From an uncultured Clostridia bacterium (GTDB lineage Bacteria > Bacillota > Clostridia > Christensenellales > Aristaeellaceae), in assembly GCA_947166385.1 (NCBI GenBank), contig CAMVEB010000006.1:62001-126000 (forward strand): 64,000 bases of DNA, given 5' to 3'. Within the stretch, counting starts at the first letter, position 1; each line of letters opens with the position of its first letter. The notes under the pieces were generated by a model. That model was not told the origin of the DNA, searched no databases, and saw only the letters and a program-made list of their open reading frames with translations. Of this stretch, positions 1 through 64,000 are shown piece after piece. Position numbers and translations under genes: made by a program.

Positions 1-513
1 ATCATCCACGTCGGCAACAAGGACATCCGGGGCTGTATCGCCTGCATGCGCTGCAGACAGACCGGTCAGTGTGTATTCAATGATCTGGTCAATGAAACAG
101 TCCCGAAGCTGAAGGAAGCGGACGGGATCATCATCGGTTCACCGGTCTATTACGGTATGCCGAACGGAACCGTGCTTTCCTTTATGCAACGGCTTTTCTA
201 CAGCTGCGGCTGCGATCTGCATATGAAGGTCGGGGCGTCTGTGGTGTCCTGCCGCCGCGGAGGAAACAGCGCCACCTTTGAGATCATGAACCAGTTCTTC
301 GGGATCAACGGGATGCCGACGGTCCCCAGCACTTACTGGAATGATGTTCACGGGTACAGGGGGGAAGATGTGCTTGCGGATGTGGAAGGCGTGGAAACCA
401 TTCGCAACCTGGCAACCAATATGGCCTTCCTGATTAAATCCATACAGGCGGGAAAAGAACAGATCGGGAAGCCGGATGTCAGGCATACCCAGTTTATGAA
501 CTTTATCAGGTGA
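1..513 (+). CDS. Flavodoxin-family NAD(P)H-dependent oxidoreductase (5' end outside window)
   Basis: The reading frame is open from base 1 and ends at TGA 511-513, so the N-terminus and the first FMN-phosphate loop are missing. The visible part has the motif GCIACMRC (Cys-x2-Cys), then a hydrophobic strand and GSPVYYGMPNGTV, which matches the second FMN-binding loop of NADPH-dependent FMN reductases and iron-sulfur flavoproteins. Proteins of this family are cytoplasmic and transfer electrons from NAD(P)H through FMN to quinones, nitro compounds or protein partners. The CxxC could be redox active or bind metal; the sequence does not decide. A hairpin terminator follows at 544, so this is the end of a transcription unit. 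Family assignment is firm, substrate unknown. Confidence 0.8.
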   Translation: MIHVGNKDIRGCIACMRCRQTGQCVFNDLVNETVPKLKEADGIIIGSPVYYGMPNGTVLSFMQRLFYSCGCDLHMKVGASVVSCRRGGNSATFEIMNQFFGINGMPTVPSTYWNDVHGYRGEDVLADVEGVETIRNLATNMAFLIKSIQAGKEQIGKPDVRHTQFMNFIR

Positions 514-543
514 TAATTCTCCTGTTCACGGAGGACCCCATCT

Positions 544-564
544 GCGGCTTCGGCCGCGTTTTTT
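544..564 (+). terminator. Rho-independent terminator after the flavoprotein gene
   Basis: A perfect 5-bp stem GCGGC / GCCGC closes a TTCG tetraloop and is followed by G and six T residues (559-564). It sits 30 bases after the stop codon of the flavodoxin-family gene. Confidence 0.8.
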
Positions 565-693
565 CTTTGCGCAGCCCTCGTGGCCGCTTGTATTCACGGC
601 TTTCTTTTTGCGCCGTTTTATGCTATGATGAAGTAAACATGGGGCAAGGGACAAATGAACAGGCAGGGAGATACGCGAAGGAGAGTGCCACAG

Positions 694-1147
694 ATGAACG
701 CTGCGGAGAGATTCCATTTCGATGAGAGAACTCAGGAAATTCTGGAACACCTGACCATCCCGTTTGCCATTTATCAGTACATTGACAAATCTGAAAAAGG
801 TCAACGATACCGCCGGGCATCAGGCGGGAGATCAGTATCTGCGCGATGCCTGCAAAGTGATCTGTGATATTTTTAAGCACAGCCCTGTTTTCCGGATCGG
901 CGGGGATGAGTTCGCCGTGATCGCGCAGGGGGTGGATTATGCCCGCCTCGAACACCGGCTGGACGAAATGCGGGATTATAACAGGGATGCGTTGCAATCC
1001 GGCGGCATTGTGATTGCCTGCGGGTCGGCGAAATATGAGAACGATCCGTCTGTCGCCGCGGTGTTTGAGCGCGCGGATCATCAGATGTACGGGAACAAGA
1101 ACGAGTTGAAAGCGATGAAGCCGGGATTTCTTCCCGCGGAGAGATGA
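694..1147 (+). pseudogene. Diguanylate cyclase (GGDEF) gene with internal deletion and frameshift
   Basis: The first frame starts at ATG 694 behind a GGAGAG-like site and encodes an N-terminal segment (FHFDERTQEILEHLTIPFAI) that usually leads into a PAS domain. At about 790-795 it stops making sense, and the +2 frame continues with LKKVNDTAGHQAGD, the RIGGDEF active-site motif near 900, and a normal GGDEF C-terminus ending at 1147. The PAS domain and the first strand of the GGDEF fold are absent, so a deletion has joined the two ends out of frame. The intact protein would make cyclic di-GMP. The stop overlaps the start of the GH43 gene by 4 bases, so the remnant may still matter for translation of that gene. 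A TATGAT -10-like sequence lies at 624-629. Confidence 0.85.
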
Positions 1148-2931
1148 AAATGGAGAGAAAGCAGCGGAGAAACATCAATCCCATCACAGGGCTTGATTAT
1201 CCGGATCCGGATGTGATCAGGGTCGGGGATACTTACTATATGGTCAGCACGACGATGTATTTCATGCCGGGCTGCGAAATTCTTCGCTCCTACGACCTGG
1301 TCAGCTGGGAGCATGCTGCTTATGTATATGACACGCTGGACGGCACACCCGCCCAGAAACTGGAGGGGAAAGAGAATATCTACGGCAACGGGATGTGGGC
1401 CGCAAGCCTTCGCTTTCATGACGGCGTCTATTATATCTGCTTTGTGGCGAACGACACGCATAAGACCTATCTCTATCAGTCCGAAGACATCCGGGGCCCC
1501 TGGGAAAAATATACGCTGGAGGGCTTCTATCATGATAATTCCATTCTGTTTGATGAGGACGGCAGGGTTTATATCGTCTCGGGGAACAGGGAGATTTATA
1601 TAAAGGAACTCAGATGGGTGGAATCCGGCGGGCCGGGGAAGGCATCCCGCCGTCTGACGGACGTGGGAACAGCTCCCGCGAAACGGATCCTGTCGGATGC
1701 GGACGATGGATATCTGGGCTATGAAGGGGCGCATTTCTACAGGATCAACGGCAAATACTATATTTTTTTGATCCATATCCCCCGGGCGACGGCAAGAAGA
1801 ACCGAGGCGGTCTTTGTGGCGGATCGCCCGGAAGGCCCTTATTACGGCAGAGACGTGATGAATGATGACAGGGGTTACCGGGGGGCCGGCGTTGCTCAGG
1901 GCGGGATAGTGGAGACGCCCTCGGGACGCTGGTACGCCATGCTTTTCCAGGACAGCGGCAGCGTGGGAAGAATTCCCGTTCTGATGCCTGTAACCTGGCG
2001 GAAGATCCCCGTGGCGGATTTGTCGGCGGCAGCGGCCGCTTCAGAGGAGGATGCCATTTCGGCGGACGCGGAGGGCAGAGTGGATTTTCCTGTGTTTGGG
2101 GTAAACGGGAAGATTCCGGAAGAATTTGAAATAGAGGATTTAAGGCCCGGATATGAATATGCTCCGCTGGTATCAGGGGACGACTTCAGATCCGATGATG
2201 CCTCGTCCTATTCCGGCTTCGGATTTAAACCCTGCTGGCAGTTTAACCATGAGCCGGATATGTCGCTGGTAAAAAGGGATACGGAAAACGGCATCGTCAC
2301 GATCACAACAGACAAAATCAGCAGCAACCTGGTTCAGGCGAAGAATGTCCTGACGCAGAGAACGCTTTTCCCGGGGTGCGAAGCGAGTGTTACGGTGGAC
2401 GCGGGCGGTATCAACGACGGCGATTATGCCGGTCTGTGCCTGCTGGAAAGCCAGTATGCTTTTATCGCGGTCACAAAGAGAGATGCACGCTGGTATCTTG
2501 TCATGGGGAAAAGAGAACTTGCTCCCGGGCTTCTGTGGGGGGAAAGACACGATGAGGAACCGTTTGAGGAAGTGGAATGTGTTTCGCTGACCGGTCCGGT
2601 CGTCACGCTGGTTGCGGCTGTCTGCTTCGATCACAGCGCCTGTCGGAATACAGTATATGCGGATGCCGCGGACGGTCAGCCGGCTCTTGTTCCCGATGCC
2701 GATGACACCGTATCGTTTTTTTACCGCGCCGGCCGGGAGCCTTTGAAAAAACTGGGCGCAGACCACAAACTGGTATACAGGCTGGATCACTTCACCGGGG
2801 CAAGGTTCGGACTCTTTGTCTTCAGCACGGAAAAGACCGGCGGCAGCGCGGGTTTTTCAGACTTTGTTTATCACCGTGTTCATCTTTCTGCTTCATCGGA
2901 AGGAGAACATTTCGGGAGGATTGGAACATGA
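1144..2931 (+). CDS. Glycoside hydrolase family 43 (beta-xylosidase/arabinofuranosidase type), intracellular
   Basis: A 595-residue protein without signal peptide. The five-bladed propeller domain covers roughly residues 12-330: the catalytic base Asp is in DYPDPDVIRV (about residue 21), the pKa-modulating Asp in YHDNSILFDEDG, and the acid Glu in YEGAHFYRINGKYYIF (about residue 195). Residues about 345-590 form a concanavalin-like C-terminal domain (DDFRSDD at its start), as in GH43 beta-xylosidases. It would trim xylose or arabinose from imported xylo-oligosaccharides. The start codon overlaps the broken GGDEF gene (ATGA), and the end overlaps the next gene by 4 bases, so the genes are translationally coupled. 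Exact specificity cannot be read from the sequence. Confidence 0.9.
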   Translation: MKMERKQRRNINPITGLDYPDPDVIRVGDTYYMVSTTMYFMPGCEILRSYDLVSWEHAAYVYDTLDGTPAQKLEGKENIYGNGMWAASLRFHDGVYYICFVANDTHKTYLYQSEDIRGPWEKYTLEGFYHDNSILFDEDGRVYIVSGNREIYIKELRWVESGGPGKASRRLTDVGTAPAKRILSDADDGYLGYEGAHFYRINGKYYIFLIHIPRATARRTEAVFVADRPEGPYYGRDVMNDDRGYRGAGVAQGGIVETPSGRWYAMLFQDSGSVGRIPVLMPVTWRKIPVADLSAAAAASEEDAISADAEGRVDFPVFGVNGKIPEEFEIEDLRPGYEYAPLVSGDDFRSDDASSYSGFGFKPCWQFNHEPDMSLVKRDTENGIVTITTDKISSNLVQAKNVLTQRTLFPGCEASVTVDAGGINDGDYAGLCLLESQYAFIAVTKRDARWYLVMGKRELAPGLLWGERHDEEPFEEVECVSLTGPVVTLVAAVCFDHSACRNTVYADAADGQPALVPDADDTVSFFYRAGREPLKKLGADHKLVYRLDHFTGARFGLFVFSTEKTGGSAGFSDFVYHRVHLSASSEGEHFGRIGT

Positions 2932-3710
2932 AACCGATCATCAAAGCGGATGTGGTAACTGCCCTTCGGGAAGTCGGACTGGGATCCGGAGCGACCGTCA
3001 TGGTCCATACGTCTCTCAGCGCCATCGGCTATGTCTGCGGAGGGGCGCAGACGATCATTGAAGCGCTGACGGAAACCGTTGGGGAGGAAGGCACCGTCAT
3101 GATGCCCGCGCAGTCCTGGAAGAATCTTGATCCGGAGGATGGCGTTCATTGGACCGTGCCGGAGGAATACTGGCAGATCATCCGGGACAACTGGCCCGCG
3201 TATGATAAACGGATCACCCCCACAAACACGATGGGGGCTGTGGCGGAGATGTTCCGCTCATGGCCGGGAACCATCAGAAGTGATCACCCGGCAAGGTCGG
3301 CGGCAGCGTGGGGAAAGCATGCGGAGTACCTGACCGCGGATCATGACTTGTCAAATATCTTCGGAGACGGTTCTCCGATCGGAAAGCTGTATGAGCTGGA
3401 CGGTCAGGTGCTGCTGATGGGGGTCGGATATGATAAGAACACGTCCATCCATCTGGCGGATGCCAGAGCGGAGTATCCGGGCAAACATCACTGCACGGAG
3501 CACAGCGCCGTCATGCAGGACGGGAAGCGGATCTGGAAGGCCTATGAAACGCTTTTTGTGGACGGAGAGGATTTCGGGCGGATCGGGGCCGCGTTTGAAG
3601 AGGGGAATCAGGTGAGCAGGGGAAAGCTGGGCAATGCGGAGCTGAAGCTGATGAGCCAGAGAAAGCTTGTCGATTTTGCCGTCGGGTGGATTCAGAGGAA
3701 TCGAAAATAA
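2928..3710 (+). CDS. AAC(3)-family N-acetyltransferase
   Basis: A 260-residue protein of the aminoglycoside 3-N-acetyltransferase/YokD family. Family features visible are VMVHTSLSAIGYVCGG (near residues 23-38), the TVMMPAQSW strand, the substrate loop TPTNTMGAVAEMFR and SDHPARSAAAWG. The family transfers an acetyl group from acetyl-CoA to an amino group; many chromosomal members are not resistance enzymes, so antibiotic inactivation should not be assumed. Start ATG 2928 overlaps the stop of the GH43 gene (ATGA), implying coupled translation. It is the last gene of the unit; about 100 bases follow before the kinase gene, which has its own promoter. Confidence 0.88.
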   Translation: MKPIIKADVVTALREVGLGSGATVMVHTSLSAIGYVCGGAQTIIEALTETVGEEGTVMMPAQSWKNLDPEDGVHWTVPEEYWQIIRDNWPAYDKRITPTNTMGAVAEMFRSWPGTIRSDHPARSAAAWGKHAEYLTADHDLSNIFGDGSPIGKLYELDGQVLLMGVGYDKNTSIHLADARAEYPGKHHCTEHSAVMQDGKRIWKAYETLFVDGEDFGRIGAAFEEGNQVSRGKLGNAELKLMSQRKLVDFAVGWIQRNRK

Positions 3711-3717
3711 TGCTTCT

Positions 3718-3749
3718 GTCACGAAGGTGAACGCAATTCGATTTATAAT
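3718..3749 (+). promoter_or_regulatory. Promoter with TCACG/GTGAACGC box before the first two-component operon
   Basis: The -10 box TATAAT is at 3744-3749. No -35 hexamer fits (17 bp upstream reads ACGAAG). Instead GTCACG (3718-3723) and GTGAACGC (3727-3734) place two ACG cores 10 bp apart, the second exactly 13 bp before the -10. The same arrangement recurs at 5883-5914 before the GGDEF gene and, with 11-bp spacing, in five other promoters of the window. Binding by a response regulator is inferred. Confidence 0.5.
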
Positions 3750-3808
3750 ATCATGGCGGAGTTTTGTTCCGCGATGAGGAAGACGATAGCCGTCATGGAG
3801 AATGATGT

Positions 3809-5086
3809 ATGATTAATTATGTGATCGATCTGACGGGGCTGATTATCAGCATCCTGGGGTTGATTCTGGTTTTGCGGAGCCGCATCCTGGAGAAACGTTC
3901 GTTCCGGTATTTTCTGTGGATTTTTGTGATCCTGATCGCCTATGCGGTGACCGATCTGATCAGCTGGCTGACATACGAGGAAGTCGGCAAAGGCTGGATG
4001 CTGGCCTCAAAGATTGGATTGTTCCTGGAGTCTGCTCTCTCCGGGGCGTTGATTCCGCTGCTGTCCGGTTTCCTTCTGTATTCCGCCGGGGAGGAAAATG
4101 TATTCAGGAATCGTGTCTTTCATATGATCCTGGTCCTTTTTGTCCTCTATTTGGGCTTTCTGACCTATGCGCAGTTCTCCACCGCGATCTATTATTATGA
4201 TGAGCTGAATATCTATCACCGGGGTCCCTGGTACCCGGTGCTGCTGATCCTGCCGATCCTGATGTCAGTCCTCAATATTGGGCTGCTGTGGACCAGGCGG
4301 GGCAGGCTTACCAGGGAGAAAAAGGCTGCGTTTGCGTCCTTTATTCTGATTCCGGGGATATCCATGCTGATCCAGATCCTTTTTTACGGTGTCAGCTTTA
4401 TCGTTCTCGGCGCGTCCATCGCGGCTTTCATTATGCTGACTTATGTCATGAATGATCAGACAAAGCGGTATTATGTGCAGCAGGTGGAGAACAGCAAACT
4501 GAGGACCGAGATCCTTCTCAGCCAGATTCAGCCTCATTTTCTGTTCAACACGCTGGGGACCATCAGCCATCTGTGCGCGGACGCGCCGGAAGCGAAAAAG
4601 GCGATTGGCCTCTTTTCCAGGTATCTTCGCGGAAATATAGAAGTGCTGTCCAAGGAAATGCTGATTTCTTTCGATAAGGAAATTGAACATGTGCAAATGT
4701 ATCTGGATCTGGAGAAACTGCGCTTCGGAGACAGCCTGCGGATTTCCTGGGATCTGTCGTGTACGGATTTCCTGATCCCGTCTCTGACGCTGCAGCCTTT
4801 GGTGGAAAACGCGGTGCGTTACGGGGTCAGAGGCAATCCGGACGGATGCGGCACCGTGAAGATCCGGTCTGTGGATTGCCCGGATCATTATGAGATCAGC
4901 GTATCAGACGACGGCCCGGGTTTCCCTCCGGAAGACGCGCAGAGGTTTGACGAAAGAGTTCATATCGGAATTGACAACGTGAAGGAAAGATTGCAGGCGA
5001 TCTGCAACGGAGAACTTCGGATTCAGACCGCCCCCGGGCAGGGAACGCGGGCAACCATTATTCTGCCGAAGGAGAGGGAAGCATGA
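3809..5086 (+). CDS. Membrane sensor histidine kinase, YesM/LytS type
   Basis: A 425-residue kinase. Residues 1-220 hold about seven hydrophobic segments with almost no extracellular domain, so it probably senses a signal in or at the membrane. A coiled linker leads to the phosphoacceptor helix with QIQPHFLFNTL (His near residue 245), typical of His_kinase PF06580. The ATPase domain follows with LVENAVRYGV (N box, about 332), DDGPGF (G1) and GTRATIILP (G2). The protein would autophosphorylate and pass phosphate to the regulator encoded next, whose start codon overlaps this stop by 4 bases. Start ATG 3809 follows GGAGA at suitable distance. A paralogous but broken kinase is at 11022-12045. Confidence 0.92.
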   Translation: MINYVIDLTGLIISILGLILVLRSRILEKRSFRYFLWIFVILIAYAVTDLISWLTYEEVGKGWMLASKIGLFLESALSGALIPLLSGFLLYSAGEENVFRNRVFHMILVLFVLYLGFLTYAQFSTAIYYYDELNIYHRGPWYPVLLILPILMSVLNIGLLWTRRGRLTREKKAAFASFILIPGISMLIQILFYGVSFIVLGASIAAFIMLTYVMNDQTKRYYVQQVENSKLRTEILLSQIQPHFLFNTLGTISHLCADAPEAKKAIGLFSRYLRGNIEVLSKEMLISFDKEIEHVQMYLDLEKLRFGDSLRISWDLSCTDFLIPSLTLQPLVENAVRYGVRGNPDGCGTVKIRSVDCPDHYEISVSDDGPGFPPEDAQRFDERVHIGIDNVKERLQAICNGELRIQTAPGQGTRATIILPKEREA

Positions 5087-5895
5087 TTATTTTCGCGATT
5101 GATGATGAAATGGCCATGCTTTCTGAGCTTCATCAGGCCATTCAGGAAGCCTGCCCGGAAGCGGACATTCATGATTTCAGATTTGCCGCCGAAGCCCTGA
5201 AAGCGATCACGGAAAACGGTGTCATTCCGGATATCGTCTTTTCCGATATTGAACTGCCGGGGATGAACGGACTGAATCTGGCGGTCAGAATCAAGCAGCT
5301 TTCCCCTGCGGCAAAGATCATCTTTGTGACGGGTTATTCCCAGTATGCGCTGGAGGCTTACCGGCAGCATATCAACGGCTATGTGCTGAAACCGATTGAC
5401 GCGGAACAGATCAGGCGGGAACTGGATTATCTGATGGAGCCGTATCAGCAGGAGCCCGGCAAACTTCAGGTGAGATGCTTCGGTTATTTTGAGGTCTTCT
5501 GGCAGGGGAAACCCGTTTCCTTCGGGCGAAAGCAGACAAAGGAACTGCTGGCTTTTCTGATCGACCGGAACAGCGTTTGCTCTTCTGAGGAAATCTCGGA
5601 TGCCCTCTGGGAAGGGGACACCGACATCAAAGCGTGCAAAACAAGGCTCAGAAGTCTGTTGCATGATTTAAAGGGGACGCTTTCGGCAATCGGAGCGAAA
5701 AATATCGTGATTCGCAGGAGAGGGGAAATCGGTATTGACGCGACCGGCCTGGACTGTGATTATTATCGTTTTCTGAAAGGCGATATTCAGGCGATCAATG
5801 CGTTCCAGGGGCAATACATGGAGCAGTACAGCTGGGCGGAATCCACGCTTGGAAATATCATGTTCAAAAGCAAGGAGGACCGTTCACGGTGGTGA
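5083..5895 (+). CDS. Response regulator with OmpR/SARP-like output domain
   Basis: A 270-residue protein. The receiver domain (residues 1-120) has the acidic pair DDE at the start, phospho-acceptor Asp in IVFSDIELPGMNG (about residue 54), Thr in FVTGYS and Lys in VLKPI. Residues about 130-225 (GYFEVFWQGKPV, KQTKELLAFLIDR, SSEEISDALW) are a winged helix like the N-terminal domain of SARP/BTAD regulators, followed by a short tail ending DCDYYRF and a tail rich in aromatic residues. It should act as a phosphorylation-controlled transcription activator of the kinase encoded just upstream (ATGA overlap). SARP-like proteins bind direct heptamer repeats over the -35 region; promoters of that kind flank this operon, making it a candidate binder. 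Paralog at 10243-11025. Confidence 0.9.
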   Translation: MIIFAIDDEMAMLSELHQAIQEACPEADIHDFRFAAEALKAITENGVIPDIVFSDIELPGMNGLNLAVRIKQLSPAAKIIFVTGYSQYALEAYRQHINGYVLKPIDAEQIRRELDYLMEPYQQEPGKLQVRCFGYFEVFWQGKPVSFGRKQTKELLAFLIDRNSVCSSEEISDALWEGDTDIKACKTRLRSLLHDLKGTLSAIGAKNIVIRRRGEIGIDATGLDCDYYRFLKGDIQAINAFQGQYMEQYSWAESTLGNIMFKSKEDRSRW

Positions 5896-5914
5896 ACGCT
5901 CCGCGGTGTATCAT
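5883..5914 (+). promoter_or_regulatory. Promoter with TCACG/GTGAACGC box before the membrane GGDEF gene
   Basis: TTCACG (5883-5888) and GTGAACGC (5892-5899) lie 10 bp apart, and the -10-like TATCAT is at 5909-5914, the same register as in the promoter at 3718-3749. No -35 hexamer is present. The element overlaps the last codons of the response-regulator gene, so the GGDEF gene can be transcribed separately and may be controlled by that regulator (inferred). Confidence 0.45.
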
Positions 5915-5935
5915 ATATATCCGGACTGACGAAGG

Positions 5936-7075
5936 ATGTCTTCCCCGGGGTTTGCCCGATTGATTCAGGAGTGGATACGATTGATACGAAAGATTCGTAA
6001 TATTCTGTTGTTTAACGATTTCTCCCGTTCAGACCTGAAGGCGGTTCAGCAGCTGATCATGGAAGACAACCGGAAATTCTGCATTGTCTGGGCTGCGGTG
6101 AACAGTCTGTTCTGGGTGTACTGTCTGATCATGACGTTCGTGAATCCCGATTATCGGATGTGCCGCGTGATTTACATCGCCGGCTTTGCCGTCTGCGTGG
6201 TCTGCCTTTGCCTGTCGGTTTATGTGGCGCCGAAGCATTCCGGGCTGATCCGGGCGATCGCGATCATGATGGATGAATCCCTGCTGCTGGCGGGCATTTT
6301 TATCGCGCGGTATCTGGCGCCCCAGACGATTGTGGTATTCGCTTCCGTGCTGATCGTTCCGGTAGTTTTTATCACGGATACCTTTTCAACGGTGCTGATG
6401 CTGTTTGTCAATATCATTGTATTCACGCAGGTCGGGTCGCGGACAATGGTTCCGGATACATACAGGTGGGTCCTGTCCAATCTCATCATTTTCTCGGCTG
6501 TCGGGGTTTTGATCGGCCATTTTGTCAATAAGGGAAGGTTTGAACGTTATATCTTTGCCGAATCCAAGGCGGAACTCGCGAAGATCCAGGCTGGGTATGC
6601 TTACCATGATCAGCTGACCGAGCTTCAGAACCGGCGTGCTTTTGAAGAAACCATCGGGCAGCTGGCAAAGGCGCTGCCGGCCGGATGCTCCGTGGTCGTG
6701 GTGGATATCAACGACCTGAAGGAAACGAACGACACCCGTGGACATGCTGCAGGCGATGAGCTGATCATCGGCACGGCGAAGAGTCTCTGCCGGAGCTTTA
6801 TGGGCATAGACAGGATCTACAGAATCGGCGGGGATGAGTTTGTCGTGATCATCACAGAAGGGCAGTATGATGTGGAAGAGGCCCTGAACAGGCTGAAAAG
6901 ATACAGCGCGAACTGGAAAGGCGAGCTGATCCACGGCGTCTCTATTTCCGCGGGCGTTGCCTCGGCAAAGGAATTCGACAGTATGGATGCCATGCTGAAG
7001 GCGGCGGATCAGAGAATGTACGAATCCAAGAGAGAATATTACCAGAGCACCGGGAAAGACAGACGGAGAAGATAA
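5936..7075 (+). CDS. Membrane-bound diguanylate cyclase (GGDEF)
   Basis: A 379-residue protein. Residues about 40-205 contain five or six hydrophobic segments with very short loops. A linker (residues about 205-220) leads to a complete GGDEF domain with DQLTELQNRRAFEE, VVVVDINDLKETND and the catalytic RIGGDEF motif near residue 300. It should condense two GTP into cyclic di-GMP at the membrane; no RxxD inhibitory site is evident at the usual place. The start is uncertain: ATG 5936 has GAAGG directly before it, while a TTG codon near 5979, preceded by CAGGAG, would remove about 15 residues. The gene follows the two-component operon and has a similar promoter element. Confidence 0.88.
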   Translation: MSSPGFARLIQEWIRLIRKIRNILLFNDFSRSDLKAVQQLIMEDNRKFCIVWAAVNSLFWVYCLIMTFVNPDYRMCRVIYIAGFAVCVVCLCLSVYVAPKHSGLIRAIAIMMDESLLLAGIFIARYLAPQTIVVFASVLIVPVVFITDTFSTVLMLFVNIIVFTQVGSRTMVPDTYRWVLSNLIIFSAVGVLIGHFVNKGRFERYIFAESKAELAKIQAGYAYHDQLTELQNRRAFEETIGQLAKALPAGCSVVVVDINDLKETNDTRGHAAGDELIIGTAKSLCRSFMGIDRIYRIGGDEFVVIITEGQYDVEEALNRLKRYSANWKGELIHGVSISAGVASAKEFDSMDAMLKAADQRMYESKREYYQSTGKDRRRR

Positions 7076-7078
7076 TCT

Positions 7079-8038
7079 TTATTTTTCATCGGCCTGATTT
7101 GTTGCTGAAGGGTCCGGCTCTTCCGTTTCCTGTTCGGCTTCAGGCAGAGAGTCGGCTTCGCTGGGGCCTGCTTTCTTCATTTCACCGTAGAAGTTCACGA
7201 TGATCGACGTGATCAGCGCCACCACGATGATCCCGTAGATGCCCAGGAGGACGGACAGGATCCGCCCGATCGTTGACACCGCCGTCATATCGCCGAAGCC
7301 GATCGTGGTCACGACGGCAAAGCAGTACCACAGGGCGTTGGTGTATTTTCCGTCAAAAGCCGCCCGGTCTGTATAAAGCAGCACAAAGGAGAAGGAAGCG
7401 ATCAGGAGCAGCAGGCCGAAGATGATCTCAGCGGCATAGGTTTTCTGCACGATATCCCGCAGCACGTCCAGCCGCAGCCGGGAGAAGGTCACCGACATGA
7501 TCCGGACCAGGCTTCTGCATGCGATGAAAAGCATCACGACGATAATGAATTCTGCTTGTGCTTCTTCCCCGGACAATACTTCCCATACGGTATAAATCAT
7601 CAGCAGGATAAAGGCGGCGTTTGCCACGATGTTGATCCACTTGCGGTTCCGCAGGATGGAAAACACCCGGCTCGGGATCAGCGAAGCGATGAAAACGACG
7701 CCCGAAATGGACATGAACAGCAAAGACGGTTCGATAAAAAGGGCTACCGCGCATCCCAGGAACAATCCGGAGAAGATCAGGTCCAGTCTTCTTTTCTCCG
7801 GAATCTGGGTCCTGTACCGCCGGGCCTGCGCCCGGAGAAAAGTGGTCACGGAAAGCAGCACAAATTCCGCCAGCATCAGAAATGCCAGCAGCTCCATCGG
7901 ATTTGCTTCCCCTTCAATGCTAAGACCCTGAACGGCGGCAAGCCCCAGGGGGATCATCAGCAGGGTAAAAAACATCTCGATGATCGTCGCGATGTGGAAG
8001 CTTCTGGTCTTTTTTTTCTTTTTCGTTGCCGTTTTCAT
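7079..8038 (-). CDS. Two-pore-domain-like potassium channel
   Basis: A 319-residue membrane protein. A Lys-rich N-terminus (MKTATKKKKK) is followed by about five transmembrane segments in the first 200 residues, then a pore loop ALWYCFAVVTTIGFGD with the selectivity filter TIGFGD near residues 245-250, and a last helix GIYGIIVVALITSIIVNF. The tail is acidic and has no RCK/TrkA-N domain. Such channels pass K+ along its gradient. ATG 8038 is preferred to the in-frame GTG five codons upstream because GAGGG lies 8 bases before it. A frameshifted paralog sits at 54520-55370. The upstream gene on this strand (8082-9278) is also a membrane protein, 43 bases away. Confidence 0.85.
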   Translation of the reverse strand: MKTATKKKKKTRSFHIATIIEMFFTLLMIPLGLAAVQGLSIEGEANPMELLAFLMLAEFVLLSVTTFLRAQARRYRTQIPEKRRLDLIFSGLFLGCAVALFIEPSLLFMSISGVVFIASLIPSRVFSILRNRKWINIVANAAFILLMIYTVWEVLSGEEAQAEFIIVVMLFIACRSLVRIMSVTFSRLRLDVLRDIVQKTYAAEIIFGLLLLIASFSFVLLYTDRAAFDGKYTNALWYCFAVVTTIGFGDMTAVSTIGRILSVLLGIYGIIVVALITSIIVNFYGEMKKAGPSEADSLPEAEQETEEPDPSATNQADEK

Positions 8039-8081
8039 GGGTCGGGCCCTCACTTTGTCATAATGGAGGATGTGCTCGGGA

Positions 8082-9278
8082 TCATTGCCCGGACATCATG
8101 CTGAAGACGGTTGTCAGTATTTCACCCAGTTTCGCTCCGTCCAGCTGCTTGATCGGTGCGATGGAGACCAGCTGGTAAATTCCCTGTACGCCGATGAGCG
8201 CGATCAGCGCGATGCCCGCCACGGGGATCAGCACGCCCACCAGCTTGTTCTTCGGAATCCTGGTATAGTTGAACAGCAGGACGATCGGCGCGAAGAAGAT
8301 CAGGCACGAGGATTTTCCGAAGCCGATGGAAATCGCGATCGTGTTGGCGAACGCCTTTTCAGACGCGAACATCGCGTCCAGCGCTTCTTGGGATCCGGCC
8401 TGTCCGGCCAGCAGGAAGATCGCGATGATTACGTCGATGATACCGGCAATGAGCAGGACCACGGCGGTATAGACGGAGAAATGCCAGGAGTTCCGGTTTG
8501 TTTTCAGGAATGCCTGATAATCTTCATGCGTCTTGCCGTGCCGGCAGTAACGCAGCTCCCGTGTCTTGATATGGATCGCCAGGAACACGAAGACCAGGAA
8601 CGTCATCGGCGGCTTCACCGTCAGCAGCGGGAAGATCCAGGAGGGAAGCGTGATGCTTCCGGCGGCGGCCCTGCCCTTGAGGATGATGCTGACGATTTCA
8701 TAAGCGATGGGAAGGAGGGTAAAGGCACGGAAGATATAAATCTTCTTCCCGGTGAAGATTTTCGTCGGCCGGGCGTTCATGAAATACATGACCAGCGTGC
8801 ACAGCAGCAGGTCGACAAAAATGTTGAAGGCGAAAAAGCCTCTCGGGCTGACGCCGTAGAAGGACGTCATGACCAGGGGATACGCTTCTTTCGGATCCTT
8901 CAGGAGCAGTCCCACGGTGCCGACGACATACCGGTTGAAGAAGATCATGAATCCCACGAAGATCCCGGCCATGGCGCCGCCGTTCCGGAGCAGCTGTTTT
9001 TTGTATCCGTCGGTATTGTTCAGGATCCGCGCGAAGTTTGCCATCAGCAGGAACGGCAGGGACATTTCGGCGATGTAGCTGATAATGTCACTGATGGTCG
9101 CGAATCGCTGCGTATCATTCGGATTCACCTTCATGGCGATCTTCATCAGCGACATGACCACGGTGATCACGATGCACGTCCAGCCCAGAATCTGGAAGGA
9201 CTGGAAGGACAGCGGCCCGCTGTATTTGATGTCGTTGTGGATGCTCTGTTCATGGAGCTTGACGCGTTTTTTTGCCAT
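8082..9278 (-). CDS. Polytopic membrane protein of unknown function
   Basis: A 398-residue protein with a basic start (MAKKRVKLHEQ) and roughly nine or ten hydrophobic segments. I recognise no catalytic or transport motif. A soluble loop (RYCRHGKTHEDYQAFLKTNRNSW, about residues 240-265, partly quoted) separates the two halves. The start is supported by GGAGG 8-9 bases upstream. It is sandwiched between mscS and a potassium channel on the same strand with gaps of only 29 and 43 bases, so the three may form one unit transcribed from the box promoter in front of mscS. A role in ion or osmotic balance would fit the neighbours but is only a guess by association. Confidence 0.75.
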   Translation of the reverse strand: MAKKRVKLHEQSIHNDIKYSGPLSFQSFQILGWTCIVITVVMSLMKIAMKVNPNDTQRFATISDIISYIAEMSLPFLLMANFARILNNTDGYKKQLLRNGGAMAGIFVGFMIFFNRYVVGTVGLLLKDPKEAYPLVMTSFYGVSPRGFFAFNIFVDLLLCTLVMYFMNARPTKIFTGKKIYIFRAFTLLPIAYEIVSIILKGRAAAGSITLPSWIFPLLTVKPPMTFLVFVFLAIHIKTRELRYCRHGKTHEDYQAFLKTNRNSWHFSVYTAVVLLIAGIIDVIIAIFLLAGQAGSQEALDAMFASEKAFANTIAISIGFGKSSCLIFFAPIVLLFNYTRIPKNKLVGVLIPVAGIALIALIGVQGIYQLVSIAPIKQLDGAKLGEILTTVFSMMSGQ

Positions 9279-9307
9279 AATCGTTTTCCTCCATATAAAT
9301 AATAAAG

Positions 9308-10102
9308 TTATTTCATATGAACGTCCATCTGCGGATAGGGGGCGGTGATGCCCGCTTCATCCAGGGCGCGCCGGCAGTTTTCCAGCAGGCGGAAATGGAC
9401 GGGCCAGTAATTCTCCGTGGTCACCCAGACCCGGACCGTGAACTCCAGTGCGTTGTCGGCGCATTTGGTCAGGTTCACCGACGGCGCGGGGTCCGCCAGC
9501 AGGTCCTTTTCCCCGGAAACCATTTTCCGGAGGATATCGTACACCTCGTCGATGCTTTTTTCGTAACCGGCGGTGAAGACCAGATCCAGCCGCCTGGTGC
9601 CTTCCCGGGTGTAGTTGACGATGGCGGTGTTGGTCAGGGTGCCGTTGGGCAGGTTGATCTGCCGGTTGTCAACGGTGGTGATCTCCGTATAGAAGGTACC
9701 GATGTTTTTCACGGTCCCCTCGTTATCCCCGATTTTCACGTATTCCCCGGCGCGAATCGGCTTGAAGAGCAGCAGGATGAACCCGCCGACCAGATTGCCA
9801 AGCACACCCTGCATGGCCAGGCTGACCGCGACGCCCGCGGAGCCGAGCAGCGTAACGATGGACGTCATGGGAACGCCCATGGTATTCACGGCGGTCAGAA
9901 TCACGAGGAGATACAGAAGAACCCGGATCAGGTTTTTGATGAAGCCCCGCAGCGTGGGCTCCATCTTCATTTTGTGCTCATTGCGTTCGATGATCTTGAC
10001 GATCCAGTGAACCAGAAAGAAGCCGACTGCCAGGATGATAAGACCGCGCAGGAGATCCACGCCCGCGGTGGTGAAAAAGTTCTTGATCGTATCCCAGTTC
10101 AT
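9308..10102 (-). CDS. mscS: Small-conductance mechanosensitive channel, MscS family
   Basis: A 264-residue protein, close to the usual length for minimal MscS. Three transmembrane helices occupy the first 110 residues; the pore-lining helix is the Gly/Ala-rich run LLGSAGVAVSLAMQGVLGNLVGGF, split here by position: LLGSAGVAVSLAMQ then GVLGNLVGGF (about 84-107). The cytoplasmic beta domain (GEYVKIGDNEGTVKNIG, NLPNGTLTN) and the alpha/beta domain follow. It opens on membrane tension and releases solutes during hypo-osmotic shock. GGAGG lies just before ATG 10102. Its promoter carries the shared ACGCTTT double-heptamer box, which links this channel to glgB and the secreted S41-like gene in one predicted regulon. 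Confidence 0.92.
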   Translation of the reverse strand: MNWDTIKNFFTTAGVDLLRGLIILAVGFFLVHWIVKIIERNEHKMKMEPTLRGFIKNLIRVLLYLLVILTAVNTMGVPMTSIVTLLGSAGVAVSLAMQGVLGNLVGGFILLLFKPIRAGEYVKIGDNEGTVKNIGTFYTEITTVDNRQINLPNGTLTNTAIVNYTREGTRRLDLVFTAGYEKSIDEVYDILRKMVSGEKDLLADPAPSVNLTKCADNALEFTVRVWVTTENYWPVHFRLLENCRRALDEAGITAPYPQMDVHMK

Positions 10103-10194
10103 TTCTGTCCTCCTATTGGCTTTTCCGCGGCGGAATGGGATTTTTGCCGTGTCGGTTTCCGACGGCGGCCATTCCGGTGTTCAACGTTAAAAGC

Positions 10195-10228
10195 ATTATA
10201 ACAGACAAAGCGTTACAAAAGCGTAACA
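10195..10228 (-). promoter_or_regulatory. ACGCTTT double-heptamer promoter of mscS
   Basis: Read on the minus strand: GTTACGCTTTTGTAACGCTT with heptamers ACGCTTT at 10224-10218 and 10213-10207 (11 bp apart), six bases, then a consensus -10 TATAAT at 10200-10195. The -35 position (17-bp spacer) reads CGCTTT, so basal recognition should be weak and activator dependent. The 5' leader to mscS is about 85 bases and can fold GGAATGG with CCATTCC around an inner hairpin. Confidence 0.6.
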
Positions 10229-10242
10229 CAAAACCTGTGTTT

Positions 10243-11025
10243 TTATGATTTTTCAGGATTTTCCAACGCTCCATGCGTCAGTTCCGCCCAGTTGTACTGA
10301 GTCATGTACTCGCCCCGATAGGCGTTGATGGCCCAGGGCTTGCCCCTCTTCCAGTCGTAGTAGTCGCAGTCCACCAGGTCCGCCCGGATGCCCCGCCGCT
10401 GCCAGGCGTTGATCAGGACATCCGCGCAGCCCGCCGCGGTGAAGGTATCGGTCAGATCTTTCCGCAGCGTACGGAGATACGAGGCGTTCACATTCCTGTC
10501 CCAGATCGTTGCGGCGATCTCAGCGCCGGTGCACAGGGTTTCCCGGTCGACCAGATAAGCCAGGTATTCCTTTGTTTTCTCCCGGCAGAATGCCACCGGA
10601 TGGCCGTCGATGTACACTTCAAAATTCCCGAAGCACTGGAAACGCACCCGGTGCGGGGAGGGCATGACAGGATGGCGCAGATTATCCAGTTCGGCGCGCA
10701 CGTCCTCCGCGGTGATGGGTTTTTTCAGATACCCGCTGGCGTGAAGGTTCAGGGCGTCGCGCATATAGTCGTCGTACCCGGTGGCGAAGATCACATTCAG
10801 CCGGGGGCAGCGGAGCTTCAGGGCTTTGGCCAGCTCCACGCCGCTCATGCACGGCATCTCCGCGTCGGCAAACAGCACATCCGGCGTCTCTCCGCCCTCT
10901 GCCGCCGCGATGAGATCGGCGGGCCGGTCAAATTCCCGGATCTCAGCGTCAGGCGTGGCTTCGGCAATGGCGCGGCAAAGGATCCGCAGGGCTTTGGGTT
11001 CATCGTCTATGGCAAAAATCCTCAT
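10243..11025 (-). CDS. Response regulator with OmpR/SARP-like output domain (second system)
   Basis: A 260-residue paralog of the regulator at 5083-5895. The receiver domain has DDE near residue 7, the phospho-acceptor Asp in VLFADAEMPCMSG (about 53), Thr in FATGYD and Lys in YLKKPI. The winged-helix half contains CFGNFEVYIDGHPVAF, KTKEYLAYLVDR and TGAEIAATIWD, then DCDYYDW and the tail YMTQYNWAELTHG, nearly the same tail layout as its paralog. ATG 11025 overlaps the kinase stop by 4 bases; the longer upstream frame is not used. Its own kinase is broken, so phosphorylation may come from another kinase (the intact paralog at 3809 is an obvious candidate) or be lost. It is the nearest candidate binder for the ACGCTTT boxes. 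Confidence 0.88.
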   Translation of the reverse strand: MRIFAIDDEPKALRILCRAIAEATPDAEIREFDRPADLIAAAEGGETPDVLFADAEMPCMSGVELAKALKLRCPRLNVIFATGYDDYMRDALNLHASGYLKKPITAEDVRAELDNLRHPVMPSPHRVRFQCFGNFEVYIDGHPVAFCREKTKEYLAYLVDRETLCTGAEIAATIWDRNVNASYLRTLRKDLTDTFTAAGCADVLINAWQRRGIRADLVDCDYYDWKRGKPWAINAYRGEYMTQYNWAELTHGALENPEKS

Positions 11026-12045
11026 GGTGTGTTCGCCCCTTTCGGTATGGTGATGGTGACGCGGGTGCCTTTTCCCGGCGCGGAGGCGATGTTCAGCGTC
11101 CCGCCGCACATTTGGGCAAGCCGCTCCCGCACATTCCGAAGACCGATGTGGGAGCGGTCCGGATCCTTCGGCGGCTGTTCCGGATCAAAGCCGGGGCCGG
11201 TATCGGTGACGGTGATTTCATAATGGTCAGCATATTCCCTGGTGGCAATGGCCACCTCTCCCCGGCCGTCGCTGTTGCCGCGCACGCCGTGGCGCACGGC
11301 GTTTTCCGCGATCGGCTCCAGGGTCAGGGGCGGCAGCGAAAAGGTTTCGCACTGAATGTCGTACCGCACGGTCAGTTTGTCCTCAAAGCGCATCTGCTCC
11401 AGCGTCAGGTATTCCCGGGTATGCTCCAGTTCCTCGGGGAAGGGAATGGGGGCGCTGGTCTGCATGGCGTCCATATTGCCGCGCAGGTATTTGGCGAACT
11501 GGATGGTAGCGTTTTCCGCCTGCTCCGGGTTTGTGCGGCACAGGTCCTGGATCACCGTAAGCGATCATGATGCCGCTGACAATATGGCTGGTGTACCCCA
11601 GCGGGCCGCGGACAAAACGATTGCTCTTCGTGATGGAAAAAGCCACCGGCGAAAAAAGGGCTGTCAGAAAAACGGCGGCGTTCACCGCGGCCAGGCCCCA
11701 GAACAGCTTATAGCTTTTGTCCGGCTCGATAATATAGAAAAAAAGCAGTACCACGATGGGCCGCGCCGTATATCCGCAGATGGACTGGATCGTTCTCAGC
11801 ACCGCCGGGAGGTCGTGCGTATTCAGATAGGCGGAAGCCAGATCCTGCCCCACCAGGCTCAGCTCCAGCGCGATGATCGCGAACATGATCCGTCTCTGCT
11901 TTTTGAGGATATACGGATCAAAAAGCACAATCAGGAACAGCAGCAGGATTTGCAGGAGATTCGGCAGCAGCGCACGGTTGGCCAGATACGACAGAGGAGT
12001 CGCTTCAATGGCTTCCTGCATGGTGATATATCCAGGGGTAAACAT
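11022..12045 (-). pseudogene. Sensor histidine kinase with deletion of the phosphoacceptor region
   Basis: The first frame (12045 to about 11560) encodes six or so membrane segments homologous in layout to the kinase at 3809. It ends at GIMIAY, then runs out of frame. Another frame picks up at about 11565 with TVIQDLCRTNPEQAE and continues through FAKYLRGN, the ATPase N box IAENAVRHGV, DTGPGF and GTRVTITIP to TGA at 11022-11024. Compared with the intact paralog, about 45-50 residues are missing, including the whole QPHFLFN motif with the phosphorylated His. The junction lies in GCTTAC, which could be shared by both ends (microhomology). Even if the frame were restored the protein could not autophosphorylate. 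The downstream regulator gene is intact. Confidence 0.88.
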
Positions 12046-12155
12046 GATGCTCGGCCTCCCGTGATCCTACTTTTATATTTTATAGCAGGAATCAGCAGAA
12101 TGCAATATCAACAATCATCCGTTACCGGAAATAGTCCCGCGCCTGACGGAAAGTC

Positions 12156-12190
12156 AAAAAATGGCTCCCGGCGATCACTTCGCCGGGAGC
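12156..12190 (-). terminator. Strong terminator of the first S41-like gene
   Basis: An 11-bp perfect stem GCTCCCGGCGA / TCGCCGGGAGC (12164-12174 with 12180-12190) is followed, on the minus strand, by CCAT and six T residues. It lies just after the stop of the gene at 12212-14008 and separates it from the kinase gene. An almost identical hairpin occurs at 14934-14973. Confidence 0.85.
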
Positions 12191-12211
12191 TTCGTGCTGT
12201 TTCAGGGCCGT

Positions 12212-14008
12212 TTATGCCGCGGGAGCTTCCGCCTGCGCTTCGAACCACTCGTTGATCATCCGGTCCAGCATCACGTCGTCAAAGTAGGGTGTATAATCGC
12301 CGCACGAGAGGCGGGGATTCTTATTGGTCGGCGTTTCGGGCTCAATCCGTTCAAGGGGAAGGTCGGTCTTGCAGCCGCTTTCCACCGATACACCGTCCGC
12401 GGTCTGCAGGGTCCAGTTGGCGCTGGACATGAAGTATCCGCCGCCGCCCGTGAGAACGCTCATCTGCACGCTGCAGGAGCCGCCGCCGGTGGGCTCGCCG
12501 ATCAGAACCGCCCCGTGTTCCTGCATGACGCACGGGAACAGGTTGCCGCAGGAGAAAGAGGCCCGCGTGGTCAGCACGGCGTAGTTGAAGTCATACTTCA
12601 CTTCCTCATCCTTCTCATCAATCACACCGTCCAGGTTCTTGTCCGAATGCACGACCGCGTGCATGTGCTGGCGGGTGAGAGGATTGTAGCCGTAAAAGTT
12701 CTTTTCCCCGAACATCAGGTCCATCATGAACGCCAGCATATCGGAGCTGCCGCCGGCATTTGCTGTGAAATCGAACAGGATGTTTTGGATGGCGGGATTT
12801 TCGGAGGCTTTCTTCAGGCCGGTCCAGGTAATGCCGACCGCGTCCATGGGGATTTCTCCTGTGCCGGCATAATAAGCTTCCCAGCCGGCCTGGTCCCAGT
12901 TGAATGAGTTGATCCGGAGGATGGCGGTGCTGCCGCATTCCCGATAGAGATCCTCTCCCCAGAGTTCTGATCTGGTTGCCTGGATCGACGGCATCATCTG
13001 CCCCCGGGCCATGCTTGAGGTGGTGAGATAAGAGCCGATCCGGGGAAGCATTTGCTGCGTGATCTCCGGATACTGGAAGGTGGGTTGCAGGCAATTGGTT
13101 ACTGTACAGTAGGAGGTATGGCCGTCATCCAGGCCGGTGTTGAACAGGTCAAACATCGCCAGCAGGTATTCGACCATCCCGGGATTCATCAGGCGCTCTT
13201 TCATGGCCGGATCATCGTCCAGCGCGGCGTCAAGGCCTTTTTCACCGATGGCCGCGTCCAGTTTTGCCGTTCCGGGATGTCCGAAGAAATAATCCATGGC
13301 GAAGCAGAGCTCCGCGTAGTCTTCACGGATGACATCTTCCTCGCGCTGCTTTTCCCCGGTCATCAGGGCGCGCATGGTCTCCCCTTCATACCATTCGGCA
13401 GGCATGCCGCCGAGGTTGTTGATGTCCAGTGCCGGTTTCAGCACCTTTTCCCCGTTCCACAGGACGTAGTTCATCGCGACGTCGACGAACATCGTGGACA
13501 GCAGGGCCAGAGGCAGATAAACATCCTCCGCGTCCGCGTAAACCGGTATGCCGTATTTCGCGAAATCGAAAGTGACGGCAGCGGGCGAATCGTCAAACAC
13601 GATCTCGGAGTAATACGTCCAGGCGCAGGGGGAATCCTTGATGCCGGTCATATTCGTGTACGGAAGAGGCGGAAGCTGGAACTGCGCCCAGTCCGCGGCA
13701 TCGATGGTCCCGGCGGAAGGGTTTACCAGAACGGAGGAACCGTTGGAATTTGCTACCTCCCAGATGCCGCCGTCCAGGGGCGTCACCGTCAGATCCACGT
13801 TCCGCATGAAGGTCACATAGGCTTTCATGCCGTAATACGGCACATGCGGGGCGGCCGGATAGAACCGCAGGTCCATGCTGCCGACCTGTTCCTGCCCGGT
13901 CCAGACCCCGGTGGTCTGCACGGTACAATCTGCTCCTTCCGCCGTGGAGAAGGAGATCCCGGAGATCATCATGATGGCTGCGAGAAGCAAAGATAATGTT
14001 TTTCTCAT
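12212..14008 (-). CDS. Secreted S41-like (C-terminal protease superfamily) protein
   Basis: A 598-residue protein with a classic signal peptide (residues 1-24). Residues about 145-205 resemble a copper-amine-oxidase-type N-terminal fold (VYLPLALLSTMF...YVLWNGEKVL). The C-terminal half is the S41 fold: DDGHTSY (about 300), the long strand region ILFDFTANAGGSSD, the nucleophile loop TRASFSCGN (about 485) and GEPTGGGSCSVQ (about 510). In Tsp/CtpB enzymes the general-base Lys lies in GEPTFGKG; here the aligned residue is Gly and a Cys follows, so the usual Ser-Lys dyad is not visible. It may be inactive as a protease or use another mechanism. AGGAAAGG precedes ATG. No clear promoter is seen. Paralog at 20553-22460. 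Confidence 0.8.
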   Translation of the reverse strand: MRKTLSLLLAAIMMISGISFSTAEGADCTVQTTGVWTGQEQVGSMDLRFYPAAPHVPYYGMKAYVTFMRNVDLTVTPLDGGIWEVANSNGSSVLVNPSAGTIDAADWAQFQLPPLPYTNMTGIKDSPCAWTYYSEIVFDDSPAAVTFDFAKYGIPVYADAEDVYLPLALLSTMFVDVAMNYVLWNGEKVLKPALDINNLGGMPAEWYEGETMRALMTGEKQREEDVIREDYAELCFAMDYFFGHPGTAKLDAAIGEKGLDAALDDDPAMKERLMNPGMVEYLLAMFDLFNTGLDDGHTSYCTVTNCLQPTFQYPEITQQMLPRIGSYLTTSSMARGQMMPSIQATRSELWGEDLYRECGSTAILRINSFNWDQAGWEAYYAGTGEIPMDAVGITWTGLKKASENPAIQNILFDFTANAGGSSDMLAFMMDLMFGEKNFYGYNPLTRQHMHAVVHSDKNLDGVIDEKDEEVKYDFNYAVLTTRASFSCGNLFPCVMQEHGAVLIGEPTGGGSCSVQMSVLTGGGGYFMSSANWTLQTADGVSVESGCKTDLPLERIEPETPTNKNPRLSCGDYTPYFDDVMLDRMINEWFEAQAEAPAA

Positions 14009-14133
14009 GGTTGCGCGAATCCTTTCCTGTAATTTTTTGTGCTGTCAGTTCTTTTCGGGCTTTTCTGCCTTTTTTCCTTCATAATTTGCCTTTTTTTCAA
14101 AAAAATAAATTTTTTCTGTTTCAGGGGTTTTGT

Positions 14134-14166
14134 GTTACGCTTTTGCAACGGTTTGTGTGTTACACT
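14134..14166 (+). promoter_or_regulatory. ACGCTTT double-heptamer promoter of the 14.3 kb membrane protein gene
   Basis: GTTACGCTTTTGCAACGGTT: heptamers ACGCTTT (14137-14143) and ACGGTTT (14148-14154), six bases, then the -10-like TACACT (14161-14166). The spacing is identical to the four other copies. A 90-base leader follows, with a possible GCTGC/GCAGC hairpin. Confidence 0.55.
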
Positions 14167-14257
14167 GCTTCAGCTGCGTCGAAAAAAGATGTAGCAGCGA
14201 GCCTGTACTGAGTGATAAACTCATGAAGGAATATAAAAGAAAGAAGGAAGGAACCCC

Positions 14258-14911
14258 ATGAAATTCCCGAACACATTCAAAGGTATCAAAAAGATCTGGA
14301 CTGCTGAAATGCTGATGCTCCTTGGCGCTGTGCTGAGCATCGTTCTCCTGTTTGTCGTTGCCGGCAACACCGTGATGGACGGAGATGTCGTGGTCATCAA
14401 TGAGGAAGCGATCAAGACACCGGCCGCGATTCTCGGAATCGGCGCCGCCGTACTCATGCTGGTCGCGTTCCTGCTGAACCTGATCGGCATCATCAACTGC
14501 CGCAAGGATGACAAGAACTTCGTCAATGCCCTGATTGCGACTTTGCTGGGCGTTGTGTGCGGCGTGGTCAACGCGATCTGGGGCGAAGCGAAACCCCGCC
14601 TGGGCAGCTGGATGGAGTTTGTCATGGTGATGGAAAGCTGCTATGCTTCCTACTATGTCCTGACCGGCGTCAGCAATCTGTCCAAAGCCTATCCGGATGA
14701 AGCGACCAAAAAACTGGTTGACAGGTCCCGGAACTGGCTGCTCGGTTCCTTCAGCCTGTCTGCCGGCCTGAAACTGATCGTTGATATCTTTAACATCCAG
14801 GATGGAACCCCCAAGACGATCATGGCGATTGTCGCTGTTCTGGCGGAGATCATTTCCTATGTGATCTACCTGATGGCCCTGAACAAGAGCAAGAAAATGC
14901 TTGCCAGATAA
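14258..14911 (+). CDS. Small polytopic membrane protein, unknown function
   Basis: A 217-residue protein with about six hydrophobic segments: two in residues 15-40 and 58-85, one or two around 95-115 and 125-145, and two near the C-terminus (about 160-180 and 190-210). It ends NKSKKMLAR. I recognise no family motif. GAAGGAAGGA precedes the ATG. The gene is driven by an ACGCTTT box and lies divergent to the first S41-like gene; a remnant of a second copy sits directly behind the other S41-like gene (22464-22585). This repeated neighbourhood suggests that the secreted S41-like protein and this membrane protein work together, but that is inference. A bidirectional terminator follows. Confidence 0.75.
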   Translation: MKFPNTFKGIKKIWTAEMLMLLGAVLSIVLLFVVAGNTVMDGDVVVINEEAIKTPAAILGIGAAVLMLVAFLLNLIGIINCRKDDKNFVNALIATLLGVVCGVVNAIWGEAKPRLGSWMEFVMVMESCYASYYVLTGVSNLSKAYPDEATKKLVDRSRNWLLGSFSLSAGLKLIVDIFNIQDGTPKTIMAIVAVLAEIISYVIYLMALNKSKKMLAR

Positions 14912-14933
14912 TTTCGAAAACAGATAGAAAGTC

Positions 14934-14973
14934 AAAAAATGGCTCCCGGCGATTAAACTTCGCCGGGAGTTTT
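14934..14973. terminator. Bidirectional terminator between convergent genes
   Basis: Stem CTCCCGGCGA / TCGCCGGGAG (14943-14952 with 14960-14969), with TTTT on the plus side and six T residues on the minus side. It serves the membrane protein gene (plus) and the acyltransferase gene (minus). The left arm and flanking GTCAAAAAATGG are nearly identical to the hairpin at 12156-12190. Confidence 0.82.
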
Positions 14974-14987
14974 CATTACTTGAACCG

Positions 14988-16298
14988 TCAGTCAAATATC
15001 ATACCGTCCCGCCAGTTCGTCCGCGACAGGGTGAAGTGCTGCTCGGGAATGCGTTCAAACGGAATCCCGTGATCTTTGATCGCCTGCTCCATCGCGTCCG
15101 TGATGGGAGAAATATCGCTGCAGGCCAGGGTGGTGATGCGGAAGTACCCGTTGTGCTCGATGACATTCATGTGCAGGGTGTTTCCCATGGCGGGCTGGCA
15201 CAGGAACCGCACGTCCGTGATCTGCTCCGAATAGCCCGTTTTATGCAGGGAACCGATATAATCCGTATAGAAGGTATCATGGGATATGGACGTAAATCCG
15301 GGGATTATTTTGATTTCTTCCCGATAATCCGTGGCTTCTCCCATCCGCTTGCGGTACATACCGCCGAGATAATTATACTGGAAACGGTACAGATCGGTGT
15401 TCATCTGCATCTTCAGCAGGCCCCGGAGCTTCGCGGCGCGCTGAGCGTAAGGCAGGGCGTCCATGGGCGTTCTGTGAACGGGCAGGATCAGCCTGGAAGA
15501 GCAGTTTTTAAAGGTTTCCTCACAGCCCAGCATCCGCCGGACGGATACAGGAATATTGGCCACGATCGGCGCGTCCGCGTCCGGATGGACCCGCAGGATC
15601 GCCTCGCCGACCAGCATGGAAAACAGGACGGCCGGGGAGGTTCCGTTTTCCTTCACAAAGGCCATCAGCTCTCCGGAGGGCAGGCGGAAGCCGTATTCCA
15701 GCACATCTCCGGAAGGATTGGCGATGATTTCCGGCAGATGATAAGGCTTCGGCTGTTCCTTTTTTTCCGGCATTTTGAATTCCGGTGAAACTTCATAAGT
15801 TTTCGAACAGGGCTCAAACGTTTCCGCGTCCGTCATCTGATTCTTGTCACAGCGGATGCCGTTCGGATCATATTCTGTGCCGTCCTTCATGCAGTAATAG
15901 CAATACAGCACGGATTCCAGGAAAGCGTTGAGCCCCTGCCCGTCGCAGAACCCGTGGAACATGGAGAACCAGGTTTTGTTTCCGTCCCAGGTAAGGTCCA
16001 GCAGATGATAGTTGGTTTCCGCCCCGCCGACCCGGCGGATTTTGTCGGTATGCGCGACGGTCATGGGCAGCGGGTTCTCCGCGTAATACACAGCGCCGTG
16101 TTCCACCGTGAAGGTATCCGTCAGATAGGGCATCCGCTGAAGTGCCCTGTCCATGGCGCGCTGGAGCAGTTCCCCGTCGATCTCCTCCCGGTGGCTGATC
16201 TCCACGGTGTAGACGGTCATTTCAACCGGCAGATAGACATAAGGGGTGGCGGAAAGGGCCAGTTCTTTTTTTCTGAATTCCGGACGTTGGTTACTCAT
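14988..16298 (-). CDS. CoA-dependent acyltransferase / condensation-domain superfamily protein
   Basis: A 436-residue cytoplasmic protein. The catalytic motif MFHGFCDGQGLN (His about residue 115) is the HxxxD signature of the chloramphenicol acetyltransferase, condensation-domain and alcohol O-acetyltransferase superfamily. The second half has the expected N-P-V-like loop (VANIPVSVRRML) and a TYD-like region near FTSISHDTF. The family joins an acyl group from a thioester to an alcohol or amine. There is no carrier protein or adenylation gene nearby, so it is probably a stand-alone acyltransferase; the substrate is unknown. AAAGGAG precedes ATG 16298. Its promoter carries the ACGCTTT box back to back with that of glgB, so the two genes should respond together. 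Confidence 0.75.
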   Translation of the reverse strand: MSNQRPEFRKKELALSATPYVYLPVEMTVYTVEISHREEIDGELLQRAMDRALQRMPYLTDTFTVEHGAVYYAENPLPMTVAHTDKIRRVGGAETNYHLLDLTWDGNKTWFSMFHGFCDGQGLNAFLESVLYCYYCMKDGTEYDPNGIRCDKNQMTDAETFEPCSKTYEVSPEFKMPEKKEQPKPYHLPEIIANPSGDVLEYGFRLPSGELMAFVKENGTSPAVLFSMLVGEAILRVHPDADAPIVANIPVSVRRMLGCEETFKNCSSRLILPVHRTPMDALPYAQRAAKLRGLLKMQMNTDLYRFQYNYLGGMYRKRMGEATDYREEIKIIPGFTSISHDTFYTDYIGSLHKTGYSEQITDVRFLCQPAMGNTLHMNVIEHNGYFRITTLACSDISPITDAMEQAIKDHGIPFERIPEQHFTLSRTNWRDGMIFD

Positions 16299-16330
16299 GG
16301 ATCATGCTTCTCCTTTGCTTTGCTGATAAT

Positions 16331-16364
16331 AATATAACATACCGATCGTTGCAAAAGCGTGACA
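16331..16364 (-). promoter_or_regulatory. ACGCTTT double-heptamer promoter of the acyltransferase gene
   Basis: On the minus strand: GTCACGCTTTTGCAACGATC with heptamers ACGCTTT (16360-16354) and ACGATCG (16349-16343), six bases, then the -10 TATATT (16336-16331). The second heptamer keeps only the ACG core. The leader is short (about 25-30 bases) and contains the ribosome binding site. Confidence 0.55.
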
Positions 16365-16396
16365 AAAGAACAAAAAATTTATGCAAATGCGTTTAT

Positions 16397-16429
16397 GTTA
16401 CGCTTTTGTAACGCTTTGTGTGTTATTAT
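16397..16429 (+). promoter_or_regulatory. ACGCTTT double-heptamer promoter of glgB
   Basis: GTTACGCTTTTGTAACGCTT: two perfect ACGCTTT heptamers (16400-16406 and 16411-16417), six bases, then -10 TATTAT (16424-16429). The -35 position reads CGCTTT. This copy and the mscS copy have the two best heptamer pairs. Confidence 0.6.
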
Positions 16430-16443
16430 ACAATCAGATCAAT

Positions 16444-16543
16444 AGGCATCGTAGTGGCAGTGAGGCAGGTGCCGCAGGAACTGATCCAGCAGAATAACCT
16501 TCCGCCGCTTCCCAACGGGGCATCGGTGGGAACAGAAAGAAAG
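16444..16543 (+). ncRNA. Structured 5' leader of glgB (candidate cis-regulatory RNA)
   Basis: Three helices can be drawn: GTGGCA with TGCCGC (16454-16459 / 16470-16475), CTG-ATC-CAG (16481-16489) inside a GGAA/TTCC clamp (16477-16480 / 16500-16503), and CCGCCG with CGGTGG (16502-16507 / 16524-16529). The second S41-like gene has a homologous leader (20454-20543) in which all three helices are kept by different base pairs. No known riboswitch class is recognised. The segment ends in the AGAAAGGAG ribosome binding site. Confidence 0.5.
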
Positions 16544-16554
16544 GAGCTGCAGCC

Positions 16555-18477
16555 ATGGCAGAAGAAAACAGCCGCGTATTCAGCGAATTCGACAGCTACC
16601 TGTTCCATCAGGGAACAAACTATGAGGTTTATCAGAAACTGGGCGCCCATCCGGATGTGGTGGACGGCGTGTCGGGAACGCGCTTTGCCGTCTGGGCGCC
16701 GAATGCGCAGTACGTCTCCGTGATCTGTGCGAAAACCGGCTGGGAAAACGAGCAGTGGATGAGCCGCAGCATGTGGGACGGCGGCGTCTGGGAATGCTTC
16801 CTGCCGGGGGTGGGCTCCGGAGACGCCTACCGCTATGTGATCACCGGCGCCGACGGGGTGCGCCGGGACAAGTCCGATCCCTATTCCTTCTGGTATGAAC
16901 GGCGTCCGGCCAACGCGTCGATTGTCTATCCGCTGGATGCCTATACCTGGAACGACTGGGATTACCAGAATCAGCGGGATAACACCAAAGTGCTGGGAAA
17001 GCCCATGGCGATCTACGAGGTGCATCTCGGTTCCTGGAAAAAGGGATATCAGGGCGACTGGGACGAGGACGGCTTCCTGAATTATACCCAGCTGGCGGAC
17101 GATCTGGTGCAGTATATGCAGTATATGGGATACACCCATATTGAGCTCATGGGGATCTGTGAACATCCCTTTGATCTGTCCTGGGGTTACCAGGTCACCG
17201 GATACTACGCTCCGACCAGCCGTTACGGAACGCCGAATGATTTCCGTTGTTTTGTCGATAAAATGCACCAGGCCGGCATCGGCGTGATCCTGGACTGGGT
17301 GCCGGCTCATTTCCCGAAGGATGGCTTCGCGATGTCCTGGTTCGACGGCACGCCGCTGTATGAAAGCTGCGATCCGCTCCGCCGGGAGTTCCCGGTCTGG
17401 GGGACGCTGGCCTTTGATCATGCCAAGCCGGAGGTTCGTTCCTTCCTGATCGCCAACGCTGTCTACTGGATCCGGGAGTTTCATATCGATGCGCTGCGGG
17501 TGGATGCGGTGGCGTCCATGCTGTACAACGATTATGACCGGAACGAATGGCGTCCCAACATGTTCGGCGGGCGGATGAACCTGGAAGGCATGGATTTCAT
17601 GCGCCAGCTGAATACGGAGGTCTGCGGCCGGACCAGCGGATACCTGATCGCCGAGGATTCCTCCGCGGAATGGGGCATCACGGAGGACGTGCGCAACGGC
17701 GGGCTCGGCTTTACCTTTAAATGGAATATGGGCTGGATGAACGATACGCTGCGGTATTTCAAACTGGACCCGGTTTACAGGAAGTGGCACCACGGCCAGC
17801 TGACGCATATCGCGGACTATGCCTTCACGGAGAATTATGTCCTGGTTCTCAGCCATGATGAGGTCGTCTACGGAAAGGGCGCCATGGCCATGAAAGCTCC
17901 GGGCAGCAAGGAAGAACGCCTGGGTGAACTCAAGGCGATGTATACCTGGCAGTTTACGTTCCCCGGCAAAAAGCTGATGTTCATGGGCCAGGAGTTTGCC
18001 CAGGAGCGGGAATGGAATGTGAAGGACAGCATTGACTGGCATCTGGCGGATGACATGGGTCACCGGGATGTGATGCAGTGCGTGCGGAACCTGGTGGGTC
18101 TGTATAAGATGTATCCCTCGCTGTATTCGGACAGCAGGGATTCCCGCACTTTCGAATGGGTGAACCGGGGCGATGCGGATCGGAATATCCTGGCCTATAT
18201 CCGCCGGAATCCGTGGGATTATTCAGGCGCGGTGCTGTGTGTGCTGAATCTGTCGCCGGTTTCCATTTATGACTACAGCTGCGGCGTGCCCTTCGGCGGG
18301 TTGTATAAGCGGGTATTCAGCACTTACGACAGCCTGCCGGGTCAGGGGAATCCGGCGGAGGTGGAGGGCGGTATTCCGCCGCTGACGGCTGACTGGAAGG
18401 AATGCGACGGTTATTCCCACCGGATCACCTACAGCCTGCGGCCCTTTGAATGTATTGTACTGGAATTCCCGCACTGA
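16555..18477 (+). CDS. glgB: 1,4-alpha-glucan branching enzyme
   Basis: A 640-residue GH13 enzyme of normal length. Residues about 20-130 form the CBM48/early-set domain (VDGVSGTRFAVWAPNAQYVSV, split: GTRFAVWAPNAQYVSV). The catalytic barrel shows VILDWVPAHFPKDG, the nucleophile Asp in IDALRVDAVASMLY (about 311), the acid Glu in LIAEDSS (about 364) and LSHDEVVYGKG. The C-terminal all-beta domain ends VLEF. It transfers alpha-1,4 chain ends to make alpha-1,6 branches in glycogen. No other glg gene is adjacent, so glgB is separately controlled here, by the ACGCTTT box and a structured leader. AAAGGAG precedes ATG 16555. The gene body shows no damage. Confidence 0.96.
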   Translation: MAEENSRVFSEFDSYLFHQGTNYEVYQKLGAHPDVVDGVSGTRFAVWAPNAQYVSVICAKTGWENEQWMSRSMWDGGVWECFLPGVGSGDAYRYVITGADGVRRDKSDPYSFWYERRPANASIVYPLDAYTWNDWDYQNQRDNTKVLGKPMAIYEVHLGSWKKGYQGDWDEDGFLNYTQLADDLVQYMQYMGYTHIELMGICEHPFDLSWGYQVTGYYAPTSRYGTPNDFRCFVDKMHQAGIGVILDWVPAHFPKDGFAMSWFDGTPLYESCDPLRREFPVWGTLAFDHAKPEVRSFLIANAVYWIREFHIDALRVDAVASMLYNDYDRNEWRPNMFGGRMNLEGMDFMRQLNTEVCGRTSGYLIAEDSSAEWGITEDVRNGGLGFTFKWNMGWMNDTLRYFKLDPVYRKWHHGQLTHIADYAFTENYVLVLSHDEVVYGKGAMAMKAPGSKEERLGELKAMYTWQFTFPGKKLMFMGQEFAQEREWNVKDSIDWHLADDMGHRDVMQCVRNLVGLYKMYPSLYSDSRDSRTFEWVNRGDADRNILAYIRRNPWDYSGAVLCVLNLSPVSIYDYSCGVPFGGLYKRVFSTYDSLPGQGNPAEVEGGIPPLTADWKECDGYSHRITYSLRPFECIVLEFPH

Positions 18478-18568
18478 CAGTGGACAGAAGAAACCCTGTG
18501 TGAGCTCTCTTTTGACGATATAATCTGATATGTCAATGATTCCGGATGGATCCGGGGAGGGATGAGCC

Positions 18569-18688
18569 ATGGGTTCCCTGTTGCTTGCGGTGATTTATCT
18601 GATCTTTATCAGTCTTGGACTTCCTGATTCCCTGCTGGGTTCCGGCTGGCCGAAAGTGGCCGCGACGACCCGGGAGGATAACGCATAA
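18569..18688 (+). pseudogene. N-terminal fragment of a major facilitator transporter gene
   Basis: A 39-codon frame from ATG 18569, behind a good GGGGAGGG site, encodes LLAVIYLIFISLGLPDSLLG, the first transmembrane helix and following GLPDSLLGSGWP motif of fucose-permease-like MFS proteins. After GWP the sequence no longer fits the family and ends at TAA 18686-18688. The remaining eleven helices are gone, so this is a deletion remnant. TATAAT at 18519-18524 may be its old -10. Confidence 0.7.
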
Positions 18689-18750
18689 GCATCGAACACA
18701 TCACGATGTGTTTCAGATCCACAGCCATGCTGGATGAAGGAGGCTTGTAC

Positions 18751-19383
18751 ATGAACAGGAAAATCCGGATGAAAACACTGATCTTTTTGCTGACAGCAGT
18801 CACTGCTCTGTCCTGCGCAGAATCACCGAAAATCGAATATGCGCCTGGACAGACGGTCCTGATGCTTGATGAATACCTGGCGCAGGATCGTAAAGCATGG
18901 TTCCTGACCGGTAAAAAGGAACACGCTGTAGAAGCCATGATGGTGTCGGAAGAAATCTCATTTCACAATGATCTGGAAGTTGCCGATTATACCGTAACAG
19001 ATGATGGTACCACCGTGATTCTGAAAGGAACCTTCGGGGAGATGTGGATTTCAAAACTGCCCAAAGTCATTTCAGCTTATACAAAACCGGACGGCAGCGA
19101 GATCCGTGAAGACGATTTCGCTGCCAGAGACATATGGATTGATATCATGACCCGGGCAGAACCGGAAACATATTATGCCATGCATGTCCCGCTGAATATT
19201 TCCGTTACGGTAATAACAGCCTGGGGAGATGAATTGCATACAAATCTGCCCAATGCACCTCATGGCAACGGAGATTATCTTGTCTGCCGGACAGATGAAA
19301 AAGGCCAACCCGATCTTTCGGATGTATGGGTCCTGAATGGCATGATATTTCCTGAATACTATGATACAGACGGAATAACATAA
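18751..19383 (+). CDS. Secreted or lipid-anchored protein of unknown function
   Basis: A 210-residue protein starting at ATG 18751, chosen because GAAGGAGG stands 8 bases before it. The first 25 residues are a signal peptide ending TAVTALSCAES; the Cys could be a lipoprotein acylation site, though the -1 to -3 residues (A-L-S) are not the best lipobox. The mature part is mixed alpha/beta with alternating hydrophobic residues (TTVILKGTFGEMWI) and no motif I recognise. Base composition is slightly more A/T rich than its neighbours, which may mean more recent arrival. It stands alone between a transporter remnant and msrC. Confidence 0.7.
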   Translation: MNRKIRMKTLIFLLTAVTALSCAESPKIEYAPGQTVLMLDEYLAQDRKAWFLTGKKEHAVEAMMVSEEISFHNDLEVADYTVTDDGTTVILKGTFGEMWISKLPKVISAYTKPDGSEIREDDFAARDIWIDIMTRAEPETYYAMHVPLNISVTVITAWGDELHTNLPNAPHGNGDYLVCRTDEKGQPDLSDVWVLNGMIFPEYYDTDGIT

Positions 19384-19492
19384 CGAAGCCTTTTTCTTTA
19401 CGGTACCGGTTCATGGAGACAGGAAAAACTGGAATGAAGAGCGGGCGGAGAGCAGGGTCCCGGGACTTCGCGATATATCAGACAGAAAGGCA

Positions 19493-19948
19493 GTGGAATC
19501 ATCGATGCTTGAACAGGGAAAGGGGATTCTGGAAGAGGAACCCTGGTATGTGTCTGCAATGAGTAATCTTTCTTCACTGATTATGGCCGCGCTGCCGGAT
19601 TTGAATTGGGCGGGATTTTATCTGATGAGAAAGGACAGGCTGACCGTTGGGCCGTTCCAGGGGAAGCCGGCCTGTATCCACATTGCACCGGGAAAGGGCG
19701 TGTGCGGGGCTGCCGTTGCCCGGGATGAGACCGTAGTGGTTCCGGATGTGCATCAGTTTCCGGGCCATATTGCCTGCGACAGTGCGTCGGAATCCGAAAT
19801 CGTGATCCCGATCCATGCGAATGGGCAGGTTGCGGCAGTGCTGGACATTGACAGTCCGGTGAAGAACCGCTTCAGCCCGGAGGATCGGGAAAAACTGGAG
19901 GCGCTTGTGCGGCTGATGGAGGAGAAGATAAGCTGGGCGGAACGCTGA
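19493..19948 (+). CDS. msrC: Free methionine-(R)-sulfoxide reductase, GAF domain
   Basis: A single GAF domain of about 150 residues. All three redox Cys of the fRMsr family are present: PACIHI (about 62), GKGVCGAAVA (about 72) and GHIACDSASESEI (about 96), the last also forming the substrate site with SEIVIPI. It reduces free methionine-R-sulfoxide with thioredoxin, a cytoplasmic oxidative-damage repair step. The start is ambiguous: GTG 19493 is only two bases from AGAAAGG, while ATG 19505 is 14 bases away. The 3' end overlaps a broken reading frame. No obvious own promoter is seen in the 109 bases upstream. Confidence 0.9.
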   Translation: MESSMLEQGKGILEEEPWYVSAMSNLSSLIMAALPDLNWAGFYLMRKDRLTVGPFQGKPACIHIAPGKGVCGAAVARDETVVVPDVHQFPGHIACDSASESEIVIPIHANGQVAAVLDIDSPVKNRFSPEDREKLEALVRLMEEKISWAER

Positions 19949-20367
19949 AAAAGATCGCCGGTCTTGCTCTCAGCCTGGCCATGTCGTTCGTTCTGGGGGC
20001 TGCGCTGGCCAATATCTACTATCATATTGATCCGGAGGTGTCAAAAGGTTTTACAACCACGCTGGCACTGTTCCCGCCGTGTATCTGCGTGATCATGCTG
20101 CTGTTATCCAAGAGCGCCGGTTCGGGAATCGCGGCCATCGGCGCATTTGCGCTTTTGCGGTATAAATCCGCGCCGGGGACGGCCCGGGAGTTTCTGACCG
20201 CTGTTTCGCCGCAGTATGCGGTCATCAGCACAGGCAATGAGCGTCCGGCCGACGCCAGGCTGCTGGTGGACCTGGCGGCGCTGAACATTCAGAACTGCAC
20301 AACCATGGGAGGCAGTATTGCCACTGTCAGCGACGGGGACAGCATAACGGTCAGTTACCTGGAATAG
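19945..20367 (+). pseudogene. Chimeric remnant: DUF4956-type membrane protein joined to MBL-fold C-terminus
   Basis: An open frame whose first part (SFVLGAALANIYYHIDPEVS, then FTTTLALFPP and IAAIGAFALLRYKSAPGTARE) matches the membrane region of DUF4956 proteins. Directly after GTARE it changes to FLTAVSPQYAVISTGN and ends TVSDGDSITVSYLE, which looks like the end of a ComEC/Rec2-type metallo-beta-lactamase-fold protein. The start has no credible ribosome binding site and overlaps msrC. The simplest reading is an in-frame deletion that fused the middle of one gene to the end of another. Membrane and MBL parts are both too short to work. Confidence 0.65.
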
Positions 20368-20397
20368 GGAAGTCGCTTTTTCCCCGTTGGGGGGTGT

Positions 20398-20430
20398 GTT
20401 ACGCTTTTGCAACGTTCTGTATGCTATAAT
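20398..20430 (+). promoter_or_regulatory. ACGCTTT double-heptamer promoter of the second S41-like gene
   Basis: GTTACGCTTTTGCAACGTTC: heptamers ACGCTTT (20401-20407) and ACGTTCT (20412-20418), six bases, then a consensus -10 TATAAT (20425-20430). Spacing is the same as in the other four copies. Confidence 0.6.
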
Positions 20431-20453
20431 ATCACGGAATTTTGCTGAACACT

Positions 20454-20543
20454 GGAATGGCCGTGCGGCAGAAGCCGCAGGAACCGGTACGGCGAAGCAA
20501 CTTTCCGCTGCTGAAACGGACAGCGGCGGGACTAAGAAAGGAA
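20454..20543 (+). ncRNA. Structured 5' leader of the second S41-like gene (homologous to the glgB leader)
   Basis: Helices: TGCGGC-AGAA-GCCGCA (20464-20479), CCG-GTA-CGG (20484-20492) within a GGAA/TTCC clamp (20480-20483 / 20503-20506), and CCGCTG with CAGCGG (20505-20510 / 20521-20526). The order, the linking sequence GCCGCAGGAAC and the distance to AAGAAAGGA match the glgB leader, but the paired bases differ in a compensating way. Confidence 0.5.
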
Positions 20544-20552
20544 GGAAAACCT

Positions 20553-22460
20553 ATGAAGAAACTGTTGGCTCTGCTGCTCTGCGTCTGCCTGGCGCTGGGC
20601 ATGGTCCCCGCGGTCGCGGAAGACGCGGCGGAAACCGTAATCACCTCGAAAACCTTTCCGGTCTATAGCAAAGCCGTCGGGAACGTCTGGCGGGAGGATT
20701 TCCCGGTCTATTTCCTGAACGGTGTGGAAGATCTGCCTTTCATCAACCTGGAAGACTGGAAAGACGTCCTGAAGTATGCTTATGATGAGACCGACTTTAC
20801 CGGCGAAAAGAAATACGATCTGACGCTGGAAACCAGCGAAGACGGGAAAGCCGTAACCCTTACCCGGGAAAACGGCTATTTCATGAAAGTGGATTTTGAA
20901 GAGGGAACGATCGGATACCCGGATTATGTCATGTTTGTCCAGCTTCCCTTCCTCCCCTATATGGAAATAGGCGGCTCCCCTGAAACGATGAACGGCGAAC
21001 CTTACCTGCTGAAGTACACGCAGTCCAGGAATCTTTACGGTGATATCACGATTGTCAACCTGAAGGAATATGACATTCCCATGGTCGCGCAGGACGGAAA
21101 GTATCTGCTGCCCCTGCAGACCCTGACCGCGTTCTCGCTTGGGTATTTGGATACGAGCCTCTATTACAACGGACAGGCCCTGTATCTGTCTAGTATCCAG
21201 ACGATGCAAGACCCGAAAGATGCGCTGAATACCAATCCGGCACTGGCCGCATTACTGACGCCCGACGTGATGGAAAAATTCCAGGCGCGCGAAGGCGCAT
21301 GGACGGAAAAGATAGATTATCTGATGGAGCTGATCAGCGAAAGCTCCGAGGCAGGAAAGCAATTTGCTGAAGAATATTATAAGAGCACGGAAAACAACCT
21401 CTATCTCCAGTACGCTTCCGCCCCCGACGCGCCGCGCAGCAGCGAGCTGATCAAGTACGGATTCAACGAACTGGCCCTGGAGATGAACTGCTTCTACGGA
21501 CTGAAGGAAGCCCACAATATCGCGAATTTCAGCATCTTCTTCCTGCAGAACGAACTCGGCGCCGGTCTGATGGATCCCGATGCGGCGAAGGCTGACCAGG
21601 CAGTCGCGGATCTCACCCAATACTGGTTTGACGATTCGCATTCCGCCTATATATCCTCTTCCTATCTGTCTGGTTCCGGTACCAATACGAACTATGGTTT
21701 CAGCTCAGCCGGCAGTCAAACCCTGGCCCGGAAGCTGACTGCCCTGCGGGCACAGAATCCCAATGCGGGACTGCCCTATTATGAAGTGGGCGACACGGCT
21801 TATATCACCTTTGACCAATTCATAGCAACGACGGACGGCAACAACCTTACGGATTACTACAAGCTGGTGAAAGAAGGAAAAGACCTGCCGCAGGATACGA
21901 TCGGGATCATCCATGAAGCCCATAAGCAGATCACGAGGGAAAACAGCCCGATCAAGAACGTGGTGATGGACCTGAGCTGCAACGGCGGCGGCATGGCATT
22001 CACGGCATTCTATACGCTGGGATGGTTCCTGGGGGATGGCAACTATTCCTACCGGAACACCTTTACCGGCGCCCAGACCACCCGTTATTACCGGGCGGAT
22101 GTGAACCTGGATCATCAGTTTGACGAGAACGACACGCTGGCGGGAAGAGGCCTGAATCTGTACTGCCTGATTTCCCCCAAGTCCTTCTCCTGCGGCAACC
22201 TGGTGCCCTGGGTCCTCAAGTCCAGCGGTGAAGTGACGCTGCTCGGCAAAACCTCCGGCGGCGGCAGCTGCGTGGTTGGCTTCGCCACCACAGCCTGGGG
22301 AACTTCCTATCGTTACTCCAGCCCCAAACGGCTGTCCTTTGTGAAGAACGGCGCCTACTATGACGTAGACCAGGGTGTTGAACCGGATCACGTGATCGAC
22401 AATTATGCCAATTTCTACGATCGGGAAGCCCTGACGGAGTTCATCCACGGGCTGTACTGA
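20553..22460 (+). CDS. Secreted S41-like protein, paralog of 12212-14008
   Basis: A 635-residue protein with signal peptide MKKLLALLLCVCLALGMVPA. ATG 20553 is chosen because of AAGGAAGG just upstream; the longer frame reads through the leader RNA. A region like the copper-amine-oxidase N-terminal fold (YLLPLQTLTAFSLGYL...YYNGQALYL, about 185-220) precedes the S41 fold: FDDSHSAYISS, VVMDLSCNGGGMA, the nucleophile loop SPKSFSCGNLVP (about 550) and LLGKTSGGGSCVVG (about 575). As in its paralog, the FGKG loop with the catalytic Lys is replaced by GGGSC. Export places it at the cell surface. It is controlled by the ACGCTTT box and a structured leader, and is followed by a membrane-protein remnant. 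Confidence 0.82.
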   Translation: MKKLLALLLCVCLALGMVPAVAEDAAETVITSKTFPVYSKAVGNVWREDFPVYFLNGVEDLPFINLEDWKDVLKYAYDETDFTGEKKYDLTLETSEDGKAVTLTRENGYFMKVDFEEGTIGYPDYVMFVQLPFLPYMEIGGSPETMNGEPYLLKYTQSRNLYGDITIVNLKEYDIPMVAQDGKYLLPLQTLTAFSLGYLDTSLYYNGQALYLSSIQTMQDPKDALNTNPALAALLTPDVMEKFQAREGAWTEKIDYLMELISESSEAGKQFAEEYYKSTENNLYLQYASAPDAPRSSELIKYGFNELALEMNCFYGLKEAHNIANFSIFFLQNELGAGLMDPDAAKADQAVADLTQYWFDDSHSAYISSSYLSGSGTNTNYGFSSAGSQTLARKLTALRAQNPNAGLPYYEVGDTAYITFDQFIATTDGNNLTDYYKLVKEGKDLPQDTIGIIHEAHKQITRENSPIKNVVMDLSCNGGGMAFTAFYTLGWFLGDGNYSYRNTFTGAQTTRYYRADVNLDHQFDENDTLAGRGLNLYCLISPKSFSCGNLVPWVLKSSGEVTLLGKTSGGGSCVVGFATTAWGTSYRYSSPKRLSFVKNGAYYDVDQGVEPDHVIDNYANFYDREALTEFIHGLY

Positions 22461-22463
22461 TAA

Positions 22464-22585
22464 ACCGGGTTTCAGGCGTTACGCCTTATACCATCCTTTC
22501 GATCGTTGCCCTGGTGCTGGAGCTTGTTTCCTACATCCTGTACCTGCGGGCGCTGTCCAAGGGCAAGAAGATGCTGGCCAGGTAA
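22464..22585 (+). pseudogene. C-terminal remnant of a paralog of the 14.3 kb membrane protein
   Basis: The frame ending at TAA 22583-22585 encodes TPYTILSIVALVLELVSYIL and then YLRALSKGKKMLAR. The intact protein at 14258-14911 ends TPKTIMAIVAVLAEIISYVI and YLMALNKSKKMLAR, so the last 35 residues align without gaps. There is no start or ribosome binding site; the rest of the gene is gone. The remnant begins 3 bases after the S41-like stop, and is followed by an intact terminator, which suggests a former two-gene operon. Confidence 0.8.
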
Positions 22586-22614
22586 GGCACAGCCGGAACC
22601 AGTCGTATATCCCT

Positions 22615-22644
22615 GCGTCCTTTCTTCGGAAGGGACGCTTTTTT
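22615..22644 (+). terminator. Rho-independent terminator
   Basis: Ten-base stem GCGTCCTTTC / GAAGGGACGC (one G-T pair) around a TTCG loop, followed by six T residues (22639-22644). It closes the S41-like gene plus the membrane-protein remnant. Confidence 0.88.
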
Positions 22645-22673
22645 CATACCCTGCGGCATGTTCGCCGGTTCCC

Positions 22674-22702
22674 TTGTGAACGGCTGCCTGTTGTGCTACA
22701 AT
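22674..22702 (+). promoter_or_regulatory. SigA-type promoter of the sugar operon
   Basis: TTGTGA (22674-22679), 17-bp spacer, TACAAT (22697-22702), 72 bases before the first start codon of the DUF4432-isomerase-kinase operon. No catabolite-repression site or repressor operator is obvious. Confidence 0.6.
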
Positions 22703-22774
22703 ACTGTCAAATCCGACGTGAATGGGAAAACGGTATGGACACGGGAAAACTGATCTTTCGGAAAGGAGCAGCAT

Positions 22775-23761
22775 ATGGATCAATTGTTGCAACAGGGCTA
22801 CCTGGGTCATCCCGGGCAGCTGTATACGCTCCGCCGCGTTACGCTGGAGGAAGGGAAAGCCCGCGGGACACAGATCATCGAAGTCTGCACATCTGCCGGA
22901 CTTCAGCTGGATATCCTGCCGGGTACCGGACTGGATCTCGGTCAGTGCCGGTATAAAGGCGTCAATATGAGCTGGATGAGCAAGAACGGCTATGACAGCC
23001 CTGCTGTCATCCGTCCGTTCGAGACGGACTTTGTGAACACCTTTCCCGGCGGGCTGCTGTATACCTGCGGCCTGCGCAGCGCCGGCCCGGCCAACCGGGA
23101 TCAGGGGGAATGGCATCCGCTCCACGGGCGGTATCATTCCATGGCGGCGGAGCAGGTCTGCGCGGAGGTGCAGGGAAATGAGATCGTCGTCCGCGGGGTT
23201 GTGCGGGAAACGGCGCTGTTCGGCCATGTGCTGGAAAACAGGCGGACGATCCGGATCCCTGTGTCCGGTTCATCGGTGACGGTGCAGGATGAAATCACCA
23301 ACCTGACGCCCCGGGATGAGGAATTCATGCAGATCTATCACTGCAATTTCGGCTATCCGCTGCTCAGCGAAAAAGCAAGACTGATCCTGCCGGAAGAACG
23401 GGAGACGATCCCCCGGACCGAATTTGCCCGGACGGGCCTGGGCAGGGAATGCGAATTCGATCCGCCTGTCCCGGGAGAGGAGGAGCGGGTATTCTTCCAG
23501 AAGATGAAACAGGATTTCCGGGCCGAACTGGTGAATCCCGATCTGGGTGTCCGGATGACCATGACCTGGAGCGGCGAGACGCTGCCGATCCTGTCCCAGT
23601 GGCGCAGTATGGCCGCCGGCGATTACGTGCTGGGGCTGGAACCCACGAACTGTTATATCATGGGCCGGCATGACGAGCGGGAGAACGGCACGCTCCCGGT
23701 CCTGAAAGCTTTTGAAACCGTTGCGCACACCATAACAATTCACTGGATGGAGGAGAACTGA
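22775..23761 (+). CDS. DUF4432 family protein (aldose-1-epimerase-like)
   Basis: A 328-residue cytoplasmic protein of the galactose-mutarotase-like beta-sandwich superfamily. Visible DUF4432 features are LQLDILPGTGLDLGQCRYKG (about 50-69), NTFPGGLLYTCGLRSAG, the HPLHGRYHSM motif with conserved His (about 110-120), the late QIYHCNFGYPLL and LGLEPTNC. Such proteins are thought to bind a sugar or sugar acid and perhaps interconvert anomers. GGAGC(A) lies before ATG 22775. It is the first gene of a three-gene operon with an isomerase (1-base gap) and a kinase, which fits preparation of an imported sugar for isomerisation. Confidence 0.85.
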   Translation: MDQLLQQGYLGHPGQLYTLRRVTLEEGKARGTQIIEVCTSAGLQLDILPGTGLDLGQCRYKGVNMSWMSKNGYDSPAVIRPFETDFVNTFPGGLLYTCGLRSAGPANRDQGEWHPLHGRYHSMAAEQVCAEVQGNEIVVRGVVRETALFGHVLENRRTIRIPVSGSSVTVQDEITNLTPRDEEFMQIYHCNFGYPLLSEKARLILPEERETIPRTEFARTGLGRECEFDPPVPGEEERVFFQKMKQDFRAELVNPDLGVRMTMTWSGETLPILSQWRSMAAGDYVLGLEPTNCYIMGRHDERENGTLPVLKAFETVAHTITIHWMEEN

Positions 23762-23762
23762 C

Positions 23763-25169
23763 ATGGCGAAGAAAATGACTTTTGCGCTGGCTTTTGCCAA
23801 CCGCGGCTTTATGCCCGGTGAACTGATCTGCGAGGCCCGGGACGATATGGTCAGGGCCGTCACCGATGCCGGGTATGATTATCTCATGATGGACAGGGAA
23901 CTCACCCGCTATGGCGGGATCGAAACCCGGGATGAAGGCCTGCTGTACGCGAAATGGCTGAAACAGCATGAAGGGCAGTATGACGGCGTCATCTTTTCGA
24001 TGCCGATCTTTGCGGATGAGAACGGCGCCATCACGGCCCTGCAGGATGCCGGCGTACCGATCCTGATGCAGGCCTATCCGGACGAAATCGGCAAGATGGA
24101 TTTCGCCCACCGCCGGGACGCCTACTGCGGAAAATTCTCCGTCACGGACGTGTTCACCCAGTACGGCGTGCCTTTCACGGTGCTCAAACCCCATGTCGTG
24201 CATCCCCTCACCGAAAAGTTCCGGGAGAACCTGCGGGACTTTGCCGCCGTCTGCCGGGTGGTGAACGGCATGAAGCGGTTCAACCTGGGCTGCATCGGCG
24301 CCCGGACCACCGCCTTCAAAACCGTACGTTTCGATGAGCTCGCCCTGCAGAAGCACGGTATCAACGTGGAATCCTTCGACCTTTCCGAAGTCTTTGACAG
24401 GATTGCCGCGAAAAAGGACAACGATCCCGCCGTAACGGCGAAGATCGCGCATCTGAAGGATTACACGGATTTCTCCCAGGTGCCGGAAATGAACATGCTG
24501 AACCTGGGCAAGCTGGCCGTGGTGATCGACGAATATATCGATGCATACCATCTGGACGCGCTGGCCCTGCGCTGCTGGAATGAGATGGAAGCGCACCTGC
24601 GGATCTGCCCCTGCGTGATCCTCTCCGAGCTCAACGACCGGGGGATCGTAGCCAGCTGCGAAATCGATATGTGCAGCGCGCTGACCATGCGGGCCATGAA
24701 CCTGGCCAGCGAAAAACCTGCTGCCGTGCTGGACTGGAACAACAACTACGGGGATGACGAGAACAAGGTCATTCTGTTCCACTGCGGTCCGGTGGCCCAG
24801 GGGCTCATGACCTGCAAGGGAACGGTGACCAACCACAAGATGTTCGACAAGACGGATCCCGGATCCGGCTGGGGCTGCAATGAGGGACGGATCAGGCCCA
24901 TGCCCGTCACCATCTCCAACTGTCAGACCGTGGACGGAAAGATCGTGGTGTATGCTTCCGAAGCGAAGTTTACGGACGATCCGATTGAGGACGGCTACTT
25001 CGGCTGTGCCGGCGTGGCGGAAATCCCGGACCTGCAGGACAAGCTGATCCGCCTGGCCCGCGGCGGCTTCAAGCATCATACCTCCGTTACCGAAGGCCAT
25101 GTGAAGGATATTCTGAAGGAAGCTTTTACCACATATCTGCATTATGACTGGGTGGAGATCGACGGATGA
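23763..25169 (+). CDS. L-fucose/L-arabinose isomerase-like enzyme
   Basis: A 468-residue protein of the fucose-isomerase-like superfamily, near the usual length. The N-terminal Rossmann-like domains contain GVIFSMPIFADENGAI and the central part LNLGKLAVVIDEYIDAYHLD. Metal-binding candidates are Glu in RCWNEMEA (about 282), Asp in SCEIDMCSA (about 305) and His in ILFHCGPVA (about 343), matching the Glu-Asp-His triad of FucI. It would convert an aldose to a ketose in the cytoplasm with Mn2+. The neighbours (mutarotase-like DUF4432 and FGGY kinase) complete an aldose to ketose-phosphate route, but no aldolase or transporter is present, so the sugar is undetermined. Confidence 0.82.
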   Translation: MAKKMTFALAFANRGFMPGELICEARDDMVRAVTDAGYDYLMMDRELTRYGGIETRDEGLLYAKWLKQHEGQYDGVIFSMPIFADENGAITALQDAGVPILMQAYPDEIGKMDFAHRRDAYCGKFSVTDVFTQYGVPFTVLKPHVVHPLTEKFRENLRDFAAVCRVVNGMKRFNLGCIGARTTAFKTVRFDELALQKHGINVESFDLSEVFDRIAAKKDNDPAVTAKIAHLKDYTDFSQVPEMNMLNLGKLAVVIDEYIDAYHLDALALRCWNEMEAHLRICPCVILSELNDRGIVASCEIDMCSALTMRAMNLASEKPAAVLDWNNNYGDDENKVILFHCGPVAQGLMTCKGTVTNHKMFDKTDPGSGWGCNEGRIRPMPVTISNCQTVDGKIVVYASEAKFTDDPIEDGYFGCAGVAEIPDLQDKLIRLARGGFKHHTSVTEGHVKDILKEAFTTYLHYDWVEIDG

Positions 25170-26638
25170 AGATCGCGGGACTGGATATAGGGACGACCGG
25201 CTGTAAGCTGACGGTTTTTGATGAAGAGGGCCGGATGCTCGGCAAATCCTATCGGGACTACCCGGTCTGCCGGACTGTCAGCGGGCATGAAATAGATGCT
25301 TCGGCCATCATGGACGGCGTGTACGGCGTGATCCGGGAAATGGCGGCGCAGCATCCGGACATCGCCGGGATCGGCGTGACCAGCTTCGGCGAAACCTTTG
25401 TGCTGGCGGATGAATCCGGCAGTCCGCTGCTTCCCGCCATGCTGTACACGGATCCCCGCGGCGCGGAGGAATGCCGGGAATTGTGTGAAAAACTGGGAAG
25501 CAGGCATATCGCCCATGTGACCGGACTGCGGCCTCATGAAATGTATTCCCTGCCGAAGCTGATGTGGATACGCCGCCACGAGCCGGAAATCTGGAAGCGC
25601 GTCCGGCAGATCTTCCTGATCGAGGATTATGTGGTCTGGCATCTGACAGGCATTACGCAGATCGACTATTCCCTGGCGACCCGCACCATGGCGTTTGATA
25701 TCCACGCCCTCACCTGGAGTGAGGAGCTGCTGGACGCGGCGGAAATCGATGAATCCCTGATGAGCAGACCCGTTCCCACCGGGACGATCGCCGGCTGTGT
25801 CACAGCGGAAGCGGCCGGCTGTACTGGTCTGGACCGGGCCTGCCGGATTGTTTCCGTCAGCCATGATCAGGTGGCGGCCTGTGCAGGCGCCGGAGCCTTT
25901 GACGGCCGTATGGCGGTGGACGGGGCGGGGACAGTGGAATGCCTGACACCCGTCTATGACAGAATCCCGGATATCGACGTCATGTACGACGGCTATTTTT
26001 CCACCGTGCCCTATGTGTTTCCCGGAAAATACGTGGCGTATGCGTTCTCCTATACCGGCGGGGCCCTGATGGAATGGTGCAGGAATCAGCTGGCAAACGG
26101 CGCCGCCTATGAGGCCATGGAGGCAGCCTGCGATCAGGATAAGCCGACCGGCATGCTGGTCCTTCCGCACTTTGCCGGGGCCGCCACCCCTTATATGGAC
26201 ACGGGATCCAGAGGCGCGATCCTGGGCCTGACGACTGCCACCACCGTTCCGGAGATATACCGGGCCTGCATGGAAGGCGTCGCCTATGAAATGCGGCTGA
26301 ATTACGAAGCGCTGCGGGATTCAGGGATTCGTTTTGAAAAGCTGAACGCCACCGGCGGCGGAGCCGGATCGAAGGTCTGGATGCAGATGAAGGCGGACGT
26401 GCTGAATCTGCCCATCACGGCCCTGAAAACAGCGGACGCGGGCACTGTGGGCAGCGCCATGCTGACAGGGGTCGCCATCGGGCAGTTCAGCAGCCTGGAG
26501 GAAGCGGCCCGGGTGATGGTTCAGGAGGCGGAAACCTACCTGCCCCGTCCGGCGCAGCATGAAGCCTATATGCGGATCTACCGGCGTTATCGAAAGCTTT
26601 ACGATGCGGTGCGCCCGCTGATGGATGAGGGGGAATGA
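25166..26638 (+). CDS. FGGY-family carbohydrate kinase (xylulokinase-like)
   Basis: A 490-residue kinase of normal family length. The N-terminal domain opens with KIAGLDIGTTGCKLTVFDEE (phosphate-1 loop), and has GIGVTSFGETFVLAD and PAMLYTDPRG in the sugar-binding half, EDYVVWHLTG, the connecting DQVAACAGAG, and the ATP-site motif ATGGGAGSKVWMQMKADVL (about 393-411). It phosphorylates a ketose with ATP. The start ATG overlaps the isomerase stop by 4 bases, so both enzymes should be made in step. Sequence alone does not tell xylulose from fuculose, rhamnulose or other ketoses. The C-terminus ends shortly before a convergent acetyltransferase gene. Confidence 0.92.
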   Translation: MKIAGLDIGTTGCKLTVFDEEGRMLGKSYRDYPVCRTVSGHEIDASAIMDGVYGVIREMAAQHPDIAGIGVTSFGETFVLADESGSPLLPAMLYTDPRGAEECRELCEKLGSRHIAHVTGLRPHEMYSLPKLMWIRRHEPEIWKRVRQIFLIEDYVVWHLTGITQIDYSLATRTMAFDIHALTWSEELLDAAEIDESLMSRPVPTGTIAGCVTAEAAGCTGLDRACRIVSVSHDQVAACAGAGAFDGRMAVDGAGTVECLTPVYDRIPDIDVMYDGYFSTVPYVFPGKYVAYAFSYTGGALMEWCRNQLANGAAYEAMEAACDQDKPTGMLVLPHFAGAATPYMDTGSRGAILGLTTATTVPEIYRACMEGVAYEMRLNYEALRDSGIRFEKLNATGGGAGSKVWMQMKADVLNLPITALKTADAGTVGSAMLTGVAIGQFSSLEEAARVMVQEAETYLPRPAQHEAYMRIYRRYRKLYDAVRPLMDEGE

Positions 26639-26684
26639 ATCACCGCGGAAGTTCTCAGCGCGGAGACACGGGAAACATCATCCT

Positions 26685-27527
26685 TTAAAGGGTGATCCAG
26701 TACTTTTCCAGCTCGATCTTTTCATCAGGTTCATACACCGTGGATTCATAGATGCCGCCGTTGTGCAGGATCGTCCTTTTGCTGCCCTCGTTTCCCTTCA
26801 TGCAGGTGATCAGCACTTTGTCGATGCCAAGCTGCCTGCAGATCGGGAGCGCTGCTTTCAGCATCTGTGTCGCATAGCCCTTGCGGCGTTCGCCGGGAGC
26901 CACAGAATAACCGATGTGGCCGCCGAACTTCCGGAGGTATTCACTCAGGGAATGCCTGATGTCAAGCATCCCGACAATTTTGTTGTCCTCTTCCCGGACA
27001 AAGATCAGCTGCGTCGCTGGCACGCGGCCCTCCGGAACCGTCTTAGGATTCCTGTGCTTCTCCAGAAAAGCGATCCAGTCCTGCGGATCGTCGAAATCTC
27101 TGAGTCCGCCGGTGCCGTCCATGGAGTCTCCGCTGTCCAGAAACTCCTGCCGGTACGCCCGGATCTGTTCGCTGTATGCCATCGTCGGTTCGATCAGTTT
27201 CATATCGGGTGCGGGACGATGAAATTTCCCGCACTGCGGGTTGCCGTCGCTTCGCTCATCCGATTGCCTGACAACAGCCCGGATTTCATCAAAACGGCTG
27301 ATGATCTGTTCATAATTCCCGCTGAAATGCGGGTAGGCGCAGTTCATACAGCTCTTCGTGCCGTTCTCCGTATAGAAACAGTTTCCGCCGCACTGTTTTC
27401 CAAGCGGATACAGCGGACAGAAACAGAAAAGACAGTTGAATTCCGGTTCCGGAACGCCTGAATGGCATGGAAAGTATTGGCATTCTCTGTTCTGAAAAAA
27501 ACGATAACTGTTTTTCGTTTCGTTCAT
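26685..27527 (-). CDS. Fusion of a Cys-rich small domain with a GNAT acetyltransferase
   Basis: A 280-residue protein. Residues 1-80 are a Cys-rich small domain (ECQYFPC, NCLFCFCPLYPLGKQCGGNC, then KSCMNCAYPH) with about ten Cys plus His, very likely binding metal. After a polar linker (residues about 85-110), residues 111-280 are a complete GNAT domain: ATQLIFVREEDNKIVGMLDI, the acetyl-CoA loop VAPGERRKGYATQML (about 221-235) and the late NEGSKRTILHNGGI. In other Clostridia I would expect the Cys-rich domain as a separate small protein, so this is an unusual fusion; a stop-free deletion joining two genes is also possible, although both domains look whole. Substrate unknown. Convergent with the kinase gene. 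Confidence 0.8.
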   Translation of the reverse strand: MNETKNSYRFFQNRECQYFPCHSGVPEPEFNCLFCFCPLYPLGKQCGGNCFYTENGTKSCMNCAYPHFSGNYEQIISRFDEIRAVVRQSDERSDGNPQCGKFHRPAPDMKLIEPTMAYSEQIRAYRQEFLDSGDSMDGTGGLRDFDDPQDWIAFLEKHRNPKTVPEGRVPATQLIFVREEDNKIVGMLDIRHSLSEYLRKFGGHIGYSVAPGERRKGYATQMLKAALPICRQLGIDKVLITCMKGNEGSKRTILHNGGIYESTVYEPDEKIELEKYWITL

Positions 27528-27728
27528 TTTCCCGGTTTTCCTTTCTATACAATTCCGATGATCGTGACCATCGCCATCATCCTTGCGTTTGCCCTATTTT
27601 ACAATGTCGGGATTCAGACGTCAATTGACCCTTCCCCTGCTTTCGCCTGTGTAGTAAAATAGGAGGAGACGAAGAGCCTGGCGCTGAAGCGGGACAGGTT
27701 TCTGAATGGATGGGGAGGCGTTTGCAGA

Positions 27729-28778
27729 ATGAAAAAAGCAATGATTCTGACTCTTGTGCTGCTGATAACGGGAATGGCGCTTTTCAGCGCCGGGATCACA
27801 GCCGGAACGAAAGCGGAGGCGGCTTCGGCGGAAGCGATCCCGGTGAAGGTGCTGATCCTTCCGAAATTCGAGATCGGGAAGTTGGAAGGGGATTTCCCGG
27901 GAGAGGCGCAGTACTACTTCGAACGCTATCTGGACGGGGCGGAAAGCTACGTCATCAGGGGCGGTCAGGAGGACAGCCCGCTGTATATCAAAGACGGTGT
28001 GGCCCTCTGTATGCCGGGCATAGGGAAAGTGAACGCCGCATTGTGCACAGCGGCCGTGCTTTCCGACGAACGTTTTGACTTTTCCGATGCCTATATCATT
28101 TCCACCGGCTGCGCCGGCTCGGCGAAGGGAAGCACCGTGATGGGCGATATGTTTGTCATCAGCACCACGGTGGACTACGATCTGGGACATCATGCGGATA
28201 TCCGGGAAATGGAGGTCCGGACAGCGGAGACATGGTTCCACGATGAAAGTTTCGACAACGCGGCGGTGATCCGGCTGAACCCGGAGCTGACGGACAAAGT
28301 CTGGGAACTGGTCAAAGACCTGCCGATGGAGACCACGGAAAAAACCCGGAATTTTATGAGCGTGACTTTTGACGGCGCGGAATGGGCCGTCCGTAATCCG
28401 AAGGTGCTGCGAGGCACGACGGTGACCGGCGACAACTACTGGAAGGGAGAATATGGCCACGCCAACGCCCTGAAGATGATTCAGGTGTACGGATGCCCCG
28501 ATCCCTATGTGACGACAGAGATGGAAGATAACGCCGTATGTGCGGCAGCCAGACGGATGGGGATGCTGGACAGGGTGATCGTTCTTCGGGTCAGTGTAAA
28601 CATGGATGTGTTTATGAACGGCGTAACCCCGGAATGCCTCTGGAATCCGGAATACGAAATCAGTTCAGATCATGAGGAGGATGAGCTGGAAGAGGCTGAC
28701 ATTTTCGCGACAGCCATGAAGAACAACTTCACCGTGGGCAGCGCGGTGATCGACGCAATTCTGGCCGGTGATTTCTGA
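27729..28778 (+). CDS. Secreted protein of the purine nucleoside permease (NUP) family
   Basis: A 349-residue protein with a signal peptide (MKKAMILTLVLLITGMALFS, about residues 1-33). The mature part is one globular alpha/beta domain, not a transporter: VLILPKFEIGKL, LCMPGIGKVNAALCTAAVL, the conserved ISTGCAGSAKGSTVMGDMFV (about 122-141), VTGDNYWKG and TTEMEDNAVCAAA. This fold is related to nucleoside phosphorylases, and the name permease comes from a yeast protein. In a Gram-positive cell it would be exported and could bind or cleave nucleosides outside. TTTGCAGA lies before ATG; GGAGGCG 9 bases upstream is the likely ribosome binding site. A weak TTGACC (27625) might be a -35. Confidence 0.82.
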   Translation: MKKAMILTLVLLITGMALFSAGITAGTKAEAASAEAIPVKVLILPKFEIGKLEGDFPGEAQYYFERYLDGAESYVIRGGQEDSPLYIKDGVALCMPGIGKVNAALCTAAVLSDERFDFSDAYIISTGCAGSAKGSTVMGDMFVISTTVDYDLGHHADIREMEVRTAETWFHDESFDNAAVIRLNPELTDKVWELVKDLPMETTEKTRNFMSVTFDGAEWAVRNPKVLRGTTVTGDNYWKGEYGHANALKMIQVYGCPDPYVTTEMEDNAVCAAARRMGMLDRVIVLRVSVNMDVFMNGVTPECLWNPEYEISSDHEEDELEEADIFATAMKNNFTVGSAVIDAILAGDF

Positions 28779-28785
28779 CGGTTGA

Positions 28786-29670
28786 TTATTCTCCGCCTGT
28801 ACCCGAAGGCACCAATAAGGCGCGATATTCGCCCGGGGACATCCCTTTTTCTTCCCGGAAAACCCTGTTAAAGCTGGAAATGCTTTGAAAACCGGAGAGC
28901 ATGGCGATCTCGGTAAGCGTACGTTCTTTATCTGTCAGCAGCTCTGTCGCCTTCTCCAGCCGGATCATGTTAAGCCATTTGCTGTAGTTGGTTCCCGCGA
29001 TGTTCCGGAAGATCCGGGAAAAGTATTCCTTGCTGATCCCCGCCATCTCGGCCATCGCGCCCTGGGACAGGTCGTCTGCTGTCAGGTTGTTCTTGATATA
29101 ATCCGTAACCATGATCATCCGGCGCCTCGCCGTATCGGTATAACTGTGCGGGTCGCTCCTGATCTCGGGAAGAAACTCGTCCCGGTGTTCATCCAGCGTC
29201 AGCATGAACTCCATCAGCAGCATGCAGCAACGCAGTTCACGGTCCGCGGTATTTGACAGCCAGATTTCCTTCATCCTGTCCGAAATACTCCTGAGCCGGG
29301 AGACCAGCTCCGGATGCGAGTGAATGCACAGGACGTGCAGATTGCGGTAGAAATGCATAATCCGCTGGAGATCGAAAAGTGAATGGATGAACGCGTTGCT
29401 GAACTGGATGATCACCGATTTCTTCCGGTCTGCGTCGATAATCGCGTGCATCTCCATCGGCCAGATCAGCAGAAAGTCGCCTTCGGTCAGTTCATAGGTC
29501 TTTTGATTCACCATGAAGATGTTTGTCTTGCCCGGACCGACAAGGATGATTTCCCCATAGGAATGCCAGTGCGCCTGATAACTGCGCTCCTCATATCCCG
29601 TCGACAGGTTGAACGCGCTGACCCGTTCAAACCCGTAATTCTCGTATTGGCTGTAATCCATGCGCTTCAC
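28786..29670 (-). CDS. AraC-family transcriptional regulator
   Basis: A 294-residue regulator. Residues about 20-120 form an N-terminal cupin (HWHSYGEIILVGPGKTNIFM with the metal/sugar-site-like His), residues 120-185 a helical linker, and residues about 190-290 the two helix-turn-helix AraC domain (DLSQGAMAEMAGISKEYFSR and TLTEIAMLSGFQSISSFNRV). It probably senses a sugar and activates the divergently encoded GH10 xylanase/MATE genes, whose promoter lies 50-80 bases upstream of its own start. Gene direction and spacing support this; no repeat operator was identified. Seven bases separate it from the convergent NUP gene. Confidence 0.9.
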   Translation of the reverse strand: MKRMDYSQYENYGFERVSAFNLSTGYEERSYQAHWHSYGEIILVGPGKTNIFMVNQKTYELTEGDFLLIWPMEMHAIIDADRKKSVIIQFSNAFIHSLFDLQRIMHFYRNLHVLCIHSHPELVSRLRSISDRMKEIWLSNTADRELRCCMLLMEFMLTLDEHRDEFLPEIRSDPHSYTDTARRRMIMVTDYIKNNLTADDLSQGAMAEMAGISKEYFSRIFRNIAGTNYSKWLNMIRLEKATELLTDKERTLTEIAMLSGFQSISSFNRVFREEKGMSPGEYRALLVPSGTGGE

Positions 29671-29718
29671 TCCGGACTTTCAGTTGATGCCTGCAGGCTC
29701 GCATTGTTCAGTATGATA

Positions 29719-29747
29719 TTGACATCCATACCCGGCATACTTCTATT
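29719..29747 (+). promoter_or_regulatory. SigA-type promoter before the xylanase gene
   Basis: TTGACA (29719-29724), 17-bp spacer, TCTATT (29742-29747). The -35 is perfect, the -10 weak, which fits an activated promoter. The start codon is about 150 bases downstream; I see no known structured leader in between, only a GTCAAAAAATGG stretch at about 29824. Confidence 0.5.
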
Positions 29748-29897
29748 AAAGCCCGGAGTGAACACGAAGTCAAGACTTTCAGCCGCATTTCAGGTCTCTG
29801 TATAAAAAGTAAGAAGGGCAGAAGTCAAAAAATGGGGAGTCTTCTGATGGATCTGAACATAAAATAAACGGAGTCGATGATATGGAGGGGAATGGAA

Positions 29898-31121
29898 ATG
29901 AGTGAGAGTTTTGCTCACCGCAAAGCGGAAGCCCGTCTTCGCATCCTGAATCCGGACGGAACCCCCGCGGCTTGCCAGGCTGTCCGCGCGGATCAGGTAT
30001 CCCACCGCTTCCTGTTCGGCTGCGGCGCCTTTGATGCGGTGGAAATCATGAGAACACAGGATGAAGAACGAAAAAAGATTCTGCAGGAAAGAATGGAAAA
30101 ATGGTTCGGCCTTTTCAATTACGGCACTCTGCCTTTTTATTGGGGCCGGTATGAACCCGCGGAAGGTCAGACTGCCTATGCGGAAACGATTGCCGCCGCG
30201 AAATGGCTGCGGGAAAAGGGTGCCCTGGTCAAAGGCCATCCGCTGTGCTGGCATACAGCCTGCGCGCCGTGGCTCATGCAGTATTCCAACGAGGAAATCC
30301 TGCGCCGGCAGCTGGAACGAATCCGCCGGGATATGGGAGCCTTCAAAGGGGTGATCAGCCTGTGGGATGTCATCAATGAAGTGGTGATCATGCCTGTGTT
30401 TGACCGGTATGACAACGCGATCACCCGGATCTGCAAGGAATTGGGTCGCGTCGGGCTGGTGAAGGAAGTATTCGCCACTGCGAAGGAGACCGATCCGGAT
30501 GCGGTGCTGCTCATCAACGATTTCAATACCAGCAGAAATTATGAGCAGCTGATTGAGGAACTGCTCGCGGCGGACGTACCGATCAGCGCGATCGGGATTC
30601 AGAGCCATCAGCATCAGGGATACTGGGGACTGGAAAAGCTGAACGACGTGCTGGAGCGGTTCTCCCGTTTCGGCCTGCCGATCCATTTTACGGAAAACAC
30701 CCTGATCTCCGGCAAACTCATGCCGCCGCATATTGTGGACCTGAATGACTGGCAGGTGGGTGAATGGCCCAGCACGCCGGAATTCGAGGATCGCCAGGCG
30801 CGGGAGATCCGGGAGATGTATACTGTTCTGTTCGCTCACCCGCGGGTGGAAGCCATCACGACCTGGGATTTCAACGACGGTTGCTGGCTGAAGGCGCCTT
30901 CCGGTTTCGTCCATGAAGACAACAGCGAAAAGCCTTCCTACTATGCCCTGCAGCAACTGATTCACGGCGATTGGGAAACCCACGAAACGCTGACAACCGA
31001 CGAAGATGGTTTCCTCTCCTTCGCCGGCTTCAAAGGTGATTATACGCTGCAGGCTGCCGCCGGTAACGCAGCCTTCAGCCTGAATAACGATGTAAAGGAC
31101 CAGGTACGGCTGAGCAAATGA
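29898..31121 (+). CDS. Endo-1,4-beta-xylanase, GH10, intracellular
   Basis: A 407-residue enzyme without signal peptide. An N-terminal part (about 1-45) resembles the strand often preceding GH10 domains (RFLFGCGAFDAVE). The barrel shows NYGTLPFYWGRYEPAEGQ, VKGHPLCWHT, the acid/base Glu in WDVINEVV (about 165), INDFNTS, and the nucleophile Glu in IHFTENTLIS (about 265), where most GH10 have TELD. WDFNDGCWLK follows, then a small beta-rich tail. It would cut short imported xylo-oligosaccharides. ATG 29898 is preferred: GGAGGGG ends 7 bases upstream, while ATG 29892 is too close. The stop overlaps the next start by 4 bases. Confidence 0.9.
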   Translation: MSESFAHRKAEARLRILNPDGTPAACQAVRADQVSHRFLFGCGAFDAVEIMRTQDEERKKILQERMEKWFGLFNYGTLPFYWGRYEPAEGQTAYAETIAAAKWLREKGALVKGHPLCWHTACAPWLMQYSNEEILRRQLERIRRDMGAFKGVISLWDVINEVVIMPVFDRYDNAITRICKELGRVGLVKEVFATAKETDPDAVLLINDFNTSRNYEQLIEELLAADVPISAIGIQSHQHQGYWGLEKLNDVLERFSRFGLPIHFTENTLISGKLMPPHIVDLNDWQVGEWPSTPEFEDRQAREIREMYTVLFAHPRVEAITTWDFNDGCWLKAPSGFVHEDNSEKPSYYALQQLIHGDWETHETLTTDEDGFLSFAGFKGDYTLQAAAGNAAFSLNNDVKDQVRLSK

Positions 31122-32527
31122 GCATCCATCTTGCTGTGAAACCACGCGTTCCGCTTCAGGGCGGCAGGGCTGGGCGCAGACGCACGACCCTGGATATGAC
31201 AGAGGGCAGGCCGCTGGCGTTGCTTTCTGTCTTTGCGCTGCCGCTGCTGATCGGCAATCTCTTTCAGCAGGCATATAACCTGGCGGACTCCATGATTGTT
31301 GGGCAGTTGCTCGGCGCCAACGCGCTGGCTGCTGTCGGAGCAACCGGATCCATCTCCTTCCTGTTCTTTTCCCTTTTCAACGGAATCAGCGGCGGCTGCG
31401 GGATCGTAACGGCCCAGTTCTTTGGAGCGAAGGAAGATGCGAAGGTCTGCAGATCGATTGCCAATTCAGCGTATATCATGCTGGCTTCTTCTCTGCTGAC
31501 CGGGACGATCGCTTTTGTGCTGGCTCCAACCGTGCTTGGCTGGATGGGCACACCGGAGGAGATTCTGCCCGATGCAATCATCTATATGCGGATGACATCG
31601 GCTTCTGTTCCGCTGATCGCCGTATATAATTATGCTTCTTCTATGCAGCGTTCCCTGGGTGATTCCCGGACGCCGCTGTATTTTCTGATCATCTCCTGTC
31701 TCCTGAACGTCGGACTGGACCTGCTCTTTGTCGGCGTGTTCGGATTCGGCGTTTTCGGGGCGGCGCTGGCGACCATGCTCTCCCAGCTGCTGTCGGGAGC
31801 CGGGTCATTGCTGTACGCCTTCCGCCGCAATCCTTACTTCCGGCTGAACAAAGAATCACTGGCCTTTGACAGGGAGATCACAAAGAAGTCGCTCCGCCTC
31901 GGTCTGCCGCTGGCGCTTCAGTGGAGTCTGATCGCTGTGTCGACCACCGCGCTGCAATCCACCGTCAATACCTTTGGTCCGACTGCGATGGCCGCCTATA
32001 CCGCAACAAACCGGCTGGAACAGCTGGTTCAGCAGCCCTTCGGTTCCATGAGCATGGCGCTGTCCACTTATGCGGGGCAGAATATGGGCGCCGGCAAGAT
32101 CGGGCGGATCCGGCACGGTTTCCGGGACAGCCTGCTGGCCATGATCGCCCTGGCCGGGATCATGACCCTGATGATGCAGCTCTGGGGCCGGTCGTTTGTC
32201 GGCCTTTTCGTCAGGGAAACAGACGTGATCGCTATGGGCGGCGGGGCATTGGGAATCACCAGCTTCTTCTACATTTTTCTGGGGATCATCTATGTCTCCC
32301 GTGGGGTGCTGAACGGTGTCGGCGACGCGTTCTTCTCCTTTATCAACGGCATTGTGGAAATTGCCGGGCGCGTCGGTCTGCCGCTGCTGCTCCTGCATCT
32401 GACCACGGCAGGCGTCTGGTCCATCTGGATCACCGCCGGCGTCACCTGGTTTCTGGCCGGTGCATCCTGTATTTTGCGGTATATCCACTGGAGAAAGAAA
32501 AAAATAACGAATATCAGGACCCATTGA
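31118..32527 (+). CDS. MATE-family efflux transporter
   Basis: A 469-residue protein with twelve predicted transmembrane segments in two homologous halves. Family motifs include LIGNLFQQAYNLADSMIVGQ near the first helices, GISGGCGIVTAQFFGAKED and, in the second half, PFGSMSMALSTYAGQNMGAG. An extra basic N-terminus of about 25 residues precedes the first helix. MATE proteins export cationic drugs or metabolites using Na+ or H+. The start overlaps the xylanase stop (ATGA), so the two are translated together, an unexpected pairing; the exporter could remove a toxic plant compound released during xylan breakdown, but this is speculation. Confidence 0.93.
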   Translation: MSIHLAVKPRVPLQGGRAGRRRTTLDMTEGRPLALLSVFALPLLIGNLFQQAYNLADSMIVGQLLGANALAAVGATGSISFLFFSLFNGISGGCGIVTAQFFGAKEDAKVCRSIANSAYIMLASSLLTGTIAFVLAPTVLGWMGTPEEILPDAIIYMRMTSASVPLIAVYNYASSMQRSLGDSRTPLYFLIISCLLNVGLDLLFVGVFGFGVFGAALATMLSQLLSGAGSLLYAFRRNPYFRLNKESLAFDREITKKSLRLGLPLALQWSLIAVSTTALQSTVNTFGPTAMAAYTATNRLEQLVQQPFGSMSMALSTYAGQNMGAGKIGRIRHGFRDSLLAMIALAGIMTLMMQLWGRSFVGLFVRETDVIAMGGGALGITSFFYIFLGIIYVSRGVLNGVGDAFFSFINGIVEIAGRVGLPLLLLHLTTAGVWSIWITAGVTWFLAGASCILRYIHWRKKKITNIRTH

Positions 32528-32572
32528 AACGAAAAGAAAAACAGCTATGAATCAGTATCGGGGGAAGAGATC

Positions 32573-33106
32573 ATGAAAGAGAAGATCAATGTGTTTGACT
32601 GTTCCGAACAGATCATGAAGGCACTGCGCCGGGGGATCCTGCTGAACACCAACGGCGATAAGTTTAACAGCATGGTCATCAGCTGGGGACATTTTGGGAT
32701 CATCTGGGGAGAACCGACCTTTATTGTCTATGTCCGGGAACATCGCTATACAAAGCAGCAGCTGGACAAAACGATGGAGTTTACACTCAGTATTCCATTG
32801 GACAGGCCTGATCCGCTGATCAGCAAAGTATGCGGAAGCCTTTCCGGCAGCAACGTTGACAAGGTGAAGGAAGCAAACCTGACGCTTGTGAAAGCGGAAA
32901 CAAACAACACGCCGGCGGTCGCGGAATATCCGCTTACGCTGGAGTGCAAGGTGCTCTATACACAGAAACAGGATCTGTCTCTGATCCCGGAGGATATTCG
33001 CAGCAAAAACTATCCGCAGGATGTGGAAGGAACCAATCCGCTGGCGAATCGCGATCCGCACACCGCTTATATCGGAAAGATCGTGGACGCTTACGTGATC
33101 AGATAA
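32573..33106 (+). CDS. Flavin reductase-like domain protein (FMN-binding)
   Basis: A 177-residue single-domain protein of the flavin-reductase/NADH-FMN oxidoreductase split-barrel family. Recognisable parts are GILLNTNGDKFNSMVISWGH (residues about 21-40; the phosphate-binding strand), PTFIVYVREHRYT, EFTLSIPLD and CGSLSGSNVDKVKEANLT, followed by LECKVLYTQKQDL. It should bind FMN in the cytoplasm; the electron donor and target are unknown. The gene follows the MATE gene by 45 bases on the same strand, has GGGGAAGAG as ribosome binding site, and converges with the ABC exporter gene. Confidence 0.88.
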   Translation: MKEKINVFDCSEQIMKALRRGILLNTNGDKFNSMVISWGHFGIIWGEPTFIVYVREHRYTKQQLDKTMEFTLSIPLDRPDPLISKVCGSLSGSNVDKVKEANLTLVKAETNNTPAVAEYPLTLECKVLYTQKQDLSLIPEDIRSKNYPQDVEGTNPLANRDPHTAYIGKIVDAYVIR

Positions 33107-33143
33107 GATCAGCAAATTTCAGGCCGGTCGCCAGGGAAAACAT

Positions 33144-34892
33144 CTATGAGCGACTGCTTTGTTCATCATTCTGAATATTGTTCATCCGGGCGTAGCTTCC
33201 GCCTTTCGCCACCAGCTCCGCATGGGTTCCGCGCTCTGTAATACATCCTTCTTCAATCACCAGGATTTGATCGGCATTCCGGATGGTTGAAAGACGGTGC
33301 GCGATCGCAATAATGGTCCGTTTCCCGGCAACGCCCGCAATGGCTTTCTGAATCTGCTGTTCTGTTTCCACATCCACGGAGGCGGTTGCCTCGTCCAGAA
33401 TAATGATCGGCGATTTCCGCAGAATAGCGCGTGCAATGGCAACTCTTTGCTTCTGCCCGCCGGATAACCGCAGCCCCCGTTCTCCGACCTGGGTCTGATA
33501 ACCTTCCGGCATCGCCAGGATATCATCGTGAATATTGGCGGCCCTGGCTGCTTCCTCAATTTCTTCCGGATCTGCGTCCGGTACAGCATAGCCGATATTC
33601 TCTGCGATGGTTCCGTTGAACAGGAATGTATCCTGCAGCACCGGGGAGATGTTCTCCCGCAGGCTTTCAATCGTCACGTTCCGGATATCATGCCCGTCAA
33701 TCAGGATATGGCCGGAAGTCGGTTCATAAAACCGGGAGATAAGCTGAGTCAGGGTTGTTTTTCCCACGCCTGTCGGTCCGACCAGCGCAAGCATCTGGCC
33801 GGGTTTGCAGACAAAGGAGACGTCCTTCAGCACCGGGATTCCTTCCCCATAGGAGAAACTGACATGACGGAAGGATATTTCACCCTGAACATTTTGGAGA
33901 ATTTCCGCTCCTTCCCGGTCCTGAATCTCCGACGGCGCATCCAGAACAGCAAGCACCCGTTCTGCACCGGCCATGGACTGCTGCATGTTTTCCAGCAGAT
34001 TGGCAAGACCGGTCACCGGCCCGTAAAACAGGCTCAGATACAGCAGAAAGGCTACGATATCCGCCACATGAAGACCTTCCCGGTATGCCAGATATCCGCC
34101 GAAGCCTACCACCAGGATCGTACCGATGGATGAAATAAATTCGACAGACGGATGAAATATCGCGCTGATCTTCAGCGCCTGCAGCATGGCGCGGACATGC
34201 TCAAAATTCTGTTTATCCACCTGCTCCGTCTCATATTCTTCCCGGCCGAAGGACTGGATTTCATGGATCCCTGACAGGTTGTCCTGCAGTTTTCCGTTCA
34301 GCTCGCCCATCTTTTTCTGGGAAATGCGGAAGAAAGGACGGACTTTTTTGGAGAAAACAATACCGGAAGCAAAGATCAAAGGAATCGGCGCGCAGGTGAT
34401 CAGGGCCAGTTTCCAGTTAATTGTCAGAAGAACGATCAGGGCGCCGGTGAAGGTCACCAGATTGGTGATCGTCTCCGGGATCATATGGGCATAAAGCAGT
34501 TCAAAGTCGCGGGTGTCATTCACGATCCGGCTCATCAGGTCACCGGTCTGTTTATCGTGAAAATATCCCAGATGCATATGTTCCAGCTTATCGTAGGTTC
34601 TGGTCCGCAAATCGCCCACCAGATACCAGGCTGCCTTATGGGCTAGGTAATTGCTCAGAAAGCGGAAAAGGATGCGCAGCAGATAAAGCGCCACAAGCGC
34701 CGCTGTAAGAAGCCCGATGGTGTGCAGTCCATCTGCGGTGACCCCTGTTTCCACGATGCCGGTCATGGAGGAAAGCAGCTTGGGCGCGGTCAGATTAACC
34801 GCCGTCAGTGCCAGCGTGGACAGGATCGCAACAAGATACAGCGTCCTGTATCGGATTGCTTCACGGCTAAGCCGCCACAGGGTTTTCATCAT
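33144..34892 (-). CDS. ABC exporter, fused permease and ATPase
   Basis: A 582-residue half-transporter. Residues 1-310 hold six transmembrane helices (type IV exporter fold). The nucleotide-binding domain has Walker A GPTGVGKTT (about 370), the Q loop VLQDTFLFNGTIAENIGY, the signature LSGGQKQRVAIARA (about 475), Walker B IIILDEATASVD and the switch His in IAIAHRLSTIR. It would work as a homodimer because no second half is adjacent; substrates may be lipids, peptides or drugs. It ends in TAG, which shows that TAG is a normal stop here. Upstream on the same strand are a LarC remnant and the aldo/keto reductase gene. Confidence 0.95.
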   Translation of the reverse strand: MMKTLWRLSREAIRYRTLYLVAILSTLALTAVNLTAPKLLSSMTGIVETGVTADGLHTIGLLTAALVALYLLRILFRFLSNYLAHKAAWYLVGDLRTRTYDKLEHMHLGYFHDKQTGDLMSRIVNDTRDFELLYAHMIPETITNLVTFTGALIVLLTINWKLALITCAPIPLIFASGIVFSKKVRPFFRISQKKMGELNGKLQDNLSGIHEIQSFGREEYETEQVDKQNFEHVRAMLQALKISAIFHPSVEFISSIGTILVVGFGGYLAYREGLHVADIVAFLLYLSLFYGPVTGLANLLENMQQSMAGAERVLAVLDAPSEIQDREGAEILQNVQGEISFRHVSFSYGEGIPVLKDVSFVCKPGQMLALVGPTGVGKTTLTQLISRFYEPTSGHILIDGHDIRNVTIESLRENISPVLQDTFLFNGTIAENIGYAVPDADPEEIEEAARAANIHDDILAMPEGYQTQVGERGLRLSGGQKQRVAIARAILRKSPIIILDEATASVDVETEQQIQKAIAGVAGKRTIIAIAHRLSTIRNADQILVIEEGCITERGTHAELVAKGGSYARMNNIQNDEQSSRS

Positions 34893-34910
34893 GATGCCAC
34901 CGCTCCCGAC

Positions 34911-34990
34911 TCATATGTATTTCTTGGGTTTATCTCTATTTCCATTAACAGCATCCCGGATATGATTCAAAGATTCCAGCTTAATAAAGT
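34911..34990 (-). pseudogene. C-terminal remnant of a second larC
   Basis: The minus-strand frame ending at TGA 34911-34913 contains LESLNHIRDAVN, matching ESLNHIRDAIK at the end of LarC (37277-38518). At the DNA level 27 bases are identical (34950-34976 with 37307-37333). The piece has no start. It lies directly behind the aldo/keto reductase gene, the mirror image of the aldo/keto reductase remnant found in front of the ECF-S/larC pair at 39085. Confidence 0.75.
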
Positions 34991-35002
34991 CCTCCGGCAA
35001 TA

Positions 35003-36127
35003 TCACGCGTCCAGTTTTTCGGAAGCGTCTTTCAGAAGATCGATAATCTTCAGGTGCTGCGGACATACCCCCTCGCATTGCCCGCATGCGATGCATTCGG
35101 ACGCGCGCCCGTGTCCCTGGCCGATCAGCCCGCCGTAAAATGCTTTGGGCCGGAAAACATCACCGTACAGGTTCATGGTATTCACCGCGCGGAAGACGTC
35201 GGGAATCGCGATGTTCATTGGACATCCGGCTGTACAGTATCTGCAGGACGTGCATCCGATCTGCGGTACGTTCAGCATGATGGTCCGGACCTTGCTGACC
35301 AGTTCCCGCTCTTCTGTGCTCAGCGACTCAAAATGGGTGAAGGTCTCGATATTGTCCTTCATCTGTTCCTCGTTGCTCATACCGGAAAGAATGGTCATAA
35401 CGCCGGGCAGGGAACCGACAAACCGCAGTGCCCAGGAGGCAATGGAAGCGTCCGGCCGGACGGCTTTGTACATTTCCTCCAGCTCGGGTTTCAGGCTGGC
35501 CAGTGTGCCGCCTTTCACCGGTTCCATGATGATCATGGGGATGTTCCGGGCATGAAGAATCTCATACAGTTCTCCGGAACGGACAACCGGGTTGTTCCAG
35601 TCCGCATAGTTCAACTGAATCTGGACAAACTCAGCTTCCGGATGAGCGTCCAGCACCTTGATCAGATAAGCCGGGCTTCCGTGGAAAGAAAATCCGAAAT
35701 GGCGGATTTTTCCTTCCGCTTTCTTCTGCAGACCCCAGTTGAAGCAGTCCAGCCGTTCGTAAATTTCACCGTTTCCGCCGTCCTCGATGGAATGAAGCAG
35801 ATAGAAATCGAAATAATCCACACCGCAGCGCTCGCATTGCTCATGGAAGAACCGGTCTCTGTCAGCCTCCTCCTTCATGCACCAGGCGGGCAGTTTTGTC
35901 GCCAGCATAAACTGATTCCGCGGATACCGGTTGACCAGCGCTTCTTTGATGGCTTTTTCGGAATTCCCGCCATGGTAAACATACGCGGTATCAAAGTAGT
36001 TCATCCCCGCCTGCATGTATGCGTCCACCATGTGGCACACATGATCAATATCGATTTTCCCGTCCTTTTCCGGAAGCCGCATCAGACCAAATCCAAGCTT
36101 CGGCATCGTGTTCAGATTTATGCTCAT
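35003..36127 (-). CDS. Aldo/keto reductase with C-terminal [4Fe-4S] ferredoxin domain
   Basis: A 374-residue protein. The barrel (residues about 1-280) begins MPKLGFGLMRLP and has the AKR tetrad Asp and Tyr in FDTAYVYHGG (about 46-55), Lys in LATKLP and His in LLHSIEDGG. The C-terminal 90 residues carry two ferredoxin-like motifs, CTSCRYCTAGCP and CIACGQCEGVCPQ, predicted to bind two [4Fe-4S] clusters. Such fusions probably pass electrons between ferredoxin and an NAD(P)H-linked carbonyl reduction. ATG 36127 has GGAGGAGG in front; the longer upstream frame is rejected. A -10 TATAAT (minus strand, 36163-36158) precedes it. A remnant of a second copy is at 39085-39180. Confidence 0.93.
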   Translation of the reverse strand: MSINLNTMPKLGFGLMRLPEKDGKIDIDHVCHMVDAYMQAGMNYFDTAYVYHGGNSEKAIKEALVNRYPRNQFMLATKLPAWCMKEEADRDRFFHEQCERCGVDYFDFYLLHSIEDGGNGEIYERLDCFNWGLQKKAEGKIRHFGFSFHGSPAYLIKVLDAHPEAEFVQIQLNYADWNNPVVRSGELYEILHARNIPMIIMEPVKGGTLASLKPELEEMYKAVRPDASIASWALRFVGSLPGVMTILSGMSNEEQMKDNIETFTHFESLSTEERELVSKVRTIMLNVPQIGCTSCRYCTAGCPMNIAIPDVFRAVNTMNLYGDVFRPKAFYGGLIGQGHGRASECIACGQCEGVCPQHLKIIDLLKDASEKLDA

Positions 36128-36409
36128 TCGGAAACCCTCCTCCTCATTATCATTGGTATTATATCGTGAGAACGCGCTGCCGAACTGTCTGTTTTTTGAT
36201 AACAGACTGCTTGTTTTTTGCACTGGGACTGACCGGGCACGCTTTGTACAACGGAAGTGTCTCCAACTTTCGAAAAGAGAGATTGAAGATGATTCCGATT
36301 GATGATAAACTGGTCATGCCATCTTCCTTCTTTTTTTGGTGTTTGTGTGGCAACTGCATGATATGGAAATGGAAGGCAGCATTTCAGGTTGCTTAACGGA
36401 GGAACAGCC

Positions 36410-36973
36410 TTGAAGATTGGTATTTTATCCGACACGCATGACTTGCTTCGCCCTGAGGTGATAGATGCCCTTCAGGGCTGCGATAATATCCTTCATGGCG
36501 GGGATATCAGCAGCCAGCGTATCCTTGACCGGCTGGAGAAGATTGCACCGGTGAAAGCGGTTCGCGGCAACAATGACGGGGAATGGGCTGAACACCTGCC
36601 GATGTTCCTGGATTTTGAACTTGGCGGGCTTCACATTTATATGACCCACAGGAAAAAAGATCTGCCCGGGGATCTGACCGCCTAGGATCTGGTGATCTAC
36701 GGCCATTCTCATCAGTATGCCGAAGTCTGGCAGGAATCTGTCGTCAGGAATCGGACCCTGCTGTTCAACCCCGGAAGCTGCGGGCCTCGCCGGTTTATCC
36801 AGCCAATCACCATGGCAATCCTGAGGATTGACCCGGACGGATGGGGGATAGAACAGGTCCGGATTCCGCATTCACCGAGGGAAAAAACTCCGAAAGTCGA
36901 CAGCGGAAACATCTACAGGCAGATCGAAGTGGATGGCATCATGACAAAGATGGGATTACTGGGAAAACTATAA
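36410..36973 (+). pseudogene. YfcE/MJ0936-type metallophosphodiesterase with in-frame TAG
   Basis: Starting at TTG 36410, behind GGAGG, the frame shows all metal-site motifs of the small phosphodiesterases: GILSDTHD, ILHGGDIS, RGNNDGEW and, after the break, LVIYGHSHQYAEVW and NPGSCGPRR. A TAG codon (36683-36685) interrupts the frame between GDLTA and DLVIYGHSH; everything after it stays in frame to TAA 36971-36973. The truncated product would lack the GHSH metal ligands and be inactive. TAG is an ordinary stop elsewhere in the window, so this is a nonsense mutation or sequencing error, not recoding. The 280 bases upstream (36128-36409) hold the divergent promoter region and no gene. Confidence 0.85.
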
Positions 36974-36996
36974 GAATTAAAAGGAGAAGCGAATCA

Positions 36997-37245
36997 ATGA
37001 CCGGCAGTATTCGGATCGCGGACACGACCCGGGAAGAACGGGAACAGATCGTAGCGGAATCCATCGGAAACATCTCCGGCCTCTGTGACGGGTGCAGCCC
37101 CGGGATCATTGAGATGTATCAGGCGTATATTGACGGGCGGAAAGAACTCCGCGAAATCAATGCTGAATTCCAGGCTGGATATGTGTCCGGCGCTCAGGGC
37201 CCGGAACATATCGGCTGCCTTGCGGGAGAAGAAGCGGTGGAATGA
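36997..37245 (+). CDS. Small protein of unknown function (82 residues)
   Basis: ATG 36997 stands 8 bases after AAAAGGAG. The product is 82 residues, acidic, with a central CDGC motif (ISGLCDGCSPGIIEMYQAY) followed by a helix rich in charged residues (IDGRKELREINAEFQAGY). I do not recognise the family. It lies 24 bases behind the broken phosphodiesterase on the same strand and probably shares its transcript, so it may still be expressed although its partner is damaged. The CxxC could bind metal or form a disulfide. Confidence 0.65.
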   Translation: MTGSIRIADTTREEREQIVAESIGNISGLCDGCSPGIIEMYQAYIDGRKELREINAEFQAGYVSGAQGPEHIGCLAGEEAVE

Positions 37246-37276
37246 CTGGTTTCTTTGATGCTGCGGACGGGGCCGG

Positions 37277-38518
37277 TTAACCGGCCGGGAAAGGAATTTC
37301 CTTGATAGCATCCCGGATATGATTCAAAGATTCATCGTGCCTTCTGGCCAGTTCGGCGACATCGTCATATTCCGGCTTTTCCCTTTCAACGCCCATTCCG
37401 GAAGCACGCTTGATCCGTACTTCTCCATAGGGTGTAATGACTGTTTTCGTCTCCCGCTGCAGGACATACCGTTCCATATCCTGGCGGCGAATGCCCAGGG
37501 TGGTCGTGTGCTTCATCATGACTTCCGCAAACCTGTCTGCCTCGTCTGTGGGGCAAATCACGGAAAGCAGGATTCCTGGCCTGCTTTTTTTCATACCGAT
37601 GGGCTGGGTAAAAACATCATGGGCTCCCGCAGCAAACAGCTGCTCCATCGCGAAAGCGATATCTTCTCCCGTCATATCGTCCAGATTACATTCCAGCTTC
37701 GTGACGCTCTTCTTTTTCTCCTCGCTTTCCCCCAGAAAAGCCCGCACGCAGTTCGCCTGTTCGAAGTCCTTTTTTCCCATGCCATAGCCGATCGCTTCCA
37801 CTGACATCAGCGGACGCTCGCCAAATCGGGACACAAAGTGTTTCAGCAGAGCGGCGCCCGTGGGTGTACACAGCTCTCCTCTGACCTGCCCTCCATAGGA
37901 GGGAATCCCCTGGAGGAGCAGGGCTGTGGCCGGGGCAGGCACAGGCAGGATCCCATGAGCGCAATGAACATGACCGCTGCCGGTGTGGACAGGGGAAGCA
38001 ATCACCTGATCCGGCGACAGTTTCTCCATCAGAAGACATACCCCCACCACATCCGCGATCGCGTCCAGCGTACCCACTTCATGGAAATGAATCTGAGAGA
38101 CAGGCTGTCCGTGCACTTTGCTTTCCGCGGCAGCAATCAGACCGTACACGGATTGCGCGTCCGCTTTGACCTTTTCCGACACGTTCAGTTTGCCAATGAT
38201 TTCATGGATGTCCTCTAAGGAAGCGTGGTGATGATGCCCATGCTCTTCCCCGTGATGATGCATATGTTCATGATGATGGTCATGATCGGGATCATCTGGA
38301 TCCGCGGGTTCCTCTTCAGCGCCGTCGACGATGACCCGAATATGCGTGCCGGTAATCCCGCACTTCACCGAAGGCTCCGCAAGAATCACCACGCCGGGAA
38401 GGCCGATCGTGTTCATCTGATCCAGGAAAGCCTGTCTGTCTTCCGTTAATTCCAGAAGCGCTGCGGTCAGCATGTCGCCCGCGGCGCCCATGGCGCATTC
38501 CAGATACAGCGTTCTCAT
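37277..38518 (-). CDS. larC: Nickel-pincer cofactor biosynthesis protein LarC
   Basis: A 413-residue DUF111 protein. It begins LYLECAMGAAGDMLTAAL, carries a His-rich stretch (residues about 80-105, alternating His, Asp and Glu) likely to hold nickel, then QIHFHEVGTLDAIADVVGVC and SPVHTGSGHVHCAHG, and the C-terminal CTP/Mg-binding half with LECNLDDMTGEDIAFAM. LarC inserts Ni into the lactate-racemase pincer cofactor. In Lactiplantibacillus larC needs a ribosomal frameshift (larC1/larC2); here it is one frame. No larA, larB or larE is in the window. It overlaps the ECF S-component gene by 4 bases. Confidence 0.94.
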   Translation of the reverse strand: MRTLYLECAMGAAGDMLTAALLELTEDRQAFLDQMNTIGLPGVVILAEPSVKCGITGTHIRVIVDGAEEEPADPDDPDHDHHHEHMHHHGEEHGHHHHASLEDIHEIIGKLNVSEKVKADAQSVYGLIAAAESKVHGQPVSQIHFHEVGTLDAIADVVGVCLLMEKLSPDQVIASPVHTGSGHVHCAHGILPVPAPATALLLQGIPSYGGQVRGELCTPTGAALLKHFVSRFGERPLMSVEAIGYGMGKKDFEQANCVRAFLGESEEKKKSVTKLECNLDDMTGEDIAFAMEQLFAAGAHDVFTQPIGMKKSRPGILLSVICPTDEADRFAEVMMKHTTTLGIRRQDMERYVLQRETKTVITPYGEVRIKRASGMGVEREKPEYDDVAELARRHDESLNHIRDAIKEIPFPAG

Positions 38519-39057
38519 GTTTGTTTTCCTCCTGTTCTGTTGAATACCAGTCCGGCACGATCCATCACAATGATCAGAATCGGAATCAGAACAATCTGCA
38601 GAATAATCCCCGGGATCGCGTTTGTAAAGGCTCCGGCCATAAACAGCGCCCAGGTGAAGCTGTTCCCGCTGAGCCCGGCCAAAAGCAGCCGGGCCATTCC
38701 CCAGACAATACGGCCCGCAATCATCGCGATGATCAGCGAGATATAAATGCTTCGTTTTGTTCGGGGAAACCGCCGGAAAAGCAGTCCGGAGATCGCCCCG
38801 TAAGTCGCGAGTTCAAACGCCATCGCAACCGCCCCGGGAAACATCGCCGGCATCCCGAAAAGGACCGAACGAAGCAGCGGGGCAATAAAGCCCACCGCCA
38901 GCCCCCAGGACCATCCGCACAGAAAGCCGCACAGCAGAACCGGAATATGCATGGGACAAAGCATGGAACCGATTTCCGGAATCTGGCCTGTCAGAAAGGG
39001 AAGGACGATTCCCTGCGCCAGAAACAAAGCCGCATAGGTCAGTTTACGAACATTCAT
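38515..39057 (-). CDS. ECF transporter S component
   Basis: A 180-residue membrane protein with about six transmembrane helices. The start (KLTYAALFLAQGIVLPFL) and the motif MLCPMHIPVLLCGFLCGW followed by AFELATYGAISGLL are typical of ECF S components of the folate/vitamin-like group. It binds a substrate and needs the shared EcfT and ATPase subunits encoded elsewhere. The stop overlaps the larC start (ATGA), so the two are coupled; the substrate could be a precursor of the nickel-pincer cofactor, such as nicotinate, or nickel itself, but the sequence cannot say. GGAGGG precedes ATG 39057. Confidence 0.85.
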   Translation of the reverse strand: MNVRKLTYAALFLAQGIVLPFLTGQIPEIGSMLCPMHIPVLLCGFLCGWSWGLAVGFIAPLLRSVLFGMPAMFPGAVAMAFELATYGAISGLLFRRFPRTKRSIYISLIIAMIAGRIVWGMARLLLAGLSGNSFTWALFMAGAFTNAIPGIILQIVLIPILIIVMDRAGLVFNRTGGKQT

Positions 39058-39084
39058 ACTGAATCAGAAGCCCTCCATGCTTGA

Positions 39085-39180
39085 TCACGCGCCCGGTTTT
39101 TCGGAAGCGTGATTCAGAAATTCAATCATCGGCAGGCACCGCGGACATTTCCTCATGACTTTGATCAATGGGATTATATC
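39085..39180 (-). pseudogene. Remnant of a second aldo/keto reductase gene (promoter plus C-terminus)
   Basis: Minus-strand translation ends CLPMIEFLNHASEKPGA before TGA 39087-39085, similar to the intact protein's end HLKIIDLLKDASEKLDA (35003). About 65 bases align well. Immediately upstream the sequence TATAATCCCATTGAT matches the leader of the intact gene (TATAATACCAATGAT at 36163-36149). Promoter and tail are therefore joined with the whole body deleted, leaving a 23-codon frame. Confidence 0.75.
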
Positions 39181-39196
39181 ATGAGAACAGTTCTCT

Positions 39197-39973
39197 GAAA
39201 TATCAGATGCCTGTGCCATCATCGATGAAATCATGCCGGATGCCGATTATGTCGGCTCCTTTGCCTCCGGATGCATATACGAAGGGAAGGTTTCCACCGA
39301 GAAACTGGTGATTTCATGCGCGCTCTTTGAAAAGCAGGACAGCTTTGTCGCGACACGGCTGTTCTCCATGGACGGCGGGGATTCATCCGCATTCCGGTCT
39401 TCCCTTCGCGAATGTCTGAATGGCTTTCAGGGGTTAAAAGCCATTGAGGTGATCGCAACGATCGATACCATTCCGATCCGGGATGTGTGCCAGATCATCC
39501 AGGAAGAAGTACCGGAAGATATCCCGGTCTGGGGAGGCGGAGCCTTCGGAGACAATTCATTCGAGGCCTTTTTATTATGATCGACCTGGATGACTTTAAG
39601 CATATTAATGATACGTACGGCCATCAGGAAGGCGACCAGGTGCTGATGCGGGTTTCGAATCTGATTCAGCAGGCAGTCCAGGGCCTGAATACAGACGCAT
39701 CTGCAGGGCGCTGGGGCGGTGAAGAATTCATGCTGATGCTGCCGGGTGCTTCTCAGGAGTCAGCCGCAGCATTTGCGGAGGGACTTCGTCAGGATATCGA
39801 AAAACTCCGGTTTGAGAAAATGCGGAAAAGTATCCGCCAGCTTTGGTGTCGCGCAGGCGCTGCCCGCGGAGAATCCTGATCCCCTGGCCGTTCGTGCGGA
39901 TACTGCGCTGTATCAGGCCAAAGCGGCAGGGAAAAACACGGTTTGTATCGCGAAGGAAAAGGACGGACAATAA
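39197..39973 (+). pseudogene. FIST-GGDEF signalling protein gene with deletion and frameshift
   Basis: The first part (from about 39197 to 39575) encodes a FIST-like sensory domain: DEIMPDADYVGSFASGCIYE, VATRLFSMDGGDSSAF and VWGGGAFGDNSFEAF. Its N-terminus is missing. At about 39576 the frame is lost and a GGDEF domain begins in another frame (MIDLDDFKHINDTYGHQEGD, GRWGGEEFMLML with the active site). At the A-run 39826-39829 there is one base too many: removing it restores VSASFGVAQALP and the normal ending ADTALYQAKAAGKN. So there are two lesions, one deletion and one single-base insertion. The intact protein would have linked a small-molecule FIST sensor to cyclic di-GMP synthesis. Confidence 0.82.
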
Positions 39974-39981
39974 TCATATCT

Positions 39982-42900
39982 CTATTTCAATGAATTTCTC
40001 CGCTTGTGGTCGATCTCAGCGGTTCTGCAACCGGGCATCGTGCTGTCATGACTGCAGGCGTTCGGGTGATCGCACCAGGAGCAGAGTGGTTCCTTTCCGT
40101 CCGTGACAGGCCTGGGGGAAGCTTCGCCTCTGTAGATCAGTGTCACATGATCCGCAATCACTTTGATGGCGCAGTCCTCCACCGCGTACATTTCCTCGGC
40201 GCTGACAGCGGAGACCGTATCATTTGTATCCAGTCTTCTCGCAATCTTCACAGGCTTTGCGGCTTCCTGAATCCATTCCTCATCCAGAATCATACCGGAT
40301 GTCTGCAGATCTTTGTCGATCTGTGCGTTGATCTGATCAGCATCCTCGCTTCCGACAAGCACGTCCCTGATGGGCTGGTAGAGTCCGCCTGCCGCTTCAT
40401 AACCGTCCAGTCCCAGCCGGGCTGCCCGGATATACAGCGGGAGCTGGAGCTGAAGACCGGCCACAATGGAATTCTGCCTGACTTCCTTCCTGGACATCTT
40501 ATTGTCTACAATCATGAAATACTTTTTTCCGTCCGCGGTTTCCAGTCTGTCAATCCGGTCAATCCGGCCGGAGAAAGCAACAGGGTCGCCGTCAGAAGTC
40601 CTGATCTGAATGGCCGGGATTCCGGTCTTTCCGGATGCGTCAGGCGTACCGAACGGAACTTCCGCAGCCATGGGCAGGAAGTGCGGCTTCTGCCGGAAGG
40701 AACGCATCATGCTTGCGATGGATGTCCGGATTCCGCGGATAATTCCCGCACCCTGATAACGGTGCATGGTGTCAGAAGTCAGGATGCCGCCTTCCCATTT
40801 CTTCACACGCTCCTTCAGAATCTGGTTCAGGAGCTTTGTTTGCGTTCCCTCAGACAGATCCGGCCATTCCGGAAGCTTCATGGCTTTTTCCAGGAACATC
40901 TGCAGGACGTCATGGTGAAACGTGCCCTGCTCATCCCGCCGGAAGGCATAGGTCCCGGCCGGCACCAGCCCCAGTCCGTACTGCAGGAAGTGCCGGTACG
41001 GGCATGAACCGAAAGTCTCCACGCGGGAAATGGTCATGCCGTGCGTGATATAGAGTTTCCGGGCCTGTTCAGGCGTGATCCTGGCGGACGGAACCGTGAC
41101 ATGCAAACCGTTCAGAACGCTTTCGATCTTCTTTTTCCATTCGTCGGTCTGATACAGAGAACTGAGGGCATTCTTCCAAAGGGCATCATCCGGGGAATCG
41201 CCCTGCAGGAAGCTGTCTTTGCTGTCTTTGGTTTCCCGCAGCCTGACAGCCAGTGCCTCCAGCGCAAAGGCCGGCGCAAAGGGCCGGATGTCCGTTTCCA
41301 TAAGACCGCCTGTTACGTTCTCCGGATTTGTCTCCTTCAGGATTTTCGACAGCCGTTTGAAGGCGCTGGAAGGCGTCATGACACCGCCGCTTGGTTTCGC
41401 GCTGGAACAGGAAATCATCAGTTCCTGACGCGCCAGAGAAACTGCCTGGTAAACATCCTGCTTCTGGCGGGCGGCAAGATCCATCAGCGACTGACCGATC
41501 TTGCTGTACGGTCTTTCCATGTTCACGGGATCTTCCGTTTTCTGTTCTTCGCTTTCTTTCCCTTCTTCATCTTCAGACCCGAAATGACCATCAGCATACA
41601 GTTCCCTGTAGAATTTCTGATTTGCCTCCTCGATGAATTCTTCCAGCTGGCTGCGTTCATGCTCAGAGAGAATGCCTGCACTGGAGGAAATCTCATTCTC
41701 CTGCAGTCCCATGACGATCATGCAGCGGATACCGGAAGAAAAGAACATCTGCGGCGGCGCGACCATGACAGCGCCGGAGAGCTGAGGCAGGGATTTGATC
41801 TTTCTCGAAGCCAGGGAAGATTCCAGCATCGTGCACAGGTCGTGCAGCGGAAGCGGTTCGTCCCCGATAAATGTCGCGACCGTGTCAAGCAGTTCGTTGA
41901 CGGCGGTCCATACCTGCCGGTTTCTGTCGATCCCCAGGTCATCTCCCTGAGAAGCCAGAATTTCCTCCTGCGCCTGAAGGCGATCATAGATCTTTGCATC
42001 CGTGATGAACTCAAAAAGCAGGGTTGCGGCCTGCCTGCCGGTGCAGGCTTTCCGGGAGAGCTTTTTCTTCAGTTCAACGATGGGATCCATCAGCTTTTGC
42101 CGGAGTTCTTCCAGAGACTGCACTTTTTGGCTGTCTTTTTCGGGGATATGGAATGGTTTCAGCCATCTGCCGCGATGAATGCCGTTCTCCCGGACATAGT
42201 TTTCCATGTCCATGATTTCTTTGGGCTTCATGTCTGTGAAACCGGTCTTGATCAGCCGGAGGACATCTTCCTGGCAGAAATTCAGCCGCAGCATCCGCAG
42301 CAGGGACAGGAAATACTGTGCGTATCCGCTCATCAGGATCGGCTGATCCTGCTTGGCATTGAAGGGAATTCCGGATGCAGAAAGCGTCAGCGGCAGCAGA
42401 GACGGAAGCGTGTTCTGCTCACAGACCGCGATGGCCATATCCTCCCAGGGGATGCCTGCCCGATGCCAGTCGATCAGCGTCTGGCAGGCATGCTGGCATT
42501 CCAGATAGGAGTTCTTCGCGTAGTACATGCGGACATGGGACATGTCCGGAACATAGGTTTGGGCCAGTTCAGCCATGGCGGCATTCCGGACTGCCGCCGG
42601 ATTATCCCGGATGACATACGTTTCCTCCCTGCTTTCATAGACTCGCTCGCTGCCGAACTGGCCAAGAGCGTAGATACTCTTCTCAACATAAGCAATACCG
42701 GCATCGATCTGCGGGATCATTTCTTCCCGCTGAACGGTGTGTGCGATATGTTTGCGCTTCAGATAGTACTTCAGGGCCCGGACAGAATCGTTGGCAGCCC
42801 TGAAAATGTCACGGTCAGGGCCTGCGTCATCGCTGATCAGCCCGATCACGATCTCGTCAGCCCCGGAGCCGTCCTCCGGGGAAGCGGCTTCCACAAGGTT

Positions 42901-43509
42901 CAGGATGTCATGCGTGATATAGTCAAAACCGTAGATCAGAAGCTGACTGTTCTGAACGATCCCGCTTTGACGAATCAGACTGACAGCGGACATCCACTGA
43001 CCGACGGTATCCTCAAATCCTTTTTCCAGGATTTGCTGATATCCGTCCCAGATCAGCGAGATATCCTCCAGTTTTGCCTCCGTGCGGTGGCTGGAGGGCG
43101 TGTATTGCCTGAGAAATCCGGGAGTAAGCTTGGCGCGGGTGAATTCGTCGATCTGGCCGGCAATTTTCGCGGCCAGTGTCGGCTGTGCCACAGAATCCCT
43201 GTAGTATTTCAGCTCGTTCCGGCAGTGATGCAGTACCTGGGAGATGATCATATTCTGTCCGTCACCGGAGATGGGTTTCCTGTTTCCGTGTCCCGTCAGT
43301 TCCCGGATTTCGCGGATCAGCGAAGACGGAGAGAAAATCTTCAGGTCAAAGATGCCGCCGTCAGGGCTCCGGTTCACGATTTCTGTTTCGCAGGCAAGCG
43401 TAAAGGATTCCGGAATCAAAACCACCGGATGGGAAGCATGATTGATTTCCCTGATCAGGCTTGGGATCAGTCCTGGCGCCCGGGTCGTCACAACGCGAAT
43501 GTGCGCCAT
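39982..43509 (-). CDS. addB: ATP-dependent helicase/deoxyribonuclease subunit B
   Basis: A 1175-residue AddB, normal length. The N-terminal inactivated-helicase part starts AHIRVVTTRAPGLIPSLIRE; the C-terminal nuclease domain contains GRIDRIDRLE, IVDNKMSRK (catalytic Asp and Lys, about residue 1030) and four Cys for a [4Fe-4S] cluster (GSCPYRHFL near 860 and CSWCDHPNACS at the end). Together with AddA it resects double-strand breaks for recombination. ATG 43509 shares one base with the addA stop (TGATG), and GGAGGGAGG lies upstream, so addB is translated after addA. The gene ends with TAG. Confidence 0.95.
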   Translation of the reverse strand: MAHIRVVTTRAPGLIPSLIREINHASHPVVLIPESFTLACETEIVNRSPDGGIFDLKIFSPSSLIREIRELTGHGNRKPISGDGQNMIISQVLHHCRNELKYYRDSVAQPTLAAKIAGQIDEFTRAKLTPGFLRQYTPSSHRTEAKLEDISLIWDGYQQILEKGFEDTVGQWMSAVSLIRQSGIVQNSQLLIYGFDYITHDILNLVEAASPEDGSGADEIVIGLISDDAGPDRDIFRAANDSVRALKYYLKRKHIAHTVQREEMIPQIDAGIAYVEKSIYALGQFGSERVYESREETYVIRDNPAAVRNAAMAELAQTYVPDMSHVRMYYAKNSYLECQHACQTLIDWHRAGIPWEDMAIAVCEQNTLPSLLPLTLSASGIPFNAKQDQPILMSGYAQYFLSLLRMLRLNFCQEDVLRLIKTGFTDMKPKEIMDMENYVRENGIHRGRWLKPFHIPEKDSQKVQSLEELRQKLMDPIVELKKKLSRKACTGRQAATLLFEFITDAKIYDRLQAQEEILASQGDDLGIDRNRQVWTAVNELLDTVATFIGDEPLPLHDLCTMLESSLASRKIKSLPQLSGAVMVAPPQMFFSSGIRCMIVMGLQENEISSSAGILSEHERSQLEEFIEEANQKFYRELYADGHFGSEDEEGKESEEQKTEDPVNMERPYSKIGQSLMDLAARQKQDVYQAVSLARQELMISCSSAKPSGGVMTPSSAFKRLSKILKETNPENVTGGLMETDIRPFAPAFALEALAVRLRETKDSKDSFLQGDSPDDALWKNALSSLYQTDEWKKKIESVLNGLHVTVPSARITPEQARKLYITHGMTISRVETFGSCPYRHFLQYGLGLVPAGTYAFRRDEQGTFHHDVLQMFLEKAMKLPEWPDLSEGTQTKLLNQILKERVKKWEGGILTSDTMHRYQGAGIIRGIRTSIASMMRSFRQKPHFLPMAAEVPFGTPDASGKTGIPAIQIRTSDGDPVAFSGRIDRIDRLETADGKKYFMIVDNKMSRKEVRQNSIVAGLQLQLPLYIRAARLGLDGYEAAGGLYQPIRDVLVGSEDADQINAQIDKDLQTSGMILDEEWIQEAAKPVKIARRLDTNDTVSAVSAEEMYAVEDCAIKVIADHVTLIYRGEASPRPVTDGKEPLCSWCDHPNACSHDSTMPGCRTAEIDHKRRNSLK

Positions 43510-46500
43510 CAGACCTCCCTCCTTTCCACGGGGCAGGCTTTGCCGGCACGAAGCGCAAACAGCCACATCTCCCTGACGTTCATGCGGGTAAGCCGCTCAA
43601 GCGCTGTCCGGTACCAGTTCATTTGCATCTCATGCCTGGGAACAAAGGTTTCCGGGGCAGTATCGTGATCGGTTTTATAGTCGATCAGAATCCACTCATC
43701 ATTTTCCATGAATGCACAGTCGATGATTCCCTGAACCATGGTAGAACCATGAGGATCCATCCGCATGGTGAAAGTGGCTTCCCGTTTGATCTCTTTGCTT
43801 GCCAGCAACCGTTTTCCAAGATCACTCCGGAAGAAGGAAACGACTCCGTCCAGCCGGATCATTTTTGCTTCGTCCTCTGTCAGAATATGCTGATCCCTCA
43901 TTCGGGCCATTTCAGCACGGATCACCTGATCCGTGTCGGCACCGTCCTTCCGAAGTTCATCCAGACGGATCAGGCGGATAAAGCGGTGAGTAGCGGTACC
44001 GATATTGACTGCCGTAACGGTTTCCTGCTCGTCTTCCAGGAACGCCGGCCTGGTAGCAGCAGAACTGAGACGGAAGGTACGAACCGCTTCTTCCGTCTTT
44101 CGTTTATCTTCCAGCGTTTCTTCACTGTCATCGTCAGACAGAGGCTTCACATGCTGGGTGATGGTCGTGACGCTGGTCTTCAGCGGAGCCGGTTCCGCTT
44201 GCTCCGGCGTGAACAGCAGCATGGGCTCTTTGCTTTCAAGGATCTTTTCAATCCGGAAATCCACGGTATCCGCGGCTTCCTCCGCTTCTTCAATGGCCTT
44301 TCCGGAAACACAGGAAACCCGCCAGAGATCGTCTTCGCTGGTCTTATCCACGTCCGGCAGCTTCACCCGCTGCAGGACGGCGGGCATGATCATATCCAGC
44401 ATGCTGTCCGTTTTCCAGATCCGGGCTGCCCGGGTCTGATTCATCCAGAGCTTTTCATCTCCTTCCTTGCAGGAACCGATCAGGCAAAGCTTCTGCCTGG
44501 CTCGGGTCATGGCCACATACAGCAGCCGGGTGCCTTCTGAAATGTTCTTCCGCAGCGCCTGAATATCAAAGGCATCCCTGCCCTGGGAATCCAGGACGCT
44601 GTGCTTTCTGCGCTGAACGGCGGGAAGGTAAAGCCCCAGCGCACCGCCGGAAGAAGAAACATCGATGCGCAGCTTTTCGTCATTCCGCTTTCTGCGGATG
44701 CTCTTTTGCAGATCCATGAGGATAACAACCGGGAACTCCAGACCCTTGCTCTTGTGCATGGTCATGACGCGCACAAAGTTGTCCCCGACGCCCATGGCAG
44801 GATGGTCATCGCTGTCGCTCTGCTTTGTTTCACTGGCTTCCCGAAGGATGCTGATGAAGTCTGACAGCCGCATGTTTCCGGCTTTCTGTCCGTCCAGCGC
44901 TCGCTGGTACAGCGCATCCAGATTTGCCTGACGCGCTTTTCCGTCCGGATAGGCCCCGCGGGCGGCGTATATGCCGGTTTCCCGCATCAGCCACCAGATG
45001 AAGTCCGGAACCGGCATGCCCTCGCTGATCTTTCTCCATCCGTTCAGCTGTTCGACAACCTGACTGCAGCGGATATCAATCGGTTTTTCATTCCGTTCCA
45101 CGCACAGCTCAAAGGCTTCGTAGAAAGGCACATATTCATTCTTTTCCAGCCGGATATCCGCCAGTTCGCTCTCTGTGAACAGGAAAGGCGTATTAATCAG
45201 CGTTCCGACCAGCGCGTCATCATTGTGCAGGTTGTCGATGACGGTCAGGAGACTCAGGAAAGACTTCACTTCAGCCAGGCCGAAGAAATCAGGCGCGCCT
45301 TCATACAGGACCGGGATATGCATTTTTTTCAGGTGATCCACAATGGAGGAAGCAGCGCCTTTGGCAACCCTCACCAGAATGACAATATCCCTGTACCGGT
45401 AATGCTCCCTGCTGCTGGATTCAGACGAGGGGGTAATCAGGGACTGGATGTACCGGCCTGCCGCTTCGCACTGAGCTTCCAGTTTGTCCGCGTCTTCTTC
45501 GCCTTTTCGTACCAGGAAGACATCAACCGGTCCGAAGTCGCCTTCGGCATTGCACCGCAGGTTGTCCTCCGGAATGTAGTTCATGTCCGTGATCCGTTTG
45601 TCCATGGTTTCCGTGAACACCTCATTCACGGCATTCACAACGCTTTTGCAGGAGCGATAGTTGTCCATGAAGAAGATCCGGCGCTGCTCCGCGTCAGCGT
45701 CATCCGAATAGGTTCTGCGTTCATGCTCGAACAGATCCGGTTCGGCATGGCGGAATCCGTAGATGGACTGTTTGATATCACCGACCATGAAGAACTGATG
45801 CCCGGGCCCGGTCAGGGATTTGATGATGGCATCCTGAATGCCGGAAACGTCCTGACATTCGTCCACGTAAATGTATCTGTATTTGGCCAGCAGCTCATTT
45901 CGCTTATCCGGATCAGACATGATACGGTAGGCGATCTGTTCCATGTCAGCATAGTCAATCGCCCCGGCTTCCAGCTTCTGCTGCTCATACTGATCGGCGG
46001 TTTCTTTCAGAAGCAGCTCCAGTCCCCGCAGTTCCTTCTGAATGATCCTGTTCAGGCGCTCATTCTTCCCGTCCAGCATGGCGTCAATGCGTTTGACCGC
46101 TGTGGAGAAGATGCCGTTGGAGCCTTTCATGCTGTTGCGGACGCTGTCAAACTGCTTCTTCCAGGCTTTGGTTTCATCATCCGACCCACGGGGCGCGGCA
46201 GGCGCTTTCACAAACGCGGCGCCGGTGTCCTGAAGCAGCGCTCTTTTCTCTTCAATCCCTTCCGTGCGTTCATATTTCTCAAGGAAGCCGGCAATCAGGT
46301 CATCGTCCGCCTGGACCGTATCGTAGCAGGAAGCCAGGGCCAGCGGGTCTTTCAGGAGTTCCTGCTCCTGCCGCAGGCATTCTTCCAGCCCCAGCACATC
46401 CAGATCAATCGAGGTCATGATCTGCTGATTCCAGAGTTCATACGGAGGTTTGCTGACGATCTTATCAAGGAAATCAAAGGGATCAGGGATGCCCATCAGG

Positions 46501-47042
46501 ACATTGTACAGATCCTCAACCATCTTCCGGATGTCTTCCGGGCTGAAGGCGGTCATCAGAAAACCAACGGCCTGCCTGTCCGCAAGGCTGTACTGATCCC
46601 TGCTGCTGAAGATCTGCTCTGCGGCGTCGGAAAAGCACTCGTCCATGATGTGCTTTTTTTCCGCATCATTCAGCACCCGGGGATTCATGGTGGCCCCGGC
46701 ATTGTCGTTGTACTCCTTCAGCAGCTGGGTGCAGAAGGAGTGAATGGTGCTGATCGTGGCTGTTTCGATCTCGCTCAGCGCTTTGGACGCCTGATTGACT
46801 CCCTGCTGGGAAGCGTTCTCCAGGAGATCCCGCAGTTTGTCCTTCATATTCTGAGCCGCGTCCCTGGTGAAGGTGATGACAAGGAACTGGGAAATAGACG
46901 CCTCCGGATGCCGGATCAGCGTCTCTTTAATCTTCTCCACCATGACGGTGGTCTTCCCTGAGCCGGCAGCCGCGGAGACCAGGATATTCTGGTTCTGGGC
47001 GTGAATGGCTTCCAGCTGGGAAGCATTGAACTTTGTCGGCAC
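43509..47042 (-). CDS. addA: ATP-dependent helicase/nuclease subunit A
   Basis: A 1177-residue UvrD-like helicase with a C-terminal RecB nuclease domain. Seen in order: Q motif FNASQLEAI, Walker A SAAAGSGKTT (about 23-32), motif Ia VITFTRDAAQNMK, Walker B YIYVDECQDVSG (about 395), GDIKQSIYGFRHA, TMHKSKGLEFPVV, LLYVAMTRARQKL and nuclease motif WILIDYKTDHD near residue 1130. GTG 47042 is chosen because GAAAGGGGGG lies 6 bases before it; ATG 47087 is an alternative adding 15 residues not typical of AddA. Coupled to addB. No chi sequence could be assigned. Confidence 0.95.
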   Translation of the reverse strand: MPTKFNASQLEAIHAQNQNILVSAAAGSGKTTVMVEKIKETLIRHPEASISQFLVITFTRDAAQNMKDKLRDLLENASQQGVNQASKALSEIETATISTIHSFCTQLLKEYNDNAGATMNPRVLNDAEKKHIMDECFSDAAEQIFSSRDQYSLADRQAVGFLMTAFSPEDIRKMVEDLYNVLMGIPDPFDFLDKIVSKPPYELWNQQIMTSIDLDVLGLEECLRQEQELLKDPLALASCYDTVQADDDLIAGFLEKYERTEGIEEKRALLQDTGAAFVKAPAAPRGSDDETKAWKKQFDSVRNSMKGSNGIFSTAVKRIDAMLDGKNERLNRIIQKELRGLELLLKETADQYEQQKLEAGAIDYADMEQIAYRIMSDPDKRNELLAKYRYIYVDECQDVSGIQDAIIKSLTGPGHQFFMVGDIKQSIYGFRHAEPDLFEHERRTYSDDADAEQRRIFFMDNYRSCKSVVNAVNEVFTETMDKRITDMNYIPEDNLRCNAEGDFGPVDVFLVRKGEEDADKLEAQCEAAGRYIQSLITPSSESSSREHYRYRDIVILVRVAKGAASSIVDHLKKMHIPVLYEGAPDFFGLAEVKSFLSLLTVIDNLHNDDALVGTLINTPFLFTESELADIRLEKNEYVPFYEAFELCVERNEKPIDIRCSQVVEQLNGWRKISEGMPVPDFIWWLMRETGIYAARGAYPDGKARQANLDALYQRALDGQKAGNMRLSDFISILREASETKQSDSDDHPAMGVGDNFVRVMTMHKSKGLEFPVVILMDLQKSIRRKRNDEKLRIDVSSSGGALGLYLPAVQRRKHSVLDSQGRDAFDIQALRKNISEGTRLLYVAMTRARQKLCLIGSCKEGDEKLWMNQTRAARIWKTDSMLDMIMPAVLQRVKLPDVDKTSEDDLWRVSCVSGKAIEEAEEAADTVDFRIEKILESKEPMLLFTPEQAEPAPLKTSVTTITQHVKPLSDDDSEETLEDKRKTEEAVRTFRLSSAATRPAFLEDEQETVTAVNIGTATHRFIRLIRLDELRKDGADTDQVIRAEMARMRDQHILTEDEAKMIRLDGVVSFFRSDLGKRLLASKEIKREATFTMRMDPHGSTMVQGIIDCAFMENDEWILIDYKTDHDTAPETFVPRHEMQMNWYRTALERLTRMNVREMWLFALRAGKACPVERREV

Positions 47043-47199
47043 GGGCGCCCCCCTTTCGACCGGGTCATTCCTGCCATGGGCAGTCATCTGCCGGAATACG
47101 CTCAGCGATGCTTCTTCTGATCATCTGTCACATTCTATCATTTTCCTGAGAAAAATGGTATACTCTGGGTAACAATCCGGATTTGTGAGGGTGACTGGC

Positions 47200-47691
47200 A
47201 TGCTGAATTACAGGAGAATTGAACCGTCTGATGACGGGAGGATCGCAGAAATCATTCGGGACAATCTGGAGAAAGCCCATCTGAACATTCCGGGAACCGC
47301 GTATTTTGATCCTGAATTGAATCATTTGAGTGAATACTATCACAGCGATCTGCCCGGACGGGCATATTTTGTCGCGCTCGGAGAACACGGGGAAGTGATC
47401 GGTGGGGTAGGGATCGCAGAATTTGACGGCATGGAAGATTGCGCGGAACTTCAAAAGCTGTACCTGGATGATGCTGCCAAAGGGAAAGGATGGGGAAAGG
47501 AGTTGATGCTGCTTGCCATCCGTTGGGCTGAATCATCCGGTTATAAGAATCTATACCTGGAAACCCATACAAACCTGGCTGCGGCCCTGTGCCTCTATGA
47601 AAAAATGGGGTTCCGGCAAATAGAAAAACCCTGTTCAACGATCCATCAGACAATGAATCGCTTTTATCTGAAAGAGTTATCAGGCGAATGA
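47200..47691 (+). CDS. GNAT-family N-acetyltransferase
   Basis: A 163-residue GNAT protein. The acetyl-CoA loop is LDDAAKGKGWGKELMLLAI (about 93-111), preceded by the typical strand ELQKLYL and followed by NLYLETHTNLAAALCLYEKMGF, the usual motif B region. ATG 47200 is preferred to GTG 47185 because GAGGGTG lies 7 bases upstream of it. The gene is divergent from addA; 157 bases lie between, containing TATACT (about 47158) as a possible -10. The substrate is unknown. Confidence 0.88.
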   Translation: MLNYRRIEPSDDGRIAEIIRDNLEKAHLNIPGTAYFDPELNHLSEYYHSDLPGRAYFVALGEHGEVIGGVGIAEFDGMEDCAELQKLYLDDAAKGKGWGKELMLLAIRWAESSGYKNLYLETHTNLAAALCLYEKMGFRQIEKPCSTIHQTMNRFYLKELSGE

Positions 47692-47829
47692 ATTCCGGAT
47701 TGACAGGAAAAACGATAAACAGTTTTCCTGCCGGCAGGAACTGCCAACAGAAAAGATGACTGCGTATCAACTGATGAAGCCTGATGAAGAGCTTCACACA
47801 CAAATAGAACGAAAAGGAGAACTCTGAAC

Positions 47830-48633
47830 ATGAAAAAGATCTTTGCAATGCTGGCAGCGCTGGTGCTGGCCCTGACTGTGGGATGCTCGTTCGCGGTGAC
47901 GGAAGAGGATATGAAGCCGAGCACGCCCGAGATGAAGGCCTACGAGAGCACCTGGGTATCGGAAGACGGGGAGACGCTGGTTCAAATCAGCCGGCAGGAC
48001 GACGGTTTCCAGATCACGGCGGTGCGGAAGACCGGAGACGATACCTTCACATCCTGGGAATACCTGTCCAACTTTGATGCGGAGACGAAGTCCATCAAAG
48101 ACGCGTTCGGCATCAAATGCGACTGCAAGGTCACGGACGGCGTGGACAATGTGATTGACGGATCATCCGTCGACGAGCTCCATGCAAGCTTTACCATCGG
48201 CGATGACGCCAGGCTGATCTGGAAGGACGAGGAAGCGGGAACGGAAACCGTGCTGGCGAAGATCGGGAATTTTATCGGCCAGTTCGTTTACGACCGGTTG
48301 AGCGTTGATTTTGTCTGGAACGCTCATGAGAATCATTACAACATTCTGGCGACCTGGGCCGATAACGCCTGGCAGACGTGGGATTACCAGCTGAACGGCA
48401 ATTATGATCCGGAAACGGAAACCGTATCCTTCCAGGGGCTGACGCAGCTGCTGACCTATAAGGATGACGGAGAGATCGACACCGAGGCCAAAGTGGAGGA
48501 AAGGGAACTGGAAGGTACCTTCTCCTTCGATGAAAACGGCGGGCTGATCTGGAAATCCTCCGACGCATCCGAAGATGGGATTGTGCTTGAAAACTGCTGG
48601 ATCCCGCTGTGGGCCAGCGTCATCCTGTTCTGA
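47830..48633 (+). CDS. Secreted protein with two tandem repeats, unknown function
   Basis: A 267-residue protein. The signal peptide MKKIFAMLAALVLALTVGCS ends near a Cys (VGCSFA), which may be a lipoprotein site. The mature part appears to hold two copies of one beta-rich domain: residues about 40-140 (STWVSEDGETLVQISRQDDG, TSWEYLSNFDAETKSIKD, DDARLIWKDE) and about 148-255 (SVDFVWNAHENHYNILATW, QTWDYQLNGNYDPETETVSF, ENGGLIWKSS). Each copy has the W-x-Y-x4-N-x-D/Y-x2-E-T pattern. I know no function. AAAAGGAG precedes ATG. It is closed by the terminator at 48694. Confidence 0.72.
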   Translation: MKKIFAMLAALVLALTVGCSFAVTEEDMKPSTPEMKAYESTWVSEDGETLVQISRQDDGFQITAVRKTGDDTFTSWEYLSNFDAETKSIKDAFGIKCDCKVTDGVDNVIDGSSVDELHASFTIGDDARLIWKDEEAGTETVLAKIGNFIGQFVYDRLSVDFVWNAHENHYNILATWADNAWQTWDYQLNGNYDPETETVSFQGLTQLLTYKDDGEIDTEAKVEERELEGTFSFDENGGLIWKSSDASEDGIVLENCWIPLWASVILF

Positions 48634-48693
48634 GATCGTGTGCGTTTCCCTGTTCATGATGCGGCTTGGTGCATCAGGGATTGATAAACCGAT

Positions 48694-48724
48694 GGGGCTG
48701 TGAAAACTCACAGCCCCGGTTTTT
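48694..48724 (+). terminator. Rho-independent terminator
   Basis: Ten-base perfect stem GGGGCTGTGA / TCACAGCCCC (48694-48703 with 48708-48717) around AAAC, then GG and five T residues. It ends the secreted repeat-protein gene and may also block read-in from the convergent hydrolase gene. Confidence 0.88.
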
Positions 48725-48727
48725 CAT

Positions 48728-50065
48728 TCATTGAGCTACGAAATCAGCAATATCCTGAATGACCTGATTATCCATTCTGTCAGAACGGGAATATACTTCG
48801 GCGCCTTCTGTTTTCCGCCCTGCTGTGAAGGCGTGGGTCAGTCCCGGATAGGAAATCATCTGCCAGTTTTCTTTTTCGCTGAGCGCATCTTTCCAGATCC
48901 CGAAGTCTTCCATGGTCACCTGATAGTCCTCTTCTCCCTGCAGCAGCAGAACAGGCTGAGCAATCTCCTCTGCCGCCTGCAGAATGTCGTAATCCGCCAG
49001 CCACTTCCAGTAAGCGGAGTATACACCGGCGACCGTATCGTCCTCCGTCAGGGAATCCAGATCCTGCAATTTGTCCAGTTCTGCAAAAAGCGCATCCTTT
49101 TCCGTCTGCTGTTCGTCCGTAATCTTCGGAAGCAGGGAATACAGGAAATCATACTGCTCCCGCATCAGGACATCCAGGGGCCTGGGCGAAGCGGCCATCA
49201 TGATAAACCCCCTGGCCCTGACAGGCGCATCTTTCAGTTCCCGCGCAACAGCCGGAATCGCGTTTCCTCCCAGACTGTGCCCCAGGACATAGATGCGGTC
49301 GGGATCAATCCTGTCCTGCTGAGCAAGCAGCTGCACAGCATTCACGGCATCCTCCAGATATTCATCAACCAGTGTGATCTGTTTGTTTGTCGCCAGTTCC
49401 ATGCCATATACATAGGAGCGCTTGTCAAAGCGATATACGGCAACCCCTCTTTCCGCCAGACCTTCGGCAAGATCCCGGAAAGGTTTCAGATTCCCAACCG
49501 ATTCATCCTTATCACTGGCCCCTGAACCCTGCAGGAGGACAACCACCGGGAATGGGCCTTCTCCCTTTGGAACCGTTAGAATTCCGGGCAGTTCGCCAAG
49601 CATTGGCACCGGTAGCGCCAATTCTATGCTGTCGTACAGACCGGATTCAGTTTTCTCCTCCTGGCTGCCGCTGTACGCACCGGTTTGCAGGCCCGCGATA
49701 ACACCGTCCTGAACAAAAAGGATTAAATCCACCTGCATGGCGGAAAAAACACAGGGAATATGGAATACCTTCAGCCCGCTCATTTCCCCTTCATAGGCCG
49801 GCATCACGGATTCGGGCGTGCCCAGGGCAGACAACTGCTTGACCATACCGGCAATTCCACCCAGCTGTCTGAGCGCGGCTTCCATCTGGGCGGAAAATGC
49901 CCAAGTGCCTTCCAGCTCTTCCGGATGTTCTCCGAGGAAGACCGCGATGAATTCATCCGCATCCGCCGCGGTTTCCATTTTCCTGGGTTCCTGTTCCGCT
50001 GCCGTGATTCCGCAGATCGTCAGCGCCATGACCATGGCCAGCAGGACCGAAATAACTTTTTTCAT
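48728..50065 (-). CDS. Secreted alpha/beta hydrolase with N-terminal DUF3887-like domain
   Basis: A 445-residue protein with signal peptide (MKKVISVLLAMVMALTICGI). Residues about 30-150 form a DUF3887-like domain (ADEFIAVFLGE, VFHIPCVFSAMQVDLILFV). The hydrolase domain from about 165 on shows VVVLLQGSGASDKDE (oxyanion strand), YRFDKRSYVYG, the nucleophile elbow VLGHSLGGNAIP (Ser about residue 265), Asp in LLQGEEDYQV (about 383) and His in GLTHAFTAG. It is probably a surface esterase or peptidase-like hydrolase; the substrate is not known. GGAGG precedes ATG 50065. A possible helix of about 270 bases of intergenic DNA lies upstream. Confidence 0.85.
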   Translation of the reverse strand: MKKVISVLLAMVMALTICGITAAEQEPRKMETAADADEFIAVFLGEHPEELEGTWAFSAQMEAALRQLGGIAGMVKQLSALGTPESVMPAYEGEMSGLKVFHIPCVFSAMQVDLILFVQDGVIAGLQTGAYSGSQEEKTESGLYDSIELALPVPMLGELPGILTVPKGEGPFPVVVLLQGSGASDKDESVGNLKPFRDLAEGLAERGVAVYRFDKRSYVYGMELATNKQITLVDEYLEDAVNAVQLLAQQDRIDPDRIYVLGHSLGGNAIPAVARELKDAPVRARGFIMMAASPRPLDVLMREQYDFLYSLLPKITDEQQTEKDALFAELDKLQDLDSLTEDDTVAGVYSAYWKWLADYDILQAAEEIAQPVLLLQGEEDYQVTMEDFGIWKDALSEKENWQMISYPGLTHAFTAGRKTEGAEVYSRSDRMDNQVIQDIADFVAQ

Positions 50066-50254
50066 TTGATATCCTCCTTCGGGATGCTTTTACATGAATA
50101 ATTCGCTCCTGATCACAGAGAATCCTGTATGGCGCGGGATTGCCGGAACGTGGAATCTTTGCGGCAAAAGAAAAGGACCGGGAATGGATCCAATAGCTTT
50201 CAGCTGTTGATTGTGTTACAATAAAAAAGATCCAGCCGCGGGAGGGACAATAAC

Positions 50255-50341
50255 ATGACGCTCAGCCAGGCCGGTATCCGCGAAGCTGAAAAGCGGCCTG
50301 AGGATATCCGGGGTTTTCCTGCAGGAGGTGAAACGCGATGA
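50255..50341 (+). CDS. Short upstream reading frame coupled to the MmcQ/YjbR gene
   Basis: ATG 50255 follows GGGAGGG at 8-9 bases. The 28 codons (MTLSQAGIREAEKRPEDIRG...) end at TGA 50339-50341, overlapping the next start as ATGA. The peptide has no known motif. It could be a leader frame that couples translation, or the broken start of an older gene. TACAAT at about 50216-50221 may be its -10. Confidence 0.4.
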   Translation: MTLSQAGIREAEKRPEDIRGFPAGGETR

Positions 50342-51088
50342 TTTCCCTGAGGGATGATGTTTTGAAGTATATCCGCGGGAAGTGCAGGGGTGAAATCGAG
50401 TATCCCTGGATGCACTATCCGGACTACGGAGTAATTCGCCACAGGGATAATCAAAAATGGTACGCGCTGTTTATGGATATTCCGCGCTCAAAGCTCGGCC
50501 TTTCCGGCGATGAGATCACGGATGTCCTGAATATCAAGCTGGATGATTTCCTGACACGGGATTTCCTGATCCAGCGTGACGGCTTTTTCCCAGGGTATCA
50601 CATTGCCAGGGGAAACTGGATATCTGTTCTGCTGGATGGAACTGTTGATCTGAACGAGGTCTGCCATCTGATTGATGTGAGCTACCAGGTCACGGCTTCC
50701 GCAAAGACGAAGAGGGCGATTCGTCCTCCCAAGGAATGGATCATTCCGTCCAATCCGAAGTATTACGACAGTGTACATGCTTTTGATGACACGGACGAGA
50801 TCGACTGGAAGCAGGGCAGCGGAATAAAAAACAGGCGACATTGTATTTATGTATATCGGGCTGCCTGTATCGGCGATACTGTATAAATGTATTGTCACAA
50901 AAACAGATATTCCATGGCAGTTCCGGACGGAAGGGCTGACAATCAACAAACTGATGCGGATCCGGCTTCTGAAGAGGTATGACCCGGATCGCTTTACCTT
51001 TGAAGTGCTTAAGAATGAATTTGGAATCTTTGCGGTGCGCGGCCCCAGAGGGATTCCGCAGAAACTGAGCGAAGCGCTGAAATCGTAG
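50338..51088 (+). pseudogene. MmcQ/YjbR-family protein with EVE-like C-terminus, frameshifted
   Basis: The first frame (50338 to about 50830) is a MmcQ/YjbR domain: YPWMHYPDYGVIRHRDNQKW, YALFMDIPRSKLG and GYHIARGNWISVLLDG are the usual conserved parts. It leads to WIIPSNPKYYDSVHAFDDTD, the start of an EVE-like nucleotide-binding module. In the A-run 50826-50831 one A too many shifts the frame; with five As the frame reads IKTGDIVFMYIGLPVSAILY and on to TAG 51088. The whole would be about 250 residues. Because the change is in a homopolymer it may be a sequencing error. YjbR domains resemble DNA-binding folds; function unknown. Confidence 0.82.
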
Positions 51089-51101
51089 GATGATTGAAGC
51101 T

Positions 51102-51128
51102 GAAGGCGCGATTCAACTACGCGCCTTC
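51102..51128. terminator. Hairpin between convergent genes (possible terminator)
   Basis: A 9-bp perfect stem GAAGGCGCG / CGCGCCTTC with a nine-base loop lies between the YjbR-like gene and bioY. No T-run follows on either strand, so efficiency as an intrinsic terminator is doubtful. Confidence 0.4.
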
Positions 51129-51186
51129 TCAGAATTACGCGATTGCCGGCACCAAGGGATACACTTTACCTGTATCAGGAATTCCG

Positions 51187-51750
51187 TTATCTGTTTGATG
51201 GATGAATGCTTTTTCGCAGCCTTGAGGCAAGCAGAACCGCAAGGCCAAGCTTTCCCAGATCGGGAATAATGAACGGCAGCACACACCAGGACAACGCAGT
51301 GGCAATGCTGAGGGGACCGGTTTGCTTTGCATATACAGCCATGAACCAGATTGTGCCGAATGCATAACAGACAATCAGGCCCAACAGCATGGCGGCAATC
51401 CTGACTGCAAGCTTGTCTCCGAACAGCCTTTCACTCAGCCAGTATAACAGGCCGATAAAAACGAAGCCCAGAATATAGCCGCCGGTCATGCCAATAAGCG
51501 CTCCGACGCCTCCTGCGAAACCGGCCAATACGGGCACTCCGATCGCTGCCAGCAAAATATAGACGCATATGCTGATCGTTCCACGCTTGCCGCCAAGCAA
51601 TTCCAGCACGCAGAAAACAGCAAAGGTCTGCAGTGTGAACGGCACTGTGGTCGGGATATTGATCCAGGAACAGATGGCAATCACGACGGCAAAGAGCGCA
51701 ATATATACCAAATCCAGCGTTTTCAGGGCGGAATGATCATTCCTGCTCAT
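51187..51750 (-). CDS. bioY: Biotin ECF transporter S component BioY
   Basis: A 187-residue membrane protein with six hydrophobic segments. Characteristic BioY parts are SWINIPTTVPFTLQTFAVFC (about 25-44) and GKRGTISICVYILLAAIGVP, VLAGFAGGVGALIGMTGGYI and the late WCVLPFIIPDLGKLGLAVLL. It captures biotin for import with the shared EcfA-EcfT module, which is not in the window. The start overlaps the end of the HD-hydrolase gene by 14 bases, so the two are on one transcript. No biotin synthesis gene is nearby, consistent with biotin scavenging. Confidence 0.94.
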   Translation of the reverse strand: MSRNDHSALKTLDLVYIALFAVVIAICSWINIPTTVPFTLQTFAVFCVLELLGGKRGTISICVYILLAAIGVPVLAGFAGGVGALIGMTGGYILGFVFIGLLYWLSERLFGDKLAVRIAAMLLGLIVCYAFGTIWFMAVYAKQTGPLSIATALSWCVLPFIIPDLGKLGLAVLLASRLRKSIHPSNR

Positions 51751-52336
51751 AAGCCACCTCTTCCATGATCAGGTCTTCGCTTGCCGCCATGGCCCGGAGA
51801 GTCATCTCCAGAAGCTTATCCAGCTCCCAGCCAAGCTGTTCTGCGCCGCGTTCAATCACTTCCCGTGAGCAACCTGCTGCGAAGCCTTTGCTCTTGTATT
51901 TTTTCCGGAGTGATTTCAATTCCATATCCTTGGTACTCTTTGAAGGCCGCATAAGGGCTGCGGCCCAAATCAGGCCGGTCAACTCATCCGCTGCAAAAAG
52001 AACCTTCTCCATTTCATGGATCGGTTCGATATCAATGGTCTTCCCGCAGCCTACTGTAATTCCATAACCGTGAGAACATACTGAATGAATGATATCATCG
52101 CTCACACCGGCACATTTTAAAAGCTCCGGCGCTTTCAGGCAATGCTCTTCCGGATACAGTTCAAAATCAATGTCATGGAGAAGACCGACAATACCCCAGT
52201 ATTCTTCATCCTCACCATAACCGAGTTCCTTCGCATACCACCTCATAACAGCCTCTACCGTCAATGAATGCTGGATGTGGAACGGGTCTTTGTTATATTT
52301 TTTTAGTAGGGCAAATGCTTCCGTTCTTGTAATCAT
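51737..52336 (-). CDS. HD-domain phosphohydrolase
   Basis: A 199-residue protein. The HD metal-site residues are His in HIQHSLTVEAVM (about 24), the pair in GIVGLLHDIDFELYPEEH (about 53-70) and Asp in ADELTGLIWAA (about 117), the arrangement of HDIG/HD hydrolases that cleave nucleotides or phosphate esters. The family often occurs as a stand-alone enzyme with unknown substrate in Clostridia. The ATG is preceded by GGGAGG. It is the first gene of a pair with bioY (14-base overlap) and lies about 100 bases from the fbp stop on the same strand. Confidence 0.85.
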   Translation of the reverse strand: MITRTEAFALLKKYNKDPFHIQHSLTVEAVMRWYAKELGYGEDEEYWGIVGLLHDIDFELYPEEHCLKAPELLKCAGVSDDIIHSVCSHGYGITVGCGKTIDIEPIHEMEKVLFAADELTGLIWAAALMRPSKSTKDMELKSLRKKYKSKGFAAGCSREVIERGAEQLGWELDKLLEMTLRAMAASEDLIMEEVAYEQE

Positions 52337-52435
52337 AATTCCCGGCCTCCCTGCTGAAAAAAATTGGTTTGCCTGATGTTTTTCATGAATGATGCGGATT
52401 ACAGCTTCAGATCATATGACGCCGGTGTCAGAATG

Positions 52436-54424
52436 TCAACTGTGAGATTCGACGATGGTGCCGTCGCGATAAGCGCCAAGGAGGAATTGCAGATCATCTA
52501 TACGGTTTTGTATGCCACGACCGATATCCGTTTCCCTGATCTTTTGCTTTTCTTCCATGTGTTCGATGAGATTTTTGGATGATATCGCATCGTAATTTTC
52601 CCGGATGGCCCGCTCCCGACCGACAAATGGCTGATGCGCCACGATCAGCATGGAATAGGGGTTGTAGATCAGCGTATAGCCAGCGATGCCGGAGGTGGGC
52701 TGATAAGCTTTGCAGAAACCTCCGTCGATGACGATCAGCTTGCCGCCGCCTTTGATGGGACTTTCGCCTTTGCGCGCCCTGACGGGAACATGCCCGTTGA
52801 TGATGTGGCAGTGCGGGCCTTCCAGTCCAAACTCCTGCAATATCTTGTCACAGATCGCTGGATTTTCATAGAGCGAATAATACGCATTCTTTGGCTCTGC
52901 CCAGGAAGCTTCGTCTGCAATCAGGCGGCGCTCAAATGTCGTCATGCGCTCCCTGCCGAAGATGGGGCTGTTGCGGCCTGCCCACAGGAACCAGAGGAAA
53001 TCCATTCCCAGTTTTCGCTCGGCCGTATCCGGCCTGTAGTAGTACGCCTGTCGTGCTGCCGAATCGGCATAATCCAGAAAATCCCTGCCTCTGCGTTCGA
53101 CACCGTCCAGGCAGAAAGGAAGGAATTCACCGTTTTCATCCATAGGCATGCAGCCGTGGAAGAGCAGATTGCCATTGTAAACCTTGTAAAGACTGCCCTT
53201 GGAATACAGAAACCGTACGTGCCGCTGCAGCTTTTCGCTGTGCCGGAAAGATGCTGTAAGCCGGTCGATCACATCGTTCTCCTCCGGTGTAAGCATATAC
53301 GGATTGGCGGGATCCACTGTGGGGAAATCGGTATCCTCCAGAGGCCAGGTCTTCCCGTCAATGATGACGCATTTTTTTTCGTAGTCGATCTTGTCCAGCA
53401 GCAAACGGTCTGCCATGCCGTATTCCGGATGGCGCAGCAGTTTTTGCCCCTCCAGCTTGAAAAGGATAACAGTAATCGCTTTGTGCATTCTCGCGGAGAG
53501 CAGCCTGTCTTTTTCGCTGATCGTATTCACTTCGTCACCGATGAGCTTTACCGCAAACCGGGATACATCGCAATGCCTGTAGACTTCATTGGCAAATACT
53601 GACAGGGGGCGCAGAGAAATGCCGTAGCCAGTCTCCACGACATCCAGGTTGTTGTAATGAATGGAATTGGACAGCACCGTTGCCACCAGTGTGCGGCTGC
53701 CGGAGGCTGCGCCCATCCAGAGAATGTCGTGATTGCCCCATTGGATATCAACACTGTGATAGTTCATCAGTGTATCCATGATAATATCCGCGCGGGGACC
53801 GCGATCAAAAATATCGCCTACGAGATGCAAATGATCGACCACTGCCCATTTAATCAGCTCACATACAGCCGAAACGAATTCCGAAGCCTGACCAATTTCA
53901 ATAATTGTTGTGATGATATTCTCAAAATAATCCTTTTTGTCTTTCTCATCTCCGTTTGTATAGAGCAGTTCTTCCAAAATGTATGCGAAGCTCTTCGGTA
54001 ATGCTTTGCGAACCTTGGAACGCGTATAAGGCTCGGTGACGCACCTGGCCAGAGCAGTCAGGCGATGCAGCTGAATGCGGTACCATTCATCCAGATCATG
54101 GATCTCGGGTTTGAGCTGTTCCAGCTTTTCCTTCGGATAATAGATCAGCGTTGCCAGCTGATCGCGCTCAGCTTTGGGGAGACTGTCGCTGAAAAGCAGA
54201 TCGATCGTCGCCCGTACAGCTCCGGAGCCGGAGTTCAGGACATGCAGAAAAGCTTCATGTTCGCCATGGACATCGGAAATAAAGTGTTCGCATCCCTTGG
54301 GAAGGTTGAGGATTGCTTTGAGATTGATAATTTCCGTCCCGGCAGCCTGTACAGTCGGATACAGCCTGGAGAGAATCTTTAAGTGACGCATTTCTTCCTG
54401 CGTATAGCTTCGATGCTGATCCAT
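52436..54424 (-). CDS. fbp: Fructose-1,6-bisphosphatase class III
   Basis: A 662-residue class III enzyme, normal for Firmicutes. The metallophosphoesterase core is split by insertions: HFISDVHGEHEAFLHVL (about 43-59), HLVGDIFDRGPRADIIMD, IQWGNHDILWMGAA and IINGHVPVRARKGESPIKGG (about 545) supply the metal ligands, and IVIDGGFCKAYQPTSGIAGY closes the site. It removes the 1-phosphate of fructose-1,6-bisphosphate in gluconeogenesis, which together with glgB fits growth on pentoses and storage of glycogen. The start has GGGGAGGG upstream. Gaps of 95 bases on either side hold no further gene. Confidence 0.95.
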   Translation of the reverse strand: MDQHRSYTQEEMRHLKILSRLYPTVQAAGTEIINLKAILNLPKGCEHFISDVHGEHEAFLHVLNSGSGAVRATIDLLFSDSLPKAERDQLATLIYYPKEKLEQLKPEIHDLDEWYRIQLHRLTALARCVTEPYTRSKVRKALPKSFAYILEELLYTNGDEKDKKDYFENIITTIIEIGQASEFVSAVCELIKWAVVDHLHLVGDIFDRGPRADIIMDTLMNYHSVDIQWGNHDILWMGAASGSRTLVATVLSNSIHYNNLDVVETGYGISLRPLSVFANEVYRHCDVSRFAVKLIGDEVNTISEKDRLLSARMHKAITVILFKLEGQKLLRHPEYGMADRLLLDKIDYEKKCVIIDGKTWPLEDTDFPTVDPANPYMLTPEENDVIDRLTASFRHSEKLQRHVRFLYSKGSLYKVYNGNLLFHGCMPMDENGEFLPFCLDGVERRGRDFLDYADSAARQAYYYRPDTAERKLGMDFLWFLWAGRNSPIFGRERMTTFERRLIADEASWAEPKNAYYSLYENPAICDKILQEFGLEGPHCHIINGHVPVRARKGESPIKGGGKLIVIDGGFCKAYQPTSGIAGYTLIYNPYSMLIVAHQPFVGRERAIRENYDAISSKNLIEHMEEKQKIRETDIGRGIQNRIDDLQFLLGAYRDGTIVESHS

Positions 54425-54519
54425 GGTGAACCCTCCCCGAAAATAAAGTTATCCGCCCGTTATCGGCTGCCACTCATGAAAAACCTCTGTGCTCCGGTGA
54501 TGCATTGACAATCACATTG

Positions 54520-55370
54520 TCACAAATCCTCGTTATCGTCCGGCTGCTTTTTGACTTCCGAATAGAAGTTTACCACCACAGACGTGATCAGAGCAACCAC
54601 CACGATACCATAAGCGCCCAAAATCGCAGACATTACCCTCCCTAAAGTGGAGGTGGCAGCATAGTCACCAAAACCGATGGTGGTCACAATGGCAAAGCAA
54701 TACCAAAGGGCATCCTTGAAGGAGGCAATGTTCTTCTCCACCACGGGAAACATAAAAGAGAAAGCGGCCATGAACAATACCAGGCCGGACAACACATCCG
54801 CCGCATATGTTTTCCGAATAACTTTTGCAAGTATTTTCATATCCATACCGGAAAATGAAAGGCTGACGATATGGATCAGATTCAGAGCAAACATATACAG
54901 ACAAACAAACATAAAGGATTTGCCGGGATCCCAGATACAAGCCGCGGTGATCAGAAGGATACAGGGTACATTGAAGAAAATGTTGCGGTAAGTGCGTTTT
55001 TTACGATAGACATTATACGGCTCAGGATCATCATGACCGCAAACATGATCGTGATAACCGGCAGGCTGACATCCGAATTCGGAACGGCAAGAATCAGTAT
55101 GACAGACACCAGACAGACTCCCGCCTGAATCAGCTGCCAGAGATATTTGTCAGAATGATTTTTCCTTCTGAGCGCCTGACATATAAAGGATAAGGAGAAC
55201 GCGAAGAAGAATGCCGCGCAATACAGCCTGTCCTTCACCGGATTGTCAGTGCCCCTGGTAAACAGGGCATAGATCGCAAATGGAAGAACTGCAACAGAAA
55301 ACACACTGTCCAGGGCTTTATATATCGCGTCCCGGTTTCTGACGCTGTCTTTCTTTATGCTGACGGTCAT
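54520..55370 (-). pseudogene. Potassium channel paralog with single-base frameshift
   Basis: The N-terminal frame (55370 to about 55003) encodes two or three membrane segments ending ILSRIMSIV. At the T-run 54997-55002 (A-run on the coding strand) one base is missing; adding it gives KKRTYRNIFFNVPCILLI and continues into FVCLYMFALNLIHIV and the pore ALWYCFAIVTTIGFGD, then ends SEVKKQPDDNEDL. The restored protein of about 283 residues is similar throughout to the channel at 7079-8038, including the TIGFGD filter. The second half alone begins with an internal ATG and has one pore but no complete sensor region. A sequencing error in the homopolymer is possible. Confidence 0.85.
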
Positions 55371-55519
55371 GAACTCTCAACCTCCTGGCGGCATCGTACA
55401 TCTTTTTGTCATCCTCATCGGTGCTACAGATCGCGTTACGGAAGCCTGTTCCTGTATCATCAGGCATGAATCATCAATCTGGCGGACCGAAAGCATAGCA
55501 GGGAACTGACCTCTTCCAT

Positions 55520-56005
55520 CTACGGCAGCATGATCTTCATATAACCGCAGGTGAACGGGAAGAAATCAAATTTCTCTGTGCCTGTATGGATTGCGCCGTG
55601 GCGTTCATACCACTTTCGGAGAACGGCGTTCTCTTCCACGATGCTCAGGCTGATGACAGTACAGTGCTGCTCTTCTGCTGTTTTCACTGCATGCTGAAGC
55701 AGTTCTCCGCCAACACCCCTGTGCCGGTATTCGGGAAGTACAGAAAGATTGCTCAGTTCGCATTCGTTTTTATCCCTGAGCAGCAGAGAATAATAACCGC
55801 AGATTCTGCCGTCCTCTTCATCCACAAACATCAGTCTGTGCTCGCCATCCATCTGCCAGATCAGTCTCTCTTCGGTCGTTGCAAAAGCGGTAAACCGCGG
55901 TGCATTTTCTCTGGTGAAGCCGAACTCGTCAGCAACTGTCTGAAAGCTCTTCCTGATCAGATCCGCGCAGACCGATAACTCTTCACGTTTTACTGCTCTG
56001 ATCAT
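55520..56005 (-). CDS. GNAT-family N-acetyltransferase
   Basis: A 161-residue GNAT protein beginning MIRAVKREELSVCADLIRKSF. The acetyl-CoA loop LSVLPEYRHRGVGGELLQHA (about 89-108) is complete, and the strand ISLSIVEENAVLRKWYERHG with the ending FFPFTCGYMKIML is typical of a common Firmicutes subgroup. The substrate is unknown. It ends with TAG. There is a 300-base stretch upstream on this strand (56006-56318) that holds no supported gene, only the inverted repeat at 56189. Confidence 0.9.
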   Translation of the reverse strand: MIRAVKREELSVCADLIRKSFQTVADEFGFTRENAPRFTAFATTEERLIWQMDGEHRLMFVDEEDGRICGYYSLLLRDKNECELSNLSVLPEYRHRGVGGELLQHAVKTAEEQHCTVISLSIVEENAVLRKWYERHGAIHTGTEKFDFFPFTCGYMKIMLP

Positions 56006-56188
56006 CCTTGATCCCCTCCGTCATTCACCCTGCGGAACAGCCTCAGCCGCTGTGCCTCGTTTTTTCTGCCGCCTGGAAGCTGCCTGCGTCTTCCGTACCG
56101 GCGATCCTTCCGCCGATCTCAGCCACCCCGGACCCTTTCTTCTTTCTGTTTCAGGTACGCTTCTTCCTGCTTCCTGTTTTTGATTATT

Positions 56189-56207
56189 AAGAACAAGTTT
56201 TGTTCTT
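56189..56207. repeat. Inverted repeat in a 313-base gene-free gap
   Basis: AAGAACAA-GTT-TTGTTCTT is an eight-base perfect inverted repeat between divergent acetyltransferase genes. It has no T-run and could be a regulator binding site. The rest of 56006-56318 shows no credible gene. Confidence 0.4.
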
Positions 56208-56318
56208 GCACGAAACGGACACATGATGTATGCTTGGACTGGCTCTGTTCAAAGCATTGAACGAGATTACTGAAAGAAAGTTTAAAGCTCGTTTCTTACG
56301 GGTGTTGAGATACAGAAA

Positions 56319-56804
56319 ATGGAAAACAGAATATCGAAAGTGATTCTTTACAAACCTCATCTGGAGGATCTGTGGTTTCGCCAGGCGATGATGTCGGATC
56401 CGGAGACGATGAGTTATAACCGGGCCTGGGGCGGAACGATCCCATTTCCGCGCGAAATGTGGGCCGATTGGTATGACTGTTGGATAGCGAATCCCAATAA
56501 ACGATTCTATCGGTACATTACCACAGGGAAAAGCAGATCATTTGTGGGAGAAGCGGCTTACCACTATGACCCTGATATGGATTTGTACCTCGCGGACGTT
56601 ATTGTTTCCGCAAAAAGCCGCAGGCAGGGATTTGGGAAAGCCGGCCTTCTCCTGCTATGTGAAGCCGCCAGAAACGAAAAAATACCGGAACTGTATGACA
56701 ACATTGCCATAGACAATCCCGGTATCAGTCTGTTCCTGCAGTGCGGATTCCATGAGGAATACCGAACCGAAGAAATCATTATGCTGAAAAAGCAGCTCTT
56801 ATAA
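56319..56804 (+). CDS. GNAT-family N-acetyltransferase
   Basis: A 161-residue protein. The N-terminal half (LWFRQAMMSDPETMSYNRAW, GGTIPFPREMWADWYDCW) and the central DLYLADVIVSAKSRRQGFGK fit a GNAT domain with the acetyl-CoA loop near residues 93-103; IDNPGISLFLQCGF is the typical late helix. The substrate is unknown. The ribosome binding site is weak (GAGATACAG). Its last bases overlap the end of the convergent macrodomain gene by six, leaving no room for a terminator. Confidence 0.88.
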   Translation: MENRISKVILYKPHLEDLWFRQAMMSDPETMSYNRAWGGTIPFPREMWADWYDCWIANPNKRFYRYITTGKSRSFVGEAAYHYDPDMDLYLADVIVSAKSRRQGFGKAGLLLLCEAARNEKIPELYDNIAIDNPGISLFLQCGFHEEYRTEEIIMLKKQLL

Positions 56805-57602
56805 CAATCCGGACAGAAGCTGTTCATAGATTTCTCTGTCCTCGTCCCTGAACACATTGAAAATCACACGGTTGATGCCGTCCGGGTACTCAGCCAGCCA
56901 GTCAGTTACCGTCCGGACGGCAATTTCCGCTGCCCGCCTTTGCGGAAAAGCAAACACGCCTGTGGAGATACAGCAGAAAGCAATGCTTTCAGTTTTGTTT
57001 TCCTGTGCCAGATCCAGGCAGCTGCGGTAACAGGACGCCAGCAATTCCTCATGCGTCTGGGTCAGCGGCCCATCCACGATCGGGCCGACCGTATGGATCA
57101 CATATCTGCAGGGCAGATTGAATGCCGGTGTGATCTTAGCCTGTCCCGTTGGTTCTTCACACCCCTGTTGCTGCATGATCTCATGGCAGGCCAGACGCAG
57201 CTGTACGCCGCTCATCGTGTGGATAATGTTATCGATACAGGAATGGCAGGGCTGGAAGCAGCCCAGCAGCTGACTGTTCGCGGCGTTCACGATGGCGCCG
57301 CAGCGCAGGGTGGTGATATCTCCCTGCCAGAGAACGATCCGGCTGTTGACAGGACAGGGAGCCAGGCTGTCCGCGTCCGTAATTCCTTTTTCGCGTGTCA
57401 TTTCCTGCAGATAAACGTCCTGAACCTGCAGGAATTCTTCCGAAACCGGTCTGGGAGGGCGTACATTCATCAGGCTGCGCAGAAGCTGCTGCTGGCGCTC
57501 CTGCGTATACGGAAAAACAGGATATTGGTATTGCGGCATTTCTTCGAGCAGCACATGGATCAGCCAGCGGCGTCTTTCCTGTTGGGTCTTCAGGTCATTC
57601 AT
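56799..57602 (-). CDS. Zinc-dependent macrodomain ADP-ribose hydrolase
   Basis: A 267-residue protein: a helical N-terminal extension (about 1-90) and a macrodomain. The ADP-ribose loops are QGDITTLRCGAIVNAANSQL (about 96-115) and CISTGVFAFPQRRAA (about 218-232). Between them LGCFQPCHSCIDNIIHTMSG supplies Cys and His residues of the zinc-binding macrodomain class (SauMacro type). The enzyme would remove ADP-ribose from proteins. In staphylococci and streptococci it is linked to a lipoylation-sirtuin operon (SirTM, GcvH-L, LplA2); none of these genes is in the window. It is followed upstream on the strand by the RidA/RibD-C pair with a 108-base gap. Confidence 0.92.
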   Translation of the reverse strand: MNDLKTQQERRRWLIHVLLEEMPQYQYPVFPYTQERQQQLLRSLMNVRPPRPVSEEFLQVQDVYLQEMTREKGITDADSLAPCPVNSRIVLWQGDITTLRCGAIVNAANSQLLGCFQPCHSCIDNIIHTMSGVQLRLACHEIMQQQGCEEPTGQAKITPAFNLPCRYVIHTVGPIVDGPLTQTHEELLASCYRSCLDLAQENKTESIAFCCISTGVFAFPQRRAAEIAVRTVTDWLAEYPDGINRVIFNVFRDEDREIYEQLLSGLL

Positions 57603-57710
57603 CTGTCATGCTTCCTTCTTCAGCAGTTTATGGATATCGTCAGGCGGTTCGGCCACAGGATGCTTTTTCATTTCCGTTTTCACGGCCGACCGGATTCATG
57701 CGGCGCAGTG

Positions 57711-58451
57711 TTACCCGTCATCTCTGATTACCTGATAGCGCAACCTCACATAGGAATCCTGCAAAGCGTTGGCTTCGACCAGCCGCAGCACGCCTAACTG
57801 GGATAATTCATCTTTTGTCCGCAAGGAACGCCCATCAATCAATGTGGCAGTCTCTTTTCCTCCGATCAGCACTGGCGCAACGACGATATCCACAAAGTCA
57901 AACAGCTTTTCACGCAGGAAAAGTCCGTTCACAGTCCCGCCGGACTGAACGGTCAGGCGCTCACAGCCAAACTGTTCCTTCAATTGTCTCAAAGCGTCAG
58001 CCAGCGACGATTTCTCCTGATAGATGATGTGAAGGTTGTCCTCATCCACACCGAACGCCGGGTGATCCCTGTTGGATGTAATCAGAACAAACTGTTTGGA
58101 TCTGGCGCAAAAGTATCTGACGCCATGCCCGTTCAGATGATGATTATCCAGCAGAACGAAAGATACCGGGGTTTTTACGGGCATTTCTTTTGTGTTTGCG
58201 CCCATTTTTTCCTGTACGCGTCCCGTGTTGAAAGACCACAGATCGGTTGTCTGCTCGATTTCATAATACTGGTGCAGGCCTTCCTTCAGCCCGGCAATGC
58301 CGGGAAAGTCCCGATCAACATCCAGTTCATCCGTCGACCCTGTGCTAATCTTTCCATCCACGGACATCAGCATAAACAGTGTAGTAATCGGTCTGTCCAC
58401 TTTATCCGCCTCTTCTGTCAGTTTAGAATCTCCCGTTTTCCGGGACATCAT
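57711..58451 (-). CDS. RibD C-terminal/dihydrofolate-reductase-fold protein
   Basis: A 246-residue protein of the RibD-C family. It opens TTLFMLMSVDGKISTGSTDE (about 23-42), the usual start of this reductase fold, and later has ERLTVQSGGTVNGLFLREKL (about 163-182) and DIVVAPVLIGGKETATLIDG, which bind NADPH. Stand-alone copies reduce pyrimidine-like or other substrates and are not necessarily riboflavin enzymes; no rib gene is near. The start ATG (58451) overlaps the TGA of the RidA gene, so it depends on translation of that gene, which carries an internal TAG. This could lower its expression. Confidence 0.88.
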   Translation of the reverse strand: MMSRKTGDSKLTEEADKVDRPITTLFMLMSVDGKISTGSTDELDVDRDFPGIAGLKEGLHQYYEIEQTTDLWSFNTGRVQEKMGANTKEMPVKTPVSFVLLDNHHLNGHGVRYFCARSKQFVLITSNRDHPAFGVDEDNLHIIYQEKSSLADALRQLKEQFGCERLTVQSGGTVNGLFLREKLFDFVDIVVAPVLIGGKETATLIDGRSLRTKDELSQLGVLRLVEANALQDSYVRLRYQVIRDDG

Positions 58452-58816
58452 TTGCCGCAGTATGCGATTGCATCAGCCTGGAACTGCAGGCCATCCGGTC
58501 CGCCGACATGCGCGAAATTGGTCTGGATTGATTTCCGTGCGGGATATTTGCCGTTGAATCTTTCTTTGATGATTTTTTCCATGACCGGAATGTTCCAGAC
58601 ATCTCTGAAAAGGCAGTCCATCTGAACAACATCTTCAAGCGTAAGTCCGATCATTGCCAAGCGCTCTTCCATGTTGTCAAAAGCGTCATGAATCTATTCT
58701 TCAATGGTGCCGCCAATATTGCCGACACAATAGCTCAGAAAACAATAGTCTCCTGCTTTGACAAGGCCGGAATGATTCCTTTCTTCATGTACTTCATATC
58801 TTTCGATTTGCCCCAT
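58448..58816 (-). pseudogene. RidA (YjgF/Rid) family gene with in-frame TAG
   Basis: From ATG 58816, behind AAGGAGA, the frame reads MGQIERYEVHEERNHSGLVK, then GDYCFLSYCVGNIGGTIEE, a TAG codon (58694-58696, codon 41) and continues in the same frame IHDAFDNMEERLAMIGLTLE to AHVGGPDGLQFQADAIAY. In Rid proteins this position is usually Gln (IEEQ), one base from TAG. The intact product, about 122 residues, would hydrolyse reactive enamine/imine intermediates or similar. TAG ends several intact genes here, so suppression is unlikely. A reinitiation start (ATG at 58672) exists inside. Confidence 0.85.
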
Positions 58817-58946
58817 TGATTCTTTCTCCTTCCCATTTTTCTTTCTCCATCAAACCTGTTGCGGAAGAGATGCAGCGCCTGAGGTCCCATAAAATCAAAA
58901 GTTGCAGGTATTATCATACCACTCACCGGCAGAAATGGCGAGCATG

Positions 58947-58989
58947 AAAAAAGCCGGGCTGTCGGAGCAATCTGCTCCAACTGCCCGGC
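58947..58989 (-). terminator. Rho-independent terminator of the exporter operon
   Basis: Stem GCCGGGC / GCCCGGC (58953-58959 with 58983-58989) encloses an inner GGAGCA/TGCTCC hairpin; on the minus strand six T residues follow (58952-58947). It lies 11 bases after the stop of the gene at 59000-60835. Confidence 0.85.
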
Positions 58990-58999
58990 CCGGCAATGG

Positions 59000-60835
59000 T
59001 TATTTCAGATCCGTACGAATGATATATACCGTTTCTTCAGCCATATTTTCCGGTTTCAGATCATATCCTGTATCTGTCAGGCGATCCTTTGTGGTTCTCC
59101 AAACATTCAAGGCACCGGTCAGATCCTTTTCCACAAGCGGAAGGAGTTTCTCTGCGACACCTTTTTCAGCGGTAAGGATACTGTCTTTCAGCGTTTTTGT
59201 TCCGGTTTCCTGCAGTGTGGACGCGCCGGTTGATACCAGCGTTGCGCCGGCGGAAAGCGTTACTGCAGCGTCAGAAGCCTGGGCCACACCGTCCGTATAA
59301 TCTTTCAGACCGGTTACAAAAGTGTTCACCTGATCAAGCTTCTCTTTCAGAGCCAGGAGCTGCTCCCGGGCCGCTGCCGCCTGTGCCAGTTTCGCAGTAA
59401 TCGTTTCGTCCTTCGCCAGATAAGCCTCTGTGTTCTCAGTCACCAGTTTTTCAATCTGTTCCTGTACGGCCGCTTCGGTCTGAGCCAGAATTGCTTCGCT
59501 TTTCATCTGAGCTTCCACAGCGGTGTCTACCTGTGCGGCCTGTTCCTTTGACACCAATCCGCCTTTCAGGGCGGCGGCATACTGTTCGGCAGTCATCTCA
59601 AACCCGGCAGCCTTCAGAACGGCTTCCAGCACCTTGCCTTTTACGGCCTCCAGAACGCCTGCCCTGATCTGGTCTTCTTTGGCTGCGACCTGTTTCCGGA
59701 CTTCCTCCGCGATTTTAGCGGAGGCAGCGGCTTTCAGCGTATCGGGATCAAGCTGCGCTATCACACCATCCAGGATTTCGGCATAATTCTCCGCAGTCAG
59801 CACCGGTATCGTGATGCCGGCATCCGCCAGACCGGAAGCAGCGATCTGGTCGTTGGCCGTATTCAGGATCGCTGCAAAAATCTGTTCCGCGCCGCTGTTC
59901 AATACATTGCTGTTCTTTTTCAGCGCAGCAAGGCCGGTATTCAGGGTAATCGCACCGTCCGATACCTGCTTCGCACCATTTGCCAAAGTGACCGCTCCGG
60001 CATCCAGCTCCGTTAACCCTTTGTTCAGCTCATTGATCTTGTCAGCGATTTCCTTCGCCTTTCCTTCAGTCCCGTGCAGATCAGAGCCGTTCTTCAGAGC
60101 AGTCAACAGCGCTGTAACTTCCTTCAGCAATGCGTCGGGATCCCCGTCGCCGACCCGGGCATCGATTTCCTTACAGACAGTTTCGAGCGGACCGGAGGAA
60201 CAGAAAGTCATCATCCAGCCCAGATCCGCATGATCCGCGTGAAATGATGCGGAGAAGGATGCCGGCATCTGCAGGGAAGCGTCCATGTTCGGCACAGCCC
60301 AGCCCACCAGCACGGACCGCTCTGCTTCCGTAAGCACAGCCGCGTTTTCCGTTTTCAGGTCTGAAATGCCTTCTTCGGGAAGCAGCAGCGCGGAAAGCAC
60401 CAGTGCGGGTGCCTGCCCTTCTGTCCGGTAAGTTACGGTCAGGACAGCTTCCCCGGTCTTTTCTTTCAGGTCTGCCGCGGAGATCTCCTCCCCGTCCAGC
60501 GTCAGGGTCACAACCGGCACTACAGCCGGGGCTTTAGCCGATGCTCCCTGATAGATCACGTTCTTTCCGTTTGCTTTCCAGACGAGTGTTTCGCCTTCCA
60601 GGGTAAAAGTCTCATTTCCGCCCACATTCTGAATGTCCGTCAGCATCGTGCGGTCAGTCAGTTCATCCAGCCCGTCCGTGTTCTCCAGGCGGATACTGTC
60701 GGTAATGCTTTTCACAGAGCCGTCAGCGCCTGCGACCACATAAACCCTCTCATGCTTCGTATTCTCGGCCAGCGCGCCGGTACATCCGAGTATCATGACC
60801 AGCGCTGTCAGCATCGCAATAATCTTCTTACTCAT
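59000..60835 (-). CDS. Secreted coiled-coil protein, partner of the MMPL exporter
   Basis: A 611-residue exported protein (signal peptide MSKKIIAMLTALVMILGCTGA). Residues about 25-230 are beta-rich; residues about 250-310 hold heptad repeats of the x-x-x-Leu-x-x-Gly type (LNKGLTELDAGAVTLANGAK, TLNTGLAALKKN), as in YhgE/Pip-related proteins, and residues 330-560 are mostly Ala-rich helix (coiled coil). A second heptad run lies near 515-560 (YTDGVAQASDAAVTLSAGAT). No C-terminal membrane anchor is visible. The gene follows the MMPL gene by 20 bases, so the product likely assists export or links the exporter to the cell wall. Function is inferred from context. Confidence 0.78.
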   Translation of the reverse strand: MSKKIIAMLTALVMILGCTGALAENTKHERVYVVAGADGSVKSITDSIRLENTDGLDELTDRTMLTDIQNVGGNETFTLEGETLVWKANGKNVIYQGASAKAPAVVPVVTLTLDGEEISAADLKEKTGEAVLTVTYRTEGQAPALVLSALLLPEEGISDLKTENAAVLTEAERSVLVGWAVPNMDASLQMPASFSASFHADHADLGWMMTFCSSGPLETVCKEIDARVGDGDPDALLKEVTALLTALKNGSDLHGTEGKAKEIADKINELNKGLTELDAGAVTLANGAKQVSDGAITLNTGLAALKKNSNVLNSGAEQIFAAILNTANDQIAASGLADAGITIPVLTAENYAEILDGVIAQLDPDTLKAAASAKIAEEVRKQVAAKEDQIRAGVLEAVKGKVLEAVLKAAGFEMTAEQYAAALKGGLVSKEQAAQVDTAVEAQMKSEAILAQTEAAVQEQIEKLVTENTEAYLAKDETITAKLAQAAAAREQLLALKEKLDQVNTFVTGLKDYTDGVAQASDAAVTLSAGATLVSTGASTLQETGTKTLKDSILTAEKGVAEKLLPLVEKDLTGALNVWRTTKDRLTDTGYDLKPENMAEETVYIIRTDLK

Positions 60836-60855
60836 AATGATCCTTCCTTTCCAAA

Positions 60856-62925
60856 TCAGCAGGCAGCTTTTTTCATTCCGGCTGTCGTGTGTACAATGAC
60901 TTTATCCATGATCAGCAGTACCGCCGGCAGGAGCAGCAATACAACTGCCACGCTCAGCAGCGCGCCGCGGGCAATCAGCCTGCACATGGAGGAGATAATA
61001 GCCACGTTGGAATAGAGGCCCACGCCGTAGGTGGCCGCAAAGAAGCCCAGGCCGCTGACCAGCACGCTCTGCGCGGCGGAAGCGACAGCGTCCTGAACCG
61101 CTTCTTTTTTATCCTTGCCCGCAAGCCGGTTCTGCTTGTAGCGGGTCGTCATCAGGATGGCGTAGTCCACCGTGGCGCCCAGCTGGATGGTGGAGATCAG
61201 GATTGGCCCCACGAAGGGCAGTTCCTGCTTCAGGTAATACGGGATGCACAGATTGGCCGCAATGGCCAGTTCGATCACTGCCACCAGCAGTACAGGCAGC
61301 GAGACGGACCGCTGCACCAGCATGATGATCACAAAGATCGCGATAATCGAGATCAGGCTGACAACCGTGAAGTCCCGGTCCGTACAGGCAATCAGGTCCT
61401 TCGTGCAGGGTGCTTCGCCGATCAGCATGCCGCCCTTGTCATATTTCTTCAGGATTGCGTTCAGGCTGTCGATCTGCTCGTTTACTTCATCCGAGGAGAT
61501 GACGTAAGCGCTGTTCACCAGCATCAGCTGGTACCGGTCTCCTTTTACCAGGGACAGCACGTCCTCCGGCAGGATCGATTCCGGAATCCCGGCGCCCAGC
61601 AGGCTGTCAATCCCGATGACGCTTTTCACGCCGTCCACCTGCTGCATTTCTTTCGTCATGTCCCGGACATCCTTCTGGGATACATCCGCGTCGACAAGCA
61701 GCAGATGCGTGGTGGACATATCAAAGGTTTCTTCCAGCTTTTTATTGGCCTGGACAGACTCCAGTTCCGGCGGCATGACCTTGCTCATATCGTAGTAGAC
61801 ATTCACATTCCGGTATCCGTAGAACGCCGGGATGATCATAACCAGCAGGATCACAGCCAGCACTTTATAGTGTTTCGTAACGAACCGGCCGATGCCGCTC
61901 ACATCAGGCAGCAGCGGTTTGTGGCTCGTTTTTTCGATCGCGCCGTCCAGCGCCCGGATCACACAGGGCAGCAGCGTCACCGTGCCAAGCACGCCCAGGA
62001 TTACGCCCTTGCTCATCACAATGCCCAGGTCTTTGCCCAGGGTGAAACTCATGAAGCAGATGCTCACAAAGCCGGCGATCGTGGTCAGGGAGGAGCCCAG
62101 GATGGAAGTGAAGGTCAGCCGGATGGCATTCGCCATGGCTTCATCCTTGTCGTCCGTCAGGGCTTTCTGCTCCTTGTAGCTGTGCCACAGGAAAATGGAA
62201 TAGTCCAGCGTCACAGCCAGCTGCAGCACGGCAGCCACCGCCTTGGTGATATAGCTGATCTCGCCCAGGAAATAATTGCTGCCCATGTTCCACAGAACGG
62301 AAACGGCAATGCAGAGCAGGAAGATCATCGGCAGCAGGAACGAGTCCATTGTCAGCATCAGCACAACGGCGCACAGTGCCACGGCAATGGCGACATAGAT
62401 CGCTTCCTGGTCCTCCACCAGCTGCCTGGTATCGGTCACGACCGCAGAAAGGCCGCTCACAAAAGTTTTTTCACCGGCAACCTTCCGTACCTGACTGATA
62501 GCTTCCATGGTTTCCTCAGAGGAGGAACCTTCATCAAAGAAGACGGCGGAAAGCATACAGTCGCCCCGCTGGAACTTCTCCCGAATATCATCCGGGATGA
62601 TTTCCACGGGCAGCGTTCCCTTCGTCAGTGAAGCGTACCCGATGACGGAGTCCACATGCGGTATTTCCTTCAGGGCGTTTTCCATATCCGCCTGGTCCTT
62701 CAGGTTCATACCCTCCGTAACCAGCAGGGAAAAAGCGCCCTTGCCGAAATCCTTCAGCAGAATCTCCTGGCCCTGGACGGTCTCCAGGTCCTGCGGCAGG
62801 TAATACAGCAGGTCGTATTTGGTCTTTGTACGGATCATACCCAGCACGGACGGCACCACCAGTGCAATGCACAGGATGATGACCAGTATCCGGTGCTGAA
62901 CCAGTCCTCTGGTAAATCCTTTCAT
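60856..62925 (-). CDS. MMPL/RND-superfamily exporter
   Basis: A 689-residue transporter. It has the two-fold MMPL layout: a first membrane helix (residues 10-30), an extracellular loop (about 30-165), helices TM2-6 with ITKAVAAVLQLAVTLDYSIF (about 245-264), a second loop (about 385-510) and TM8-12 with LISTIQLGATVDYAILMTTR. The conserved GATVDYAI-type and LDYSIF motifs carry the proton-relay Asp-Tyr pairs. Such proteins export lipids, surface glycolipids or drugs using proton flow. ATG 62925 is preceded by GGAGGAAG. It is divergent from a TetR regulator with shared promoter region and is co-transcribed with the coiled-coil partner. Confidence 0.93.
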   Translation of the reverse strand: MKGFTRGLVQHRILVIILCIALVVPSVLGMIRTKTKYDLLYYLPQDLETVQGQEILLKDFGKGAFSLLVTEGMNLKDQADMENALKEIPHVDSVIGYASLTKGTLPVEIIPDDIREKFQRGDCMLSAVFFDEGSSSEETMEAISQVRKVAGEKTFVSGLSAVVTDTRQLVEDQEAIYVAIAVALCAVVLMLTMDSFLLPMIFLLCIAVSVLWNMGSNYFLGEISYITKAVAAVLQLAVTLDYSIFLWHSYKEQKALTDDKDEAMANAIRLTFTSILGSSLTTIAGFVSICFMSFTLGKDLGIVMSKGVILGVLGTVTLLPCVIRALDGAIEKTSHKPLLPDVSGIGRFVTKHYKVLAVILLVMIIPAFYGYRNVNVYYDMSKVMPPELESVQANKKLEETFDMSTTHLLLVDADVSQKDVRDMTKEMQQVDGVKSVIGIDSLLGAGIPESILPEDVLSLVKGDRYQLMLVNSAYVISSDEVNEQIDSLNAILKKYDKGGMLIGEAPCTKDLIACTDRDFTVVSLISIIAIFVIIMLVQRSVSLPVLLVAVIELAIAANLCIPYYLKQELPFVGPILISTIQLGATVDYAILMTTRYKQNRLAGKDKKEAVQDAVASAAQSVLVSGLGFFAATYGVGLYSNVAIISSMCRLIARGALLSVAVVLLLLPAVLLIMDKVIVHTTAGMKKAAC

Positions 62926-62950
62926 GATTTCTTCCTCCTGTCCGGTGTTT

Positions 62951-62994
62951 ATTATAAACACCATGTTGACTTTCTCAACGCTGTGAATTATAAT
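62951..62994. promoter_or_regulatory. Interlocked divergent promoters with a palindromic operator
   Basis: Plus strand (tetR): TTGACT 62966-62971, 17-bp spacer, TATAAT 62989-62994. Minus strand (MMPL): TTGAGA 62978-62973, 16-bp spacer, TATAAT 62956-62951. The two -35 boxes form the palindrome GTTGA-CTTTC-TCAAC (62965-62979), a fitting TetR-family operator that would block both promoters at once. A second inverted repeat AATCAAT-N6-ATTGATT (63010-63029) lies in the tetR leader. Confidence 0.75.
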
Positions 62995-63116
62995 AAGCTA
63001 TGTGATCGAAATCAATAATCAGATTGATTATCGATCGTTTGTTAATCAACACTGCTTCATTTGCCATCCGGATATTCAACAAAAATGCCGATATTGTTCA
63101 GGAAAGAAGGAGCACC

Positions 63117-63692
63117 ATGGAAGAACAGAGAAAAGAAGACCGGCGCGTAAGACGTACAAAAAAAATGCTGACCCAGGCCCTGATGCAGCTTATGCAGGAA
63201 AAACAGATCAAAGAAATCACGGTCAAGGAACTGACAGATCTGGCGGACATGAACCGGGGTACTTTCTACCTGTATTACAGGGATGTGTACGACATGCTGG
63301 AAAAACTGGAGGACAGCATGTTTGAAGCGCTGGACAGTATCGCGGCCCTGCATGAAACTGATGCCGCCAGGCAGGAGACCAAACCGATCCTGCTGGACGT
63401 GTTCCGCTTTATCGAAGAAAACCAGGAGATTGTCCGGGTGTTGCTCAGCCCCCACGGCGATATGAAATTCCTGCATCGCCTGTATGATGTGATTCGGGGA
63501 AAGTGCCTTACCGGATTTCCATATGCCGCTGCGGCGGACAAAAAAAATGAAGCGGATTTTGATTACCGCTTCAGTTTTGTGATCTATGGCGCTTCCGGAC
63601 TGATCCGTGCCTGGGTGAATCGAAACTGCGCAGAGCCTGCCGTTCAGATGGCTGAGCTGGCCGATGCCCTGATTCGCCGCGGGAGCTTGTGA
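63117..63692 (+). CDS. TetR/AcrR-family transcriptional repressor
   Basis: A 191-residue regulator. The DNA-binding domain is residues about 8-60, with the helix-turn-helix ITVKELTDLADMNRGTFYLY (about 39-58), very typical of a Clostridia/Bacilli subgroup. The C-terminal ligand domain has ETKPILLDVFRFIEENQEIV and FVIYGASGLIRAWVNRNC. It most likely represses the divergent MMPL operon and itself by binding the GTTGA-CTTTC-TCAAC palindrome and releases DNA when an exported compound binds. ATG 63117 is preceded by AGAAAGGAG; the longer upstream frame has no ribosome binding site. Confidence 0.93.
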   Translation: MEEQRKEDRRVRRTKKMLTQALMQLMQEKQIKEITVKELTDLADMNRGTFYLYYRDVYDMLEKLEDSMFEALDSIAALHETDAARQETKPILLDVFRFIEENQEIVRVLLSPHGDMKFLHRLYDVIRGKCLTGFPYAAAADKKNEADFDYRFSFVIYGASGLIRAWVNRNCAEPAVQMAELADALIRRGSL

Positions 63693-63722
63693 AGTGCAGA
63701 ATCATCTCATTCCGCGCAGCTT

Positions 63723-64000
63723 TCAATCACGCTCATCCAGTCCTCCTGAAACGATGTGGTAATCCCCGGCGGCATCCATGCGCAGTTCCAGGTTCGCCGC
63801 TGCCGTCTTTTGCAGGCACAGGCGAACGTTCGGCATATCGCTGAAATCGACAAATTGCGTGGCGGCTTCCGGGTCAACGCCGGTTTTGATTCTCCTGTCA
63901 ATCAGCCGTTCACGGAGACAATTCTCCTCTGCGCTGACTGAGATCGTATAATCTGCGTAGCTTTTCAGTTCGCTCCAACCAGCCTCCTTCAGCAGCAGGT
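63723..64000 (-). CDS. Nucleoside/nucleotide kinase-like protein (5' end outside window)
   Basis: Only the last 92 codons are visible, ending at TGA 63725-63723. The readable sequence LLLKEAGWSELKSYADYTIS, then RERLIDRRIKTGVDPEAATQ and FVDFSDMPNVRLCL followed by RMDAAGDYHIVSG resembles the C-terminal lid and base region of the uridine-kinase/phosphoribulokinase-like P-loop family (nucleoside/nucleotide kinase family protein). The Walker A part lies beyond 64000. The substrate cannot be judged. The gene converges with tetR; only 30 bases separate the stops, with no clear terminator hairpin. Confidence 0.7.
   Translation of the reverse strand, partial: LLLKEAGWSELKSYADYTISVSAEENCLRERLIDRRIKTGVDPEAATQFVDFSDMPNVRLCLQKTAAANLELRMDAAGDYHIVSGGLDERD

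Follow-up and report, generated by a model that had tools for sequence, protein, structure and literature searches.

Five promoters in a 64-kb stretch of Clostridia DNA (the window) carry a box of two heptamers where a -35 element would be expected. RR1, a response regulator (RR) encoded in the same stretch, very probably binds these boxes and would act in Clostridia as a receiver-controlled SARP-type activator replacing the -35. The observed and computed basis of this explanation comprises the boxes, their register, the co-distribution of box and RR1, their adjacency, and the predicted fold of RR1. A SARP/PhoB-type regulon acting over the -35 had been proposed in the first-pass annotation, and is supported by the co-distribution, by nine RR-box adjacencies and by the modelled AfsR/EmbR-like output domain.

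Sequence and register of the box

The full pattern, TGYNACG-N4-TGYAACG-N7-TGn-TAnnnT, comprises 34 bases and occurs five times in 64 kb, each time 5' of a gene (Table 1). The first-pass annotation had recognised these five boxes with coordinates correct to within one base, and had also correctly given their -10 hexamers (TATAAT, TACACT, TATATT, TATTAT and TATAAT) and the poor -35 of all five window sites, CGCTTT at 17-bp spacing. Absent from it was the extended -10, a TG one base 5' of the hexamer, which is present at all five window sites. The hexamer is located 10 bp 3' of TGYAACG, or 6 bp in the register used previously, the figure depending on which repeat end is chosen.

Exact matches to ACGCTTTTGYAACG in the window number five, at 10211 and 16347 on the minus strand and 14137, 16400 and 20401 on the plus strand, and about 0.001 would be expected by chance in 64 kb (own arithmetic, uniform base composition). 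Allowing up to three mismatches gave 15 window matches versus a shuffle mean of 6.97, and 15 was reached in none of 100 shuffles. The whole genome (4.33 Mb, 96 contigs) contains six exact core 14-mers. A 30-base pattern that includes the -10 in register found eight matches in this genome at up to three mismatches, and the reversed-pattern control found none. The eight are the five window sites (0 mismatches), C1:1165 (2), C29:38224 (2) and C69:9598 (3). Seven of them have an open frame downstream, preceded by a ribosome-site-like sequence; the frame at C29:38224 is a receiver-only gene and that at C69:9598 a secreted-protein gene. The exception, C1:1165, has a poor -10 (TAAAAA) and no acceptable open frame 3', and is probably no promoter. 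The first-pass annotation had named random placement without the -10 register as the result that would speak against its regulon; this did not arise in the scan with the -10 at fixed distance.

No Rfam family reached the gathering score in the window, and only five implausible weak matches were seen in 9300-21000. A description of the box was not found in the open-licence literature searched, though one may still be in print.

Table 1. Boxes, genes and leader copies in the 64-kb window.
Feature	Position	Strand	Remarks
Box 1, TGTTACG-CTTT-TGTAACG, N7, TGT, TATAAT	10195..10228	-	mscS promoter; 14 bp past RR1 stop codon
Box 2, TGTTACG-CTTT-TGCAACG, N7, TGT, TACACT	14133..14166	+	promoter of 217-aa membrane protein
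Box 3, TGTCACG-CTTT-TGCAACG, N7, TGT, TATATT	16331..16364	-	promoter of acyltransferase-like gene
Box 4, TGTTACG-CTTT-TGTAACG, N7, TGT, TATTAT	16396..16429	+	glgB promoter; divergent from box 3
Box 5, TGTTACG-CTTT-TGCAACG, N7, TGC, TATAAT	20397..20430	+	promoter of second S41-like gene
RR2, second SARP-like response regulator, 270 aa	5083..5895	+	disfavoured as reader
mscS, mechanosensitive channel, proposed regulon member	9308..10102	-	PF00924, PF21082, PF21088
RR1, proposed reader, 260 aa	10243..11025	-	receiver, predicted SARP-type winged helix and short BTA-like tail
HK1, LytS-type kinase adjoining RR1	11022..12045	-	PF06580; in two frames
First S41-like protein	12212..14008	-	upstream of HK1-RR1
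217-aa membrane protein, proposed regulon member	14258..14911	+	no Pfam match at E 0.001
Acyltransferase-like gene, proposed regulon member	14988..16298	-	name from first-pass annotation; no Pfam or NCBIfam match
glgB-type branching enzyme, proposed regulon member	16555..18477	+	
Second S41-like protein, proposed regulon member	20553..22460	+	PF03572
Shared 5' leader, copy 1	20446..20543	+	
Shared leader, further copy	16443..16543	+	
Shared leader, further copy	10096..10183	-	weak

RR1 and its predicted fold

The receiver of RR1 matches PF00072 (E 3.2e-17), and in 54 sequences its residues D7, D8 and D54 are nearly invariant and K102 is invariant. PF00486 (Trans_reg_C) does not match RR1 at E 5 and matches 9 of 54 homologs (best E 0.0021), and no BTA family was listed among the 54 RR1 homologs scanned. 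The model predicted for residues 121-260 has a mean pLDDT of 93.2. AfsR and EmbR were its best matches in both fold comparisons, followed by OmpR/PhoB-type domains; as modelled, the output domain is closest to these two SARPs and has an OmpR-type winged helix. The AfsR and EmbR alignments extend to model residues 139-140; the stretch after the winged helix has only about 40 residues. A full-length model matched DrrB, PrrA, CosR, VanR and PhoP best. Among solved structures, the second best match of the receiver was MrkE, which we take to be a LytTR-type protein.

Relative to the kinase of genome G008, HK1 lacks about 94 residues including the His box, and the window has no intact kinase-regulator pair; HK1 is damaged or misassembled here. 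Longer kinases adjoin the RR in G008, G157 and G000:C29 (here the RR is a paralog of RR1), and no adjoining kinase match was found for the RR1 of G027. The broken HK1 and the lack of a match beside the G027 RR1 count against the proposed scheme.

Comparison with known systems

SARPs are antibiotic regulators of actinomycetes. In the pho box, two heptamers separated by 4 bp take the position of the -35; the consensus of WalR (YycF) is TGTWAH-N5-TGTWAH. Likenesses of the present system to PhoB and the pho box are the combination of receiver and winged helix and the two heptamers with a 4-bp spacer replacing the -35. It resembles LytS/LytTR systems in the kinase family (PF06580) and in the MrkE match of the receiver, and differs from them in the output domain, modelled as a SARP-type winged helix rather than LytTR.

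According to PMC10936776, SARP sites are direct repeats with an 11-bp period that overlap the -35, and 8 bp separate the 3' repeat from the -10. All five window boxes are likewise direct repeats with an 11-bp period over the -35. For the afs box, PMC10936776 gives 11-bp repeats at -40 to -30 and -29 to -19, centred at -29.5. When the -10 hexamer is taken as -12 to -7, the repeats of the window box fall at -40 to -30 and -29 to -19 with the centre at -29.5, the same figures. The likeness to AfsR and other SARPs covers the 11-bp direct repeats over the -35, the -29.5 centre and, in the RR1 model, an OmpR-type winged helix with what may be BTA-type helices behind it. In contrast, RR1 has a receiver domain, an adjoining LytS-type kinase gene and a BTA-like tail of only about 40 residues, and the sites have another heptamer and an extended -10 at all five positions, in Clostridia rather than actinomycetes.

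Activation in the AfsR mode is proposed because the repeats and the -29.5 centre equal the figures given for the afs box in PMC10936776. Two RR1 protomers would bind head to tail with an 11-bp offset, one on TGYNACG (about -40 to -34) and one on TGYAACG (about -29 to -23; -10 hexamer at -12 to -7). The pair would replace the -35 and aid sigma-A RNA polymerase at the extended -10 (TGnTATAAT); that all five sites have an extended -10 is in keeping with promoters that lack a functional -35. A LytS-type kinase would activate RR1 through phosphorylation of the receiver. A box often stands directly behind the kinase-regulator pair, heading the next operon. In this scheme we infer the binding, the phosphorylation, the start sites and activation rather than repression. 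Since the box extends over the -35 and into the spacer, RR1 might instead cover the polymerase site and repress, but this is unlikely given that a poor -35 with an extended -10 is the pattern expected for an activated promoter and that the geometry is the same as PMC10936776 gives for the activator AfsR.

Co-distribution of box and RR1

Matches to the box at up to three mismatches were found in 8 of the 45 genomes of the genus, and in the family 6 of 308 genomes match the 34-base pattern at up to one mismatch, with no control matches in either search. Relatives of RR1 with at least 75% identity occur in four of the 308 family genomes, one of them in another genus (G157), and all four have the box. 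The probability of this split arising by chance is about 4e-8 (own arithmetic) if genomes are treated as independent. They are not, given their relatedness and the incompleteness of many, and the same limit applies to all the distribution counts. Orthologs of mscS have the box in 3/3 genomes with RR1 and in 0/15 without RR1, where even the closest upstream sequence differs from the pattern at 9-11 positions, the same as shuffled sequence. The glgB box is found in G000 (0 mismatches), G004 (1) and G033 (2) and is absent at glgB of G019, G003 and G010. A 35-residue RR1 remnant lies near the glgB box in G004. The G033 box, with its two mismatches, counts against RR1 as the reader, since that genome yielded no more than a regulator of the RR2 clade and a match to a 35-residue fragment.

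Two regulators had originally been put forward as candidates. RR1 is favoured and RR2 is not. RR2 is encoded in the same region, and G033 combines an RR2-clade protein with a glgB box; it is nevertheless most improbable that the boxes are read by RR2, whether by itself or together with RR1. No RR2-type match to the RR1 query was listed in box-bearing G008 (E<=1e-15) or G157 (E<=1e-52), G042 has an RR2-clade protein and lacks the box, and the recognition helix of RR2 reads K-T-R-L-R compared with S-Y-L-R in RR1.

An exact scan of GTDB (257 billion bases) yielded 16 sites at 14 loci, where about 3.7 chance matches would be expected (own arithmetic). The TG of the first heptamer, which the GTDB pattern left open, is present at 18 of 21 sites (5 from the window and 16 from GTDB). 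Most GTDB sites are hence real, as judged by the retention of TG and the 3.7 expected, and one or a few may not be; L064 (Anaerolineales) looks like a chance match. The same 21 sites bear on the orientation of the repeat, for which an inverted repeat had been offered as a second binding mode. It is exact at 2/21 sites, both in the window, compared with 8/21 for the direct repeat, and is disfavoured; near-matches were left uncounted because the search pattern partly forces them. The window's own genus alone does not separate direct from inverted repeats.

Genes adjoining the boxes

At 6 of the 14 loci found by the DNA pattern alone, the box stands directly behind a kinase-regulator pair. An RR of the RR1 type followed 10-400 bp on by a box occurs at nine places in different genomes (the window, G000:C29, G008, G157, L052, L054, L055, L056 and L058); these RRs are RR1 itself or 41-87% identical to it, and most of them follow a LytS-type kinase gene. 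The gene after the box often encodes a receiver-only or receiver-coiled-coil protein (G157, C29, L055 and L056). In G008, one box precedes an operon for an acyl ligase (AMP-binding and HATPase_c_2), an acyltransferase-like protein, a kinase and an RR, and the next precedes S41 and membrane protein genes. The boxes of G027 are 5' of mscS, of the gene related to the 8082 membrane gene and of three others. Relatives of the 217-aa membrane protein are located behind boxes in G157 and G000:C29, and relatives of the acyltransferase-like gene near boxes in G004, G008 and G027. A box of its own was looked for at the first S41-like gene, and none was found.

The regulon had been proposed to join osmotic release, glycogen branching, an acyltransferase and secreted S41-like proteins. 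Its content extends beyond osmotic release and glycogen to secreted S41-like proteins, acyl ligase and acyltransferase genes and receiver-only proteins. From MscS, glycogen branching, the S41-like and acyltransferase-like proteins and the acyl ligases in relatives, our guess is an envelope- or secretion-related programme.

Some loci count against RR1 as the reader. At L059, L061 and L063, which have a box, neither an RR nor a kinase was matched within the examined stretch of up to 8 kb. The same was found for L053, L057, L060 and L062 within up to 8 kb, and their genomes carry RR1 or a remnant elsewhere. G024 and G026 have variant boxes, yet none was detected at up to three mismatches in about 20 kb around their RRs, which also counts against RR1, as does the presence of Y-x-R in 2 of 29 other RRs.

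Another OmpR-type regulator with a similar 11-bp repeat, such as a WalR (YycF)-like protein, could read the boxes instead. The half-site and the 11-bp period are similar to those of the WalR box, TGTTAC-N5-TGTAAC at boxes 1 and 4 fits its consensus, and the boxes of G033, L059, L061 and L063 have no RR1-type regulator found nearby. This explanation is nonetheless improbable, because TGCAAC half-sites are common here (the right half at 3/5 window sites), the boxes adjoin SARP-type RR genes, and the box is patchy (6/308 genomes) and tracks RR1 and its relatives.

Shared 5' leader

A leader sequence follows three of the five window boxes, one of them weakly (Table 1). In the genus, 17 copies were found at E <1e-7, in G000, G004, G008, G012, G027 and G033, with a model built from 8 of the 17. 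Seven of these copies were new relative to the box search; five lie downstream of a decayed box (G004:C29, G027:C123, G004:C40, and G012 and G033, the last two judged by eye, with shifted spacing or a changed core) and two do not.

The leader is common to boxes before unrelated genes, and upstream of its copies in G004, G012, G027 and G033 the boxes have decayed, as might be expected if a promoter-plus-leader segment had recently been copied to several genes and had no dedicated regulator. This is very unlikely, as the leader is present at just 3/5 window boxes, the flanking bases 5' of the box and the inner N-positions vary while the unconstrained TG is kept at 18/21 sites, and the box recurs beside RR genes in other genera.

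Folding of two hairpins, computed for seven leader copies, is good in some copies (z -4.9 and -4.1) and poor in others (z 0.1 to -2.4). RNAalifold gave 0 pairs for the first alignment and 4 pairs for the 15-copy alignment. With 8 copies, two of five measures were reached by 6-8 of 500 shuffles; with 15 copies, between 50 and 287 of 500 shuffles reached each of the five. A conserved structured RNA is unsupported by the 15-copy shuffle test.

Proposed recognition code and variant boxes

In an alignment of 41 RRs, Y-x-R at RR1 residues 183-185 is present in 10/10 box-linked, 2/2 variant-linked and 2/29 other proteins. On the RR tree, the box label must have been gained or lost three times or more, possibly gained once and lost twice. 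G024 and G026, where the motif is Y-Y-R, have variant boxes TGCAACRYTTTTGCAACR 5' of other genes, some of which encode short peptides that we read as resembling double-glycine leader peptides.

The findings point to a SARP-type domain as the output of a two-component system in Clostridia, with afs-box geometry and a recognition-helix signature, and to a route for assigning DNA sites to a large group of RRs that Pfam sees as receiver only. RR1 is matched by 3481 proteins at E 0.001, some of which may share the receiver alone. More tentatively, RR1 may represent a receiver-controlled SARP branch that works with LytS-type kinases in the AfsR mode in gut Clostridia, with a code relating Y-x-R to TGYAACG. 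In the lineage of the window, this branch might drive dispersed promoters of secreted S41-like proteins, acyl ligase and acyltransferase genes and MscS, partly with the shared leader, and possibly a small-molecule or envelope-lipid programme, as SARPs do in Streptomyces.

At 31 RR loci without the standard box, a period of 11 gave six matches at 5/7 identities compared with 0-2 at each of nine other periods, and one compared with none at 6/7 identities. Evidence for the 11-bp repeat as a general rule for RR1-type RRs is weak, since two of the six period-11 matches are identical copies. One of the period-11 matches, TGTAACCGTTGTATAAC, lies 5' of RR genes in 4 of 308 genomes, at one place in each.

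Leader and genes behind the box

The same 5' leader sequence follows copies of the double-heptamer promoter element (the box) in the window, where it lies ahead of unrelated genes. Across the 45 genomes of the genus, 17 copies were found in six at E < 1e-7. No Rfam family was found for the leader, and covariation among the 15 copies compared did not rise above that of shuffles.

Coordinates of box-associated features (G, genome; C, contig; L, extracted locus)
Feature	Location	Strand	Remarks
Shared 5' leader	window 20446-20543	+	downstream of box
Shared 5' leader	window 16443-16543	+	downstream of box
Shared 5' leader	window 10096-10183	-	downstream of box
HK1	window 11022-12045	-	reading frame broken into two
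RR1-relative remnant	L128 near 5895-5999 = G004:C11:19894-19998		35 residues, 71%, one TGA
Box, 1 mismatch	L076 (G157:C79)		upstream of gene for HD-type-like product
Acyl ligase + HATPase_c_2 fusion	L125 10153-12150 (G008)		operon downstream of box
Variant boxes TGCAACRYTTTTGCAACR	L018, L029, L030 (G024, G026)		ahead of short open frames
GGTTACG-GTTT-GGTTACG	L190 (G000:C29)		~86 bp upstream of mscS; 9 mismatches vs standard pattern
11-bp repeat promoter TGTAACCGTTGTATAAC + extended -10	L109, L110, L114 (G285, G148, G177)		immediately upstream of response regulator genes

Judged by its sequence, the product of the gene behind the G157 box resembles an HD-type (p)ppGpp hydrolase. The G008 operon with the fusion gene also holds an acyltransferase-like gene, a kinase and a response regulator.

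Kinase and regulator genes

Compared with the G008 kinase, HK1, the LytS-type kinase adjoining the response regulator RR1, lacks ~94 residues including the His box. This loss and the split frame would reflect either a deletion or an assembly error. In G004, with its RR1 relative reduced to a remnant, boxes are still present, several of them mismatched.

Variant boxes and a second promoter

The short open frames behind the variant boxes appear to encode double-glycine leader peptides. The repeat at G000:C29 is a possible variant box ahead of the mscS-kinase-response regulator genes of this paralogous locus. The second promoter type is present in 4 of the 308 family genomes, and the regulators encoded directly after it in L109, L110 and L114 carry Y-Y-K in the recognition helix.
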